Below are positions 1 to 64,000 of a stretch of 64,000 bases of DNA, piece by piece; positions within the stretch are counted from its first letter, which is position 1; each line of letters starts with the position of its first letter. Made by a program: the position numbers and the translations under genes. Below the pieces are notes generated by a model that was not told where the DNA came from, ran no database searches, and saw only the letters and a program-made list of their open reading frames with translations. This DNA comes from Actinomucor elegans. Its lineage: Eukaryota; Mucoromycota; Mucoromycetes; Mucorales; Mucoraceae. The stretch spans positions 144,501-208,500 of the forward strand of contig JAMSLZ010000013.1 in NCBI GenBank assembly GCA_026027325.1, read 5' to 3'.

Positions 1-599
1 CAGTGCTTTGCTCATTTATTAGTGGTTACTCCTAATATTAGTGGAAAGCAGACAATAATGTTATGGGTTTAGTCAATATTATAACATAAATTGACAATAA
101 GAAAGAAAAGCCTGAACTCCATTTTATTTGCAAACAATTTTTATGTATTCTTGTCTTTTGCCGATGAAAGCCAAATCTTGCAAACTTCTTATAAATGAGT
201 ACATGAAATTCTGATGCTTGTACGCAACAACATAATCCTCGTTTATTTTATTTACTAAAATGAACTCTGCTTTTCGTTTCAACGATCTTTTATGTAAATT
301 CCTAGAAACGTTTAATTTCAACGTTTGTCAAAAATAATGTTGAACAATTGTCTTTCAAATGCGTTTATTATTCGTTGAAAAGTCTCTTATACAGGTCAGG
401 TTGCAAAAAATTCTCTTGTAAATTACTCTTTTGGAAACAAGAACGAATCGCTAGTTCCATTTAATAAGCTGAGCACTTTCATTGCCGTGATTTAGCCTTT
501 GGCTAATAGCTGTGTATTTAAAATGCTGAATGACATTAAGAATGAGCTGCCATTAAGTGTCTAATTTACTCAATTTTATGTTTAGTAAAATTATAGAAT

Positions 600-719
600 A
601 AAGAAAGAAAGAAAGAAAAAAAGAAAATACATTGCGTTAAAAAAAAAAGAAATACATTGCGTAAAAAAAAGAAATATATTGCGTAAAAAAAGAGATAAAT
701 TATTGTGTAAAAAAAAAAA
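600..719. repeat. Poly-purine tract with four short tandem units (A-left)
   Basis: An AAAG microsatellite runs into four imperfect units of about 25-30 bp, each containing ATTGCGT or ATTGTGT followed by a run of A. The mirrored copy in A-right is at about 33982-34101. Confidence 0.8.
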
Positions 720-1460
720 TAGGTCAAGTAGCGATTATTAATTGCCAGTAATCTTAGTCATTATTGCTAGGCGGTTATTTAACTAGATGATTTATTGTCA
801 AAATCATATATCCACTTCTCAAACTACAAAAAAACGCGTTCGTTTTTGGACTTTCGAGTAATTGATGATTATGATAGAATTCTTAATGACGATCGAAAGC
901 TTCAAAAACATGCACGTTTTTTTAGGTGCTAGAAAACTACAATCGATGAACATTTTTGCTGTCTGTTGGAAAATTAATCCGCATTGCTTGATAATAAACT
1001 AATTTTACTATAAAGATAAACAAGAGCATTAATCATATTTTACATTTGGTTTTAAAGATTAACTGGAGCAACTAAATAGTCAATTAACATTATTGAATGA
1101 TGAATATAGAACTGTATAACTTGGGTTATCCTGGTTCTATATTTCTGATATTATGAAATAATTTCTTAAACATCAGGGAAATGGGTTAAATTTTTGATTA
1201 AGAAATGTTTTTACATTCTGTTGCAAGATTGCTAATACCTTTCTCTCGAATTAATAACATGATATATAAAAACGAGTTAAATTATCTATAGTTTATATCT
1301 ACTACAGAAAGTGTAAATACCTATTTTACTTTTGCTATATTATGATGAAGTCCTTTTGGAGGGAAGCTTTATATTATTTTCGGTGGTTTAAATACATAAT
1401 CAATTCAGAGAACAATTTTATTTCAAAATAAAACGCTTTTTGCTCTTGTCTTCATGCTAT

Positions 1461-4433
1461 TTACAAACGACTTAATATGCCAGCATTTTGCTCTAGATCT
1501 TGTTTAAATATATGATGAGAGATGATCTTGAACTCTTTCTCATTAGATTCACTTGAACGCACAAGACCTACACTGGCAACAATATCTTCAAACCGACAGA
1601 CAGCGTAACTGTGTGCACCGCTACTGTGCAGCTCAACCAAAGCAATAGTCTTGTCATATTTGGTAGTTGCATTCTTTTTCGCTAAATCAACCAAAGCCAA
1701 ATACTGTGGTCTACCATTGAATGAATGCTCGAAAAAGAAAACGATAGAACCAATGAACCAGCTTTCACGAATGGAATTATTTCGACTATTAACAAAGGTT
1801 GGTTAATCAAAGAGGTTTTTGTTCTTGAGCTAATTACTTACTTCAAGTAGCTGGCAGTGATCATCACGTAATTGTTTCCTCGACGATATTCATTTATATG
1901 GCTTTTATACATGGTAGACGTATATACATTGCCATATGCCCAGGCACGACCAGCGATGGAAATACTATTCAACGAATCAATTTCAGCAATATTTACACCA
2001 TTTGCTTCAGTACGGCGATAGTAATGCAATAGCGCCTTCAAAAAAGTTTGAGTGGAGACACCAAAGGGAAGAGTATCCACTGAAATATTACTAAAGGGAG
2101 CCCATAATTGTGGATCACTAGCATCACCAGAAGGGTTATTCCTGAAAGTGGATTCGCTGTATTTTCGAGGAGTGATCAGGTCAAGCTCAGTATGAACATC
2201 CCAAGTCTGGCTGTTTATATGATTACGCGTTATGAGTCTTTCCAAGATATTACCAGCGTTTGCGCCAGCATCAACCTTTGACTTGATGAGCTTTTTGTAT
2301 TTTCCGATGCTTCTTTCCATTGATCGGGCGGAATATGCTCTCAACACACCTTGTTGTTTGATCATATAGACTATATGCGAAAGGTAGTGTTGAACAGGCT
2401 TGAATACACCGGAATGAATACGCTTTGCCTTGATTTCTGCCAACAAAAATTCTTGCCATTCTTTGATATATCTTTGGAAAGTATGTAAGTAAACTAGATT
2501 TATGAGTACAAAAAAAATATATTTACCTTTCCATCAGAATAAGGTCTTCAATAGAAAGTTCCCATTTAAGAGCCAATGCGACAGCTTTTGTCAGATGAAT
2601 CAATGGTTTCTTAGCGGATTCTTGAATCAATTCAGGAACGAACAAGGTGGGAATCATATATAAGAAAATATCAATCCAGTCAACAGCACGTTTGCCACCA
2701 CTCTTGATAATTGGATCTTCCCATTTGGATGAAAAGGATGTCGGTACAGTGGCTCTAGAAGCTTCAACAAGTTTACCAATTTTGATGAGCGATAATTTTG
2801 GAATATAGAAAGTATACGGCCATTCATCAGCAGACTTCAATCGGGCATCACTCAATTCATCTTCATTGGGCTTATATCGAGTTTTTCTTGCTGCATTGTA
2901 CTCTTTACCCATGTCGACTGTCAGCATATTGAATACGTGTTGAGCGATACCTTGTCCGAGAAGATGCATTTCGTCTAAACCAAAAAAAGTAGCGCCAGTA
3001 AAACTGGGAAGTATTGCAAATGGTGTTGCAGACTTGATACTGTAGCTCTATGAGGTAAAAAGAAAAAGAAATGTTAAAAACTTGTAAAGATTAATGCTGA
3101 TTATAGTACTTACATTCGCTGCATCTGGGGAAATGAAATCGTTTCTGCTTCTGATCTCATTGTCGATCGTTAAAAAACAATTATGATAATCATGACGTTC
3201 AGCTTGGACACGACAAATACGGCAACCAAACGTAGCCATATGACCAATATGATTTGCAAGCTCAGCTGCAGCAGGAAGATCACCAGTAGCCATCACCAAG
3301 TTGACTTTAGCTTGACAAACAATTACACCATCCTTTTGTACAAGCATGCCTTTGGTAGACAGAGCATGAAACTCATCAATAATAGGCTTTAAAAAGGTAT
3401 GCATGTACTTTGGGTAGTTTGGACCTGGCAAGATCGCCAATTGAAGCATGTATTCGTCTTGGTAGCGGTATTCTGGGGGAATGTTCATATTCAAGAGATG
3501 GATGATTGTTAACTTGTCCCCTTTATGATTCTTGCTAGTACAGAAACCATCGACAAAAAGAACCATTGCGACATCATCTTCACCGGAAAACAGAATGCTA
3601 TTATCCTTAAAGTACTTGTATGCTGCACCATCAAAGTAATCTTTATATTCACCGTCAGTTGATTTATAGTTGTAGCGGTATTTCATCAAGTCTCTTGTCT
3701 TTGCATTCGCAAGCATTTGAGCGACTTGTTCACCAATAGGAAGCATCTTCATAGAGCGACGAGGTTTACCATGATCATCAAAGCGATTTTCTTTACAAGC
3801 AGGGTTTTTACATTGAATAGTCTCTATATCTTCCTTTTCAAACAGCATGCAACCATTGACGCAGACATCATGAAAATGACATTGAATATTGGTTTTTGCT
3901 TTAAGAGTACGATCCAAGGTATCAGGGAACATGAGAGTGGATGGTAGGTAACCTATATATAATGGGAATAAAAGCTGATAAGTACTTTTTTTTTAACTCT
4001 ATTTGAATAGATACATACCCAATCCATCGGTTTTACGGCTCTCTTCATTGTTTTTGATTATGGTACGCATTAGATAGACAAGTTCTCTTTGAGCCTCTCG
4101 AGGAATACCATACGTGTCGCAAATATCTCTCAATTGGATGCTATTTAATTCCGTATTGGTGAAAAGGTTTTGATCCGAGGATTTGACGTTGTAAGCAATT
4201 GGAGTAGGCTCTATTTCAAACAAGGTATATTGTTAAATTAAAAGCTTTAGTAATATATCTGTTAACTCACCTTGGACAGGAATGCTAGCTTCTTGCGTTT
4301 GGACGACCCTTTGTTTTCTATGATCACGATTATGGCTATAGTGATTACTCCTAGCTTTAACAGTTTTGAATGGCCTCAAACAAGTAGCGCAAGTATATTT
4401 ATATGGTGTAGCAGAAGAGGAAACTTTGCCCAT
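1461..4433 (-). CDS. CACTA/tnp2-family transposase, six exons (A-left)
   Basis: Predicted exons, read right to left, are 4271-4433, 4019-4210, 3114-3952, 2527-3047, 1842-2471 and 1461-1785. All introns are GT-AG, 55-66 bp. Spliced length is 2670 nt, or 889 aa. The protein starts with a C2H2-like zinc finger (C15, C18, H31/H34) that probably binds DNA. A Cys-rich segment follows at about residues 143-171. Next comes the tnp2-type core, with VDGF near residue 253, the family motif AILPGPNYPKYMHTFLKP, and GDLPAA near 343 followed by CRIC. The family cuts and rejoins CACTA termini in the nucleus. The reading frame is intact and identical to the A-right copy, so the enzyme may be functional. Exon borders are inferred from splice consensus and frame, not from transcripts. 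Confidence 0.85.
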
Positions 4434-4838
4434 TTAAAGATAAGTAAAAACAAGTAAATATATCGAATTAATGAATAGCGGTTTTGTTGTTTAGAAAAAG
4501 CAGGTCTTAAATACGTTTGCTTGGTCTACAATTGACAGAGTTCTCAATGGTAATTCATTGTTTTAGGCTGTTGAATCCTTTGAACTAATCAGCTTTTCAT
4601 ATTACTCAGCCTTCCAGATTATTCAGATATCGAATACATTTTAATGGATCCTTATGATTTCTAATCAAGCTAATTCCTTTCCAAGTCAGTCATACCTGTC
4701 AGTAAGCTTACTTTCCAGAAAGCTCTTTGGACATTAGTAAGGATTACTAATGGATAAATGGTAAAGTACGCTTATAAAACAGTTAAATAGCTCAAATCAT
4801 TCAATCACTTTTCTTTATAATATATTTACTTTATAGCT
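4434..4838. promoter_or_regulatory. Divergent intergenic region between the two A genes (A-left)
   Basis: This 405-bp AT-rich spacer separates the start codons of the transposase (minus) and accessory gene (plus). It has no ORF and probably carries both promoters. TATA-like stretches occur close to each start, for example around 4818-4835. The identical spacer in A-right is 29864-30268. The promoter role is inferred only from the divergent layout. Confidence 0.4.
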
Positions 4839-5921
4839 ATGTCAAACAACAACAACAATAATTGGAGCGTCTACTTTGAGAAGATTGAACAAGAAATCTT
4901 AATCAACCGTCGTTTAATTCAAGATTTGATCCAAATATTAGCACCTCTATTTCCTCGAGAAGCTTCGAGGGTTTCATCTAACGAAGAAATTGAACAAGCA
5001 CTTGACGATGGTACAATCATATCTGAAGCATGTTACTACATTCAGTTTTATTAACCTCTTAGCTTGTCATATATAGCTGAACGAGAAGCAATTGCAAATG
5101 CTTTGAATCCTAATTTACGTAGTAAACGGTCAATCCCAAAAGTGCTAGAAGAAGCAAAAGTGCGTTATCAACAAAAGGCAACCAAGACAAATGTCACCCC
5201 TTCTGCACCATTAAGGTTATATGCCCTCTTGAAACACCTCAAGTATATAAAAGGCCAACAAAATGAACTGACCGATGATGATGTTCAACCGCAATACAAT
5301 ACGTTGAAATACTTGGCAAGAGATGTCTTGAAAGACATGGAAAGGGCAAATATAAATATTGTTGGTAAAACTTGGAGTGAAATTGGCGAAGAGGATACCA
5401 GCATTCAAGAACGTTATGCTTTGCTTTTAGAGAAACGTGCTTTAGATGTGGGCTTGCATCTGCATCTCTGTGTAGAGATGTGGGCTGCCAAGTTACTTTT
5501 ATCTGAAGCACTCAAAAACAAGAAGACTGTACGTACCAGAAGTAATTCTGCTGAAGAAGGTGAAAGTCAACAAAATCAAGAATCTGTTGAAGACAATGAG
5601 ATTGAATCGTTCTTCAGGTTAGATGCTTTTTTATTTCTGTTTTTATATCTTTATTAATATGCTTGTTATGCAAATAGTGTGGATAATCAGCATATCCTTG
5701 TTGATCGTCTAGCTACTTCTGTTGCTCCAGTTGGTCTTGCATCTCCAATTGCTAGCTTGTTGGATCTACATTCTGCTCGCTCATCAACGAAAAGAAAAGC
5801 CATTACGGTTCAACCTGACGTTGGTGAAGATGAGGAGGCTGGATCTGACAATCGTTCCAAAGAAGCGGATTCCAATAAGCGTAAACCACGCTCTAAGAAA
5901 AATACAAAAAAAACGAAATAA
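4839..5921 (+). CDS. Unrecognised accessory protein of CACTA element A, three exons (A-left)
   Basis: Predicted exons are 4839-5010, 5077-5617 and 5678-5921, with introns 5011-5076 and 5618-5677 (GT-AG). Joined length is 957 nt, or 318 aa. The first intron must end at the ATATAG at 5071-5076, because the nearer AG would give a stop. The protein has an Asn-rich start, a mainly helical middle with several Leu-rich stretches, an acidic stretch near the end, and a very basic Lys/Arg tail (KRKPRSKKNTKKTK) that looks like a nuclear localisation and DNA-binding patch. I do not recognise a domain. Many CACTA elements carry a second, DNA-binding protein (TnpA-like) besides the transposase, and this is the obvious candidate role, but that is inference. 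Confidence 0.7.
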
Positions 5922-7224
5922 ATATAGACGTTTTTTTATTGGTTTAAGTAGCTGACGTAGCATTTTTCTGCGGCTTTTCAGTATTAAGAAAAACTTTTTT
6001 ACACCAATCTTGAGTTTCTTTCTTTTTTTTCGTTTGCTAAATTGGCACATTAAACGTAAGGTTTCTTGACATTTGTCACTCTTATTGCGCACAACACTTT
6101 AACTGAAGCTTCTGTATAATAGGAATTAACCTCAATGTCAGCTTGTAATTGTGTTTTTTTTTCCAAGCTTTCGAATATTTCCCTCGTTCTTAATGTCGTA
6201 ATTATCTATAAATACGTCGTCATTCATACTGCTTATATTCTTATACTGACTTGTATTCTTAAATACTTATACCACTTCAGTAATACTTATAGCCAGTAAT
6301 GCCATATAGCTTTTGAACCTTTACTATTAGTTTTAAAGCTAATAACCATTAAGTAAGTGCAATGATTACTAATCCATTAATTTCTTTGTATATTAATCTA
6401 ATACTGTTATAATAGATTTAGTTGTGTATATATACAAGACGAAGACTATTAAAACTGTAGCCCAGTGAATTATAATTGATTGTGTCTGATATAGTGTTGG
6501 TAAGTCTGTAGCAATAGCGAGTTTCATTCAAGAATCTAATCATTACTTACTTTAGGAAAAGATGATTAAAATATGCTATTATACAAGCGTGGGCCATTCT
6601 TCTAAAGGTTAGTTCAAATATACTCTTAAAATATTGTTTCATCAACGATAACTGACATTATTTATACAGTTATTTGCTTAATTCATTTACCTGTTACTTG
6701 CCAGTGGGACATAAATTCTTTTATACTTGTATGACAATAAGGTAAGTTAAATACTGTTCGTGTGTGATAGAAAGCTGGTTATTGTATATTCAGCTATTGA
6801 AGGCTAGTGTGTATTAGAGTAATATCTGTTGAAGTTATATATTATATAAATAAAAAAAATAGCAATTAAATTATTATCTGAATAACCAAAATGACTATAA
6901 TATTATTAGTAGTGTATTGTGAATATATGATAGAAAACTAATAATAATATTGATTATAAATCATCAATATGGAGGGATTAATCCATACTATTATTGACTG
7001 GAAACCACTACTATTATACAATTTACCCATAATAATATTGAAGGAAAACCCTTAATATTATAGTATTTACCCATAATATTATCGAATAAGAGTCACTAAT
7101 ATTATCAACCGCCGAAAAAACACTGCCTAGAAATTGACAATAATTATTAGCAGAACTATAGTCGATTTTACCCCTAATATTATCAACTTTTGGGCAAAAA
7201 ACCGACAATATTTTCGCCATAGTG
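5922..7224. repeat. Gene-free terminal region of A-left with subterminal TAATATTA motifs
   Basis: No gene is seen. From about 6890 to the end, the motif TAATATTA and close variants recur at least seven times, often next to ACCC/GGGT. Similar motifs sit within 250 bp of the opposite end (34600-34850). Clustered subterminal motifs are the usual transposase-binding sites of CACTA elements, so that is the likely role. The mirrored region in A-right is 27478-28780. Confidence 0.6.
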
Positions 7225-7485
7225 TTTATTGCGAACTCTATTTAACACTACGGAGCTAAGGCGAATTTGAGAAATTTTGATTTTTTGATTTTTCAAAATT
7301 CGTCATTACTTAGCGTCGCATAAAATTATTTTAAATTGAGCTATCGAAGAAATTTAAAACATGTTCCAAAACAATGGGACGTTCTTTATGAATAGGAAAA
7401 TTAAAATAAAGAATAAAAGAAGCTGGCTCGTCCTGTCCAAATTGAATATTTTCATCACTTTTTTTTTTATAAAAAAATTAACATC

Positions 7486-8517
7486 ATGATTCGTTCTATT
7501 ACTAAAGATAAGCAAGACACTCTCAAGTCACTGTTGTCAACAAACACTCCATACTCAAGAATCCAGAAACAACTACCAAATATTTCTCTAGCCACTATTA
7601 GTAGATATAAAGCAAAGTTTTTTCCTACTACGAAGCCTGCTATCACTGGAAGGCCATGTTCAATAAGCAATACAACAAAGAAATAGATTCGAAATAAGAT
7701 GAAAGCCGGTCAATTCAAATCACCACAAGATAAAAAGGCTTATCTTATTTCAGTTGGAATTAATATGACAATCAGGAACATTCAGTTAATGCTTCATTCT
7801 ATGGGCTTCAAAGCAAAAAGAAAACAGGAGTCTAATTTCATCTCCGAAAGCAATAGAAAAAAGCGACTTGCGTGGGCTAAACAACATAGGGTGTTAGCCA
7901 AGGACAACTGGCGTAAGTGGATATGTTCAGACAAAACAAAGGTTAACATTTGGGCTTCAGACGGTATTAAGTACTATTGGTCTCAGCTAAATGATGTTGT
8001 TCGCCCTCACTATTTAGATCTCCAAATTCAGTAGGAAGGGGGTAGTGTCATGTTTTGGACTTGTATAACAGCGAAAGGTCCTGGTTATGGTACTACAATC
8101 ATTGAAGGCTCGATAAATTCATCTTTGTACGTTGAAATACTTCAGTCATCACTTAAAGATACCTTAGACTATTATGAGTTGGATTCAAAACATGTTCGTT
8201 TTCAACGAGACAAGGCCACTCCTCATAGATCAACTATTGCTAAAAAGTTGTTTCCCAAAAACAAGTTCAATGTGGACCAAATTTATAACTGGCCACCACA
8301 AAGCCCGGATTTGAACCCAATTGAACATATGTGGCACCAATTGAAAAACCGTTTGGGACAGTACCCAAGTAAACCTCATACTGTAGAAGAACTAGAAAAG
8401 AGGATCAATATAGAGTGGTATAAATTTACTAAGGAGGACTGCCTGAAATATATTGATAGCATGCCTGGTAGAATTGAAGCTGTTATAAAAAGTAAAGGTC
8501 AACAAACAAATTATTAA
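7486..8517 (+). pseudogene. Mariner/Tc1-superfamily transposase, dead (two in-frame TAG stops)
   Basis: One reading frame spans 343 codons, the normal length for this family, interrupted by TAG at 7684 and at 8032. The N-terminal part is a helix-turn-helix region ending in GRP. The catalytic region follows: CSDKTKVNIW (first Asp kept, although the usual WSDET is changed), FQRDKATPH (second Asp) and WPPQSPDLNPIEHMW (Glu). I count 37 residues between the second Asp and the Glu, so this is a DD37E type, distinct from the other two Tc1-like elements in the window. Terminal inverted repeats were not found on either side. The stops make it inactive. Confidence 0.85.
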
Positions 8518-9003
8518 TTTTTTTTCCGTAATTTTTAGCAAGCTTAATTTTTTACTTTTTAACTTTATACTTATATAAGTACTAATAAACTTTTGTTTGT
8601 TAAGAACAAAGCATATATCATCTGAAAGCCCTTCATTTCTTCTACAACTTTCTCTAAGTAACATGTTTGTTTTATAGAGTTATAAGCTGCTTATATGATG
8701 AAATATTCAAAATTGGAAAACATTGAAACCCTTTTTTCGCATACAGTATATGGAAATCAATGCTTAGTGCAACTAACCTTCATAAACTATCTATCACCGA
8801 ATATAAAGTCGTACTAGAATGGATTACTATAAATCCTTGTTAACTCCATGAGCGCAGTCTTTGACTAACTCAATCGTCTATAATATCAAGTTAAATCCGA
8901 ACTTCAATTTTGTATAAATAGCTCATCATTTTAATGCTTTAATAAATCAATTCGTTTTATCAGTCTGGTTATTTTTACAGTCTTTATTATATTCGATATA
9001 ACA

Positions 9004-9147
9004 GGTTCTATAAACATATACAATTTTATTAAATCCTTTTTATTTTTAATTTTAATTTAAAAAAAAATTCAATTTTTTCATATAACAATAAAATTTGTGG
9101 TAGTAGGAGTTTCAATATGGACCTGAGAGTTCCTTTGGGATACATCC
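9004..9147 (-). mobile_element. Merlin end fragment (terminal repeat plus first codons)
   Basis: The stretch matches the right end of the Merlin element at 39047-40965. It runs from the first codons of the transposase (GGTTCTATAAACATAT) through an AT-rich leader to the terminal sequence CTTTGGGATACATCC. The rest of the transposase and the other end are absent, so this is a 144-bp relic or a deletion derivative. Confidence 0.65.
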
Positions 9148-9498
9148 AAAATGTTTTATACAGTATATAATATATTAAGGTATTTAAAACAATAAGTTAT
9201 TTCTATAGTTATATTAAAAATTAAAAGTATATAAATTAGGTTATAATATTATTATAATTTAATTCTGTATCATTACTCAAAATAAAGAAACCAAGGTATT
9301 CAGAAAGAGTCGATATAGAGCAAGGTTGAAAGTATAACAGATGAGACCAAGGTAGTAGAGCAACTATTCGAAATCAGTAGCCAATTATATCAGAGATATA
9401 AAAAGCTCGTCCGCAACCAATAACCACTAGAAGAAATTTGTACCTCCGTTATCCAATAAAGTTACTAACTGGGATTGAAAAAGAAGAAGGAAGCTTAA
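9148..9498. other. Gene-free AT-rich spacer
   Basis: I see no ORF, RNA gene or repeat boundary here. It separates the Merlin fragment from element D. Confidence 0.6.
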
Positions 9499-12064
9499 CA
9501 CTGCAAATTTTATCTGATTAAACATATGTAGAATTACTGTGAAACTAGTAGTTTTACAGTGTTTTCAAAGTGATTCTACATATATGTAAAACTCCTAGTT
9601 CTACAACTAAGAATTTGGTATGTTCTACAGTTGTAGAATTACTGTAAAACTCGTAGTTTTACAGTTTTTATCCCACCTTAATCTCCTGGTTTTACAGTTG
9701 TAGAACTACGAGTTTTACAGTTTTTCCCCCACCTTAATCTCCTGGTTTTACAGTTGTAGAACTACGAGTTTTACAGTTTTTCCCCCACCTTAATCTCCTG
9801 GTTTTACAGTTGTAGAACTACGAGTTTTACAGTTTTTCCCCCACCTTAATCTCCTGGTTTTACAGTTGTAGAACTACGAGTTTTACAGTTTTTCCCCCAC
9901 CTTAATCTCCTGGTTTTACAACTTTGAAATCACTTTACTATAGAATCATGGCTTTGATTCTTCCTTGTTATTGGCACAACTATATGTTTCTTATTGGTGG
10001 ATCATGGCATTAAATTCATCTGTAATGCAGCTATCATCATCGCTTTTTCAGATTGCTTAATGCAGATTTTACAAACTGCATGATAACATTTAGCAATGTT
10101 TTAATTTTAAGGTTTGTTTCTTTTATTAAAATGTCAAAAAAAACTACATGTTTCAAAAGTAGTGTAATACGGCATCATTAACAGTATTGCTTAATCTACT
10201 CTAAATAAATAACAATACGGTTCTATATGGCTACCTGCTGATCTGTTTAATGCGAAAAACTAAGTCCAATAAGAGTTGCTAGTTGGTAGCCTTGATATAT
10301 GCATATCAGATACCTAAAAATTGAGCGGTAAACCTAGAAGCGCATGCTGAGGCAAACTAATATAGTAATAAACGATAATGAGAATACTTATCAATGAAAA
10401 TGAAAGAAAAGTTAACTGGTATTTTATCTCTTACCTGACACTTATTCTACCTTTATTGCTATAAAGAAAGAAAAAGATCATTCCCTAAATAAAGATCTGC
10501 TATTTCCTAAGTATTCTTGTAATATTAGTATGTATTTTGATTAAACAAATGTGCTCATTTTTTATATATATGCAATAATACCTTAAACTAATACATATAT
10601 TTTATATTAATTTATATTTTGAGAAGCAGCATGTTTGGTTCAAACTATGATGAGTAGATCAAATAATATTGCGATGAATATACTACAAGCAATGGGTTAT
10701 ATCATAATAACTTACCTTTAATGAATTAAATGAAAAAATAAAAGAAAGAGAAAAAACGAGAGAAACAAGGAAGTGTACATTCTTAAATAAAAAGCAATAT
10801 GAAACCATTGGAGGAGTTTTATAACCCATTGATAATGCAGAGGTTTGAATCAAAACATTGTAGCGGGCATAATTATTCATATAGAGAGCTGTGATAGAAG
10901 TGCAGTTAGCTATTCGTTCAATTTTACAGTGAAACTACTGTAAAGCCTATTATTAATAATAAAAGACTAGCAGTAGGAGAATAAGTATCTCGATTTTCTG
11001 CCTCGTTAATTATTATTTTAGTTGATAAATATTTAATAAGGAAGTATCTCTCAAACATTATATAAAATTGTTAACATTACCAAATAAGCTCAATAATAAA
11101 TGTAAAAACTCACCTCCCTATCAAATGGTCTGTACATCACGATATGGTCTTTTTGAACGGTAGAATTCATTTTAATTAGGCGTTTATGCGTGTTTTATTT
11201 TATTTTTCAAATTGTTAATTTAAAACTACAAATTTATTCTCTAAACAACTGTATGAAATAAAACTAGATTATAAACAATGACTCTAGAATAGGTTTTATT
11301 TTTCGAAAAAATAAAGACAGTAGAGCCCCATTAGGCGCTAAAAATATGCCCTTTGGAAAAAAAAATTCATTTTGAACATCTCAATGCATCTCATTCAAAT
11401 GTCGCATCTGATCTGCAATGTATGTTTGAAATGAACTGTGGAGCTTAATAAACCGTTATTTATGTCAATAGTAACTAGTATTTTATACTTTTACGGCACA
11501 CAGTAAATTGCACATGCATTAAATGTGAAATAAGGTCTAATAATTTCTTAATTTCAAATTCAAATGTCACAATTAGCTCCATTTAATTGTATTCAAAATA
11601 AATAACAGTATATATATTGAAGCATTTATTTAAATCAAAAGTAACCAATGTATATATTTTTTCATTAACTAAGTGGTATCAAATTGCGTTATGTATAGCT
11701 CTTCATTCAGAGTACTAATCCTACAGCGAATCAAAAAGAATAAAAATATTTTGAACCCCTCTTAAATATACAAGTTTTAAGGGTTAAGTGGCACTGAGGA
11801 TTAAAGCGGTGATTTACGCAAGACGTTATTAATTTCCTTACATAATCAATTATGGTATTGTTGATATCTCGACAACCAATATAGCATACTGGACGAAAAA
11901 AAAAGTATTTTATAATAAAAAAAAGGCTACTATTCATTTATTGATTAAAATAGTCATTATTTCAACAAAAAAATAAAACCTGTAGAACTACTAATTCTAC
12001 AACTGTAGAACTCCTAGTTCTACAACCTGTAAAAGTACTGTAAAATCAGATAAAATTTGCAGTG
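9499..12064. mobile_element. Non-autonomous CACTA element D (2.57 kb, no transposase)
   Basis: The left end reads CACTGCAAATTTTATCTGAT. The right end (12045-12064) is its reverse complement, so both termini are present. The right 1 kb (about 11090-12064) is an inverted, diverged copy of the left 1 kb of element F (22720 to about 23700). No transposase is encoded. The left third has tandem subterminal repeats, and 10000-10930 is plain AT-rich DNA. D is best read as a deletion derivative mobilised by an F-like transposase. A clean target duplication was not found: the flanks read TTAA on the left and GAAG on the right. Confidence 0.8.
9688..9921. repeat. 56-bp tandem repeat, four full units plus a partial (element D)
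   Basis: Units begin at 9688, 9744, 9800, 9856 and 9912 (partial) and are essentially identical. Each contains inward and outward copies of short motifs such as GTAGAACTAC and TTTTACAG. Looser versions of the same motifs fill 9520-9687 and recur at the other end (11980-12040). They are likely transposase-binding subterminal repeats. Confidence 0.9.
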
Positions 12065-12138
12065 GAAGAAGCCTTAAGCTTAAGAAGCTATTTTAACCAG
12101 CCGATATCACTACTACACCACGTTTCAACCCAGAATTG

Positions 12139-12210
12139 GGTTTCATAGTGTAATGGTTATCATATCGGTCTTTGAATCCGGTGATCCGAGTTCGATTCTC
12201 GGTGAGACCT
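12139..12210 (+). tRNA. tRNA-Gln (anticodon UUG)
   Basis: This is a 72-nt cloverleaf without intron. The acceptor stem GGTTTCA pairs with TGAGACC, with one G-U pair. The anticodon loop is CTTTGAA, giving UUG. The T-arm is CCGAG-TTCGATT-CTCGG. The base pair closing the anticodon loop is a T-T mismatch, which is slightly unusual. A run of six T at 12215-12220 is the Pol III terminator. Confidence 0.9.
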
Positions 12211-12214
12211 TTGA

Positions 12215-12220
12215 TTTTTT
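12215..12220 (+). terminator. Pol III T-run terminator of tRNA-Gln
   Basis: Six consecutive T start 5 nt after the discriminator base. Confidence 0.7.
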
Positions 12221-12307
12221 CTTGCTTTACGCTGTGCGCGTAGACATTTTTATTTAACCCTATGTCGAGAACAGATGTCAGGTGTTGTGTACGTAGGTAG
12301 AAAGAAG

Positions 12308-12606
12308 TGTCAGGTACACACGGGCTTGATGTGTAACCTTTTTAATTAGTATAAATATCAATTGCATCTTAGAATAATAAAGAGTATCTTTTTGTCAGGT
12401 ACACACGGTCTTGATGTGTAACCTTTTTAATTAGTATAAATATCAATTGCATCTTAGAATAATAAAGAGCATCTTTTATCTCATATATAATCTTTTGTAC
12501 ACGTTTATTGGAATCGACTATAAAACATATATCTCGGCACACGACATTTTATCTCATATATAATCTATTGTACACGTTTATTGGAATCGACTATAAAACA
12601 TACTGC
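12308..12606 (+). repeat. Short LTR-like element with a second copy nested inside it
   Basis: The outer copy is 12308-12392 joined to 12551-12606, and its 3' tip is missing or diverged. It is split at TTTT by a second copy. It starts TGTCAGGTACACAC, holds TATAAATA and AATAAAG, and lies about 100 bp downstream of tRNA-Gln. Superficially it looks like two tandem duplications (85-bp and about 73-bp units), but one self-nested insertion explains both at once. Confidence 0.65.
12393..12546 (+). mobile_element. Inner short solo LTR (154 bp, TGTC...GACA)
   Basis: It starts TGTCAGGTAC and ends CACACGACA, with inverted TGTC/GACA termini. It is flanked by TTTT on both sides (12389-12392 and 12547-12550), a likely 4-bp target duplication. 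A TATA-like box and an AATAAA-type signal sit in the order expected for an LTR. A third copy of the family is at 14480-14622. Confidence 0.65.
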
Positions 12607-13087
12607 GGTAAAATTAAAAATAAAAGCAGGTAGTAAGTGTCGATTATAACTTGGTTATAGTTTATTCAACTTAAATGTGATTAATTATTTCTAACTAGTC
12701 TTTCTAGCTTGTATTTATACTCGTTGAATTGTGACTGAAGGTTATTTACTTGTGTTCATATAAAAAGTATAAGAAGGACGTATCTCTGTTTAAGGACTGT
12801 ATCGCTGTATAAGGTAATCAATGATGCTTTAGTATGTACAGTGACCAGCAAAACTGTTACAATGTTTTCAGTTTTTGAACATAATCGCTTATATCTCCAC
12901 GAGATCGCATTCATACTAAATGAGAAATAGCTTATTCTGAAGCCCAAGTTATCGGCTTTATTAAAAATGTTTCGGATTTGTGACTGCGTTAGTATTTTCG
13001 GAGAAACAGATTGAGAAATGAGAGGACAACATTGTAACAGTTTTGCACGGCTAGGCTCATTATTATACTAAGTCACTTTATTCAATT

Positions 13088-14120
13088 TTAATAGTCAGTC
13101 CAGTGCCCTTTTCTTCTGATACATTGTTCAATACGACGTGGCATGCTATGGATGACATTTCGGCACTCTTCCTTGTCTATAACGTCGTACCAAACCTTGG
13201 TGACTCTCTCATAAAGCTCTTGCATGCCCTTAGGAGGAGTATCATACTCGTTCAACCTTATTTTTAACAACCGCCACATATTCTCGATTGGGTTGAGGTC
13301 TGGTGATTGTGGAGGCCACTCTAATACTTGATATTCTTGGTTTTTGAGGTATTCTTGTACCAAATTCGACGTATGCTTAGGATCATTGTCATGCTGGAAT
13401 ACCATCTGGTCGCGCCTAAGATTCAATTCTTCTGCCGCAAAGTTGATTGTCCGATCTTGCACGTCTTGTAAGGTCTCTTTGTACAGTGTTTTGTCCATAT
13501 TACCATCAATTTTGCACATCCAACCCGTTCCAGCATAAGTTAAGGCACTCCAGATCATGATACTACCACCACCGTGTTTGACTGTAACTTTGACATGTTT
13601 AGGTTGAAGCTGCTCCCCGTCCCTTAATCCAAGCCCAGACACGGCCATCCGAGTTAAATCGATTGATTTTGGTCTCATCGGACCAAATAACCCGTTTCCA
13701 GTCATCAATGGTCCAGTCACGGTGGGCTTTGCACCACTCAAGCCTCTTGCGGATGTTCTTCTTGCTAAGCAATGGCCATTTAGGCTTCTCAATAGCACCC
13801 AAGCCTGCTCTACGAAGGGCTCTTCTAATCGTATCGGGGCTCACAAGGATACCAAGGTCCTTCTTAATGCTTTCTTGACCTTCACAGCGTTATCCAACTT
13901 CCCTGTGGTGATTTGGCGCGAGCAATACCTTTCATCCGCATGTGACCAGGGCTTGTGGTCTGCCGCCTTTGTTCATTTTACGGTCCGAACAAGCTTGCTT
14001 TCCGATTCGGCACACAGTAGCGGTACTAAGGCCGACCTTTTGGGATACTTCCCGAATAGTTTCGCCTGATTTCAAAAGAGAAACAATGCGATTACGTTGA
14101 GAGACAGAGATTGCGCGCAT
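13088..14120 (-). pseudogene. Tc1-like (DD34E) transposase with three frameshifts
   Basis: The frame opens at 14120 with a helix-turn-helix domain and a GGRP motif. It then shifts by single bases near 13956, 13870 and 13618. The pieces read on through SPDTIRRALRRAGLG, WSDETKINRFNSDG (first Asp), FQHDNDPKHTSN (second Asp) and WPPQSPDLNPIENMW (Glu), and end at 13088. The spacing between second Asp and Glu is 34. Repaired length would be about 344 codons, which is normal. Three independent indels make it inactive. Confidence 0.9.
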
Positions 14121-14479
14121 AGGTAGAGTTAAGTTGTTATAAAATCACAAATTTACTGAGTAAAAAAACCCAAAGTAATAGTACAGTGTTTTTAACGATT
14201 TTAAAAGTATTCGGCTTGAATCTGTGGGCTCTAAGAGGAATAGCCAAGTTGTGGCATTCCATTTTTTTAAATTTTCATGATAGCAGCAAAACTGTTACAA
14301 TGTTGTCCTTTCATTTCTCAATCTATTTCTCCGAAAATACTAACGCAGTCACAAATCCGAAACATTCCTAATAAAACCAATAACTTGAGCTTCAAAATAA
14401 GCTACTTTTCATTTAGTATGAATGCTATCTCATGGAGATATAAGCGATTATGTTCAAAAACTGAAAACATTGTAACAGT

Positions 14480-14622
14480 TGTCGTGAGCAGAGATGTATA
14501 TTTTAGTGTAGATTTATATAAAAGTGTAATTAAGAGATAAAAGATGATCTTTATTCATTTAGCATTCTGTTTGATATTTATACTAATTAAAAGGTTACGC
14601 ACAAATCTGTGTGTACCTGACA
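14480..14622 (-). mobile_element. Short solo LTR inserted in the Tc1-like right terminal repeat
   Basis: Comparison with the intact left terminal repeat shows 143 extra bases here, bounded by CAGT on both sides (14476-14479 and 14623-14626), a 4-bp target duplication. Read on the minus strand it starts TGTCAGGTACACAC and ends CTCACGACA, and it shares TATAAATA and AATAAAG with the copies at 12308-12606. Confidence 0.75.
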
Positions 14623-14671
14623 CAGTTTTGCTGGTCACTGTATATCTCTAATGCTACAAGGTTAGCAAAAT

Positions 14672-14679
14672 AAAAAAAA
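14672..14679 (-). terminator. Pol III T-run terminator of tRNA-Thr
   Basis: Eight consecutive T on the minus strand begin 2 nt after the discriminator base. Confidence 0.7.
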
Positions 14680-14681
14680 TA

Positions 14682-14754
14682 TGCCTTCTATCAGAATTGA
14701 ACTGATGACCTTCTGCTTACTAGGCAGACGCTCTGCCAACTGAGCCAAGAAGGC
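14682..14754 (-). tRNA. tRNA-Thr (anticodon AGU)
   Basis: This is a 73-nt cloverleaf on the minus strand. The acceptor stem GCCTTCT pairs with AGAAGGC. The D-arm is GCTC-AGTTGGCA-GAGC. The anticodon stem TCTGC/GCAGA holds loop CTAGTAA, giving AGU. The T-arm is ATCAG-TTCAATT-CTGAT. All stems pair and there is no intron. Eight A on the plus strand (14672-14679) form the Pol III terminator. CACTA element B starts 56 bp upstream of it. Confidence 0.93.
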
Positions 14755-14994
14755 GGGTTTATTTTGTCAGTCTTGCAGATGGTAAAGATGTTTACTTTTA
14801 ATAACAGAAACACTGCAACTAATACCTACTTTTACGGCCGTAATATATTGGTATTATTATGTAATATTACCGTACTTTTACCAAAATATTCCGGCCGTAA
14901 CAGTTCAACTATTACCGCGGTATGTGTTCGCCTGTTACCATCCTTTTACGGCCGGGCAAGTTCAACTATTACTGTTGGTAAAAGTACGGTAAAG

Positions 14995-15395
14995 AGCTAC
15001 ATTACATACCATTAATAATTAATATATATATTATAATTATTTTCATATTATTAAATTAAAATTATATAGCTTTCTTTATTTATCAAGTTGTAAGTTGCTA
15101 AAAAACTTACGGCGTGCTTTTTAATCAATTTTAAAAGAAAAAAATTGTCGCACAACAGGGTTTCGATCTGGTGTGAAATATTATGAAAAAAAAAAGTTTA
15201 ATTGTATTGAAAAGTAATATAAAAGTTTAATCTTTATAAGTTTTGCATAATTATTGCAATTTCTTATTTTTACGTTAATTACCAAACTTTCAAAAATTAC
15301 AATAAAAAAGTGTTAAACAAAAAAAAATATAATTACAAAAAACACTATTTAATTTAAAAACTAATTTTTATTTTTTTTTTATTTTTAACGTTGCT
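14995..15395 (-). repeat. Solo copy of the element X terminal repeat (401 bp)
   Basis: It is nearly identical to the direct repeats at 48290-48685 and 50324-50721 and lies in the same orientation on the plus strand. It starts AGCTACATTACATA and ends TTAACGTTGCT. No transposase accompanies it. Flanks are TAAAG on the left and CAAAAG on the right, close to the CAAAG duplication of element X but imperfect. It interrupts the left subterminal region of element B, so it is younger than B. Confidence 0.85.
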
Positions 15396-16774
15396 CAAAA
15401 GATGAACACATACCGCGGTAATATTTTGGTAAAAGTTCGTCTGTTCCATTGGTAAAAGACCGTAAAAGTTCAACTATTTCCATGAAAATGACCGTAAAAC
15501 AGTCCTCCTTTTACCGTATTTTTACATATATTACGATCCTTTTACATTAAATTGAGCCAATAATAATCGATATTTTATAATTACACATTTTACATCTTTT
15601 ACTATAATTTTGGTTTATACACATTTTTATTGAATAAAAATATTGTATATTCATTGCTAAATAATAATCCACCAGAAAGAGTACCAGATATAATAGCCAT
15701 AAATAACTAACTTCAGCAAATCAGTATTGTCGTAGTAAAACGCGCCATTTTTAGAGAAGAAATCAGAGTAAAGAAAGCCACAACCGAAAAGACATTATAT
15801 TAAGAAACGACCAAAAAGAAAAGCCACTTCAACCAAGAGGATAATTTAATTAGCAAAATCTAAACATCAAAAAGAGAGGTGAATAACGTGTTTATAATTC
15901 CAGTCAGAAGTTAAGACATACCAAGTATTGTTGCGTAAGCATTCAGCAAAATAGTACTAACAAATGAAAATGGATGTAAGTAAAACAAGCTTTTGAGCGG
16001 ATAGAAGATTAAGTGCTTACCATATGTTCAAGTATAAAAACGGCCTAAAAATGAGTGGTAAATGAAAGAAATCAGCACAGGTTAATTAAACGTGAACGAA
16101 ATTCATGCATACCATAAAGATTATGACCAAAATAATTCGAGTTAACATAGCAGCTGGAAACAGCAACTCAATCAAACCAATCTAACAGCTAAATGGAAGA
16201 ATATATAAGAACAAAGTTGAAGAAGAAATCTTTAATACATACAAAATATAGCAAGCATTAGAAGACGGAATCACCATTTGGAATATATCGAGCATATTAA
16301 TGCCAATCGGATGATATGTTAAGCTAAGATTAACGAAGAATCTAAAAAACCGATCAGTTTATGAAGTAATTACAACTTTTTCTCTTACCATTAAAATTAA
16401 AAAAAAAAAGCTCATGTAAAAAATAATGAGCTGCGAGTTTGCTAATGAGAGAAAAGAGGATTAAGTATGCTTCAAGCTATGATTTAATAGGAATTTTTAC
16501 CTTGATGGGAATGACTGATTAAAGCTATTTGTACATATATTTGAATTAAAAAAAAAGTAAGGATTACAATGAAAAGAAAACACGAGAAGAGCGAAAAAAT
16601 TTTATTAAAATAAAAGCCTCAAAGATGACGTATCAAAAAATAGTAACTATTAAGTAGAGATAGACTCACCAGTAATTGGATTAATAACATGCATAATTCA
16701 GGCACAGCACAAAAGTATAATAAAAGCTCTTTAAGGCATTCCTTTTTTAAATCACTATTAAAAAACATTTTAGC
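15396..16774. other. Gene-free left arm of element B
   Basis: The first 150 bp continue the subterminal motifs (GGTAAAAG, CCGTAAAAGTTCAACTATT). The rest is AT-rich with no ORF, RNA or repeat that I can support. It probably includes the promoter of the accessory gene. Confidence 0.5.
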
Positions 16775-18168
16775 ATGTCTCATTACAACCAGCAATCAAC
16801 CAGCAACAGCAATCGCGTAGGCGCTCCTATTATCCCGCCAAGCAACGAGTTAATGTCAACTCCTATGACAGAAACCGTTGTCATAGCAAGAGAAGAGTAC
16901 GAAACTCTTCTGAGCACCGTCCGCCAGCTCACCAACACTGTTGAGGGGCTATATCCCGCCAAGTTGCTCGCTTGGAGCAGGATACAGCTGCCCACGAAAG
17001 ATCGTTGGCGCTGTACGATTACGAGGAAGGCGGAAGCCTCGAATCCCAACCTGCGTTCCAGAGCGTACGCACGGGTGGCCCCCGTACTGGCAGTCGCGGT
17101 GAAGCAGCTTCTTCTTCAACCGTAGGAGATGAGGAAGAAGACTCAGCTGAAAACCGTCGTCTCTTTCGCGTAAAGTTATATGTTGAAAAAAAAAGCAGGT
17201 TAATAAGTTTTTAAATAACATTTTAATGATACTAGGATTTGCTTACCTCTTACTACGGAACTTTGTCGCAAAAGTATGATTTTAAGGTATCATTATCCTA
17301 TCCTCCGAACAAAGATGTTCGAACAAAAATGAGAACCTATGGTGAGAACAATCGCCAAACACACCATATTTCAGCCAGGGCAATGAAACAGATTATCACT
17401 GACCGCTTTTGGTATATGTCGAGGTTGCATAAAAAAGCTAAGGATCTGGGAGAAGACGATGAAGTTGTTATTGATTCCGTTAGCGAAGCCTATGCCAAAA
17501 GAAACAGGTGCAATTCCCGTACTCAATTGGTAAAGTAGCAGTGATAGTAATGTTGAGGTTATTCATCTTTTGTTGGTATAGAAATTGGGCCATAGAGTAG
17601 ATATGTACTCTCAGAACAAAGAGCATTTCGAAAAAGAATATGGTAAACAGTTCCCAGTCTTTTTGGTTGCTGGAATGATGTCTGAAGAGGAAAGCGATGT
17701 AGACATGGAAGGCCAACAAGTGCTGATTCGCAAACGACCTCAGTACAGAAGCGCAAAAGTAAGTATATGCGTGCTTTTCCTTATTTTCATTGACTCCTTA
17801 GTAACCGGTGATACCTCTTTTTCCATCGCATTCATTAGTTGAATAATGCTTTCGATAAGTTAGATGACCTCTGGATTAATCCTCGCTGCAAAAAAACGAA
17901 GAGAAAGAGAGGTAATCATCTTCCTCGTATTACCATGGAGCAGGATATTCCATTCAACGATCAAGCGATGAAGTACGCCTCCTTTCCTGCTTGGGGATGG
18001 GATCCTGAGGCTCGTATGATTTTTGAGTCTTCTGTTTTTCGTAGCATATCTAGTGGCTCACCAACTGGTGCTTCTCGAGGTGGATCTCCTGGCCCATCAA
18101 CTGCTGCTTCTCGTAACCAGTTTGATATTTCTTCTTTTCTTCCCTCTTTCACTGAATCACAACAGTAA
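16775..18168 (+). pseudogene. Accessory protein gene of CACTA element B, four exons, one frameshift
   Basis: Predicted exons are 16775-17169, 17236-17507, 17582-17758 and 17839-18168, with GT-AG introns. Near 16951 the frame shifts by two bases inside a coiled-coil-like segment: the reading changes from VRQLTNTVEGLY to QVARLEQDTAAHERSL, both with Leu heptads. Without the shift the protein would be about 390 aa. It has an acidic linker, a basic patch (KKTKRKRGN) and a Ser/Gly-rich tail. I recognise no domain. Position and composition suggest the DNA-binding partner of the transposase. It converges with the transposase, whose stop is 72 bp away. Confidence 0.65.
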
Positions 18169-18240
18169 TAAAGATTAGCAATATAGCATAAAAAAATAGG
18201 AAAAAGGATATAATAATATATATATAATTGATACAAAAGC

Positions 18241-21200
18241 CTAAAAGGTGTTCACAATCTTTCTTGGGAGAGAGACGGATATCATTGAGTTTTCTACGTA
18301 AGGCTCAGTAGCAACGCAGGTATGAATACGATGCACTGGCAAGATGGAATGCTTATCGATGGTTTCAAAAGCTGATTGCCAAACGAAAGCAGAGTGGGCG
18401 TTAAATGATTCGAAATAATAAGGCGATTTCTTGAACCATTCTACAAAAGCAAATACATGAGTCACGTCTTGAGTTTGTGATCTTTGATACACTGGCATTT
18501 CAACAACATGACTAAAGAAGTAGGCTACTCTTCCAACACGAAATTCACCATTGACTAAGGCTTCAATGTATATTCCTCGTTTGGTTCTTGAAGAAACGGA
18601 GCGAATTTGCTGGCCTAGCAGATTAATTTCAGTGAACTTTTTGATTTTCATACTTGCTATAAGAGTTGATCTAATTCGATGATGAGGAAGACGGTATTGA
18701 ACGACATCGTAGTTTAATCGGTAATAGACGTCCTTGTAAAAGTCAAGAAGGCCCTGATGATGCATGCTGTTCATCACTACACTTCGATCGAAATGCTTGT
18801 GAGAAAAGAAAGACGGAGGAAGAGGTTCAGAACCTGTGACAAGACGTGCGTCATCAGTTGAATGACTAATAAAAGTAGCCAAATCAAAGCGTTGAGTATT
18901 ACTACTCAAATCAGTTCCAAGACTATCTTCATCATTATCCAAAGAATCAGCAATACCAGGCAAAAGAGAAGAGAGAACATTCATCATGATTAGGTTGTTA
19001 AATATTCGAGCAGAAAAGCCTTTGATACAATCTTGGGCATGAACATGCTGCAAGTATTTCTTCATGAAGGTCGCTTCTAATCCTTGCTTGAAATTGGTAT
19101 TGACATCTTTGATATCACCATTAGCTCTTTCCATGCCATACAACCAGGTCGAATAGATAGGACCAAAGTCACGTATCGTTTCCTTTAGGTGCAGGTGTAA
19201 ATGGAAATTAGGTGAGATAATGTTGGCACCGTAGATAACCGAACATTCCTGACCAAATTCTTTCAAAAACTTATGAGCTTCGTCAATTTGTGCATTTGTG
19301 ATGGAGGGCCCACCTAGAATTTGATTTGCTTTCACAAATTTCATCCAACTAGTCAATGCATCACCAGTGATCTTACCTTTTAAAAGTAAACCAAAATACA
19401 CGAAAACCCAACTTCGCCATTCATCGCCTTTCATTCCAACGAACCCAGAAGCAATTTTGTGAGCAATCGGTGTAAACTGCGGGGGCACTGCAATATTCTT
19501 GGCTCTTGCTGCCATTACACGAAAGTCTGCGTCAGATAAGTAAACTTGACGAGTAACTGGATTGACAGTCTTTTTCCACCAATCCATCATCCGCTTTGCT
19601 GTGCCTAAGTACAGGTTATGCAAAGCATCCACTGTTGTGCATCTGATCAGATCAAAATACTCCAAACGATGGAGCTCGCTATACCGTGTACCGTACATTT
19701 GTTCTAAGCGCTTTCTATCACCAGTTGTTAATGCTTCCTTCCATTTCAATGCTTGCTGCCTGTTTGATTGCCCGTCTCTTCGATTCCAAGTAAGATCATC
19801 GAGGTTTGATAAATCGCGAGCTTGTGGACGACCAGACTGACCAAGATAACGATCCGAGCATTTATGACAAGGAATGAACGAATTGAAGGCAGTAAAACCA
19901 CAAACCTTCTTTACGGCCGGAAGGTCACAGTTTACCGACATCAATGCTGCATGTTATATCCGGTGCTAAAGACGAAGGATATATAATTTAAAATACAATA
20001 ATAAAAGAATAGACAGTAAATGGAATCAGCTATCCTGATAGTAAAAGTTATTCTAATGTTTATTCACAATTCAAAATCAAGTCTTCTTTATATACATTTC
20101 ATCAGAGCTTAATAGTGTAGCATTCAATATCTATCAGCACGCATGGCCGTACAACGGAGTCCAATCCCAGCAGCCACTAATAAGCCTTTCAACCACGCAT
20201 TGTTGTAATTGTATAACCCACGCGTTATTCAATATTCAGGTCTTATCTTGAGATACACTCGATACTACTCGATAGTATGATGCCGCGTGTTTCTTGTAAG
20301 GATTATTGGCTAATAGTTCTAAGGATGACACATCGCTTGTATTTATGCAGGCCTCGTTAATCTGATTGGGTTATCAGATAGAGTCCGTGTATGACATAAA
20401 TGAACAGTTGATTCCTTACTATTATGTCGATGCAAAATAGTAGGTGGAATACAACACTGCACGAACAGACCTACCATCACTCAAAATCATACCTTCAAAC
20501 AACACAAGTAATTCATCAACCATTGGTTTTAAAAAATGATTAATTGAATCCAACTCAGGTTCCTTTGGCCCAGGCATGATCCCAACAAGAATCAGATTCT
20601 CTCTGCGAAACCTTTCTGCTCGAGGGAGGTTATTTACAATAAGGTAAATGGCTCCAACAGAATAATTCATCGTCTTGGTGGGTGAAAACCAATCGACATT
20701 AAGTGAAAGCATGAGTGATCCAGGTTGAAGAACAAAAGGGAGACCATCCTTCTTGAAGTTGCTCCAGTAATTGCCGTCAAATACATCAAACAAACTGTCT
20801 TTAATTGTTGTTCGACTTCTCCAGTTTTCAATTGCAGATGTAAAATGAGGACGAGAGAAAAAGCGCTCAAGAGTAAGTTTTACCGAGTTGTAAATGTATT
20901 CTTTTTTTGGTTGTAAATTGCCACCAGATGAAAGAACTGTCAACTGGTTATGGCATTTTGTTGGTTTGTACGCAGTGATGATCATATTTTCGCAACGTTT
21001 AATAGTACGGTGAACGATAACAGCGTCATAATCGTAAATACAGTTGCATCTATCGCATACTACGTATGTCCTTACACCTATAATACAACATATTAAAAAA
21101 GCTTAGTACTTATATATAAATCAAGAGTATATTTTTCAAAAACAAATACCTTTGGTGACGAAATCAGCTTCAACAATATTTCTAGCGGTAGCAAGCTTGG

Positions 21201-21809
21201 AAGGGAAGCGGTAAGGCAAGCTTACAAGGATGAATACAGCGTTGAAAAGCTTGAGGAGCAATTCTGCTGTTGCAATTGATATGCCGTTGTTTTGAAACAA
21301 TACGAGAAATACCATCAAGAAGTATGGTAAAACAAGTTCTTCAGTGATATCTACTACTGTTTCTTGTATTTCAACGTCTTCATTTTCTGTCAGATATAAC
21401 ACAACGTTGAATCAGTCAATTGATTTGTACAAAAATCATTTTTAAGAAACATACCATCAATCAGAGTCTCGCCCTGGCAGTAATCAAAATTTTCAACATT
21501 GTCAACTTCAAAGTTGACGTCTTTAATTTCTTCAGTAATATCATCATCGTTATCACTAACAAGTTGTTCTTCATTTTCTAGTGATTCCGTTTCATTGGTG
21601 GTAATTGCTTCTTCTTCTACAATGACTATAAAGACAATTTGTAAGTTCGAAACTATGAATAAGCAAGAAAAGAAATATATCTTACTATTCGAAATTGATC
21701 GCATTCTATCTTTTCTTGAATGGCGTAATTTAGTTAAAGGAACAACCATTCCGAAACCACGCGTAGTTTTAGTACATTCAGTGCATCTACACACAACTTT
21801 CTTTACCAT
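18241..21809 (-). pseudogene. CACTA/tnp2 transposase of element B, split by a solo LTR
   Basis: Exons, read right to left, are 21686-21809, 21455-21625, 21150-21386 and 21077 down to 18241. All three introns are phase 1. The last exon is interrupted by the LTR at 19952-20456. Without the insertion the frame is open, at 2859 nt (952 aa). It has an N-terminal Cys/His finger (CRCTEC...H) and a second Cys cluster (VVCDRCNC). The tnp2 signature is GIMPGPKEPELDSI with FLKPMVDELL, then VNCDLPAVKKVCGF and CHKC. Conserved C-terminal blocks include HLHLHLKETIRDFGP and ERANGDIKD. It is the closest relative in the window of the F transposase. Only the LTR appears to inactivate it. Confidence 0.85.
19952..20456. 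mobile_element. Solo LTR (505 bp) inside the B transposase
   Basis: It begins TGTTATATCC and ends GGAATACAACA, so it has TG...CA ends with inverted TGTT/AACA. It is flanked by the 5-bp duplication CTGCA (19947-19951 and 20457-20461). Removing it with one CTGCA restores the transposase frame and the block aligned with element F. No internal retrotransposon sequence remains, so it formed by LTR-LTR recombination. Confidence 0.9.
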
Positions 21810-22701
21810 TGAAGTATATAAACGTTTGTAATATAGAGAAAAACGCTTTTTCGAAAATTGACCCGCCTTTTCTTGTAAATCACGGCAGGTAGTACGAACA
21901 ATAATTAATACCAGTTACTTTCAATCAGTAATCAAGGAGCAGGGCGGGATAAAAATAATATTATGCTTTTATTGGCTATTGTTGTTTCAATAATTAGAAG
22001 AAAGAATCATTTTTTGGGGGTTTCAAAACTTCAACAAAAATTCAACAAAAATTCGTTAAATGAAGTTATTTAAGCGATTTTTACAAGTAAAATATTGCAA
22101 AGACACAAATAATTGCTTAACAAAAGTTATAGAAAATTTAATTGTGCATCTAAACATATATATAGCATGCAGAACTTTAGTTGTTAGACGAAGTTATTCT
22201 TTTATAAGACGTTTTTTGTCATTTTTTTTATTAATTCAACCACAATTCGCATATTTTATATAAGATACAATTCTCAAAAAATGCAACCAATTTTCATGTG
22301 TACATATTATCCTCATAACTACTCTTTAACCATAGAATATAGCTTTAATGGATAATAGCAGGGTGATACAAACTCATTTATTATAATTTAAAATCAAGGT
22401 TAGACCTTACACGAACCCCATTTGTACAGTCCGCTTATAAGTCGATGTTTTAAGTTGGACTTTAAAGAAACATAAATATGAAAATATATATTTTCTTCAA
22501 TATCTCCACAGCCATTATAGATACAAACTTAAAAAAAAAATGGTAACCACAATAAAAAATCATGCTCATTACGATTATATCATAAAAAGTGAAAAAATCC
22601 TAGTATTGGCCTTTATGTGGTAATAGTTGGAGTGTTACAGCCGTAATAGTCGGACTATTACCATGCTGTTACGGCCGTAAAAGGAGGTTTTATTTGCAGT
22701 G
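21810..22701. other. Gene-free right arm of element B
   Basis: Upstream region of the B transposase. It is AT-rich with no supported gene. The last 90 bp carry the subterminal palindrome TTACGGCCGTAA and related GTAATAGT motifs before the terminal repeat. Confidence 0.5.
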
Positions 22702-22719
22702 AAAAAAAAAAAAAACTTT

Positions 22720-24194
22720 CACTGCAAATTTTATCTGATTTTACAGTACTTTTACAGGTTGTAGAACTAGGAGTTCTACAGTTGTAGAATTAGTAGTTCT
22801 ACAGGTTTTATTTTTTTTGTTGAAATAATGATTATTTTAATCAATAAATGAATAGTAGCCTTTTTTTTTATTATAAAATACTTTTTTTTTCGTCCAGTAT
22901 GCTATATTGGTTGTCGAGATATCAACAATACCATAATTGATTATGTAAGGAAATTAGTAACGTCTTGCGTAAATCACCGCTTTAATCCTCAGTGCCACTT
23001 AACCCTTAAAACTTGTATATTTAAGAGGGGTTCAAAATATTTTTATTCCTTTTGATTGGCTGTAGGACTAGTACTCTGAGTGAAGAACTATACATAGCGC
23101 AATTTGATATCACTTAGTTAATGAAAAAAGATATACATTAGTTATTTTGGAGCTAAATAAATGCTTCAATATATATACTATTATTTATTTTGAATACAAT
23201 TAAATGGAGCTAATTGTGACATTTGAATTTGAAATTAAGAAATTATTAGACCTTATTTCACATTTAATGCATGTGCAATTTACTGTGTGCCGTAAAGGCA
23301 TAAAATACTCATTACTAACGGCGCAAATAACGGTTTATTAAACTTCGCAGTTCGTTTCAAACATAAATTGCAGATCAGATGCGACATTTGAATGAGATGC
23401 ATGAAGAAATGTTCCAAATGAATTTTTTTTTTCAAAGGGCATATTTTTAAAGCCTAATCCAGTCATACTGTTTTTAATTTCTCATAAATTAATAACGCAT
23501 TCTAGTGACAATGCTTATAACCCAATTTTATTTCGTACAATTTAGAGAATATAATTGTAGTTTTAAATTAAAAAATAAAATAAAATGCAAATATAAATAC
23601 CTAACTAAAATTAATTTTACAGTTTAAAGAGATTATATCGTGATGCACAGGCCATTTGATAGGTAGGGGGAATCTTACATGTATTATTGAGCTTATTAGA
23701 TAATGTTAATAATTATATACTAATCAAATTTTATTGAACATGTAGAAAATTGTTATATAAAAACTAGAAAATATCTCAAAGTCTTCTATGGATGATGTTT
23801 ATTCAAAATAGAGTAAAGTTCTTTTAGATGCCTCTAATTTGATATATTTCATATGTTTTCTATCTATTCAATTCAATTATTCCCAGCTTTGTTTGGTGTT
23901 GCTACTACTCCTATCTGTTATTGTTATTGTTATTGTTATTGTTATTATTGATATATCATTATAATTATGCGCTTAGATTAGGTTCCACATAGAGTATATA
24001 ACAGGCTACTATTCTATATTTTTACCACAGACCATGTAAATAAGGGAAAAAAGTCCTAAAAAAATATATTAATTACATTCCTTAAAAAATTGTTATTTAT
24101 TATGCAAAGATTGGATTGGATGTTATTTAAGACGAACAAATTATTTCTTTTTTTTTTCTTGTAGATAAACTTTTACAAATACTTTTTATAAAAA
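22720..24194. repeat. Left arm of F, homologous in inverse to the right arm of D
   Basis: The first 980 bp match 11090-12064 on the other strand with scattered substitutions, including the subterminal pairs of GTAGAACTAGGAGTTCTAC type. From about 23720 to the transposase start the similarity stops. This part contains a TTATTG microsatellite near 23925-23950 and no gene. Confidence 0.75.
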
Positions 24195-27100
24195 ATGCCA
24201 CCCAAGCGAAAGGATCAGATTATTTGTAATTGCCCTTCATGCGCAAAAGCACCGCGTCCAATTTTCGTGTCGAAAAATACCGCGAGCAATCATAGAGCAA
24301 TGGCCAATGCCATTTTGCAGGCAAGCTCTTCCAGCACTTCAGCACTATCAAGCCAGCCAACCGCACAAACACGTACCGTATTTCATTTAGGAATTGAATA
24401 ATATGGGCTACCGTTACTAATTAAAACCAAAATAGCTGAAGAAAAGTCACTCAATGATGATATGATAGTTGATGATATGTTTGAAGAAACGTTTATTGAT
24501 GCAAACAATAATGTCTGCGATATATCAGTACAAGAGGACCAAGAAATTTCAATTGTAGAAACTGATTTTAATTACACTTTAGAAGAAACAATCGTTGAAG
24601 AAGGTAAAAACTCAAATAATAATCTAGATTATAAACTTTTTTTTTGATATTTAATTTTGCAAATTTTAGACCAAGCAGTAGTAGGGGATATGCCACCAAT
24701 CGAACAAAACAATTTCAACGATATTATGTATTTTATTATGGTGTTTATGGTTTTATTTCAGACAAATCATCTCTCAATCCTTGCTGTTGAAACTTTGTTT
24801 AAATTTTTCAATGTTATTTTGGTTATTTTTAACATTCAATCCAGTTTTCCTGCCAAGTTTAATACGATCAAAGCAATTGTCAAGTCTGATTATGCCCATC
24901 GAGGTACGAAAAACTTTGCTACCATATTCGTAGATCAAATCAAATAATAACATAATATTATAGGTATCGTTCGCCACGTTGTATGTTCCGTCTGCAATTG
25001 CACTTACAAATATGATGATATAGTCAAAGAATCAACTATCATCCAACATAACTGCAGCAACGCAAAACTACCTTACTCCGAAGCCAACCCATGTAGGAAC
25101 GAACTCTTTGTGTCGCCATGTAACAAAAAGACCATCAAACCCAAAAAAGAGTTTGTGTATAATTCTGTTATTCAAACTTTACATCGATTCTTTACACGTC
25201 CATCTTTTGCTGAGTCTATCGAAGCATGGAGAAAGCGTACACCTGTTGAAGGCATGATTTTTGATGTGTACGATGGTAATTACTGGAATCAATTCAAAAA
25301 GGAGGACGAAGATGCATCTTTTGTTAGCAAGCCTAAATCATTGATGTTTTCTCTAAATGTAGACTGGTTCAACCCAACAAAAACAATGCAATATAGTATC
25401 GGAGCAATTTATCTTGTTGTCAACAATCTTCCTCGAGACCAGAGATTCAAAAGGCAAAACATGATCCTTGTTGGATTAATGCCAGGGCCTAAAGAACCAA
25501 AAACTTCTGAGATCACTGGTTGATGAATTGCTTGATCTGTATAACTGTAATACGACCCTTGAAGATGACATTCGTGGAGCCTTGATGTTAGTCAATTGTG
25601 ATATTCCTGCTGCTAAAAAAGTATCTGGTTTCACTGCCATCAATTCAATGGTTCCTTGCCACAAATGTTCAAATGTTTTTCCAGCTCAACGAATGCACAT
25701 GAACTTGCGTTGCTTTGGTAATTTCGATGAAAAGACTTTGAAAAAAAGAGATAACATCAGTAACCGTGAACAAGCCAACTTATGGATAAATGCTGGAACG
25801 ATGGCCGAGCGCGAAAAAATTGAACATGAATTTGGTACACGCTGGAGTGAGCTTCATCGCTTGGAATACTTTGATGTTGTACGGTGCACAGTCATTGATG
25901 GTTTGCATAATCTTTATCTCGGTACCGCAAAGAAGATGATCCAAATGTGGAAAACGATAGAAAACCCTAATCAGCGTGGTCAATACTACCTTAATACTAC
26001 TGATTTTATTGCAATGGCTCGAGAAGCAAAACGGATTGTAGTTCCTCCCCAGTTCACACCTTTGGGTGGCAAGATTGCTTCTGGTTTCAGTAATATGAAA
26101 GGTGATGAATGGCGTAGCTGGGTACTGGTGTATTCTAGTTCATTATTGAAGGGAAGGATTGTTGGCCGTGCTATGGACAACTGGTTGAAGTTTGTCCAAG
26201 CAAACTTCATTCTAAGTGCTCCATCAATTACTTATGCCGAAATCGAAGAAGCTCATCAACTCTTCCTAGAATTTGGTATCGGTTGTGTGGAGATTTACGG
26301 CAAAAATTATATTACACCCAATATGCACCTTCATCTCCATCTTGCTCAAACAATCCGAGATTTTGGTCCTATTTATACAACTTGGCTATTCAGTTTGGAG
26401 CGTGCTAACGGTGATATAAAAGATTTATCAATTAACTTTAAGCAGGGACTTGAATACACATACAGTGGGTGAAAAAACTGTTCACGTGTTTTGTATTTTT
26501 ACATATTTTTATAGGGCTTTCGACCCCAAATGGATATACGGCTATGAAAAACTATCATTAGAATGCTTAAGTAAAGTGCTATCATGCCAATATATTCATT
26601 GATATGTCAGGGTAATACAGAATGTTACACAGCTGATTGAATATAGGGCATACACGTGAACAGTTTTTTCCTCACCGACGCCAAACGTAATATAACATAA
26701 CAATGGTGCTGTAAATCCATTATTGTTGATCCGAAATGATCCGAATATACCAAGCAATGACGTAAGGTACTGTAAAGTATAAAAGAACCAATATTCGTTC
26801 GGTTATATGTTATTTTTCAGACCTTACAACTAATACTCTTCATTATACATCAGATATGACTCATTCTCTATCTATCGACACCCAAATGGACATGAAAGCT
26901 CTTCTTATCAAAGGAACACCCTACTCAGTGATTGCAAAAAGGTTTGGCGTCTCTGCTGGAGTTGTATCTAAGTACAACAAGAGATGGTTCCCAGATGGTC
27001 AACGTGCTACTGGTGGTAGACCCGCTATTGTGGACGATACAAGCAAGGCTTTAGTTAGACGGAAGATACTATTTGGTAGGCTTTTGACGGCCCAAGATGC

Positions 27101-27477
27101 CTACAAAGAGTTTTTGTCACTTGGTTACCATTTGTCATACAAAACAGCCACAAATATTTTGAGATCAATGGGATTCCCATGCAGAAATAAAGAAAAAGAA
27201 GCCATTCATCAGCCATAGAAATCGCCTAAAGCGATACAACTGGGCCAAAAAGTATCAGCATTGGACTGTAGACGGTTGGAAACGTGTAGTTTGGTCAGAT
27301 GAAACGAAGATAAACGTTTGGGGTTCCGATGGATGCAAGCACTACTGGTCTAGACCCGGTAACCCATTAAAACCCCATCATATAGACGTTACAGTTAAGC
27401 ATGGGAATGGCAGCCTTATGATGTGGGGCTGCATGACCTACTGGGGGCCTGGATATGCTTGCCAAATTTACGATGGA

Positions 27478-28780
27478 CACTATGGCGAAAATATTGTCGG
27501 TTTTTTGCCCAAAAGTTGATAATATTAGGGGTAAAATCGACTATAGTTCTGCTAATAATTATTGTCAATTTCTAGGCAGTGTTTTTTCGGCGGTTGATAA
27601 TATTAGTGACTCTTATTCGATAATATTATGGGTAAATACTATAATATTAAGGGTTTTCCTTCAATATTATTATGGGTAAATTGTATAATAGTAGTGGTTT
27701 CCAGTCAATAATAGTATGGATTAATCCCTCCATATTGATGATTTATAATCAATATTATTATTAGTTTTCTATCATATATTCACAATACACTACTAATAAT
27801 ATTATAGTCATTTTGGTTATTCAGATAATAATTTAATTGCTATTTTTTTTATTTATATAATATATAACTTCAACAGATATTACTCTAATACACACTAGCC
27901 TTCAATAGCTGAATATACAATAACCAGCTTTCTATCACACACGAACAGTATTTAACTTACCTTATTGTCATACAAGTATAAAAGAATTTATGTCCCACTG
28001 GCAAGTAACAGGTAAATGAATTAAGCAAATAACTGTATAAATAATGTCAGTTATCGTTGATGAAACAATATTTTAAGAGTATATTTGAACTAACCTTTAG
28101 AAGAATGGCCCACGCTTGTATAATAGCATATTTTAATCATCTTTTCCTAAAGTAAGTAATGATTAGATTCTTGAATGAAACTCGCTATTGCTACAGACTT
28201 ACCAACACTATATCAGACACAATCAATTATAATTCACTGGGCTACAGTTTTAATAGTCTTCGTCTTGTATATATACACAACTAAATCTATTATAACAGTA
28301 TTAGATTAATATACAAAGAAATTAATGGATTAGTAATCATTGCACTTACTTAATGGTTATTAGCTTTAAAACTAATAGTAAAGGTTCAAAAGCTATATGG
28401 CATTACTGGCTATAAGTATTACTGAAGTGGTATAAGTATTTAAGAATACAAGTCAGTATAAGAATATAAGCAGTATGAATGACGACGTATTTATAGATAA
28501 TTACGACATTAAGAACGAGGGAAATATTCGAAAGCTTGGAAAAAAAAACACAATTACAAGCTGACATTGAGGTTAATTCCTATTATACAGAAGCTTCAGT
28601 TAAAGTGTTGTGCGCAATAAGAGTGACAAATGTCAAGAAACCTTACGTTTAATGTGCCAATTTAGCAAACGAAAAAAAAGAAAGAAACTCAAGATTGGTG
28701 TAAAAAAGTTTTTCTTAATACTGAAAAGCCGCAGAAAAATGCTACGTCAGCTACTTAAACCAATAAAAAAACGTCTATAT
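27478..28780. repeat. Gene-free left arm of A-right with subterminal TAATATTA motifs
   Basis: Mirror of 5922-7224. It holds the terminal repeat, then recurrent TAATATTA motifs next to GGGT/ACCC up to about 27810, then AT-rich DNA without a gene. Confidence 0.6.
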
Positions 28781-29863
28781 TTATTTCGTTTTTTTTGTAT
28801 TTTTCTTAGAGCGTGGTTTACGCTTATTGGAATCCGCTTCTTTGGAACGATTGTCAGATCCAGCCTCCTCATCTTCACCAACGTCAGGTTGAACCGTAAT
28901 GGCTTTTCTTTTCGTTGATGAGCGAGCAGAATGTAGATCCAACAAGCTAGCAATTGGAGATGCAAGACCAACTGGAGCAACAGAAGTAGCTAGACGATCA
29001 ACAAGGATATGCTGATTATCCACACTATTTGCATAACAAGCATATTAATAAAGATATAAAAACAGAAATAAAAAAGCATCTAACCTGAAGAACGATTCAA
29101 TCTCATTGTCTTCAACAGATTCTTGATTTTGTTGACTTTCACCTTCTTCAGCAGAATTACTTCTGGTACGTACAGTCTTCTTGTTTTTGAGTGCTTCAGA
29201 TAAAAGTAACTTGGCAGCCCACATCTCTACACAGAGATGCAGATGCAAGCCCACATCTAAAGCACGTTTCTCTAAAAGCAAAGCATAACGTTCTTGAATG
29301 CTGGTATCCTCTTCGCCAATTTCACTCCAAGTTTTACCAACAATATTTATATTTGCCCTTTCCATGTCTTTCAAGACATCTCTTGCCAAGTATTTCAACG
29401 TATTGTATTGCGGTTGAACATCATCATCGGTCAGTTCATTTTGTTGGCCTTTTATATACTTGAGGTGTTTCAAGAGGGCATATAACCTTAATGGTGCAGA
29501 AGGGGTGACATTTGTCTTGGTTGCCTTTTGTTGATAACGCACTTTTGCTTCTTCTAGCACTTTTGGGATTGACCGTTTACTACGTAAATTAGGATTCAAA
29601 GCATTTGCAATTGCTTCTCGTTCAGCTATATATGACAAGCTAAGAGGTTAATAAAACTGAATGTAGTAACATGCTTCAGATATGATTGTACCATCGTCAA
29701 GTGCTTGTTCAATTTCTTCGTTAGATGAAACCCTCGAAGCTTCTCGAGGAAATAGAGGTGCTAATATTTGGATCAAATCTTGAATTAAACGACGGTTGAT
29801 TAAGATTTCTTGTTCAATCTTCTCAAAGTAGACGCTCCAATTATTGTTGTTGTTGTTTGACAT
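28781..29863 (-). CDS. Unrecognised accessory protein of CACTA element A, three exons (A-right)
   Basis: Exons, read right to left, are 29692-29863, 29085-29625 and 28781-29024, identical to the A-left gene: 318 aa, Asn-rich start, helical middle, acidic stretch, Lys/Arg tail. It is divergent from the transposase across a 405-bp spacer (29864-30268). Conservation of an open frame in both copies supports it as a real gene of the element. The role as a DNA-binding partner of the transposase is inferred from position and charge only. Confidence 0.7.
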
Positions 29864-30268
29864 AGCTATAAAGTAAATATATTATAAAGAAAAGTGATTG
29901 AATGATTTGAGCTATTTAACTGTTTTATAAGCGTACTTTACCATTTATCCATTAGTAATCCTTACTAATGTCCAAAGAGCTTTCTGGAAAGTAAGCTTAC
30001 TGACAGGTATGACTGACTTGGAAAGGAATTAGCTTGATTAGAAATCATAAGGATCCATTAAAATGTATTCGATATCTGAATAATCTGGAAGGCTGAGTAA
30101 TATGAAAAGCTGATTAGTTCAAAGGATTCAACAGCCTAAAACAATGAATTACCATTGAGAACTCTGTCAATTGTAGACCAAGCAAACGTATTTAAGACCT
30201 GCTTTTTCTAAACAACAAAACCGCTATTCATTAATTCGATATATTTACTTGTTTTTACTTATCTTTAA
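29864..30268. promoter_or_regulatory. Divergent intergenic region between the two A genes (A-right)
   Basis: Same spacer as 4434-4838, AT-rich and without ORF. It is likely to hold both promoters. Confidence 0.4.
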
Positions 30269-33240
30269 ATGGGCAAAGTTTCCTCTTCTGCTACACCATA
30301 TAAATATACTTGCGCTACTTGTTTGAGGCCATTCAAAACTGTTAAAGCTAGGAGTAATCACTATAGCCATAATCGTGATCATAGAAAACAAAGGGTCGTC
30401 CAAACGCAAGAAGCTAGCATTCCTGTCCAAGGTGAGTTAACAGATATATTACTAAAGCTTTTAATTTAACAATATACCTTGTTTGAAATAGAGCCTACTC
30501 CAATTGCTTACAACGTCAAATCCTCGGATCAAAACCTTTTCACCAATACGGAATTAAATAGCATCCAATTGAGAGATATTTGCGACACGTATGGTATTCC
30601 TCGAGAGGCTCAAAGAGAACTTGTCTATCTAATGCGTACCATAATCAAAAACAATGAAGAGAGCCGTAAAACCGATGGATTGGGTATGTATCTATTCAAA
30701 TAGAGTTAAAAAAAAGTACTTATCAGCTTTTATTCCCATTATATATAGGTTACCTACCATCCACTCTCATGTTCCCTGATACCTTGGATCGTACTCTTAA
30801 AGCAAAAACCAATATTCAATGTCATTTTCATGATGTCTGCGTCAATGGTTGCATGCTGTTTGAAAAGGAAGATATAGAGACTATTCAATGTAAAAACCCT
30901 GCTTGTAAAGAAAATCGCTTTGATGATCATGGTAAACCTCGTCGCTCTATGAAGATGCTTCCTATTGGTGAACAAGTCGCTCAAATGCTTGCGAATGCAA
31001 AGACAAGAGACTTGATGAAATACCGCTACAACTATAAATCAACTGACGGTGAATATAAAGATTACTTTGATGGTGCAGCATACAAGTACTTTAAGGATAA
31101 TAGCATTCTGTTTTCCGGTGAAGATGATGTCGCAATGGTTCTTTTTGTCGATGGTTTCTGTACTAGCAAGAATCATAAAGGGGACAAGTTAACAATCATC
31201 CATCTCTTGAATATGAACATTCCCCCAGAATACCGCTACCAAGACGAATACATGCTTCAATTGGCGATCTTGCCAGGTCCAAACTACCCAAAGTACATGC
31301 ATACCTTTTTAAAGCCTATTATTGATGAGTTTCATGCTCTGTCTACCAAAGGCATGCTTGTACAAAAGGATGGTGTAATTGTTTGTCAAGCTAAAGTCAA
31401 CTTGGTGATGGCTACTGGTGATCTTCCTGCTGCAGCTGAGCTTGCAAATCATATTGGTCATATGGCTACGTTTGGTTGCCGTATTTGTCGTGTCCAAGCT
31501 GAACGTCATGATTATCATAATTGTTTTTTAACGATCGACAATGAGATCAGAAGCAGAAACGATTTCATTTCCCCAGATGCAGCGAATGTAAGTACTATAA
31601 TCAGCATTAATCTTTACAAGTTTTTAACATTTCTTTTTCTTTTTACCTCATAGAGCTACAGTATCAAGTCTGCAACACCATTTGCAATACTTCCCAGTTT
31701 TACTGGCGCTACTTTTTTTGGTTTAGACGAAATGCATCTTCTCGGACAAGGTATCGCTCAACACGTATTCAATATGCTGACAGTCGACATGGGTAAAGAG
31801 TACAATGCAGCAAGAAAAACTCGATATAAGCCCAATGAAGATGAATTGAGTGATGCCCGATTGAAGTCTGCTGATGAATGGCCGTATACTTTCTATATTC
31901 CAAAATTATCGCTCATCAAAATTGGTAAACTTGTTGAAGCTTCTAGAGCCACTGTACCGACATCCTTTTCATCCAAATGGGAAGATCCAATTATCAAGAG
32001 TGGTGGCAAACGTGCTGTTGACTGGATTGATATTTTCTTATATATGATTCCCACCTTGTTCGTTCCTGAATTGATTCAAGAATCCGCTAAGAAACCATTG
32101 ATTCATCTGACAAAAGCTGTCGCATTGGCTCTTAAATGGGAACTTTCTATTGAAGACCTTATTCTGATGGAAAGGTAAATATATTTTTTTTGTACTCATA
32201 AATCTAGTTTACTTACATACTTTCCAAAGATATATCAAAGAATGGCAAGAATTTTTGTTGGCAGAAATCAAGGCAAAGCGTATTCATTCCGGTGTATTCA
32301 AGCCTGTTCAACACTACCTTTCGCATATAGTCTATATGATCAAACAACAAGGTGTGTTGAGAGCATATTCCGCCCGATCAATGGAAAGAAGCATCGGAAA
32401 ATACAAAAAGCTCATCAAGTCAAAGGTTGATGCTGGCGCAAACGCTGGTAATATCTTGGAAAGACTCATAACGCGTAATCATATAAACAGCCAGACTTGG
32501 GATGTTCATACTGAGCTTGACCTGATCACTCCTCGAAAATACAGCGAATCCACTTTCAGGAATAACCCTTCTGGTGATGCTAGTGATCCACAATTATGGG
32601 CTCCCTTTAGTAATATTTCAGTGGATACTCTTCCCTTTGGTGTCTCCACTCAAACTTTTTTGAAGGCGCTATTGCATTACTATCGCCGTACTGAAGCAAA
32701 TGGTGTAAATATTGCTGAAATTGATTCGTTGAATAGTATTTCCATCGCTGGTCGTGCCTGGGCATATGGCAATGTATATACGTCTACCATGTATAAAAGC
32801 CATATAAATGAATATCGTCGAGGAAACAATTACGTGATGATCACTGCCAGCTACTTGAAGTAAGTAATTAGCTCAAGAACAAAAACCTCTTTGATTAACC
32901 AACCTTTGTTAATAGTCGAAATAATTCCATTCGTGAAAGCTGGTTCATTGGTTCTATCGTTTTCTTTTTCGAGCATTCATTCAATGGTAGACCACAGTAT
33001 TTGGCTTTGGTTGATTTAGCGAAAAAGAATGCAACTACCAAATATGACAAGACTATTGCTTTGGTTGAGCTGCACAGTAGCGGTGCACACAGTTACGCTG
33101 TCTGTCGGTTTGAAGATATTGTTGCCAGTGTAGGTCTTGTGCGTTCAAGTGAATCTAATGAGAAAGAGTTCAAGATCATCTCTCATCATATATTTAAACA
33201 AGATCTAGAGCAAAATGCTGGCATATTAAGTCGTTTGTAA
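30269..33240 (+). CDS. CACTA/tnp2-family transposase, six exons (A-right)
   Basis: Exons are 30269-30431, 30492-30683, 30749-31587, 31654-32174, 32230-32859 and 32916-33240. Intron phases are 1, 1, 0, 2, 2. Total is 2670 nt, 889 aa. Domains in order: C2H2-like finger (residues 15-38), Cys cluster (about 143-171), tnp2 core (about 250-370) with VDGF, AILPGPNYPKYMHTFLKP, GDLPAA and CRIC, then a long C-terminal region with no named domain. The start is the first ATG ahead of the finger. No stop or frameshift is present. The B and F enzymes belong to the same superfamily but have a different exon layout, so A is a separate lineage. Confidence 0.87.
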
Positions 33241-34855
33241 ATAGCATGAAGACAAGAGCAAAAAGCGTTTTATTTTGAAATAAAATTGTTCTCTGAATTG
33301 ATTATGTATTTAAACCACCGAAAATAATATAAAGCTTCCCTCCAAAAGGACTTCATCATAATATAGCAAAAGTAAAATAGGTATTTACACTTTCTGTAGT
33401 AGATATAAACTATAGATAATTTAACTCGTTTTTATATATCATGTTATTAATTCGAGAGAAAGGTATTAGCAATCTTGCAACAGAATGTAAAAACATTTCT
33501 TAATCAAAAATTTAACCCATTTCCCTGATGTTTAAGAAATTATTTCATAATATCAGAAATATAGAACCAGGATAACCCAAGTTATACAGTTCTATATTCA
33601 TCATTCAATAATGTTAATTGACTATTTAGTTGCTCCAGTTAATCTTTAAAACCAAATGTAAAATATGATTAATGCTCTTGTTTATCTTTATAGTAAAATT
33701 AGTTTATTATCAAGCAATGCGGATTAATTTTCCAACAGACAGCAAAAATGTTCATCGATTGTAGTTTTCTAGCACCTAAAAAAACGTGCATGTTTTTGAA
33801 GCTTTCGATCGTCATTAAGAATTCTATCATAATCATCAATTACTCGAAAGTCCAAAAACGAACGCGTTTTTTTGTAGTTTGAGAAGTGGATATATGATTT
33901 TGACAATAAATCATCTAGTTAAATAACCGCCTAGCAATAATGACTAAGATTACTGGCAATTAATAATCGCTACTTGACCTATTTTTTTTTTTACACAATA
34001 ATTTATCTCTTTTTTTACGCAATATATTTCTTTTTTTTTACGCAATGTATTTCTTTTTTTTTAACGCAATGTATTTTCTTTTTTTCTTTCTTTCTTTCTT
34101 TATTCTATAATTTTACTAAACATAAAATTGAGTAAATTAGACACTTAATGGCAGCTCATTCTTAATGTCATTCAGCATTTTAAATACACAGCTATTAGCC
34201 AAAGGCTAAATCACGGCAATGAAAGTGCTCAGCTTATTAAATGGAACTAGCGATTCGTTCTTGTTTCCAAAAGAGTAATTTACAAGAGAATTTTTTGCAA
34301 CCTGACCTGTATAAGAGACTTTTCAACGAATAATAAACGCATTTGAAAGACAATTGTTCAACATTATTTTTGACAAACGTTGAAATTAAACGTTTCTAGG
34401 AATTTACATAAAAGATCGTTGAAACGAAAAGCAGAGTTCATTTTAGTAAATAAAATAAACGAGGATTATGTTGTTGCGTACAAGCATCAGAATTTCATGT
34501 ACTCATTTATAAGAAGTTTGCAAGATTTGGCTTTCATCGGCAAAAGACAAGAATACATAAAAATTGTTTGCAAATAAAATGGAGTTCAGGCTTTTCTTTC
34601 TTATTGTCAATTTATGTTATAATATTGACTAAACCCATAACATTATTGTCTGCTTTCCACTAATATTAGGAGTAACCACTAATAAATGAGCAAAGCACTG
34701 TTAATTGCGCAGCCATAGAAAATAATTGCTCTAATTTCATTGGTTCGCAGATTATTATTAGTAGGTAAATCTATAGTATTAGTAGGTAAATGATAATAAA
34801 ATCGTCGTTTTACCACATAATATTATGGGTAGCACACAATATTTTCGCCATAGTG
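33241..34855. other. Gene-free right arm of A-right
   Basis: It carries the poly-purine tandem units (33982-34101), a 65-codon open frame at 34380-34577 that I cannot assign, and subterminal AATATTA motifs from about 34615 to the terminal repeat. The same DNA is at 1-1460 in A-left. Confidence 0.5.
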
Positions 34856-36403
34856 TGGAGCAATGAATGCCGAAGATTACCAAGGTATATTGGGCACAAC
34901 ACTTCGAGAGAGCCTCGATTACTATGGTTTGAAATGGGAGGATATCTACTTTCAACAAGATAATGACCCAAAACATACGGCTAATTCCACAAAAAAGTGG
35001 TTCTCTGAACATAATGTCAACTGGATTGACGATTGGCCACCTCAAAGCCCTGATATGAATCCAATTGAACACCTGTGGCATCACCTTAAGCTTAAACTAA
35101 GCGCATACGACACGAAGCCAACCGGTGTACATGGTCTATGGAAACGGTGTGACGAAGAATGGAATACATTTACTGAGGAGGAATGTAGGAGGTACATTGA
35201 AAGTATGCCAGCTCGAATTAAAGCTGTTTTGGATGCGAAAGGTGGACCAACTAGATATTAGTTTAATAGGGAAAAAATTGTTCACGTGTAGTACCTTATT
35301 TGTTTAGTACATTACGCAACAACCAATAAAGTAATCAATGCATATTTTTTATCATAGTTGCATATTCAATCGAAGTTTCTTATGGATATTTTTACATAAT
35401 TATATGTCGAGTAGTTCTTGAGTTTTGGAATGATTTATCCGAAATCACTAAACACGTGAACAGTTTTTTCACCCACTGTATATGCGAAAATATTTGGAAT
35501 TAGTTCATGGAGAAGATTTCATTAGGAATCTTCCCGACCAAATATCCAATAATCCCACTATGATCAACCTTTTACACTCTGTCTTCTTGCATACCATCCC
35601 CTCCTCCACCAGCAATGATTTTGATTACTGCCAATTTATCGATAGTTCAACCAGATCAAATCTGTTGTTGACTGGTTCTGAATCACTTCCCCCATCCTGC
35701 AATCCAACAAATATCAACCGCGAAACTCTCATCAATCCTGCTCACTTTAATTGCCTTTATCAGTTCTACTACCATGTTTATTCATCGCATTATAATCTGG
35801 TAAAAATAGGGGATCCCGACTCTTCTGGCAAGCTCATCATCGACAGTCGAATCGAGAGATTTTACGAAATAACGATTCTTGGTCAAAAGTTTCGATCAGT
35901 TGGCTCTGGTTCGAATAGAGGCATGTATATTCAAGCTATGATGGTGGATGGTTCCTTCCGAGTAGGAAGGATTTTGTATTTTTTCCATAATTACCTCCGT
36001 TTTCCGTTTGCTTTGACTAGAACCACAAACAAGGACGTCAAACACACTTTCGCGTTTATTCAATGGTTCAAAGCACCACCCTACTCTTTTCTCAGTTTCG
36101 CCAATTTTAACCTTCAAATCTGGAAAAACTCTTTTGAACCAAGTAATTTCGAATCGATTTTGCCTATTGCGCGTATCTACACTACTGTTGCCATCCAACC
36201 GTATATTGATAATAATATAATTGCTATTCCCTTGCCTAGAAAAACTATTGCTTATTAAAAAAACGTAAGCTAATATCAACTACAGTTTGAAACAATAAAT
36301 AATTAACCTAACCGTTATTCAATTGAATGCATCGTTTGTTATAATCGAAAGAATAAAAAGGTTTAATAACGTTGAAGCTACTATGAACTAGAGATGAAAT
36401 AAG

Positions 36404-39005
36404 TTTTTTTTTTTGTATTAAATGTAATTTATTAATCTTAAAGTGGTTTTACAAAGCTAAATTGCAAATTACTAATCTAATGTTGTGCTAGTAGACTCAT
36501 CAGGAGCTCTACTATCTAAGAACGTGGTGATAACAAGGCTGTTATCTGTCTTGAAGGAATTGAGGACCCAAGCTGAGGACCAAGTATCATCATGAATAAC
36601 ACATCGCCAATGTGCAGCCCATAAGGTATAGAAGATCGAACCCAAAATGGAAAGCACATCCACATCAAGCGGCTTGCAATCTAGACTACATAGAGTGACC
36701 AGTGCAGCCCAGATGTTCGCGTCACAGGGAAAGTCTTCATCCAAGGAGAGGAAAACAAGAGCTTGACGCCAGTAGTCGGATTTATGAGGACAACCGACAG
36801 CAAAATGGTACAAGTCCTCATTAGCACCGCAAAGAACACAGAAAGGAGAAGGAAACTGCTGAGGAGACCAGCGATTCACCCGAGAGCGGTAACCAATCTT
36901 GTCATGGAGCAGCCTCCACCAGGGAGTGAAAGCCTTGGCTACCATAGGAAGAGACCAAAACAAACGCCAAAAGAAAGGACGCAAAAGCAAGTGAGACGCC
37001 ACAGCCAAAGGAGGACCAGGACGAGCGGAAACAACAGAGTGATCAGCGTGCCAGAAGCGACGCAAGACACCGAGAGGGAGTTTGGCAACAGATACCACCG
37101 AAGAGGGACCAGAAGGGACAGTCCAATGACGGGTCGATGGCATCCAGGAAGAAGCACCAGTGCGAGAAACAGGAAGAGCACGCTGTTCATCGTAAGTGAA
37201 AGCAACTTTGGACCTAATCACCGGAGGGAGAGCCAGAGAAACAGGACCAAAAGGAGGACTTAAACCATAATAAACCGACTTGACATGGCTGGAACTTGGC
37301 AGAGCCTTATTGGAGAACAGGGTACCAGAGTGAATATTCCAGTGGAATATGTCAGACATGAGATACTTGGGAGCAACAGACGAAGGAACAAAACCAGGAG
37401 ACAGATCATGATCAACACCAGGAACAGAAGACACCACACAGCACAAAGGAAGATCCAGGAACCACCGAGAAGACCAAGAAGAATGCACCACCAGAGGAGG
37501 CAGCCGAACCAGAAGCTTGGTTAGATGATCCAGGGTTGGAATGCTATTCAACCGAGGCTTGAATCGTGATGGATACATCAACCAAGGGAGAACCGAAGAA
37601 TGACCAGAATAGGCTTGAAAGCAGAACACCAACCAAGGAGACACAAAATCCGAAGACACCAGAGGACGAAGCAGACGTTGAACATACACAAGATGCAAAG
37701 CAAAGCTCTGATCTTGGATGTCCACCAGACCAACACCACCATACTTGCGAGGAAGACACAAAGAAGACCAAGACGGCGCGGGCCAAAACGATGCCACATA
37801 CTTGCGCACTACTGCCTTGATATCCAGAAGCCACTTGCCAGGCACAGGAACCACACGGAGAAGATGATACACCTTGGAGAGCAACAGAGAATTCGCCACC
37901 AGACCAGTACCACGTATAGACAGGTGTCGTTCACGAAGCATGTTTGCATGCCTCTCCAACTTGACTTTGACACCATCCAGGAAATGCAGCAACTGAGCAT
38001 CGGTATGATACAGTGGATAACCAAGGTAACGCACCGAGCCAACAGACGACGAATCATGCCACTCTACACCAGCAGCAGAAGCTATATCAACCCAAGGCTG
38101 ATGAGCCACACCCGAAAGAGACACCAGAACAGTCTTGCTGAGATTCACCTTGGCGTTGGAGGCACGACCATAGACCTCAAGAAGAGACAGAAGCACCAAC
38201 CATTCACCAGGCGAAGACAAGAACACCTCAAGATCATCGGCATAACTGAGAAGCTTGATAGGAGCCGGAGGAGAAGAACCACTGACGAAATCAAGCGGGT
38301 AGTTACCCGTATCATCACCCAAATCAAGATGGACCTTTTGAGGGTTAGGGAGCCAAGTCCGAGGAACCACCACAGGAGCCAGAGAAACACCAGACAGAGA
38401 AGAACAAGTCAAGACAGACCGCAACAGGGGTTCAAAAGCCAAGTTGAACAACAGAGGTGATAGTGGATCACCCTGCCTAAGGCCACGCAACTGAGGAACA
38501 GCTGCTCCTAACCACCCGTTAATGGACACGGAGATCTTGGTACCAAAGAACAAAGAAGAGAGACAACCAACCAGACCAGAAGGAAAACCGAAACGAAGCA
38601 ACACACGACGAAGATACTCAGGATGGACCCGATCATACGCCTTCTCTTGATCAAGTAACACCGCAACTTGAGGAAGGTTTGGAGCCACTGACCGAAGATT
38701 AGCCATCAACGTTTGATTCAACCACCCATTATCCGAGATCAATCGATGAGGAAGGAACCCAGTTTGATAGGGGTTGATCAGCTTGGGAAGAACACGGTTG
38801 AACCTATTGGCCAGCAACTTGGTAAACAATTTGGCATCCGAGTTGATCAGAGAGAGAGGACGCCAGTTAGCCAAGAGCAGAGGATCACCTTTCTTGAACA
38901 AAACAAGCGGAGATGGATGGATTGAATTGAGCGAGATATCGACAAAAAACCAGACGGATGCAAAATTTTTTTGTAAAAAGTGATCTTTAAGCCTAAAAAG
39001 AGATC
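36404..39005 (-). mobile_element. LINE copy 1, internally deleted
   Basis: Reading on the minus strand, a stretch of LINE 5' UTR (39005 to about 38904) is joined directly to the second half of ORF2. A 57-bp 3' UTR and a poly(A) tail (poly(T) at 36404-36414) follow. ORF1 and the endonuclease half of ORF2 are missing. The junction at 38901-38903 has 3 bp of shared sequence (AAA). Its tail abuts the truncated element F, and its 5' end abuts the tail of copy C. Confidence 0.9.
36472..38901 (-). pseudogene. LINE ORF2, C-terminal 809 codons (copy 1)
   Basis: The open frame matches residues 542-1350 of the full ORF2. It keeps the reverse transcriptase blocks LLDQEKAYDRVHPEY, RGLRQGDPLSPLLF and the catalytic SYADD, plus the C-terminal CCHC finger (CVLCGANEDLYHFAVGC). 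The endonuclease, the RT N-terminus and the native start are lost. It is almost identical to copies 2 and 3, so the deletion is recent. Confidence 0.9.
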
Positions 39006-39129
39006 TTTTTTTTTTTGTATGAAGTGTAACTTTATTAACAATTAGTGGATGATTATCAAACGAGCTCTCACATCACGTGATAATAGAATATATTGTTTTA
39101 AGATTATTTTATTTTATAAATTTATAATT

Positions 39130-39416
39130 TTATTTTTTAAGAACAGGTACAATATTGTTATTAACATTATTAAATATATCTTCCTCATTGTTTTCATATA
39201 CTCTTTTGCTTTTTTTACTTTTGTTATATGTTTTAAATTCATAAACTTTTTTTATTTTTTTATTTGATCCATTTTTTTTAATATAAATTTCAAAACACCC
39301 ATCTTTTTGTTTAATTTTAAATTCACTTAAATCATATTTTTTTATTTTTTTACAATCATACTTCTTTTAATATTATATTTAAAGTTATCATCGGCTATTA
39401 AATCTAATATGTTCAT
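39130..39416 (-). pseudogene. Degenerate small second ORF of the Merlin element
   Basis: A 24-codon frame (39416 to 39342) is followed in another frame by about 70 codons ending at 39130, rich in Lys, Asn and Ile. A single-base change would join them into roughly 95 aa. Upstream, a further short frame ends in TAA overlapping the ATG at 39416. I recognise no family. It may be a decayed accessory gene or AT-rich noise. Confidence 0.3.
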
Positions 39417-39964
39417 TATTTTTCTATATAATTGTTTTCAATTTTTAAATTTTTTATGTTGACATTATATCTAATCCAATTCATACTATTAAGTAACGCC
39501 GAGAACATATTAGAAAAGTTAATTTTACTAGAAAATAAATCTATATTATAATAATATGTATATTAAAAAAAGGAATCTATAATATAATTATTGAAAATAA
39601 TTAAAATAAAAGTTATATATATTATTGATTAATAAATCTTTTCTTGAAAAGTATATTCAACGATGTAAGATTCATTAAATTTATAATCAATGTATGTAAT
39701 ATAAGAATAATTATTAGAACAATATGAAATGAATTATTTTATTAAAGATAATCATTCAAATATACTTATATACAAATTTTTTAGGTTTATAATAAAATAA
39801 CTATATAATATTTAATAAATCAGTTTAATAACATGATCAGATCATATTAATAATTGAAATAAACTTTCAAAATGCATTTTAAGTTTAATATATTTCGTGT
39901 CATATTACATTTTTATAAAAAAATCAAATTGTATTTAATCAAGTTATATATAAACTTTAATCTG
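39417..39964. other. AT-rich spacer of the Merlin element
   Basis: I see only short open stretches, including the frame ending at 39414-39416. It lies downstream of the transposase stop, and I see nothing else supportable here. Confidence 0.4.
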
Positions 39965-40837
39965 TCAAAAACTTTTTCCATAAATTATATTCCCTATTTT
40001 TTTCCTCCATTGATATTCTTTTAAAAACAATAATATATCTTTTTTGTTTCTATGTCTGGGTATTATACTCTGTTTTAATCCATTCCAAGTACCTTCAATA
40101 GTATTAGTATGTACACCTGTTATTGGATCTTTAAAATTTTTGGAATGATTTACAGTCATATGTTTATATCCTATATTCTTTAAATTATTGTATCCTTTCC
40201 ATAAATCTGTATATATTGTGGTTCCTTTTTTTACATATTTTTTAATAATTAAATCTATATTATCAATATTTCTTTCTTTAATAGGGACAAAAAAAGTTTT
40301 TTTATTTTCGTTTTTTATTTTATTTTTTAACATACTTCTTTCTACACCTCCAATAATCCATGCACCTTCTACTCTATGACCTCTATTATATTTTCTTTTA
40401 GCTATTTTACTTTCATCTACTTCTACAATTTTATTTCTACCCCCAATTTTAATATTTCTATTACTTAATAATTGCTTATTTTTTAAATGTTTTCTAAATA
40501 ATTTATTATAAGATGACACAGTATTCTTTGATATTCCTAATGTTGATGCAGTAAATGAACATGGCACTTTTCCAAGAAAATAATATAGTATATGTAATTG
40601 TATATTTAATGATAATGTTAATTTATTAAATATTGTACCTTTTAAAGGTGATATAGCTTTTCTACATTTATAAAATCTGCAAACATATAATTTTTTATTT
40701 ATATTTAATTTAATATCATGGTTACATTTTAAACACTTTTCATAATGGTTAACATAGTTGTTTTCAATTAAATACAATAGTGCTTCCTTCTCATCATCAA
40801 ATATTTTTTTCAAAGATTTGTATGGTTCTATAAACAT
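39965..40837 (-). CDS. Merlin transposase (ISXO2/IS1595-like DDE), 290 aa
   Basis: The protein has an N-terminal zinc ribbon (C35, C38, C53, C58), a short helix-turn-helix-like segment (STLGISKNTVSSYNK) and an ISXO2-type catalytic domain. The DDE residues are D141 in VEVDESKIAKRKY, D211 in YTDLWKGY and E248 in VHTNTIEGTWNGLK, with 36 residues between D211 and E248. The frame is intact from terminus to terminus, with the start about 128 bp inside the right end, so it may be active. It catalyses cut-and-paste of the flanking Merlin ends. Family assignment is supported independently by the 8-bp target duplication. Confidence 0.9.
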   Translation of the reverse strand: MFIEPYKSLKKIFDDEKEALLYLIENNYVNHYEKCLKCNHDIKLNINKKLYVCRFYKCRKAISPLKGTIFNKLTLSLNIQLHILYYFLGKVPCSFTASTLGISKNTVSSYNKLFRKHLKNKQLLSNRNIKIGGRNKIVEVDESKIAKRKYNRGHRVEGAWIIGGVERSMLKNKIKNENKKTFFVPIKERNIDNIDLIIKKYVKKGTTIYTDLWKGYNNLKNIGYKHMTVNHSKNFKDPITGVHTNTIEGTWNGLKQSIIPRHRNKKDILLFLKEYQWRKKIGNIIYGKSF

Positions 40838-40982
40838 ATAGTTCTATAAAAACCTTTTTAAGTTATATTTTAAATATAAAACAAAATTCAATTTTGTATA
40901 AAACAAAAATTAAAATGATTTCGGAGTTTTAATAATAAACCTGAGAGTTCTTTTGGGATACATCCCAATTAGTATTCTAATT

Positions 40983-43900
40983 TTATTCTAACAAACTAGG
41001 AGATTCAGTGGCAGTGGATGTACTAGCCATGAATTCCGAAATTATAAGTGAATAATCATGCTCGAATGCATTAATAGCATGAGCAGAGGACCAGGATTCA
41101 TCATGAATCACGCATTTCCAATGCAAACGCCAAACTGTAGCCAAGCCGGCACCAAGGAGCACCAAAAGGTCATTCGAAAGAGGTACTGACTTGAGATCAC
41201 ACAAGGTGACCAAGCCAGACCAAACAGAAGCAAGATCGCAGAGAGGTTCTTGGAGACAGAGCAACTGGATCATATCCATCCAAAAGATAGCCTTCATGGG
41301 ACAGTATACGAGCATATGGCCAAGTGTTTCCACTTCACCACAGAGGCCACAGAGAGGAGACAGGTACACATTTGGATCCCACCGATGCAAGCGAGCACGA
41401 TAGCCAATGCGGTCATGCAAGAGACGCCACCAAGGAGTGAATGCTTTTGCAGGCATAGGCAAAGACCAAAAGAGACGCCAAAAGAAGGGCCGAAGCAGAG
41501 CATGAGCACCCATAGTAGCAGGAGGTTGAGGACGGTGCATCACAAGTGATGCATACTCCGGATGCCAAGAGCGACGCAGAACACCAAGAGGAACCTTTCG
41601 AATTGAGACTACCGTTTTACTGGTAACCTGGATAGTCCAGTGGGCAGTAGAAGGCAGCCAAGAAGAAGCAGCAGGAGAACAGGGCAGAGCAGACAGTTCC
41701 GAAGAAGAGAAGCCAATCTTGGAGCGGATTACCTCAGGCAAAGTCAGAGTCGGAGGACCATTAAATGGTTGGAAACCAGACCAGACTAGACGAACTTGCC
41801 TTTTCATGTTGTTCTTGAGACCAGCAGAGACCACACCGAGATGAGGAATCCAGAAACACAAGTCCGAGAGCAAATACCTTGGAGCCAGGGCAGCAGGATC
41901 CAGAGGAGGAGGCTTACCCAGAGGATTCTCGCAAGGCGATACCACAGAACAAAGAGGAAGATCCAAAAACCAGCGAGGAGACCAACTTTCCGACACGACC
42001 AGAGGAGGCAACCGAGAAAGCAACTCCACCAAGTGAGAAACCACAGGCACACCCTTGAAAAGCGACTTGTACATGGCTGGATACATGAACCAGGGTAGGA
42101 CCGAAGAGTGACCAGTATACACCTGAATACAATGCACCAACCAAGGAGAAACAAAGTCCACAGCAGAACGAGAAGGAAACAGCAATCGTTGGATGTACAC
42201 CATATGGAGAGCCAGGCTTTGATCTTTGACATCAACAAGAGAGGCACCACCGAACTTCTTTGGTAGACACAAGGAAGACCAAGACACAGACGGATTGAAA
42301 GGAACCATGAATTCACGAATGACCCTTTTGAGCTGGTCCAGCCAGGAAGTAGGAGCAGGAATCACCCGAAGAATATGGTACACCTTAGAGAGCAGCAGAG
42401 AGTTAGCCACAAGGCTTTTACCACGGATTGACAGCTGTCGTTCCTTAAGCAGGTTGCTATGCCTTGTAACCTTGACCAAGATAGCATCCAGGTAGTCCAA
42501 CAGTTGAGCTTGTGTACTGTACAGAGGATAGCCCAAGTACCGCACCGCACCAGAAGAAGAAGCATCATGCCATTCGATACCAGAAGAATCTGCCAGAGAC
42601 ACCCATGAAGCATGAGAGACACCAGAGAGAGACACCAAGACCGTCTTGCTAAGATTGACTTTTGCATTGGAAGCGCGACCATAAAGATCCAAGAGAGAGA
42701 GTAGTAGAGACCATTCATCCGGAGAGGAGAGAAACACTTCAAGATCATCAGCATAACTTAGGAGCTTCACCGCTGGAGGAGGGGTTGAGCCACTGACAAA
42801 GTCAAGAGGCCAATTGCCCGTACCATCCTTTGGATCCACATGCACCGAGAGAGGAGAAGGCTTGAACCGAGGAGACACCATCACCGAACCAAGAGAGACA
42901 CCAGCCAAAGAAGACACCAGAAGAGAACGCAGCAGTGGCTCGAAAGCCAAGTTGAAGAGCAAAGGCGAGAGAGGATCACCTTGCCGTAAGCCTCGCTGTT
43001 GAGGTATTGGAGCCCCTAACCAACCATTGATGGACACCGAGATTTGGGTACCAAAAAAGAGAGAAGAGAGGGAACTCACCAACGAAGCGGGGAAGCCAAA
43101 ACGAAGTAGGACCAGCCGAAGGTATTCAGGATGAACCCTATCATAGGCCTTTTCTTGATCCAAGAGCACAGCCACCTGCGGTAACTCTGGAGAGACCGAG
43201 CGCAAATGAGACATCAGGAGCTGGTTGAGCCAGCCATTATCAGAGATCAACCGACGGGGCATAAAGCCAGTTTGGTACGGATTGATCAGACCAGGAAGCA
43301 CCTCATTGAACCGATTGGCCAACAGTTTTGTGAACAGCTTGGCATCCGAATTGATCAAAGAAAGGGGTCGCCAGTTGGAGAGCAGCTGAGGATCACCCTT
43401 CTTGTACAGCAGAACCATTCGAGTTTGTTGCCAAGATTGCGGAAACACACCTGAGAAAGCATCACCAAGAACCGATACTAAGAGATCAAGGAAAGGACGG
43501 GAGTTTGTAGCCAAGTATTGATACACCTCAAATGGAAGACCATCCAGACCAGGACTACGAGACTTGGGAGCATGAGCAAGCACAGAAAGCACCAGAAGAG
43601 CATTAGGCAAAGCCGTCAGCTTTTCCGCATCCGAGGATGAAAGCACCACCTCAGGAGGTATAGCCGCCAAAAGAGAATCTATAGCTTCCGCATCGACATC
43701 ATCAGGAGTGTACAGCTTTTGGTAGAAACCTCGAGCTTCCTTCAGAATATCAGCCGCTTCCACCAAGACCTCACCAGTAGTAGAGCACTTTAAGGATTGG
43801 ATAGTCATAGAAGACTGCCGCTCCTTGATGACCCGGTAGAAATACTTGTTGTTGCGTTCCCCAAGTTCATGCCAACGAGTGGCCGAGCGAAGCATATGTT

Positions 43901-45035
43901 GGCGAGTTTCTTTTTGAATCTGACCATCGATCAATTTCTCTAGTTCATGCACCACCTGAAGAGGAAGTGAATCACCACTAGGTTGAATCGACGGTGTAGC
44001 ATCACTAGTCCTAACACCTGACTCAACAGAGGAAACAGCCTTCATACGTTCCTTTTGCAACGCAGCAACTTTGTTCTTGAACCGAGTCTTCATGCTTCGA
44101 GAGTACGTCTGTGCACAGCACTTCAGTAGCATCTTGAAGGATTCCCAACGTTCCTGCACCGAAAGCGAAGGGTCTCCACCACTACCATGACTAGAATTGT
44201 CAGAATCACCATCACCACCATCAAAGAACAGAGCCACAGTCTTGTCCAGCAAAGCCAAGAACTCCGTGTCATCGAGGAGTGTGGGATTAAACCGCCAACA
44301 ACCTGGACCAATAGAGGCACGAGCAGGAAGAAGATCAACCGTCAAAAGACAGTGATCTGTCCACTTTGGGGGTACATATTGGACCAGAGCATTCACCAGG
44401 CGCGTAGCCAAAGACCGATGACCAAAGATGTAGTCAATGGTTGTGCCAGCTTGAGGGAAGGTAGCAGCCCCATCCGGGAAGCAGTTGTCAAAATGAGTAC
44501 ATAGCCATTCATACCAAGGGAGCACGGCAGAATGACTAGTCTCGGCGGTAGTATGCAGGTGGATGTTGAAATCACCTACCAACATCCAAGGCGTGTTGGA
44601 CACCTCAGACCACAAAGCAAGAGAGAGAAAAGATTGTAGAAACTGTGGACGGTCCGAAGACTGTGCCGGTGCATAGATATTGGCCACACGGCACAAGACA
44701 TTATGCTGGGCATCCTTGACAGTAGCCACAACACAACGCTCATCCAGGAGAACTTGAGTAGCACCCAAAGAAAGACCAGGCTTGAGACAGACAATGGCAC
44801 AATGTTTGGACACCACAAAGGGACAGCGAGGAAAGAAGAAAGAGAAAGAGCGGATTTGTTGATCAGAAAGAACGGATTGAGAGTGAAAGTGAGATACCTC
44901 TTGCAAGCAAAGGATATCCACACCGAGAGAACGAGCGCGTAGGTAAGAAGCGAACTCCTTTTGTATGTTTTTATTGGACTCCATAAAAATGCTACGCACA
45001 TTTAAGGAGCCAATTCGAATGTGTGAACCTAACAT
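40983..45035 (-). CDS. LINE ORF2: APE endonuclease and reverse transcriptase, 1350 aa (copy C)
   Basis: The N-terminal APE-type endonuclease shows SLNVRS, CLQEV, NIYAP, GDFN, TTIDYIFG and TDHCLL in order. The reverse transcriptase follows (about 540-800), with LLDQEKAYDRVHPEY, RGLRQGDPLSPLLF and SYADD near 761. A CCHC finger (CGLCGEVETLGHMLVYC) lies near the C-terminus. The ATG overlaps the ORF1 stop as TAATG, pointing to termination-reinitiation. The frame is complete with the same length as copies 2 and 3, though many residues differ. It would nick DNA and copy its own RNA by target-primed reverse transcription. Confidence 0.95.
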   Translation of the reverse strand: MLGSHIRIGSLNVRSIFMESNKNIQKEFASYLRARSLGVDILCLQEVSHFHSQSVLSDQQIRSFSFFFPRCPFVVSKHCAIVCLKPGLSLGATQVLLDERCVVATVKDAQHNVLCRVANIYAPAQSSDRPQFLQSFLSLALWSEVSNTPWMLVGDFNIHLHTTAETSHSAVLPWYEWLCTHFDNCFPDGAATFPQAGTTIDYIFGHRSLATRLVNALVQYVPPKWTDHCLLTVDLLPARASIGPGCWRFNPTLLDDTEFLALLDKTVALFFDGGDGDSDNSSHGSGGDPSLSVQERWESFKMLLKCCAQTYSRSMKTRFKNKVAALQKERMKAVSSVESGVRTSDATPSIQPSGDSLPLQVVHELEKLIDGQIQKETRQHMLRSATRWHELGERNNKYFYRVIKERQSSMTIQSLKCSTTGEVLVEAADILKEARGFYQKLYTPDDVDAEAIDSLLAAIPPEVVLSSSDAEKLTALPNALLVLSVLAHAPKSRSPGLDGLPFEVYQYLATNSRPFLDLLVSVLGDAFSGVFPQSWQQTRMVLLYKKGDPQLLSNWRPLSLINSDAKLFTKLLANRFNEVLPGLINPYQTGFMPRRLISDNGWLNQLLMSHLRSVSPELPQVAVLLDQEKAYDRVHPEYLRLVLLRFGFPASLVSSLSSLFFGTQISVSINGWLGAPIPQQRGLRQGDPLSPLLFNLAFEPLLRSLLVSSLAGVSLGSVMVSPRFKPSPLSVHVDPKDGTGNWPLDFVSGSTPPPAVKLLSYADDLEVFLSSPDEWSLLLSLLDLYGRASNAKVNLSKTVLVSLSGVSHASWVSLADSSGIEWHDASSSGAVRYLGYPLYSTQAQLLDYLDAILVKVTRHSNLLKERQLSIRGKSLVANSLLLSKVYHILRVIPAPTSWLDQLKRVIREFMVPFNPSVSWSSLCLPKKFGGASLVDVKDQSLALHMVYIQRLLFPSRSAVDFVSPWLVHCIQVYTGHSSVLPWFMYPAMYKSLFKGVPVVSHLVELLSRLPPLVVSESWSPRWFLDLPLCSVVSPCENPLGKPPPLDPAALAPRYLLSDLCFWIPHLGVVSAGLKNNMKRQVRLVWSGFQPFNGPPTLTLPEVIRSKIGFSSSELSALPCSPAASSWLPSTAHWTIQVTSKTVVSIRKVPLGVLRRSWHPEYASLVMHRPQPPATMGAHALLRPFFWRLFWSLPMPAKAFTPWWRLLHDRIGYRARLHRWDPNVYLSPLCGLCGEVETLGHMLVYCPMKAIFWMDMIQLLCLQEPLCDLASVWSGLVTLCDLKSVPLSNDLLVLLGAGLATVWRLHWKCVIHDESWSSAHAINAFEHDYSLIISEFMASTSTATESPSLLE

Positions 45036-45192
45036 TACGCCCTATGGGCAGAACCAGAGGACTTGGAAGGCTTGGGGGCCTTGATCGAAGAGCTACCAGA
45101 AGTCTTGGTTACGTTCGCAATGTTCTTTTTCAAAAAATCAATCTTGTTCTGAGTAGAAGAGTTGACCTTGGACAAATTCAGCATCTCCTTAG

Positions 45193-45410
45193 ATAAACAT
45201 TTACAACTACTTAATATTTTTAACTTTCCTAAAAAATCAAGGCATAAATATAATGTTGCCTTTTTATCCATAAATAAAATGTTGGTTACTTGTTCTATTT
45301 TAGAATAAAATTTATTTATATTATTATTTGTATTCAAAAAAATCTATTATTTCCTAATTTTTTATATATTGTACTATTTTGAACATATTTCTGTAATACT
45401 AAATGTTCTT
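45193..45410. repeat. Left direct repeat of element Y (218 bp)
   Basis: Near-identical to 47475-47693. It ends AAATGTTCTT and is followed by CTTA. It contains a minus-strand frame of about 49 codons that reads directly into the LINE ORF1 tail. Confidence 0.9.
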
Positions 45411-45422
45411 CTTATTAATTGA

Positions 45423-46901
45423 TTAATTATTTTCTATTGATTTCCAATAATTCAAAATAGTATCATGTGATGTAAAATCTTTTTCTTTTACCCATGAATT
45501 ATGTTCTTTACCATACTTTTTCCATTTTACAAAATATTCATATAAGTTCTTTACTTTTTTGTGTTTAATTATATATTGTATTTCATATATATTTTGATCA
45601 TTATTACTAGTGATATCTTCCTCCATTTGATCCATAATATCTATATTCACTTCATTTATATTTAAATTATTTAAAAATTGATTTTGTAATGATTTTATAT
45701 CAACGATATTTTCTATTTTATATTGTGTTTTTAATGTTACTTCTTTATTCATTTCAATATTATTTTTATAATAATAATCAAAATTATCATTTAGCCATTT
45801 GTTGTAATGGGCATTTTCTTCAATTCCAAATAACTCTGTAAAATATTTTATGTTCAGTAATACTATTGCTAATTTTAGCTGTATATTATATGTCTTATTA
45901 TCTGTTATTCTAATCTTATTTTGTCCACTAAATCTTTTAAAAATACTACCTAATTCTGCAAAATATTTTTCTATTTTTGACCTTAATCCACCTAATTCTT
46001 CATTGAATTTTTTTTCATCTATGGTTAATTCAACTCCTTTATCTTTTTTTATAGGATAGCAAAAATTTTTCAAGGATATATTAAATCCAATATTACTAAA
46101 TTTTTCTATAAATTCTTTTACTGTGTTTTCATATAATCCATCAAAACATATACAATCTATTTCATTATAAAACTTATTGATATTTATGTCTAAAAGCATT
46201 TTATCATCAGTATTATTTCTACAAGGTAAGGAATCAGATATATAAACACATATTCTATTAATATCTATAATAAATTGTGTATTTAATCCATTTCTTTTTA
46301 ATTTATACGAGAATAACTCTTTTTTATCTAGATTAATATCTTGATATGTTATACGATTATGGTGACCATCAATTAGTAATGTTACATTATCTAACATCAT
46401 TGGATTAAATTTCTTAGCACAAAGTAATCTCAATGTATGTGTAGAAAAACATTTTTCTAATTTATTATTTATCCATTTTTCCAATAAATCATAATTATTT
46501 ATATATAATGATTGATATAATTTATAAAAACTAGTAGATGGAATATACATTTCCATTTCATTTATAGATTTTCCATTTAATAAATGTTCTAATAATATCA
46601 ATACTTTATCTGCTGTTATATATGGACCTGGTAGTTTTATATTGTTACATAAATCTGTCAAAAATACAAATGGAGCAATACTTCCTAATTTAATATATAT
46701 ATTTTTTTTAATTCTATCAATATTTGGTATACTCGTTATTTTAGATCTATGATATTTCAATTCAACTTTATATATATATTCATTTTTCATAAATTTCCAA
46801 TACCTATTGTAAATATTTCTGTATTCATTTTCAATTAATAAGTCTATATGAGTGTTCATAAACAAATAAAATGATGTATTTTTATATAAAGAGAAATTCA
46901 A
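45423..46901 (-). CDS. DDE_Tnp_4/Harbinger-like transposase with C-terminal chromodomain (element Y)
   Basis: 492 aa from the first ATG. The second ATG (46859) matches the start of the X homologue better and would give 478 aa. The core has the DDE_Tnp_4 layout: D178 in LLIDGHHNRI, D254 in CFDGLYEN, E311 in LRSKIEKYFAELGSIFKRF. Between the first two come YKLKRNGLNTQFIID and SDSLPC. Residues about 437-490 form a chromodomain (YEIQYII, FVKWKKY, NSWVKEKDF with the Trp/Tyr cage positions). Chromodomains bind methylated histone tails, so this one could steer integration to heterochromatin (inference). The frame is complete. Roughly half of the residues match the X protein. Confidence 0.75.
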   Translation of the reverse strand: MNFSLYKNTSFYLFMNTHIDLLIENEYRNIYNRYWKFMKNEYIYKVELKYHRSKITSIPNIDRIKKNIYIKLGSIAPFVFLTDLCNNIKLPGPYITADKVLILLEHLLNGKSINEMEMYIPSTSFYKLYQSLYINNYDLLEKWINNKLEKCFSTHTLRLLCAKKFNPMMLDNVTLLIDGHHNRITYQDINLDKKELFSYKLKRNGLNTQFIIDINRICVYISDSLPCRNNTDDKMLLDININKFYNEIDCICFDGLYENTVKEFIEKFSNIGFNISLKNFCYPIKKDKGVELTIDEKKFNEELGGLRSKIEKYFAELGSIFKRFSGQNKIRITDNKTYNIQLKLAIVLLNIKYFTELFGIEENAHYNKWLNDNFDYYYKNNIEMNKEVTLKTQYKIENIVDIKSLQNQFLNNLNINEVNIDIMDQMEEDITSNNDQNIYEIQYIIKHKKVKNLYEYFVKWKKYGKEHNSWVKEKDFTSHDTILNYWKSIENN

Positions 46902-46949
46902 TTTTTAATATTTTCTATATTTAATAAACTTTTATTTATATATGAAAAT

Positions 46950-47357
46950 TCAATTTTTAATATTTTCTATATTTTCCAAGAACTTATGATTTCTTTTTGC
47001 ATAATCTAACCATGATTTAAAATTATAAATTTCTTTAATACTAACATATCCTTTTCTTAAACACCAGGATTTGAAATATTCATTTCTAACTTTTTCGTTA
47101 TCATCTAAAATTGTTTTTATCACTAAATTGGCATGGATATTTGTATTGTTTTCACCAACATCATAGAAAGGACCACTATATAAAATTTTATCAATATTTT
47201 TTATATTTCCAACCCATTGCAGTATTTTCTTGTTTAATATTTCGGATGATTTATTCTTGACATCTTTTTTTTCAGGATTTAGAGTTAAAACCACAGCATA
47301 ATAATAGATTTTTTCCATTAAATATAATATTGATGTTATTTTAAAAATAATTCTCAA
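46950..47357 (-). CDS. Small second ORF of element Y, faintly HUH/Rep-like
   Basis: 135 aa from the first ATG; 122 aa from the likelier ATG at 47318. It contains VVLTLNPEKKD, then NNTNIHANLVIK, then WLDYAKRNHK. Order and spacing recall motifs I (TLN), II (H-x-H/Q) and III (Y-x-x-K) of HUH-type Rep endonucleases, but motif II has only one His. No helicase part is present. It lies 48 bp upstream of the transposase, in the same direction, and X has no counterpart. The HUH reading is a guess from three short motifs. It could equally be an unrelated accessory protein. Confidence 0.35.
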   Translation of the reverse strand: MRIIFKITSILYLMEKIYYYAVVLTLNPEKKDVKNKSSEILNKKILQWVGNIKNIDKILYSGPFYDVGENNTNIHANLVIKTILDDNEKVRNEYFKSWCLRKGYVSIKEIYNFKSWLDYAKRNHKFLENIENIKN

Positions 47358-47474
47358 ATATTATAGATACTTTTATATTTTCCAAAATATCATGCCAAGA
47401 ATTAGATGCCAAGGAAGTTGTTTTTAGATTTCTCAATGTGATTAAACGCAATGGAAGTCTAAAAATAGGACAAG

Positions 47475-47693
47475 ATAAACATTTACAACTACTTAATATT
47501 TTTAACTTTCCTAAAAAATCAAGGCATAAATATAATGTTGCCTTTTTATCCATAAATAAAATGTTGGTTACTTGTTCTATTTTAGAATAAAATTTATTTA
47601 TATTATTATTTGTATTCAAAAAAATCTATTATTTCCTAATTTTTTTATATATTGTACTATTTTGAACATATTTCTGTAATACTAAATGTTCTT
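47475..47693. repeat. Right direct repeat of element Y (219 bp)
   Basis: Same sequence and orientation as 45193-45410, preceded by ACAAG and followed by the CTTAG target duplication. Confidence 0.9.
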
Positions 47694-48289
47694 CTTAGGA
47701 CTATCCACCTTCATTCCAACACCAGAAGCAAAAGGAGCATGCTTCGAAGCCAATGAACCGTACGGACTGTTGGGATTGTACTTTGAATTCACGCCGGAAG
47801 ACAAAGGAGCACCCTCACCGGTTTCGGTCATCACCACATCTTGATCACCAGCATCATCACCAGCACCAACACCAGAGTCACCACCAGCACCAACACCAGC
47901 ATCAACACCAGAGTCACCACCAGCACCAACAAAGGACACACCAGAAGATTCCGGAACCTCGTCCTGATCAGCCAAATCAACTGTAGCTTCCTCAACTACT
48001 ACGTTATCTTCCATTGACTTGGAATCAGAACCAGTTCTCATATCACCAGACAGAGCAACATATTCATCAAGTTCGACCTCAAACGGCTTCACCTTGGACT
48101 TCTTCACTTTACAAAAACGCGCAGTATGGCCATGCTCTTGGCAAGAGAAACACCTGCGCTTGGCCAATTCAGGGCAGTCCTTGCGGACATGACCCGAACG
48201 GCGACAAAAGTGACACACAGGAGGAGCATTCTTGTACTGAGCGGGAGCAAAGTTGTCCCAGGCACTCATGTAGAGCATTCTTGACAAAG

Positions 48290-48685
48290 AGCTACATTAC
48301 ATATCATTAATAATTAATATATATTATAATTATTTTCATATTATTAAATTAAAATTATATAGCTTTCTTTATTTATCAAGTTGTAAGTTGCTAAAAAACT
48401 TACGGCGTGCTTTTTAATCAATTTTAAAAGAAAAAAATTGTCGCACAACAGGGTTTCGATCTGGTGTGAAATATTATGAAAAAAAAAGTTTAATTGTATT
48501 GAAAAGTAATATAAAAGTTTAATCTTTATAAGTTTTGCATAATTATTGCAATTTCTTATTTTTACGTTAATTACCAAACTTTCAAAAATTACAATAAAAA
48601 AGTGTTAAACAAAAAAAAATATAATTACAAAAAACACTATTTAATTTAAAAACTAATTTTTATTTTTTTTTATTTTAACGTTGCT
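48290..48685. repeat. Left direct repeat of element X (396 bp)
   Basis: Near-identical to 50324-50721 and to the solo copy at 14995-15395. It contains a GC-richer hairpin, with CACAACAG pairing with CTGGTGTG around GGTTTCGAT. It is followed by CTTAG. Confidence 0.95.
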
Positions 48686-48686
48686 C

Positions 48687-50138
48687 TTAGACATTGATAG
48701 AATCCCAATAATTCTTTAGAATATCTTTTGTTTGAAAGTCACTTTCTTTAATCCAACTGTTTACTTGTTTTTTATAATTTCTCCATTTTACCTCATATTC
48801 ATATTCATTATTTATTTTTCTATGTTGTATTATATATTGTATCTCATATACATTTTTATCAGTACTAGTATTATTATCATCATTATCAATTTGCATTTTA
48901 TTTTTAGTTAAGCTGATTTTAAAATTATTATCAGATAAAAGTTTATTTAGAAGATCATCCTGTAAACTTTTCATATTCATTATATTTTCTTTTTTATATA
49001 CCGCCTTTATTGATTTAGTTTCGATATTAAAATCCTTAATAGTATCAAAAAAATCAAAATCTTTTTCCATCCATAGTTTATAATAAGATTTTTCTTCTAT
49101 ATTATTATTTTCTACAAAGTTTTTGATATTAAATAAAACTAATGCTAATTTAATCTGAATGTTATATGTTTTTTCTTTTGTAATTCTTGCATTGGCTTTG
49201 TAGCTAAATCTTTTGAATATATTTGAAAATTTTGCAAAAAAAGTTTCAATGGTACTTCTATATGATCCTAATTGTTTATTAAAATTTAATTCATCAACAT
49301 CTAAATCAATATTTTTTTCTTTTTTTATTGGAAAACAAAAGTTATTTTCTGTAATATGTAATCCTACATTATTATATTTTTTTAAAATTTCATCTAATAC
49401 ATTTTCATACAATCCATCATAGCATAAACAATCTGTTAGTTTAAAAAATTTCATTAAATTTATATTATTAATAAACATATTATCGTCATTATTAAATTTA
49501 CACGGTAATGATTCTGAAACATAGATGATATATCCTGCTGAATCTATAATAAATTGGGTGTTTAATGCATTTTTCTTTAATTTATAAGAATATAAATCTT
49601 TTTTATTTAAATCAATATCTTCAATTACTATTCTATTATGTCTTCCATCTAAAAGTAATGTACAATGTTCAAAATTTTTAGGATTGTATAATTTACTATA
49701 TAATAATCTAGTAATGCTGTTGCTAAAACAATAAAACATCGTATTATTAACCCAATTTTCTAAAAAATCTATATTATCAATAAAAACAGATTTATAAATT
49801 CTATAAAAAGAATCATTCTCATCATAAATTTTCATATCATTAATGGAACAACCATCTACTAATAATTTTAAAATCAAAATTCCTTTTTCTACATTATATA
49901 CTGGTGATGGCATTTTAATTTTACTACAAATTTCTGTTAAAAATACAAATATAGGAATTGCACCTAATAGTTCATATAATTCTTTTTTTATATTTTGAAT
50001 GTTAATAAAATTTCCTATTTTACTTCTATGATATTGTTTTTCAATATTAGATTTATATGTATTATCTAAAAATTTCCAATAATTTGTTTTAATCTCTTCA
50101 TATTCATTTTCTAATAGTTCCTCTATTTCAATTGTCAT
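48687..50138 (-). CDS. DDE_Tnp_4/Harbinger-like transposase with C-terminal chromodomain (element X)
   Basis: 483 aa, intact. Catalytic candidates are D164 in LLLDGRHNRI, D241 in CYDGLYEN and E298 in YRSTIETFFAKF, spaced as in the Y protein (76 or 75, then 56 residues between). Other family blocks are YKLKKNALNTQFIID and SESLPC. Residues about 429-482 are a chromodomain (YEIQYIIQHRK, YEVKWRNYKKQVNSWI). The start MTIEIEELLENEYEEIK aligns with the internal ATG of Y. Fusion of this transposase class with a chromodomain is not something I know as a described family. It probably acts on the repeat ends, possibly guided by histone marks (inference). Confidence 0.78.
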   Translation of the reverse strand: MTIEIEELLENEYEEIKTNYWKFLDNTYKSNIEKQYHRSKIGNFINIQNIKKELYELLGAIPIFVFLTEICSKIKMPSPVYNVEKGILILKLLVDGCSINDMKIYDENDSFYRIYKSVFIDNIDFLENWVNNTMFYCFSNSITRLLYSKLYNPKNFEHCTLLLDGRHNRIVIEDIDLNKKDLYSYKLKKNALNTQFIIDSAGYIIYVSESLPCKFNNDDNMFINNINLMKFFKLTDCLCYDGLYENVLDEILKKYNNVGLHITENNFCFPIKKEKNIDLDVDELNFNKQLGSYRSTIETFFAKFSNIFKRFSYKANARITKEKTYNIQIKLALVLFNIKNFVENNNIEEKSYYKLWMEKDFDFFDTIKDFNIETKSIKAVYKKENIMNMKSLQDDLLNKLLSDNNFKISLTKNKMQIDNDDNNTSTDKNVYEIQYIIQHRKINNEYEYEVKWRNYKKQVNSWIKESDFQTKDILKNYWDSINV

Positions 50139-50323
50139 AAGATGTTCTTATTTTTATTTATATAATAATTCAATTTTTTAGAAAAAAGTAATTGAGTTTG
50201 AATTAATGTTACAGAAATGATTATAATTATAATTATTTTAATATTAAACATTCAAACATTTGGCAAAAAAAAAAATAAAAATTGATACTATGAATCAAAA
50301 ACAAAGAGCAATTTTTATATAAG

Positions 50324-50721
50324 AGCTACATTACATATCATTAATAATTAATATATATATTATAATTATTTTCATATTATTAAATTAAAATTATATAGCT
50401 TTCTTTATTTATCAAGTTGTAAGTTGCTAAAAAACTTACGGCGTGCTTTTTAATCAATTTTAAAAGAAAAAAATTGTCGCACAACAGGGTTTCGATCTGG
50501 TGTGAAATATTATGAAAAAAAAAGTTTAATTGTATTGAAAAGTAATATAAAAGTTTAATCTTTATAAGTTTTGCATAATTATTGCAATTTCTTATTTTTA
50601 CGTTAATTACCAAACTTTCAAAAATTACAATAAAAAAGTGTTAAACAAAAAAAAATATAATTACAAAAAACACTATTTAATTTAAAAACTAATTTTTATT
50701 TTTTTTATTTTTAACGTTGCT
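50324..50721. repeat. Right direct repeat of element X (398 bp)
   Basis: Same orientation as 48290-48685, preceded by ATAAG and followed by the CAAAG target duplication. Confidence 0.95.
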
Positions 50722-51645
50722 CAAAGGTTGAGGAGGAACCACCTCACCATCCTCATTCTTCATACCCACAGAAGTATCAAGCAACACCGACATCTTGCCC
50801 TCGAAATACCCTTTGCTAGTAAACTTTTTCAATTGGTACACCTTACCATAAAAAGCCAAAGAGTCAAGCAAGTCCACCAGGAAGGTATCCTCATTGGGAA
50901 TAGCATTGAGCAGTGTAAACTGCACATGGGTCAAACTATTTCCCACGGAAGCACCAGAACCAGAAGAAGTTGAAACGGCCTTGTAGACAATACCATTTAC
51001 CATAATACCAGAACCAACAGCCTTGAGAGCATCAGCCTTCAGCCTGAAAGTTGCTTCCACCAGAAGGTCACCACCAGCAGTTTTGCCCCAAGCACTAATA
51101 GGCCTAAACTGCACCTTACTATCGATTTGGTCTTGAATCGCCTTGTAAGCAGCAAAACGATCAGGAAACAACTTTCCAGGGAAAGAGAACAAAACAGAAC
51201 CAGAAGAGAGAGCTTGCTCCACCAAAGCAGCAGCCTTGCGAACCAAGATTTCAGATTTAAGGTCATCATCTTCGAAAATGACCTCACCAACAAGAGGAAT
51301 TGCAGAATTGTCGACATTACGTCGACCAGGAGTAACAAGTACCTTCTTAGAGGCACCACGAGCAACAATAGTTGTCCAGGACACGGCAGAATTTTCGGTC
51401 ATGTACCAGAATTCTCAAAATTGAGGAGATTGAGCAAAAAAGTTTTTGAAATGTCGAAATTGGCGAATTGAGATGTCAAGATCGAGCGAAATGTAGAAGA
51501 TGTTGGAGATTTGCAAAAATAATTATACCACCAGAAGCGCAGCGACGAGTAGAAGACGAATACGAAACAAGCGGAGATTTTTTTTTTTGTATTAAATGTA
51601 ATTTATTGATCTTAAAGTGGTTTTACAAAGCTAAATTACAAATTA

Positions 51646-54600
51646 CTAATCTAATGTTGTGCTAGTAGACCCATCAGGAGTTCTACTATCTAAGAAAGTG
51701 GTGATAACAAGGCTGTTATCTGTCTTGAAGGAATTGAGGACCCAAGCTGAGGACCAAGTATCATCATGAATAACACATCGCCAATGTGCAGCCCATAGGG
51801 TATAGAAGATCGAACCCAAAATGGAAAGCACATCCACGTCAAGCGGCTTGCAATCTAGACTACATAGAGTGACCAGTGCAGCCCAGATGTTCGCGTCACA
51901 GGGAAAGTCTTCATCCAAGGAGAGGAAAACAAGAGCTTGACGCCAGTAGTCGGATTTATGAGGACAACCGACAGCAAAATGGTACAAGTCTTCATTGGCA
52001 CCGCAGAGAACACAGAAAGGAGAAGGAAACTGCTGAGGAGACCAGCGATTTACCCGAGAGCGGTAACCAATCTTGTCATGGAGTAGCCTCCACCAGGGAG
52101 TGAAAGCCTTGGCTACCATTGGAAGAGACCAAAACAAACGCCAAAAGAAAGGACGCAAAAGCAAGTGAGAAGCCACAGCCAAAGGAGGACCAGGGCGAGC
52201 GGAAACAACAGAGTGATCAGCGTGCCAGAAACGACGCAAGACACCAAGAGGGAGTTTGACCACAGATACCACCGAAGAGGGACCAGAAGGAACAGTCCAA
52301 TGACGGGTCGATGGCATCCAGGAAGAAGCACCAGAACGAGACACAGGAAGAGCACGCTGTTCATCGTAAGTGAAAGCCACTTTTGACCTCATCACCGGAG
52401 GGAGAGCCAGAGAAACAGGACCAAAAGGAGGACTTAAACCATAATAGACCGACTTGACTTGGCTGGAACTTGGCAGAGCCTTATTGGAGAACAGGGTGCC
52501 AGAGTGAATATTCCAGTGGAATATGTCAGACATGAGATACTTGGGAGCAACAGACGAAGGAACAAAACCAGGAGACAGATCATGATCAACACCAGGAACA
52601 GAAGACACCACACAGCACAAAGGAAGATCCAGGAACCACCGAGAAGACCAAGAAGAATGCACCACCAGAGGAGGCAGCCGAACCAGAAGCTTGGTTAGAT
52701 GATCCAGGGTTGGAATGCTATTCAACCGAGGCTTGAATCGTGATGGATACATCAACCAAGGGAGAACCGAAGAATGACCAGAATAGGCTTGAAAGCAGAA
52801 CACCAACCAAGGAGACACAAAATCCGAAGACACCAGAGGACGAAGCAGACGTTGAACATACACAAGATGCAAAGCAAAGCTCTGATCTTGGATGTCCACC
52901 AGACCAACACCACCATACTTGCGAGGAAGACACAAAGAAGACCAAGACGGCGCGGGCCAAAACGATGCCACATACTTGCGCACTACTGCCTTGATATCCA
53001 GAAGCCACTTGCCAGGCACAGGAACCACACGGAGAAGATGATACACCTTGGAGAGCAACAGAGAATTCGCCACCAGACCAGTACCACGTATAGACAGGTG
53101 TCGTTCACGAAGCATGTTTGCATGCCTCTCCAACTTGACTTTGACACCATCCAGGAAATGCAGCAACTGAGCATCGGTATGATACAGTGGATAACCAAGG
53201 TAACGCACCGAGCCAACAGACGACGAATCATGCCACTCTACACCAGCAGCAGAAGCTATATCAACCCAAGGCTGATGAGCCACACCCGAAAGAGACACCA
53301 GAACAGTCTTGCTGAGATTCACCTTGGCGTTGGAGGCACGACCATAGACCTCAAGAAGAGACAGAAGCACCAACCATTCACCAGGCGAAGACAAGAACAC
53401 CTCAAGATCATCGGCATAACTGAGAAGCTTGATAGGAGCCGGAGGAGAAGAACCACTGACGAAATCAAGCGGGTAGTTACCCGTATCATCACCCAAATCA
53501 AGATGGACCTTTTGAGGGTTAGGGAGCCAAGTCCGAGGAACCACCACAGGAGCCAGAGAAACACCAGACAGAGAAGAACAAGCCAAGACAGACCGCAACA
53601 GGGGTTCAAAAGCCAAGTTGAACAACAGAGGTGATAGTGGATCACCCTGCCTAAGGCCACGCAACTGAGGAACAGCTGCTCCTAACCACCCGTTAATGGA
53701 CACGGAGATCTTGGTACCAAAGAACAAAGAAGAGAGACAACCAACCAGACCAGAAGGAAAACCAAAACGAAGCAACACACGACGAAGATACTCAGGATGG
53801 ACCCGATCATAAGCCTTCTCTTGATCAAGTAACACCGCAACTTGAGGAAGGTTTGGAGCCACCGACCGAAGATTAGCCATCAACGTTTGATTCAACCACC
53901 CATTATCCGAGATCAATCGATGAGGAAGGAACCCAGTTTGATAGGGGTTGATCAGTTTTGGAAGGACACGGTTGAACCTATTGGCCAGCAACTTGGTAAA
54001 CAACTTGGCATCAGAGTTGATCAGAGACAGAGGACGCCAGTTAGCCAAGAGCAGAGGATCACCTTTCTTGAACAAAAGCACCATCCGAGTTTGTTGCCAC
54101 GAAGGAGGAAACACACCAGAGAAAGCACCACCAAGGACTGCCACCAGCAAGTCCAGAAAAGGTCGCGAACGACCAGCCAAGTAATGATATACCTCGAAAG
54201 GAATACCATCCATGCCAGGAGACCGAGACCTAGGGGCGTGAGCCAGTAGATCCAGCACCGTAACGGCATTAGGCAGAGCCATCAGATACTTGGCATCATC
54301 CGAAGACAACACCACTTCTTCAGGGATACCATTCAAAAGAGAGTCCACGGCTTCGGCATCGATGTCGTCCGGGGTGTATAGCTTTTGGTAAAAACCGCGA
54401 GCCTCCCGAAGTATATCAGCCGCTTCCACCAAGACCTCACCAGTAGTAGAGCACTTCAAGGACTGGATTGTCTGTTGAGACTGGCGATCCTTGATGACAC
54501 GATAGAAATACTTGTTGTTACGTTCACCCAGTTCATGCCAACGAGTGGCAGAGCGAAGCATATTCTGGCGTGTTTCTTTCTGAATCTGACCATCAATCAA

Positions 54601-55698
54601 TTTCTCTAGCTCATGCACCACCTGAAGAGGAAGTGAATCATCACTAGGTTGAATTGACGGTGTAGCATCACTAGCCATAATACCTGAGACAGAAGAGGAA
54701 ACAGCCTTCATACGTTCCTGTTGTAAAGCAGCAACCTTGTTCTTGAATCGAGCCTTAGCACCCCAAGCGTACTTTTGCGCACAGCACTTGAGCAACAACT
54801 TGAAGGATTCCCATTGAGATTGGACCCTCAACGGTTCACCCTTACCACCAGAGCTAGCATTGTCACCATCACCACCAGAAGATTCGAAAAAGAGAGACAC
54901 CGTCTTGTCCAGCAATAGGAGAAACTCTGAATCCTCCAGCAGAGTGGGATTAAAGCGCCAACAGCCAGGACCAATACGAGCACAAGCAGGCTGCAGATCG
55001 ATTGTCAAAAGACAGTGATCGGTCCACACACCAGGAACATAATGGACTTGACCATTCACCAACCGAGTCACCAGCGAAGTATGACCAAAGATATAATCAA
55101 TAGTAGTACCAGCCCTAGGAAAAGTAATAGGACCGTCCGGGAAACAGTTGTTAAAGTGGAGACGAAGCCAATCATACAGCGGAGCCACAGAGGAAAGACT
55201 TGTCTCGGCAGAAGAGTGCAGATGAATGTTGAAGTCACCTACCAACATCCAAGGCGTGTTGGACACCTCAGACCACAAAGCAAGAGAGAGAAAAGATTGT
55301 ATAAACAGTGGACGGTCCGAAGACTGTGCCGGTGCATAGATATTGGCAACACGACACAAGACATTATGCTGGGCATCCTTGACAGTAGCCACAACACAAC
55401 GCTCATCCAGGAGAACTTGAGTAGCATCCAAAGAAAGACCAGGCTTGAGACAGACAATGGCACAATGTTTGGACACCACAAAGGGACAGCGAGGAAAGAA
55501 GAAAGAGAAAGAGCGGATTTGATGATCAGTGAGAGAAGATTGAGAATAGAAGTGAGATACCTCTTGCAAGCAAAGGATATCCACACCGAGAGAACGAGCG
55601 CGTAGGTAAGAAGCGAACTCCTTTTGTGTTGTTTTTTGGGACTCCATAAAAATGCTACGCACATTTAAGGAACCCAATCGAATGTTTTGACCTAGCAT
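51646..55698 (-). CDS. LINE ORF2: APE endonuclease and reverse transcriptase, 1350 aa (copy 2)
   Basis: The endonuclease domain (about residues 5-235) shows SLNVRS, CLQEV, NIYAP, GDFN, TTIDYIFG and TDHCLL. The reverse transcriptase domain has LLDQEKAYDRVHPEY (about 623-637), RGLRQGDPLSPLLF (about 680) and SYADD (about 761). The C-terminus carries the finger CVLCGANEDLYHFAVGC. The start ATG shares its A with the ORF1 stop (TAATG at 55696-55700). Its product nicks the target and reverse-transcribes the element RNA. No damage is visible. It differs from copy 3 at only a few residues, so amplification was recent. Confidence 0.96.
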   Translation of the reverse strand: MLGQNIRLGSLNVRSIFMESQKTTQKEFASYLRARSLGVDILCLQEVSHFYSQSSLTDHQIRSFSFFFPRCPFVVSKHCAIVCLKPGLSLDATQVLLDERCVVATVKDAQHNVLCRVANIYAPAQSSDRPLFIQSFLSLALWSEVSNTPWMLVGDFNIHLHSSAETSLSSVAPLYDWLRLHFNNCFPDGPITFPRAGTTIDYIFGHTSLVTRLVNGQVHYVPGVWTDHCLLTIDLQPACARIGPGCWRFNPTLLEDSEFLLLLDKTVSLFFESSGGDGDNASSGGKGEPLRVQSQWESFKLLLKCCAQKYAWGAKARFKNKVAALQQERMKAVSSSVSGIMASDATPSIQPSDDSLPLQVVHELEKLIDGQIQKETRQNMLRSATRWHELGERNNKYFYRVIKDRQSQQTIQSLKCSTTGEVLVEAADILREARGFYQKLYTPDDIDAEAVDSLLNGIPEEVVLSSDDAKYLMALPNAVTVLDLLAHAPRSRSPGMDGIPFEVYHYLAGRSRPFLDLLVAVLGGAFSGVFPPSWQQTRMVLLFKKGDPLLLANWRPLSLINSDAKLFTKLLANRFNRVLPKLINPYQTGFLPHRLISDNGWLNQTLMANLRSVAPNLPQVAVLLDQEKAYDRVHPEYLRRVLLRFGFPSGLVGCLSSLFFGTKISVSINGWLGAAVPQLRGLRQGDPLSPLLFNLAFEPLLRSVLACSSLSGVSLAPVVVPRTWLPNPQKVHLDLGDDTGNYPLDFVSGSSPPAPIKLLSYADDLEVFLSSPGEWLVLLSLLEVYGRASNAKVNLSKTVLVSLSGVAHQPWVDIASAAGVEWHDSSSVGSVRYLGYPLYHTDAQLLHFLDGVKVKLERHANMLRERHLSIRGTGLVANSLLLSKVYHLLRVVPVPGKWLLDIKAVVRKYVASFWPAPSWSSLCLPRKYGGVGLVDIQDQSFALHLVYVQRLLRPLVSSDFVSPWLVFCFQAYSGHSSVLPWLMYPSRFKPRLNSIPTLDHLTKLLVRLPPLVVHSSWSSRWFLDLPLCCVVSSVPGVDHDLSPGFVPSSVAPKYLMSDIFHWNIHSGTLFSNKALPSSSQVKSVYYGLSPPFGPVSLALPPVMRSKVAFTYDEQRALPVSRSGASSWMPSTRHWTVPSGPSSVVSVVKLPLGVLRRFWHADHSVVSARPGPPLAVASHLLLRPFFWRLFWSLPMVAKAFTPWWRLLHDKIGYRSRVNRWSPQQFPSPFCVLCGANEDLYHFAVGCPHKSDYWRQALVFLSLDEDFPCDANIWAALVTLCSLDCKPLDVDVLSILGSIFYTLWAAHWRCVIHDDTWSSAWVLNSFKTDNSLVITTFLDSRTPDGSTSTTLD

Positions 55699-57197
55699 TA
55701 TACCCTATGGGCAGAAGAAGAAGACTTGGAAGACTTGGACGTCTTGATAGCAGAAGCAGAAGCCTTGGTCTTCGCCACATTCACAATATTCTTCTTGAGA
55801 AAATCAATCTTGTTTTGTGTTTTAGCCTTGACTTTGCTCAAATCCATCATCTCTTGCACCGTATCAACCTTCATGGTTGAAGCAACCTCGTAGTCAGCAA
55901 ACTTGGAAGCTCGAGCACCAGTAGGACTGTTGGGATCGTACTCTACTCTCTCGCCAGAGAGCAGAGGATCACCCTCACCATCGAGCTCCATGACTTCAAT
56001 GATTGAGTCATCACCAGGAACACCACCAGAGATACCACCAGCAACACCAGAGGCAACACCAGAGACACCAGAGACACCACCAGCAACACCAGAGGCAACA
56101 CCAGAGACACCAGAGACACCACCAGCAACACCACCAGCAACACCAGAGACACCAGGAACACCATCACAAACACCAACCAAGGGCTCAGAAGCCACATCCT
56201 GCTCAACCAGCACAATAGATTCTTCAACAACTATATCAACATCGTTTGACATAGTGTCAGGACCAGATTTCTTTGCAGCAGACAAAGCCACATAATCATC
56301 GAGCTCTGCCTCGAAAGACTTCACCTGTTGTTTCCTGGCCTTACAAAACCTTGCGGTATGGCCTTTCTCACGACAAGAGAAACACGTACGCTTAGCCAAC
56401 TCAGGGCAATCCTTACGGACATGACCCGACAAGCGACAAAAGTGACAAACTGGAGGAGCATTCTTGAATTGAGCAGGAGCAAACATGTCCCAGGCACTCA
56501 AGTACAGCATTCTTGTTAAAGGCTGAGGAGGAACCACCTCACCATCCTCACCTTCCATGCCCACCGAGGTATCAATCAACACCGACATCTTGCCCTCAAA
56601 ATAACCTTTGCGTGTGTACTTCTTCAACTGGTACACCTTACCATAGAAAGCCAACGAATCCAGCATGTCAACCAAAAAGGTAGCTCTGTTGGGAGTACAA
56701 CACACCAAATTAAACTGAACATGGGTCAGATTACCACCAACAGAAGAGCCAGAGCCAGAGCTAGTAGAAACAGCCTTGTACACAACACCATTCACAGTAA
56801 CACCATCATTGATAGCTTTGGTAGCGTCCGCCTTGCTATCGAAATTAGCTTCGACCAGAAGATCACCACCAGCACTTGCACGCATAGAACTAATGTGTCG
56901 GAAGTCCACATTAGCACCAACTTGTTCTTCAATGACCTTATACGCGTCAGTACGGTCACCAAACAGCTTCCCAGGGAAGGAGAACAAAACAGAACTTGAG
57001 CAAAGCGCCTGCTCCACCAGAGCAGCGGCTTTGCGCACCAACAGTTCGGACTTGAGGTCATCATCTTCAAAGATGACCTCACCAACAAGAGGAACAGCAG
57101 CATTGTCGACATTACGTCGACCAGGAGTCAATGGAACCTTCTTGGAGGCACCACGGGCAACAACAGTCGTCCAGGACACGGCAGAATTTTCAGTCAT
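55698..57197 (-). CDS. LINE ORF1, gag-like RNA-binding protein, 499 aa (copy 2)
   Basis: The N-terminal half (about 1-230) is conserved among copies and includes VLFSFPGKLFGDR and FYGKVYQLKKYTRKGY. It could be an RRM-like fold, but I cannot confirm this. Two CCHC zinc knuckles follow: CHFCRLSGHVRKDC and CFSCREKGHTARFC. Then comes a low-complexity region of repeated GVSGVAGGVAGG-type units whose length varies among copies. The tail is Lys- and Ser-rich. Role: binds the element RNA and builds the RNP. It is the only uninterrupted ORF1 in the window. It ends in the TAATG overlap with ORF2. Confidence 0.93.
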   Translation of the reverse strand: MTENSAVSWTTVVARGASKKVPLTPGRRNVDNAAVPLVGEVIFEDDDLKSELLVRKAAALVEQALCSSSVLFSFPGKLFGDRTDAYKVIEEQVGANVDFRHISSMRASAGGDLLVEANFDSKADATKAINDGVTVNGVVYKAVSTSSGSGSSVGGNLTHVQFNLVCCTPNRATFLVDMLDSLAFYGKVYQLKKYTRKGYFEGKMSVLIDTSVGMEGEDGEVVPPQPLTRMLYLSAWDMFAPAQFKNAPPVCHFCRLSGHVRKDCPELAKRTCFSCREKGHTARFCKARKQQVKSFEAELDDYVALSAAKKSGPDTMSNDVDIVVEESIVLVEQDVASEPLVGVCDGVPGVSGVAGGVAGGVSGVSGVASGVAGGVSGVSGVASGVAGGISGGVPGDDSIIEVMELDGEGDPLLSGERVEYDPNSPTGARASKFADYEVASTMKVDTVQEMMDLSKVKAKTQNKIDFLKKNIVNVAKTKASASAIKTSKSSKSSSSAHRV

Positions 57198-57288
57198 GTG
57201 CCAGATTTCTTGAAATTGGCTTTTTTTTTTTGTATTAAATGTAATTTATTAATCTTAAAGTGGTATTACAAAGCTAAATTACAATGGA

Positions 57289-60200
57289 CTAATCTAATGT
57301 TGTGCTAGTAGACTCATCAGGAGTTCTACTATCTAAGAAAGTGGTGATAACAAGGCTGTTATCTGTCTTGAAGGAATTGAGGACCCAAGCTGAGGACCAA
57401 GTATCATCATGAATAACACATCGCCAATGTGCAGCCCATAGGGTATAGAAGATCGAACCCAAAATGGAAAGCACATCCACATCAAGCGGCTTGCAATCTA
57501 GACTACATAGAGTGACCAGTGCAGCCCAGATGTTCGCGTCACAGGGAAAGTCTTCATCCAAGGAGAGGAAAACAAGAGCTTGACGCCAGTAGTCGGACTT
57601 TTGCGGGCAACCGACAGCAAAATGGTACAAGTCCTCATTAGCACCGCAGAGAACACAGAAAGGAGAAGGAAACTGCTGAGGAGACCAGCGATTCACCCGA
57701 GAGCGATAGCCAATCTTGTCGTGAAGCAGGCGCCACCAGGGAGTGAAAGCCTTGGCCACCATGGGGAGAGACCAAAACAAACGCCAAAAGAAAGGACGCA
57801 GAAGCAAGTGAGAAGCCACAGCCAAAGGAGGACCAGGACGAGCAGAAACAACAGAGTGATCAGCGTGCCAGAAGCGACGCAAGACACCGAGAGGGAGTTT
57901 GGCAACAGATACCACCGAAGAGGGACCAGAAGGAACAGTCCAATGACGGGTCGATGGCATCCAGGAAGAAGCACCAGAACGAGAAACAGGAAGAGCACGC
58001 TGTTCACCATAAGTGAAAGCAACTTTGGACCTAATCACCGGAGGGAGAGCCAGAGAAACAGGACCAAAAGGAGGACTTAAACCATAATAAACCGACTTGA
58101 CATGGCTGGAACTTGGCAGAGCCTTATTGGAGAACAGGGTACCAGAGTGAATATTCCAGTGGAATATGTCAGACATGAGATACTTGGGAGCAACAGACGA
58201 AGGAACAAAACCAGGAGACAGATCATGAGCAACACCAGGAACAGAAGACACCACACAGCACAAAGGAAGATCCAGAAACCACCGAGAAGACCAAGAAGAA
58301 TGCACCACCAAAGGAGGCAGCCGAACCAGAAGCTTGGTTAGATGATCCAGGGTTGGAATGCTATTCAACCGAGGCTTGAATCGTGATGGATACATCAACC
58401 AAGGGAGAACCGAAGAATGACCAGAATAGGCTTGAAAGCAGAACACCAACCAGGGAGACACAAAATCCGAAGACACCAGAGGACGAAGCAGACGTTGAAC
58501 ATATACAAGATGCAAAGCAAAGCTCTGATCTTGGATGTCCACCAGACCAACACCACCATACTTGCGAGGAAGACACAAAGAAGACCAAGACGGCGCGGGC
58601 CAAAACGATGCCACATACTTGCGCACTACTGCCTTGATATCCAGAAGCCACTTGCCAGGCACAGGAACCACACGAAGAAGATGATACACCTTAGAAAGCA
58701 ACAGCGAATTCGCCACCAGACCAGTACCACGAATTGACAGGTGTCGTTCACGAAGCATGTTTGCATGCCTCTCCAACTTGACTTTGACACCATCCAGGAA
58801 ATGCAGTAACTGAGCATCGGTATGATACAGTGGATAACCAAGGTAACGCACCGAGCCAACAGACGACGAATCATGCCACTCTACACCAGCAGCAGAAGCT
58901 ATATCAACCCAAGGCTGATGAGCCACACCAGAAAGAGACACCAGAACAGTCTTGCTGAGATTCACCTTGGCATTGGAGGCACGACCATAGACCTCAAGAA
59001 GAGACAGAAGCACCAACCATTCACCAGGCGAAGACAAGAACACCTCGAGATCATCGGCATAACTGAGAAGCTTGATAGGAGCCGGAGGAGAAGAACCACT
59101 GACAAAATCAAGCGGGTAGTTACCCGTATCATCACCCAAATCAAGATGGACCTTTTGAGGGTTGGGGAGCCAAGTCCGAGGAACCACCACAGGAGCCAGA
59201 GAAACACCAGACAGAGAAGAACAAGCCAAGACAGACCGCAACAGGGGTTCAAAGGCCAAGTTGAACAACAGAGGTGATAGTGGATCACCCTGCCTAAGGC
59301 CACGCAACTGAGGAACAGCTGCTCCTAACCACCCGTTAATGGACACGGAGATCTTGGTACCAAAGAACAAAGAAGAGAGACAACCAACCAGACCAGAAGG
59401 AAAACCAAAACGAAGCAACACACGCCGAAGATACTCAGGATGGACCCTATCATAAGCCTTCTCTTGATCAAGTAACACCGCCACTTGAGGAAGGTTTGGA
59501 GCCACCGACCGAAGATTAGCCATCAACGTTTGATTCAACCACCCATTATCCGAGATCAATCGATGAGGAAGGAACCCAGTTTGATAGGGGTTGATCAGCT
59601 TGGGAAGAACACGGTTGAACCTATTGGCCAGCAACTTGGTAAACAACTTGGCATCCGAGTTGATCAGAGAGAGAGGACGCCAGTTAGCCAAGAGCAGAGG
59701 ATCACCTTTCTTGAAGAAAAGCACCATCCGAGTTTGTTGCCACGAAGGAGGGAACACACCAGAGAAAGCACCACCAAGGACTGCCACCAGCAAGTCCAGA
59801 AATGGTCGCGAACGACCAGCCAAGTAATGATATACCTCGAAAGGAATACCATCCATGCCAGGAGACCGAGATCTAGGGGCGTGAGCCAGTAGATCCAGCA
59901 CCGTAACGGCATTAGGCAGAGCCATCAGATACTTGGCATCATCCGAAGACAACACCACTTCTTCAGGAATACCATTCAAAAGAGAGTCCACGGCTTCGGC
60001 ATCGATGTCGTCCGGGGTGTATAGCTTTTGGTAAAAACCGCGAGCCTCCCGAAGTATATCAGCCGCTTCCACCAAGACCTCACCAGTAGTAGAGCACTTC
60101 AAGGACTGGATTGTCTGTTGAGACTGGCGATCCTTGATGACACGATAGAAATACTTGTTGTTACGTTCACCCAGTTCATGCCAACGAGTGGCAGAGCGAA

Positions 60201-61341
60201 GCATATTCTGGCGTGTTTCTTTCTGAATCTGACCATCAATCAATTTCTCTAGCTCATGCACCACCTGAAGAGGAAGTGAATCATCACTAGGTTGAATTGA
60301 CGGTGTAGCATCACTAGCCATAATACCTGAGACAGAAGAGGAAACAGCCTTCATACGTTCCTGTTGTAAAGCAGCAACCTTGTTCTTGAATCGAGCCTTA
60401 GCACCCCAAGCGTACTTTTGCGCACAGCACTTGAGCAACAACTTGAAGGATTCCCATTGAGATTGGACCCTCAAAGGTTCACCCTTACCACCAGGGCTAG
60501 CATTGTCACCATCACCACCAGAGGATTCGAAAAAGAGAGACACCGTCTTGTCCAGCAATAGGAGAAACTCTGAATCCTCCAGCAGAGTGGGATTAAAGCG
60601 CCAACAGCCAGGACCAATACGAGCACAAGCAGGCTGCAGATCGATTGTCAAAAGACAGTGATCGGTCCACACACCAGGAACATAATGGACTTGACCATTC
60701 ACCAACCGAGTCACCAGAGAAGTATGACCAAAGATATAATCAATAGTAGTACCAGCCCTAGGAAAAGTAATAGGACCGTCCGGGAAACAGTTGTTAAAGT
60801 GGAGACGAAGCCAATCATACAGCGGAGCCACAGAGGAAAGACTTGTCTCGGCAGAAGAGTGCAGATGAATGTTGAAGTCACCTACCAACATCCAAGGCGT
60901 GTTGGACACCTCAGACCACAAAGCAAGAGAGAGAAAAGATTGTATAAACAGTGGACGGTCCGAAGACTGTGCCGGTGCATAGATATTGGCAACACGACAC
61001 AAGACATTATGCTGGGCATCCTTGACAGTAGCCACAACACAACGCTCATCCAGGAGAACTTGTGTAGCATCCAAAGAAAGACCAGGCTTGAGGCAGACAA
61101 TGGCACAATGTTTGGACACCACAAAGGGACAGCGAGGAAAGAAGAAAGAGAAAGAGCGGATTTGATGATCAGTGAGAGAAGATTGAGAATAGAAGTGAGA
61201 TACCTCTTGCAAGCAAAGGATATCCACACCGAGAGAACGAGCGCGTAGGTAAGAAGCGAACTCCTTTTGTGTTGTTTTTTGGGACTCCATAAAAATGCTA
61301 CGCACATTTAAGGAACCCAATCGAATGTTTTGACCTAGCAT
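57289..61341 (-). CDS. LINE ORF2: APE endonuclease and reverse transcriptase, 1350 aa (copy 3)
   Basis: Complete and nearly identical to copy 2. All endonuclease motifs (SLNVRS, CLQEV, GDFN, TDHCLL), the RT blocks and SYADD are present, as is the C-terminal CCHC finger. One visible change is VLFFKKG for VLLFKKG at the RT N-terminus. ORF2 could be functional, but translation would depend on coupling to a damaged ORF1, because the ATG again overlaps the ORF1 stop (TAATG). Confidence 0.95.
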   Translation of the reverse strand: MLGQNIRLGSLNVRSIFMESQKTTQKEFASYLRARSLGVDILCLQEVSHFYSQSSLTDHQIRSFSFFFPRCPFVVSKHCAIVCLKPGLSLDATQVLLDERCVVATVKDAQHNVLCRVANIYAPAQSSDRPLFIQSFLSLALWSEVSNTPWMLVGDFNIHLHSSAETSLSSVAPLYDWLRLHFNNCFPDGPITFPRAGTTIDYIFGHTSLVTRLVNGQVHYVPGVWTDHCLLTIDLQPACARIGPGCWRFNPTLLEDSEFLLLLDKTVSLFFESSGGDGDNASPGGKGEPLRVQSQWESFKLLLKCCAQKYAWGAKARFKNKVAALQQERMKAVSSSVSGIMASDATPSIQPSDDSLPLQVVHELEKLIDGQIQKETRQNMLRSATRWHELGERNNKYFYRVIKDRQSQQTIQSLKCSTTGEVLVEAADILREARGFYQKLYTPDDIDAEAVDSLLNGIPEEVVLSSDDAKYLMALPNAVTVLDLLAHAPRSRSPGMDGIPFEVYHYLAGRSRPFLDLLVAVLGGAFSGVFPPSWQQTRMVLFFKKGDPLLLANWRPLSLINSDAKLFTKLLANRFNRVLPKLINPYQTGFLPHRLISDNGWLNQTLMANLRSVAPNLPQVAVLLDQEKAYDRVHPEYLRRVLLRFGFPSGLVGCLSSLFFGTKISVSINGWLGAAVPQLRGLRQGDPLSPLLFNLAFEPLLRSVLACSSLSGVSLAPVVVPRTWLPNPQKVHLDLGDDTGNYPLDFVSGSSPPAPIKLLSYADDLEVFLSSPGEWLVLLSLLEVYGRASNAKVNLSKTVLVSLSGVAHQPWVDIASAAGVEWHDSSSVGSVRYLGYPLYHTDAQLLHFLDGVKVKLERHANMLRERHLSIRGTGLVANSLLLSKVYHLLRVVPVPGKWLLDIKAVVRKYVASFWPAPSWSSLCLPRKYGGVGLVDIQDQSFALHLVYVQRLLRPLVSSDFVSPWLVFCFQAYSGHSSVLPWLMYPSRFKPRLNSIPTLDHLTKLLVRLPPLVVHSSWSSRWFLDLPLCCVVSSVPGVAHDLSPGFVPSSVAPKYLMSDIFHWNIHSGTLFSNKALPSSSHVKSVYYGLSPPFGPVSLALPPVIRSKVAFTYGEQRALPVSRSGASSWMPSTRHWTVPSGPSSVVSVAKLPLGVLRRFWHADHSVVSARPGPPLAVASHLLLRPFFWRLFWSLPMVAKAFTPWWRLLHDKIGYRSRVNRWSPQQFPSPFCVLCGANEDLYHFAVGCPQKSDYWRQALVFLSLDEDFPCDANIWAALVTLCSLDCKPLDVDVLSILGSIFYTLWAAHWRCVIHDDTWSSAWVLNSFKTDNSLVITTFLDSRTPDESTSTTLD

Positions 61342-62806
61342 TATACCCTATGGGCAGAAGAAGAAGACTTGGAAGACTTGGACGTCTTGATAGCAGAAGC
61401 AGAAGCCTTGGTCTTCGCCACATTCACAATGTTCTTTTAAGAAAGTCAATCTTGTTTTGAGTTTTGACCTTGACTTTGCTTAAATCCATCATCTCTTGCA
61501 CCGTATCAACCTTCATAGTTGAAGCAACCTCGTAGTCAGCAAACTTGGAAGCTCGAGCACCAGTAGGACTGTTGGGATCGTACTCTACTCTCTCGCCAGA
61601 GAGCAGAGGATCACCCTCACCATCGAGCTCCATGACTTCAATGATTGAGTCATCACCAGGAACACCACCAGAGACACCACCAGCAACACCAGAGGCAACA
61701 CCAGAGACACCAGAGACACCACCAGCAACACCAGAGGCAACACCAGAGACACCAGAGATACCACCAGAGACACCAACCAAGGGCTCAGAATCGCCCTCCT
61801 GCTCAACCAGTTCAATAGGAGCCTCTTCAACAACTACAACATCATCTTTTGGCGTAGGGTCAAGGCCAGATTTCTTTGCACCAGACAAAGCCACATAATC
61901 GTCCAGTTCAGCCTCGAAAGACTTCACTGCTTGCTTCTTGACCTTGCAGAACCTAGCCGTATGGCCTTTCTCGCGACAAGAGAAACACGTACGCTTAGCC
62001 AACTCAGGACAGTCCTTACGAACATGTCCTGACAAACGACAAAAGTGACAAACAGGGGGCGCATTCTTGAACTGGGCAGGGGCAAACATGTCCCAAGCAC
62101 TCAGGTACAGCATTCTTGTCAAAGGCTGAGGAGGAACCACCTCACCATCCTCACCTTCCATGCCTACCGACGTATCAATGAGCACCGACATCTTGCCCTC
62201 GAAATAGCCTTTGTGGGTATACTTCTTCAACTGGTATACCTTACCATAGAAGGCCAAAGAATCCAACATGTCCACCAAAAAGGTAGCTCTGTTCGGAGTA
62301 CAACATACCAAATTAAACTGAACATGGGTCAGATTACCACCCACAGAAGAGCCAGAGCCAGAAGCAGCAGAAGTCGATACGGCCTTGTACACCACACCAT
62401 TGACAACAACACCATCATTAACGGCCTTGGTAGCATCATCCTTAGCGTCAAAATTGGCTTCAACAAGAAGGTCACCACCAGCATTAGCGCGCATGGAACT
62501 AATGTGTCAAAAATCCACATTAGTACCAATTTGTTCTTCTATGACCTTATAGGCACCAGTGCGGTCACCAAACAGCTTCCCAGGGAAGGAGAACAGAACA
62601 GAACTTGAGCAAAGCGCCTGCTCCACCAGAGCAGCGGCTTTGCGCACCAAAAGTTCGGACTTGAGGTCATCATCTTCAAAGATGACCTCACCAACAAGAG
62701 GAACAGCAGCATTGTCGACATTACGTCGACCAGGAGTCAATGGAACCTTCTTGGAGGCACCACGGGCAACAACAGTCGTCCAGGACACGGCAGAATTTTC
62801 AGTCAT
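61341..62806 (-). pseudogene. LINE ORF1 of copy 3 (one nonsense, one frameshift)
   Basis: The start is at 62806. At 62507-62509 a TGA replaces the Arg codon found in copy 2 (VDF-R-HIS), a C-to-T type change. Near 61435 a one-base deletion shifts the frame 30-odd codons before the end. Otherwise it keeps both zinc knuckles and a shorter Gly/Val repeat region than copy 2. The protein cannot be made in full. Confidence 0.93.
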
Positions 62807-63292
62807 GTGCCAGATTTCTTGAAATTGGCGAGATTGTGAGAAAAAGTTTTTAAGATGTCGAAATTGGCGAATTGAGATGTCAAGATCGAGCGAAATGTGC
62901 AAAAAGTTGGAGATGTGCAAAAATAATTATACCACCAGAAGCGCAGCGACGAGTAGAATACGAATACGAAACAAGCGGAGATGGATGGATTGAATTGAGC
63001 GAGATATCGACAAAAAACCAGACGGATGCAAAATTTTTTGTAAAAAGTGATCTTTAAGCGAAAGAGCCTCCCGAAATTCGATTTATTGAAATTGGCGAGA
63101 TTGAGAAAAAGTTTTTTTTTGAGATGTCGAAATTGGCGAATTGAGATGTCAAGATCGAGCGAAATGTGCAAAAAGTTGGAGATGTGCAAAAATAATTATA
63201 CCACCAGAAGCGCAGCGACGAGTAGAAGACGAATACGAAACAAGCGGAGATGGATGGATTGAATTGAGCGAGATATGGACAAAAAACCAGAC
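62807..63292 (-). promoter_or_regulatory. LINE 5' UTR with tandem 267-bp monomers (copy 3)
   Basis: One full unit begins at about 62819 and a second at 63086 (207 bp, cut by copy 4). The shared block includes CAAGATCGAGCGAAATG and CCACCAGAAGCGCAGCGACG. Copies 1 and C keep parts of the same unit. Tandem 5' monomers in LINEs usually act as internal promoters; that role is inferred here. Confidence 0.7.
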
Positions 63293-64000
63293 TTTTTTTT
63301 TTTTGTATTAAATGTAATTTATTAATCTTAAAGTGGTTTTACAAAGCTAAATTACAATGGACTAATCTAATGTTGTGCTAGTAGACTCATCAGGAGTTCT
63401 ACTATCTAAAAAAGTGGTGATAACAAGGCTGTTATCTGTCTTGAAGGAATTGAGGACCCAAGCTGAGGACCAAGTATCGTCATGAATAACACATCGCCAA
63501 TGTGCAGCCCATAGGGTATAGAAGATCGAACCCAAAATGGAAAGCACATCCACATCAAGCGGTTTACAATCGAGGCCACTTAGTGAGACCAGAGCAGCCC
63601 AAACGTTTGCATCAGATGGAAGGTCTTTGTCTAAGGAGAGAAAAGCAAGAGCTTGACGCCAGAAATCAGATTTACGTGGGCAACCGACCGCAAAGTGGTA
63701 CAAATCTTCCGTGGCACCGCAGAGAACACAGAATGGAGAGGGAAATTGCTGAGGAGACCAGCGATTCACCCGAGAGCGATAGCCAATCTTGTCGTGAAGC
63801 AGGCGCCACCAGGGAGTGAAGGCCTTGGCCACCATGGGAAGAGACCAAAACAAACGCCAAAAGAAAGGACGCAAAAGCAAGTGAGAAGCCACAGCCAAAG
63901 GAGGACCAGGACGAGCGGAAACAACAGAGTGATCAGCGTGCCAGAAGCGACGCAAGACACCAAGAGGGAGTTTGGCAACAGATACCACCGAAGAGGGACC
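63293..64000 (-). mobile_element. LINE copy 4 (3' end only, runs off the window)
   Basis: Poly(T) at 63293-63304 joins the 5' UTR of copy 3 directly. The 3' UTR and the ORF2 C-terminus follow, open to the window end. Confidence 0.9.
63362..64000 (-). CDS. LINE ORF2, C-terminal part (copy 4, partial)
   Basis: About 212 codons of the ORF2 C-terminus are visible. They include the CCHC finger (CVLCGATEDLYHFAVGC) and the conserved end VITTFLDSRTPDEST. Several residues differ from copies 2 and 3 between about 63560 and 63720. The frame is still open at the window end, so the rest lies outside. Confidence 0.92.
   Translation of the reverse strand, partial: GPSSVVSVAKLPLGVLRRFWHADHSVVSARPGPPLAVASHLLLRPFFWRLFWSLPMVAKAFTPWWRLLHDKIGYRSRVNRWSPQQFPSPFCVLCGATEDLYHFAVGCPRKSDFWRQALAFLSLDKDLPSDANVWAALVSLSGLDCKPLDVDVLSILGSIFYTLWAAHWRCVIHDDTWSSAWVLNSFKTDNSLVITTFLDSRTPDESTSTTLD

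What the first reader, a model, noticed from the sequence alone, without database searches (positions are those of the whole stretch)
48290..50721. Transposase gene framed by long direct repeats, with a solo repeat elsewhere: an LTR-like layout without reverse transcriptase
Seen: X has 396/398-bp direct repeats at its ends, a 5-bp duplication CAAAG, and one gene (DDE plus chromodomain). Y (45193-47693) has the same plan with unrelated 218-bp repeats and CTTAG. A lone X repeat lies at 14995-15395. Known: cut-and-paste elements normally end in inverted repeats; direct repeats with solos are typical of LTR retrotransposons. Inference: either each repeat is itself a minimal transposable unit (it has 8-of-10 inverted tips) and two copies act as a composite, or this is a transposon class with terminal direct repeats that recombine to solos.
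Basis: partly seen in the sequence, partly recalled or inferred. Interest (0 to 1): 0.9.

Follow-up and report, generated by a model that had tools for sequence, protein, structure and literature searches.

The report
DNA transposons with LTR-like direct repeats
This is a jumping gene with a cut-and-paste type enzyme that is nevertheless framed by two long, nearly identical same-direction repeats, a layout typical of retrovirus-like elements that the papers found here describe for DNA transposons only in an unrelated animal lineage.

Summary
X and Y are DNA transposons with a PHIS-type (PIF/Harbinger-like, Pfam DDE_Tnp_4) transposase plus chromodomain, framed by long terminal direct repeats (LTDRs). 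Of ten related families read in this genome, eight (X, Y, A-F) share the plan with mutually unrelated repeats of 220-400 bp; two (G, H) have inverted repeats, and a transposase tree separates the two layouts (96/96). Each LTDR bears both transposon tips and also occurs alone: the X repeat has 20 pairs and 60 unpaired copies among 100 listed hits. The target duplication is 3 bp, not 5 (18 of 20 full X copies, 32 of 33 solo sites); paralogous empty sites confirm it. In 20 of 20 X copies both repeats carry the same haplotype. Solo haplotypes differ from those of full copies, which favours solos that move alone; recombination also occurs. The closest precedent is KolobokP of animals, from another transposase superfamily and with a homing nuclease. 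Y, and apparently a distant family, carry a second small gene whose predicted fold resembles Rep (HUH) nucleases; that part is unproven. I file it as a new variant of a known kind.

The parts
48289..50722 (-). element X, complete, G...C ends (strand of its gene)
48286..48288 (.). target duplication AAA, left of X
   Evidence: paralogous LINE copies span the site at 56374-56669 (86%) and 61977-62273 (82%), but no exact junction for this copy
50723..50725 (.). target duplication AAA, right of X
48290..48685 (.). left long terminal direct repeat of X; with the outer G and C its tips are GAGCTACATTA / GAGCAACGTTA
50324..50721 (.). right long terminal direct repeat of X
48687..50138 (-). transposase of X, 483 aa; D164, D241, E298 invariant
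48702..48848 (-). chromodomain of the X transposase (aa 431-479)
45192..47694 (-). element Y, complete, G...C ends
45189..45191 (.). target duplication TTA, left of Y
47695..47697 (.). target duplication TTA, right of Y
45192..45411 (.). left direct repeat of Y
47474..47694 (.). right direct repeat of Y
45423..46859 (-). transposase of Y, 478 aa from its first ATG, DDE_Tnp_4 + chromodomain
46950..47318 (-). second gene of Y, 122 aa, predicted Rep/HUH-like fold
14994..15396 (.). solo X repeat with 3-bp target duplication AAA

Best explanation
X and Y belong to a lineage of PHIS-type (PIF/Harbinger-like) DNA transposons whose two ends are direct copies of one 220-400 bp module. Because the module carries both a left tip and a right tip, the transposase can join the two outermost tips (the whole element moves) or the two tips of a single module (a solo repeat moves like a MITE); both make a 3-bp target duplication. 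Shown: the anatomy, the target duplication, paralogous empty sites, the eight families, matching left/right haplotypes in X. Inferred: the transposase acts on both kinds of unit; the two repeats are kept alike by homologous recombination or gene conversion, which also yields tandems, some solos and presumably a one-repeat circle; the chromodomain steers insertion to heterochromatin. In Y-like families a second, Rep-like nuclease may nick inside the repeat and start copying.
For: Ten related families were read; eight (X, Y, A-F) have direct repeats around the transposase, two (G, H) inverted ones. Repeats are about 98-100% alike within a copy; a search of all held DNA with each repeat found only its own family. 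The eight lie on one side of a branch, support 96/96. Target duplication: 18 of 20 full X, 32 of 33 distinct X solo sites, 14 of 14 loci of families A-F (the two B loci share flanks). Exact empty junctions with one triplet in held DNA: 7 of 20 full X, 15 of 40 solo rows (these 40 include two truncated copies, L020 and L065, and L051 as a duplicate of the window's solo; two of the 15 share a flank), 2 of 11 other insertions. Left and right repeats share the haplotype in 20 of 20 complete X copies, 10 of each type (5.4e-6 by chance), while their interiors show no private substitution. Solo movement: haplotype C... at 11 distinct solo sites, 10 of them without further substitution, in no full copy; haplotype CTTA in 10 of 20 complete copies, at 0 of 33 solo sites (Fisher 1.5e-5 on 10/21 v 0/33, one truncated CTTA copy left out). 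Recombination: one tandem Y copy sharing its middle repeat. D, D, E invariant in 30 of 30 rows, three partial rows set aside, and placed as in a DDE fold.
Against: No excision footprint was seen: no X or Y copy in the (capped) lists lacks exactly one repeat, as KolobokP excision leaves. Solo haplotypes absent from full copies could be relics of full copies that were lost. Homogenisation by ordinary gene conversion, with no role in transposition, is not excluded: the inverted repeats of G and H are also about 98-100% alike. Further DDE_Tnp_4 families of this genome (among the 131 matches) were not read, so the share of families with direct repeats is not known. The transposase model had no PDB match at E 0.001; its top rows are chromodomains, with a retroviral integrase complex weakly at ranks 31 and 50. 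No biochemistry.
Confidence: 0.7

Rival explanations
1. Solos arise only by recombination between the two repeats of a full copy, as solo LTRs do; single repeats never transpose.
For: A tandem Y copy, and two full copies and one solo without matching triplet (L003, L011, L041), fit recombination between repeats; solos carry the same 3-bp duplication as full copies, as this model predicts.
Against: CTTA haplotype in 10 of 20 complete copies but 0 of 33 solo sites; C... haplotype at 11 solo sites, almost without private substitutions, but in no full copy. Each repeat has both tips.
Confidence: 0.3
2. Accidental composites: two independent MITE-like units happened to flank a transposase gene.
For: Unpaired repeats outnumber paired ones for X (60 v 40 repeats of 100 listed).
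Against: Eight families, all direct; narrow spacing in the two counted (X 2033-2038, Y 2280-2283); one side of one branch; matched left/right haplotypes in 20 of 20.
Confidence: 0.03
3. An LTR retrotransposon relative (non-autonomous, copied through RNA by other enzymes) that captured a transposase gene.
For: Layout, solos, matched repeats, a shared-repeat tandem.
Against: No reverse transcriptase in the elements; repeats end in GA...TC with inverted tips rather than TG...CA; by eye no tRNA-like primer site or purine tract at the inner borders; relatives G and H have inverted repeats.
Confidence: 0.03
4. Ordinary gene conversion merely keeps two redundant end regions alike, without any part in movement.
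For: Inverted repeats of G and H are about as alike.
Against: It does not explain why the direct orientation is shared by eight families or why each repeat bears both tips and occurs alone.
Confidence: 0.15

Closest known systems
KolobokP (Kojima and Bao 2022, PMC9587614; parts 1-5 of 6 of the text read)
   Same: Long terminal direct repeats with their own short inverted tips, solos, tandems sharing a repeat, short target duplication, RR...YY ends, proposed recombination and solo movement.
   Different: Kolobok-superfamily transposase and, in most families, a His-Me homing nuclease; reported from seven animal phyla; repeats about 450 or 660 bp; autonomous oyster families 4.0-4.7 kb. Here: DDE_Tnp_4 + chromodomain, 2.1-2.8 kb, repeats 220-400 bp, no His-Me gene recognised.
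PHIS superfamily (PIF/Harbinger, Pangu, Nuwa, ISL2EU, Spy; Han et al. 2015, PMC4482050, passages only)
   Same: DDE transposase, placement of D, D and E, 3-bp target duplication in several groups; PIF/Harbinger ends usually begin with A or G. NuwaII uses C|TNA|G targets, which recalls the C-NNN-G liking here.
   Different: Those have terminal inverted repeats, group-specific triplets and mostly a Myb/SANT second protein. Here the triplet is free, the long repeats are direct, a chromodomain is fused, and the second gene, when present, looks Rep-like.
LTR retrotransposons
   Same: Layout, solos, matched repeats.
   Different: No reverse transcriptase here, different ends, inverted tips on each repeat.
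Bacterial composite transposons (as discussed in PMC9587614)
   Same: Two potentially mobile modules flank an interior and can occur alone.
   Different: Here the transposase is between the modules, not inside them, and the arrangement is inherited by a whole lineage.

Membership tests
KolobokP | long terminal direct repeats with own short inverted tips | tested here: met
KolobokP | solos and shared-repeat tandems | tested here: met
   X solos with target duplication 32 of 33 sites; one Y tandem
KolobokP | Kolobok transposase with C/DxxH between second D and E | tested here: not met
   Pfam match is DDE_Tnp_4; C/DxxH in 0 of 33 aligned transposases between D241 and E298
KolobokP | His-Me finger nuclease gene | tested here: not met
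   X has one gene among ATG frames of 70 aa or more; for Y inconclusive: its second protein has no Pfam match over a cut-off. The paper notes some KolobokP families without it.
PHIS superfamily (PIF/Harbinger and kin) | DDE_Tnp_4-type transposase with D in strand, D after strand, E in helix | tested here: met
PHIS superfamily (PIF/Harbinger and kin) | 3-bp target duplication | tested here: met
PIF/Harbinger group in the strict sense | target duplication TWA | tested here: not met
   many triplets for X and for A-F
PIF/Harbinger group in the strict sense | second protein with Myb/SANT domain | tested here: not met
   X has none; Y's second protein has no such Pfam match
PHIS superfamily (PIF/Harbinger and kin) | terminal inverted repeats at the outer ends | tested here: met
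   only short, mostly imperfect tips of about 11 bp; the long repeats are direct
LTR retrotransposon | reverse transcriptase / RNA copying | tested here: not met
   no such domain in the X and Y proteins; copying in trans not testable
HUH (Rep) endonuclease, for the second gene of Y | HUH fold | tested here: inconclusive
   AF2 pLDDT 83; BFVD: of the top 50 rows 14 bear names, 7 of these Rep, replication initiator or parvovirus nonstructural protein; PDB and VIA rows are mostly generic ferredoxin-like folds, ISHp608/IS608 transposase at Foldseek ranks 7, 9, 42 with TM 0.32-0.33
HUH (Rep) endonuclease, for the second gene of Y | H-x-H or H-x-Q motif and catalytic tyrosine | tested here: inconclusive
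   D53, H62-x-N64 and Y106 invariant in the 15 proteins aligned, of 23 held; H-x-N is not the canonical pair (recalled)

The most novel reading that the evidence does not exclude
The Y-type elements combine two movement systems: a DDE transposase that inserts, and a Rep-like (HUH) nickase that starts copying in one direct repeat and ends in the other, releasing a one-repeat circle. The direct repeats would then be paired replication origins, which is why they must be direct and are kept identical. The lineage would be a hybrid of cut-and-paste transposon and rolling-circle replicon; X would be a one-gene offshoot, and some 17 loci that seem to carry only the Rep-like gene a non-autonomous partner.
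Probability: 0.3. Interest if true: 0.92.

Novelty: new variant of a known kind. Interest (0 to 1): 0.74.

Why it matters
The 2022 KolobokP report called the layout unlike any other DNA transposon. Finding it in an unrelated transposase superfamily suggests that it evolved at least twice, and in both cases some members carry a small extra gene for a nuclease (here only predicted), so what direct repeats do for a DNA transposon becomes testable by comparison. This genome holds eight such families beside relatives with inverted repeats, and very young X copies, so gain of the layout and origin of solos can be dissected. It also warns that annotation by layout alone would call these LTR elements.

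Tried and rejected
Known RNA in the repeats: Rfam at gathering thresholds on the whole window gave only two tRNAs. Relatives in viral contigs: none confirmed. Foldseek/VIA against PDB for the second gene of Y: generic ferredoxin-like folds, no clear HUH structure besides weak ISHp608/IS608 transposase rows; sequence and profile against PDB sequences and Pfam: nothing convincing; PHROGs: one weak match of unknown function, E 0.034. A paper on Mucor lusitanicus that mentions an LTR-like element with a transposase domain (PMC11943222, section 9 and passages) concerns elements compared by their reverse transcriptase, so it is not this. Fungal Harbinger relatives with TET genes (PMC12730594, passages): the only mention of direct repeats that I saw says there are none at the ends of certain homologous stretches. 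Stem-loops: by my rule X has one 7-bp stem, Y one 6-bp stem with an AT-rich loop, D two; A, B, C, E, F none, so no shared origin-like hairpin is shown. The 5-bp duplication was rejected. Host identity was not established; Mucorales is a guess (CCCTAA telomere at one contig start; LINE with zf-RVT; genome size).

Not in print: this rests only on ten searches of the open PMC library; subscription journals and Repbase were not searched.

Full report
What is there. X lies at 48289-50722 and Y at 45192-47694. Both interrupt what reads as the ORF1 region (zinc knuckle on one fragment) of one LINE copy; uninterrupted paralogous LINE stretches span both sites in the window, at 82-86% for X and about 70% for Y. 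Each has long direct repeats at its ends and a minus-strand gene for a transposase with DDE_Tnp_4 and a C-terminal chromodomain. The repeats of X and Y are unrelated; the transposases are 49% identical.

Copy number. The window belongs to a genome of 36.5 Mb in 27 contigs. A 30-base pattern of the X repeat, up to 3 mismatches, has 101 hits, 100 listed: 20 same-strand pairs at 2033-2038 bp and 60 unpaired. A 31-base pattern of the Y repeat has 100 hits: 36 pairs at 2280-2283 bp, one repeat shared by two pairs, and 29 unpaired; reversed-pattern controls gave 0. Unpaired includes truncated copies and, for X, diverged copies, several near contig ends. I read 20 further X-bearing loci as full copies (19 complete, one truncated; with the window's own, 20 complete) and 40 loci with unpaired X repeats, one of them the window's solo again and one a copy cut by a contig end. 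The other unpaired X hits and nearly all Y copies outside the window were not read.

Ends and target duplication. All complete X repeats are preceded by G and followed by C. Counting these as part of the element, the 3 bases outside match in 18 of 20 full copies and 32 of 33 distinct solo sites; four further solo rows were set aside as duplicates by flank. For families A-F the triplets match at 14 of 14 loci, two of which (B) share flanks. Joining the flanks with one triplet gives an exact junction elsewhere in held DNA for 7 of 20 full X copies, 15 of 40 solo rows and 2 of 11 other insertions tested; the window's own X and Y gave none. The three X mismatches (L003, L011, L041) fit recombination between copies; L003 and L007 share one flank near two contig ends.

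Other families. A protein search with the X transposase gave 89 matches, with 88 of 408 candidates scored. I read 20 loci of other subfamilies. Families A (3 loci), B (2), C (4), D (1), E (1) and F (3) have direct repeats of about 220-293 bp at both ends; G (5 loci) and H (1) have inverted repeats, and L034 also holds a diverged relative between 218-bp inverted repeats. A Pfam search lists 131 DDE_Tnp_4 matches, among them families that I did not read. Tips are alike in style (GAGAAACG..., GAGTTACG..., GACGATCA...). Inner borders read TTA...TAA in X, A and E and vary elsewhere. A tree of 10 local transposases and 23 of the 55 public relatives puts the direct families on one side of a branch (96/96) and G and H, with five public proteins, on the other. 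The contigs of public relatives could not be read, so their architecture is unknown; for 51 of 55 the longest contig is under 3 kb, which would fit assembly breaks at direct repeats but does not show it.

Left and right repeats. Four substitution sites define two haplotypes in the repeats of full X copies; in 20 of 20 complete copies left and right agree, 10 copies of each type (one repeat, L015 left, has a gap at one site). The interiors show the same two lineages, four substitutions apart, and no private substitution in any copy; the other differences are single-base indels, which may be sequencing errors and may explain some frameshifts. So the repeats were made alike after the lineages split. 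Solos show haplotypes not found in full copies (C....TTA..T...TA...A), beside the common one (11 sites), and never CTTA (0 of 33 sites). The C... solos (11 sites) have no further substitution in 10 cases (indels not counted). This favours movement of single repeats; relics of lost full copies remain possible. No copy with exactly one repeat missing was seen in the capped lists. Solos with matching triplets also exist for Y (2 read) and D (1 read).

Second gene. Y encodes a 122-aa protein; two searches list 22 public relatives down to about 41% identity, none with a name beyond hypothetical protein. D53, H62, N64 and Y106 are invariant in the 15 proteins aligned, of 23 held. The AF2 model (pLDDT 83) runs strand-helix-strand-strand-helix-strand-helix, short helices apart. 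Against predicted viral proteins, 14 of the top 50 rows bear names and 7 of these are Rep, replication initiator or parvovirus nonstructural proteins; six rows pass E 0.001, all unnamed. Against solved structures the result is generic. That H, N/Q and Tyr sit on such elements in Rep proteins, and that the parvovirus protein is of the HUH kind, is recalled knowledge. In the genome, besides Y, two loci carry a relative of 42-46% identity whose match starts 897 bp before a DDE_Tnp_4 match on the same strand (C21:330185, C22:765493), so the pair seems to recur in a distant family; 17 further loci carry a relative of 67-70% without a DDE_Tnp_4 match in that arrangement (two of them have an X copy within 2 kb). 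I could not read these loci. X and A-F show no such gene among ATG frames of at least 70 aa.

Mechanism. The most economical reading is a DDE transposon whose terminal module contains both tips. The transposase may pair outer tips or the tips of one module. Direct repeats recombine, giving tandems, some solos and presumably one-repeat circles, and are thereby kept identical. The Rep-like gene, where present, would be a natural initiator of copying between direct repeats; this is the boldest reading and is not shown.

Known systems. KolobokP (PMC9587614) has the same architecture and a similar menu of products, in another superfamily and with a homing nuclease; its authors call it unlike any other DNA transposon. 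PHIS transposons (PMC4482050, passages) match by transposase and 3-bp duplication but have inverted repeats, group-specific triplets and mostly a Myb/SANT partner. I therefore place X and Y in the PHIS superfamily by transposase, outside its described groups, with a KolobokP-like architecture: a new variant of a known kind.

Noticed in passing
L036-L039 (for example L038 reverse strand 2489-5554): Family G is a 3.07-kb element made of two modules, each with its own 203-207 bp inverted repeats, one with the transposase and one with a 201-residue open frame of unknown kind; by eye a 3-bp target duplication flanks the whole.
   Followed up: partly
L040:3464-5862: Family H has 423-bp inverted repeats, each of which is itself partly palindromic (about 73% over some 285 bp), a possible step between inverted and direct layouts.
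   Followed up: no
genome C22:745630, C22:747639, C3:188207, C11:15500 and others (17 loci): A repeated element carrying a relative (67-70%) of the second gene of Y, without a DDE_Tnp_4 match in the Y arrangement; two copies on C22 are 2009 bp apart.
   Followed up: partly
genome C10:1655, C24:1655, C22:3027, C15:1845, C4:13197: Diverged X-type repeats with the same two changes in the pattern; four of the five lie within about 3 kb of a contig start.
   Followed up: no
L003, L007: X copies at the same distance from two contig ends share the right flank but not the left, which points to exchange between chromosome ends through an element.
   Followed up: partly
L045:1-120: Contig C2 begins with CCCTAA telomere repeats, with a solo X repeat at 586-985.
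   Followed up: no
window 40983-55698: Long LINE copies one after another (endonuclease, reverse transcriptase, zf-RVT in the one scanned; zinc-knuckle fragment of an ORF1); X and Y both sit in one copy.
   Followed up: partly
genome C12:1438238-1440901: A Y copy interrupted by a 158-bp insertion with a 4-base overlap of the two parts.
   Followed up: no
X insertion sites: C-NNN-G target 5-mers at 13 of 33 solo sites and 3 of 20 full copies; not tested against base composition.
   Followed up: partly
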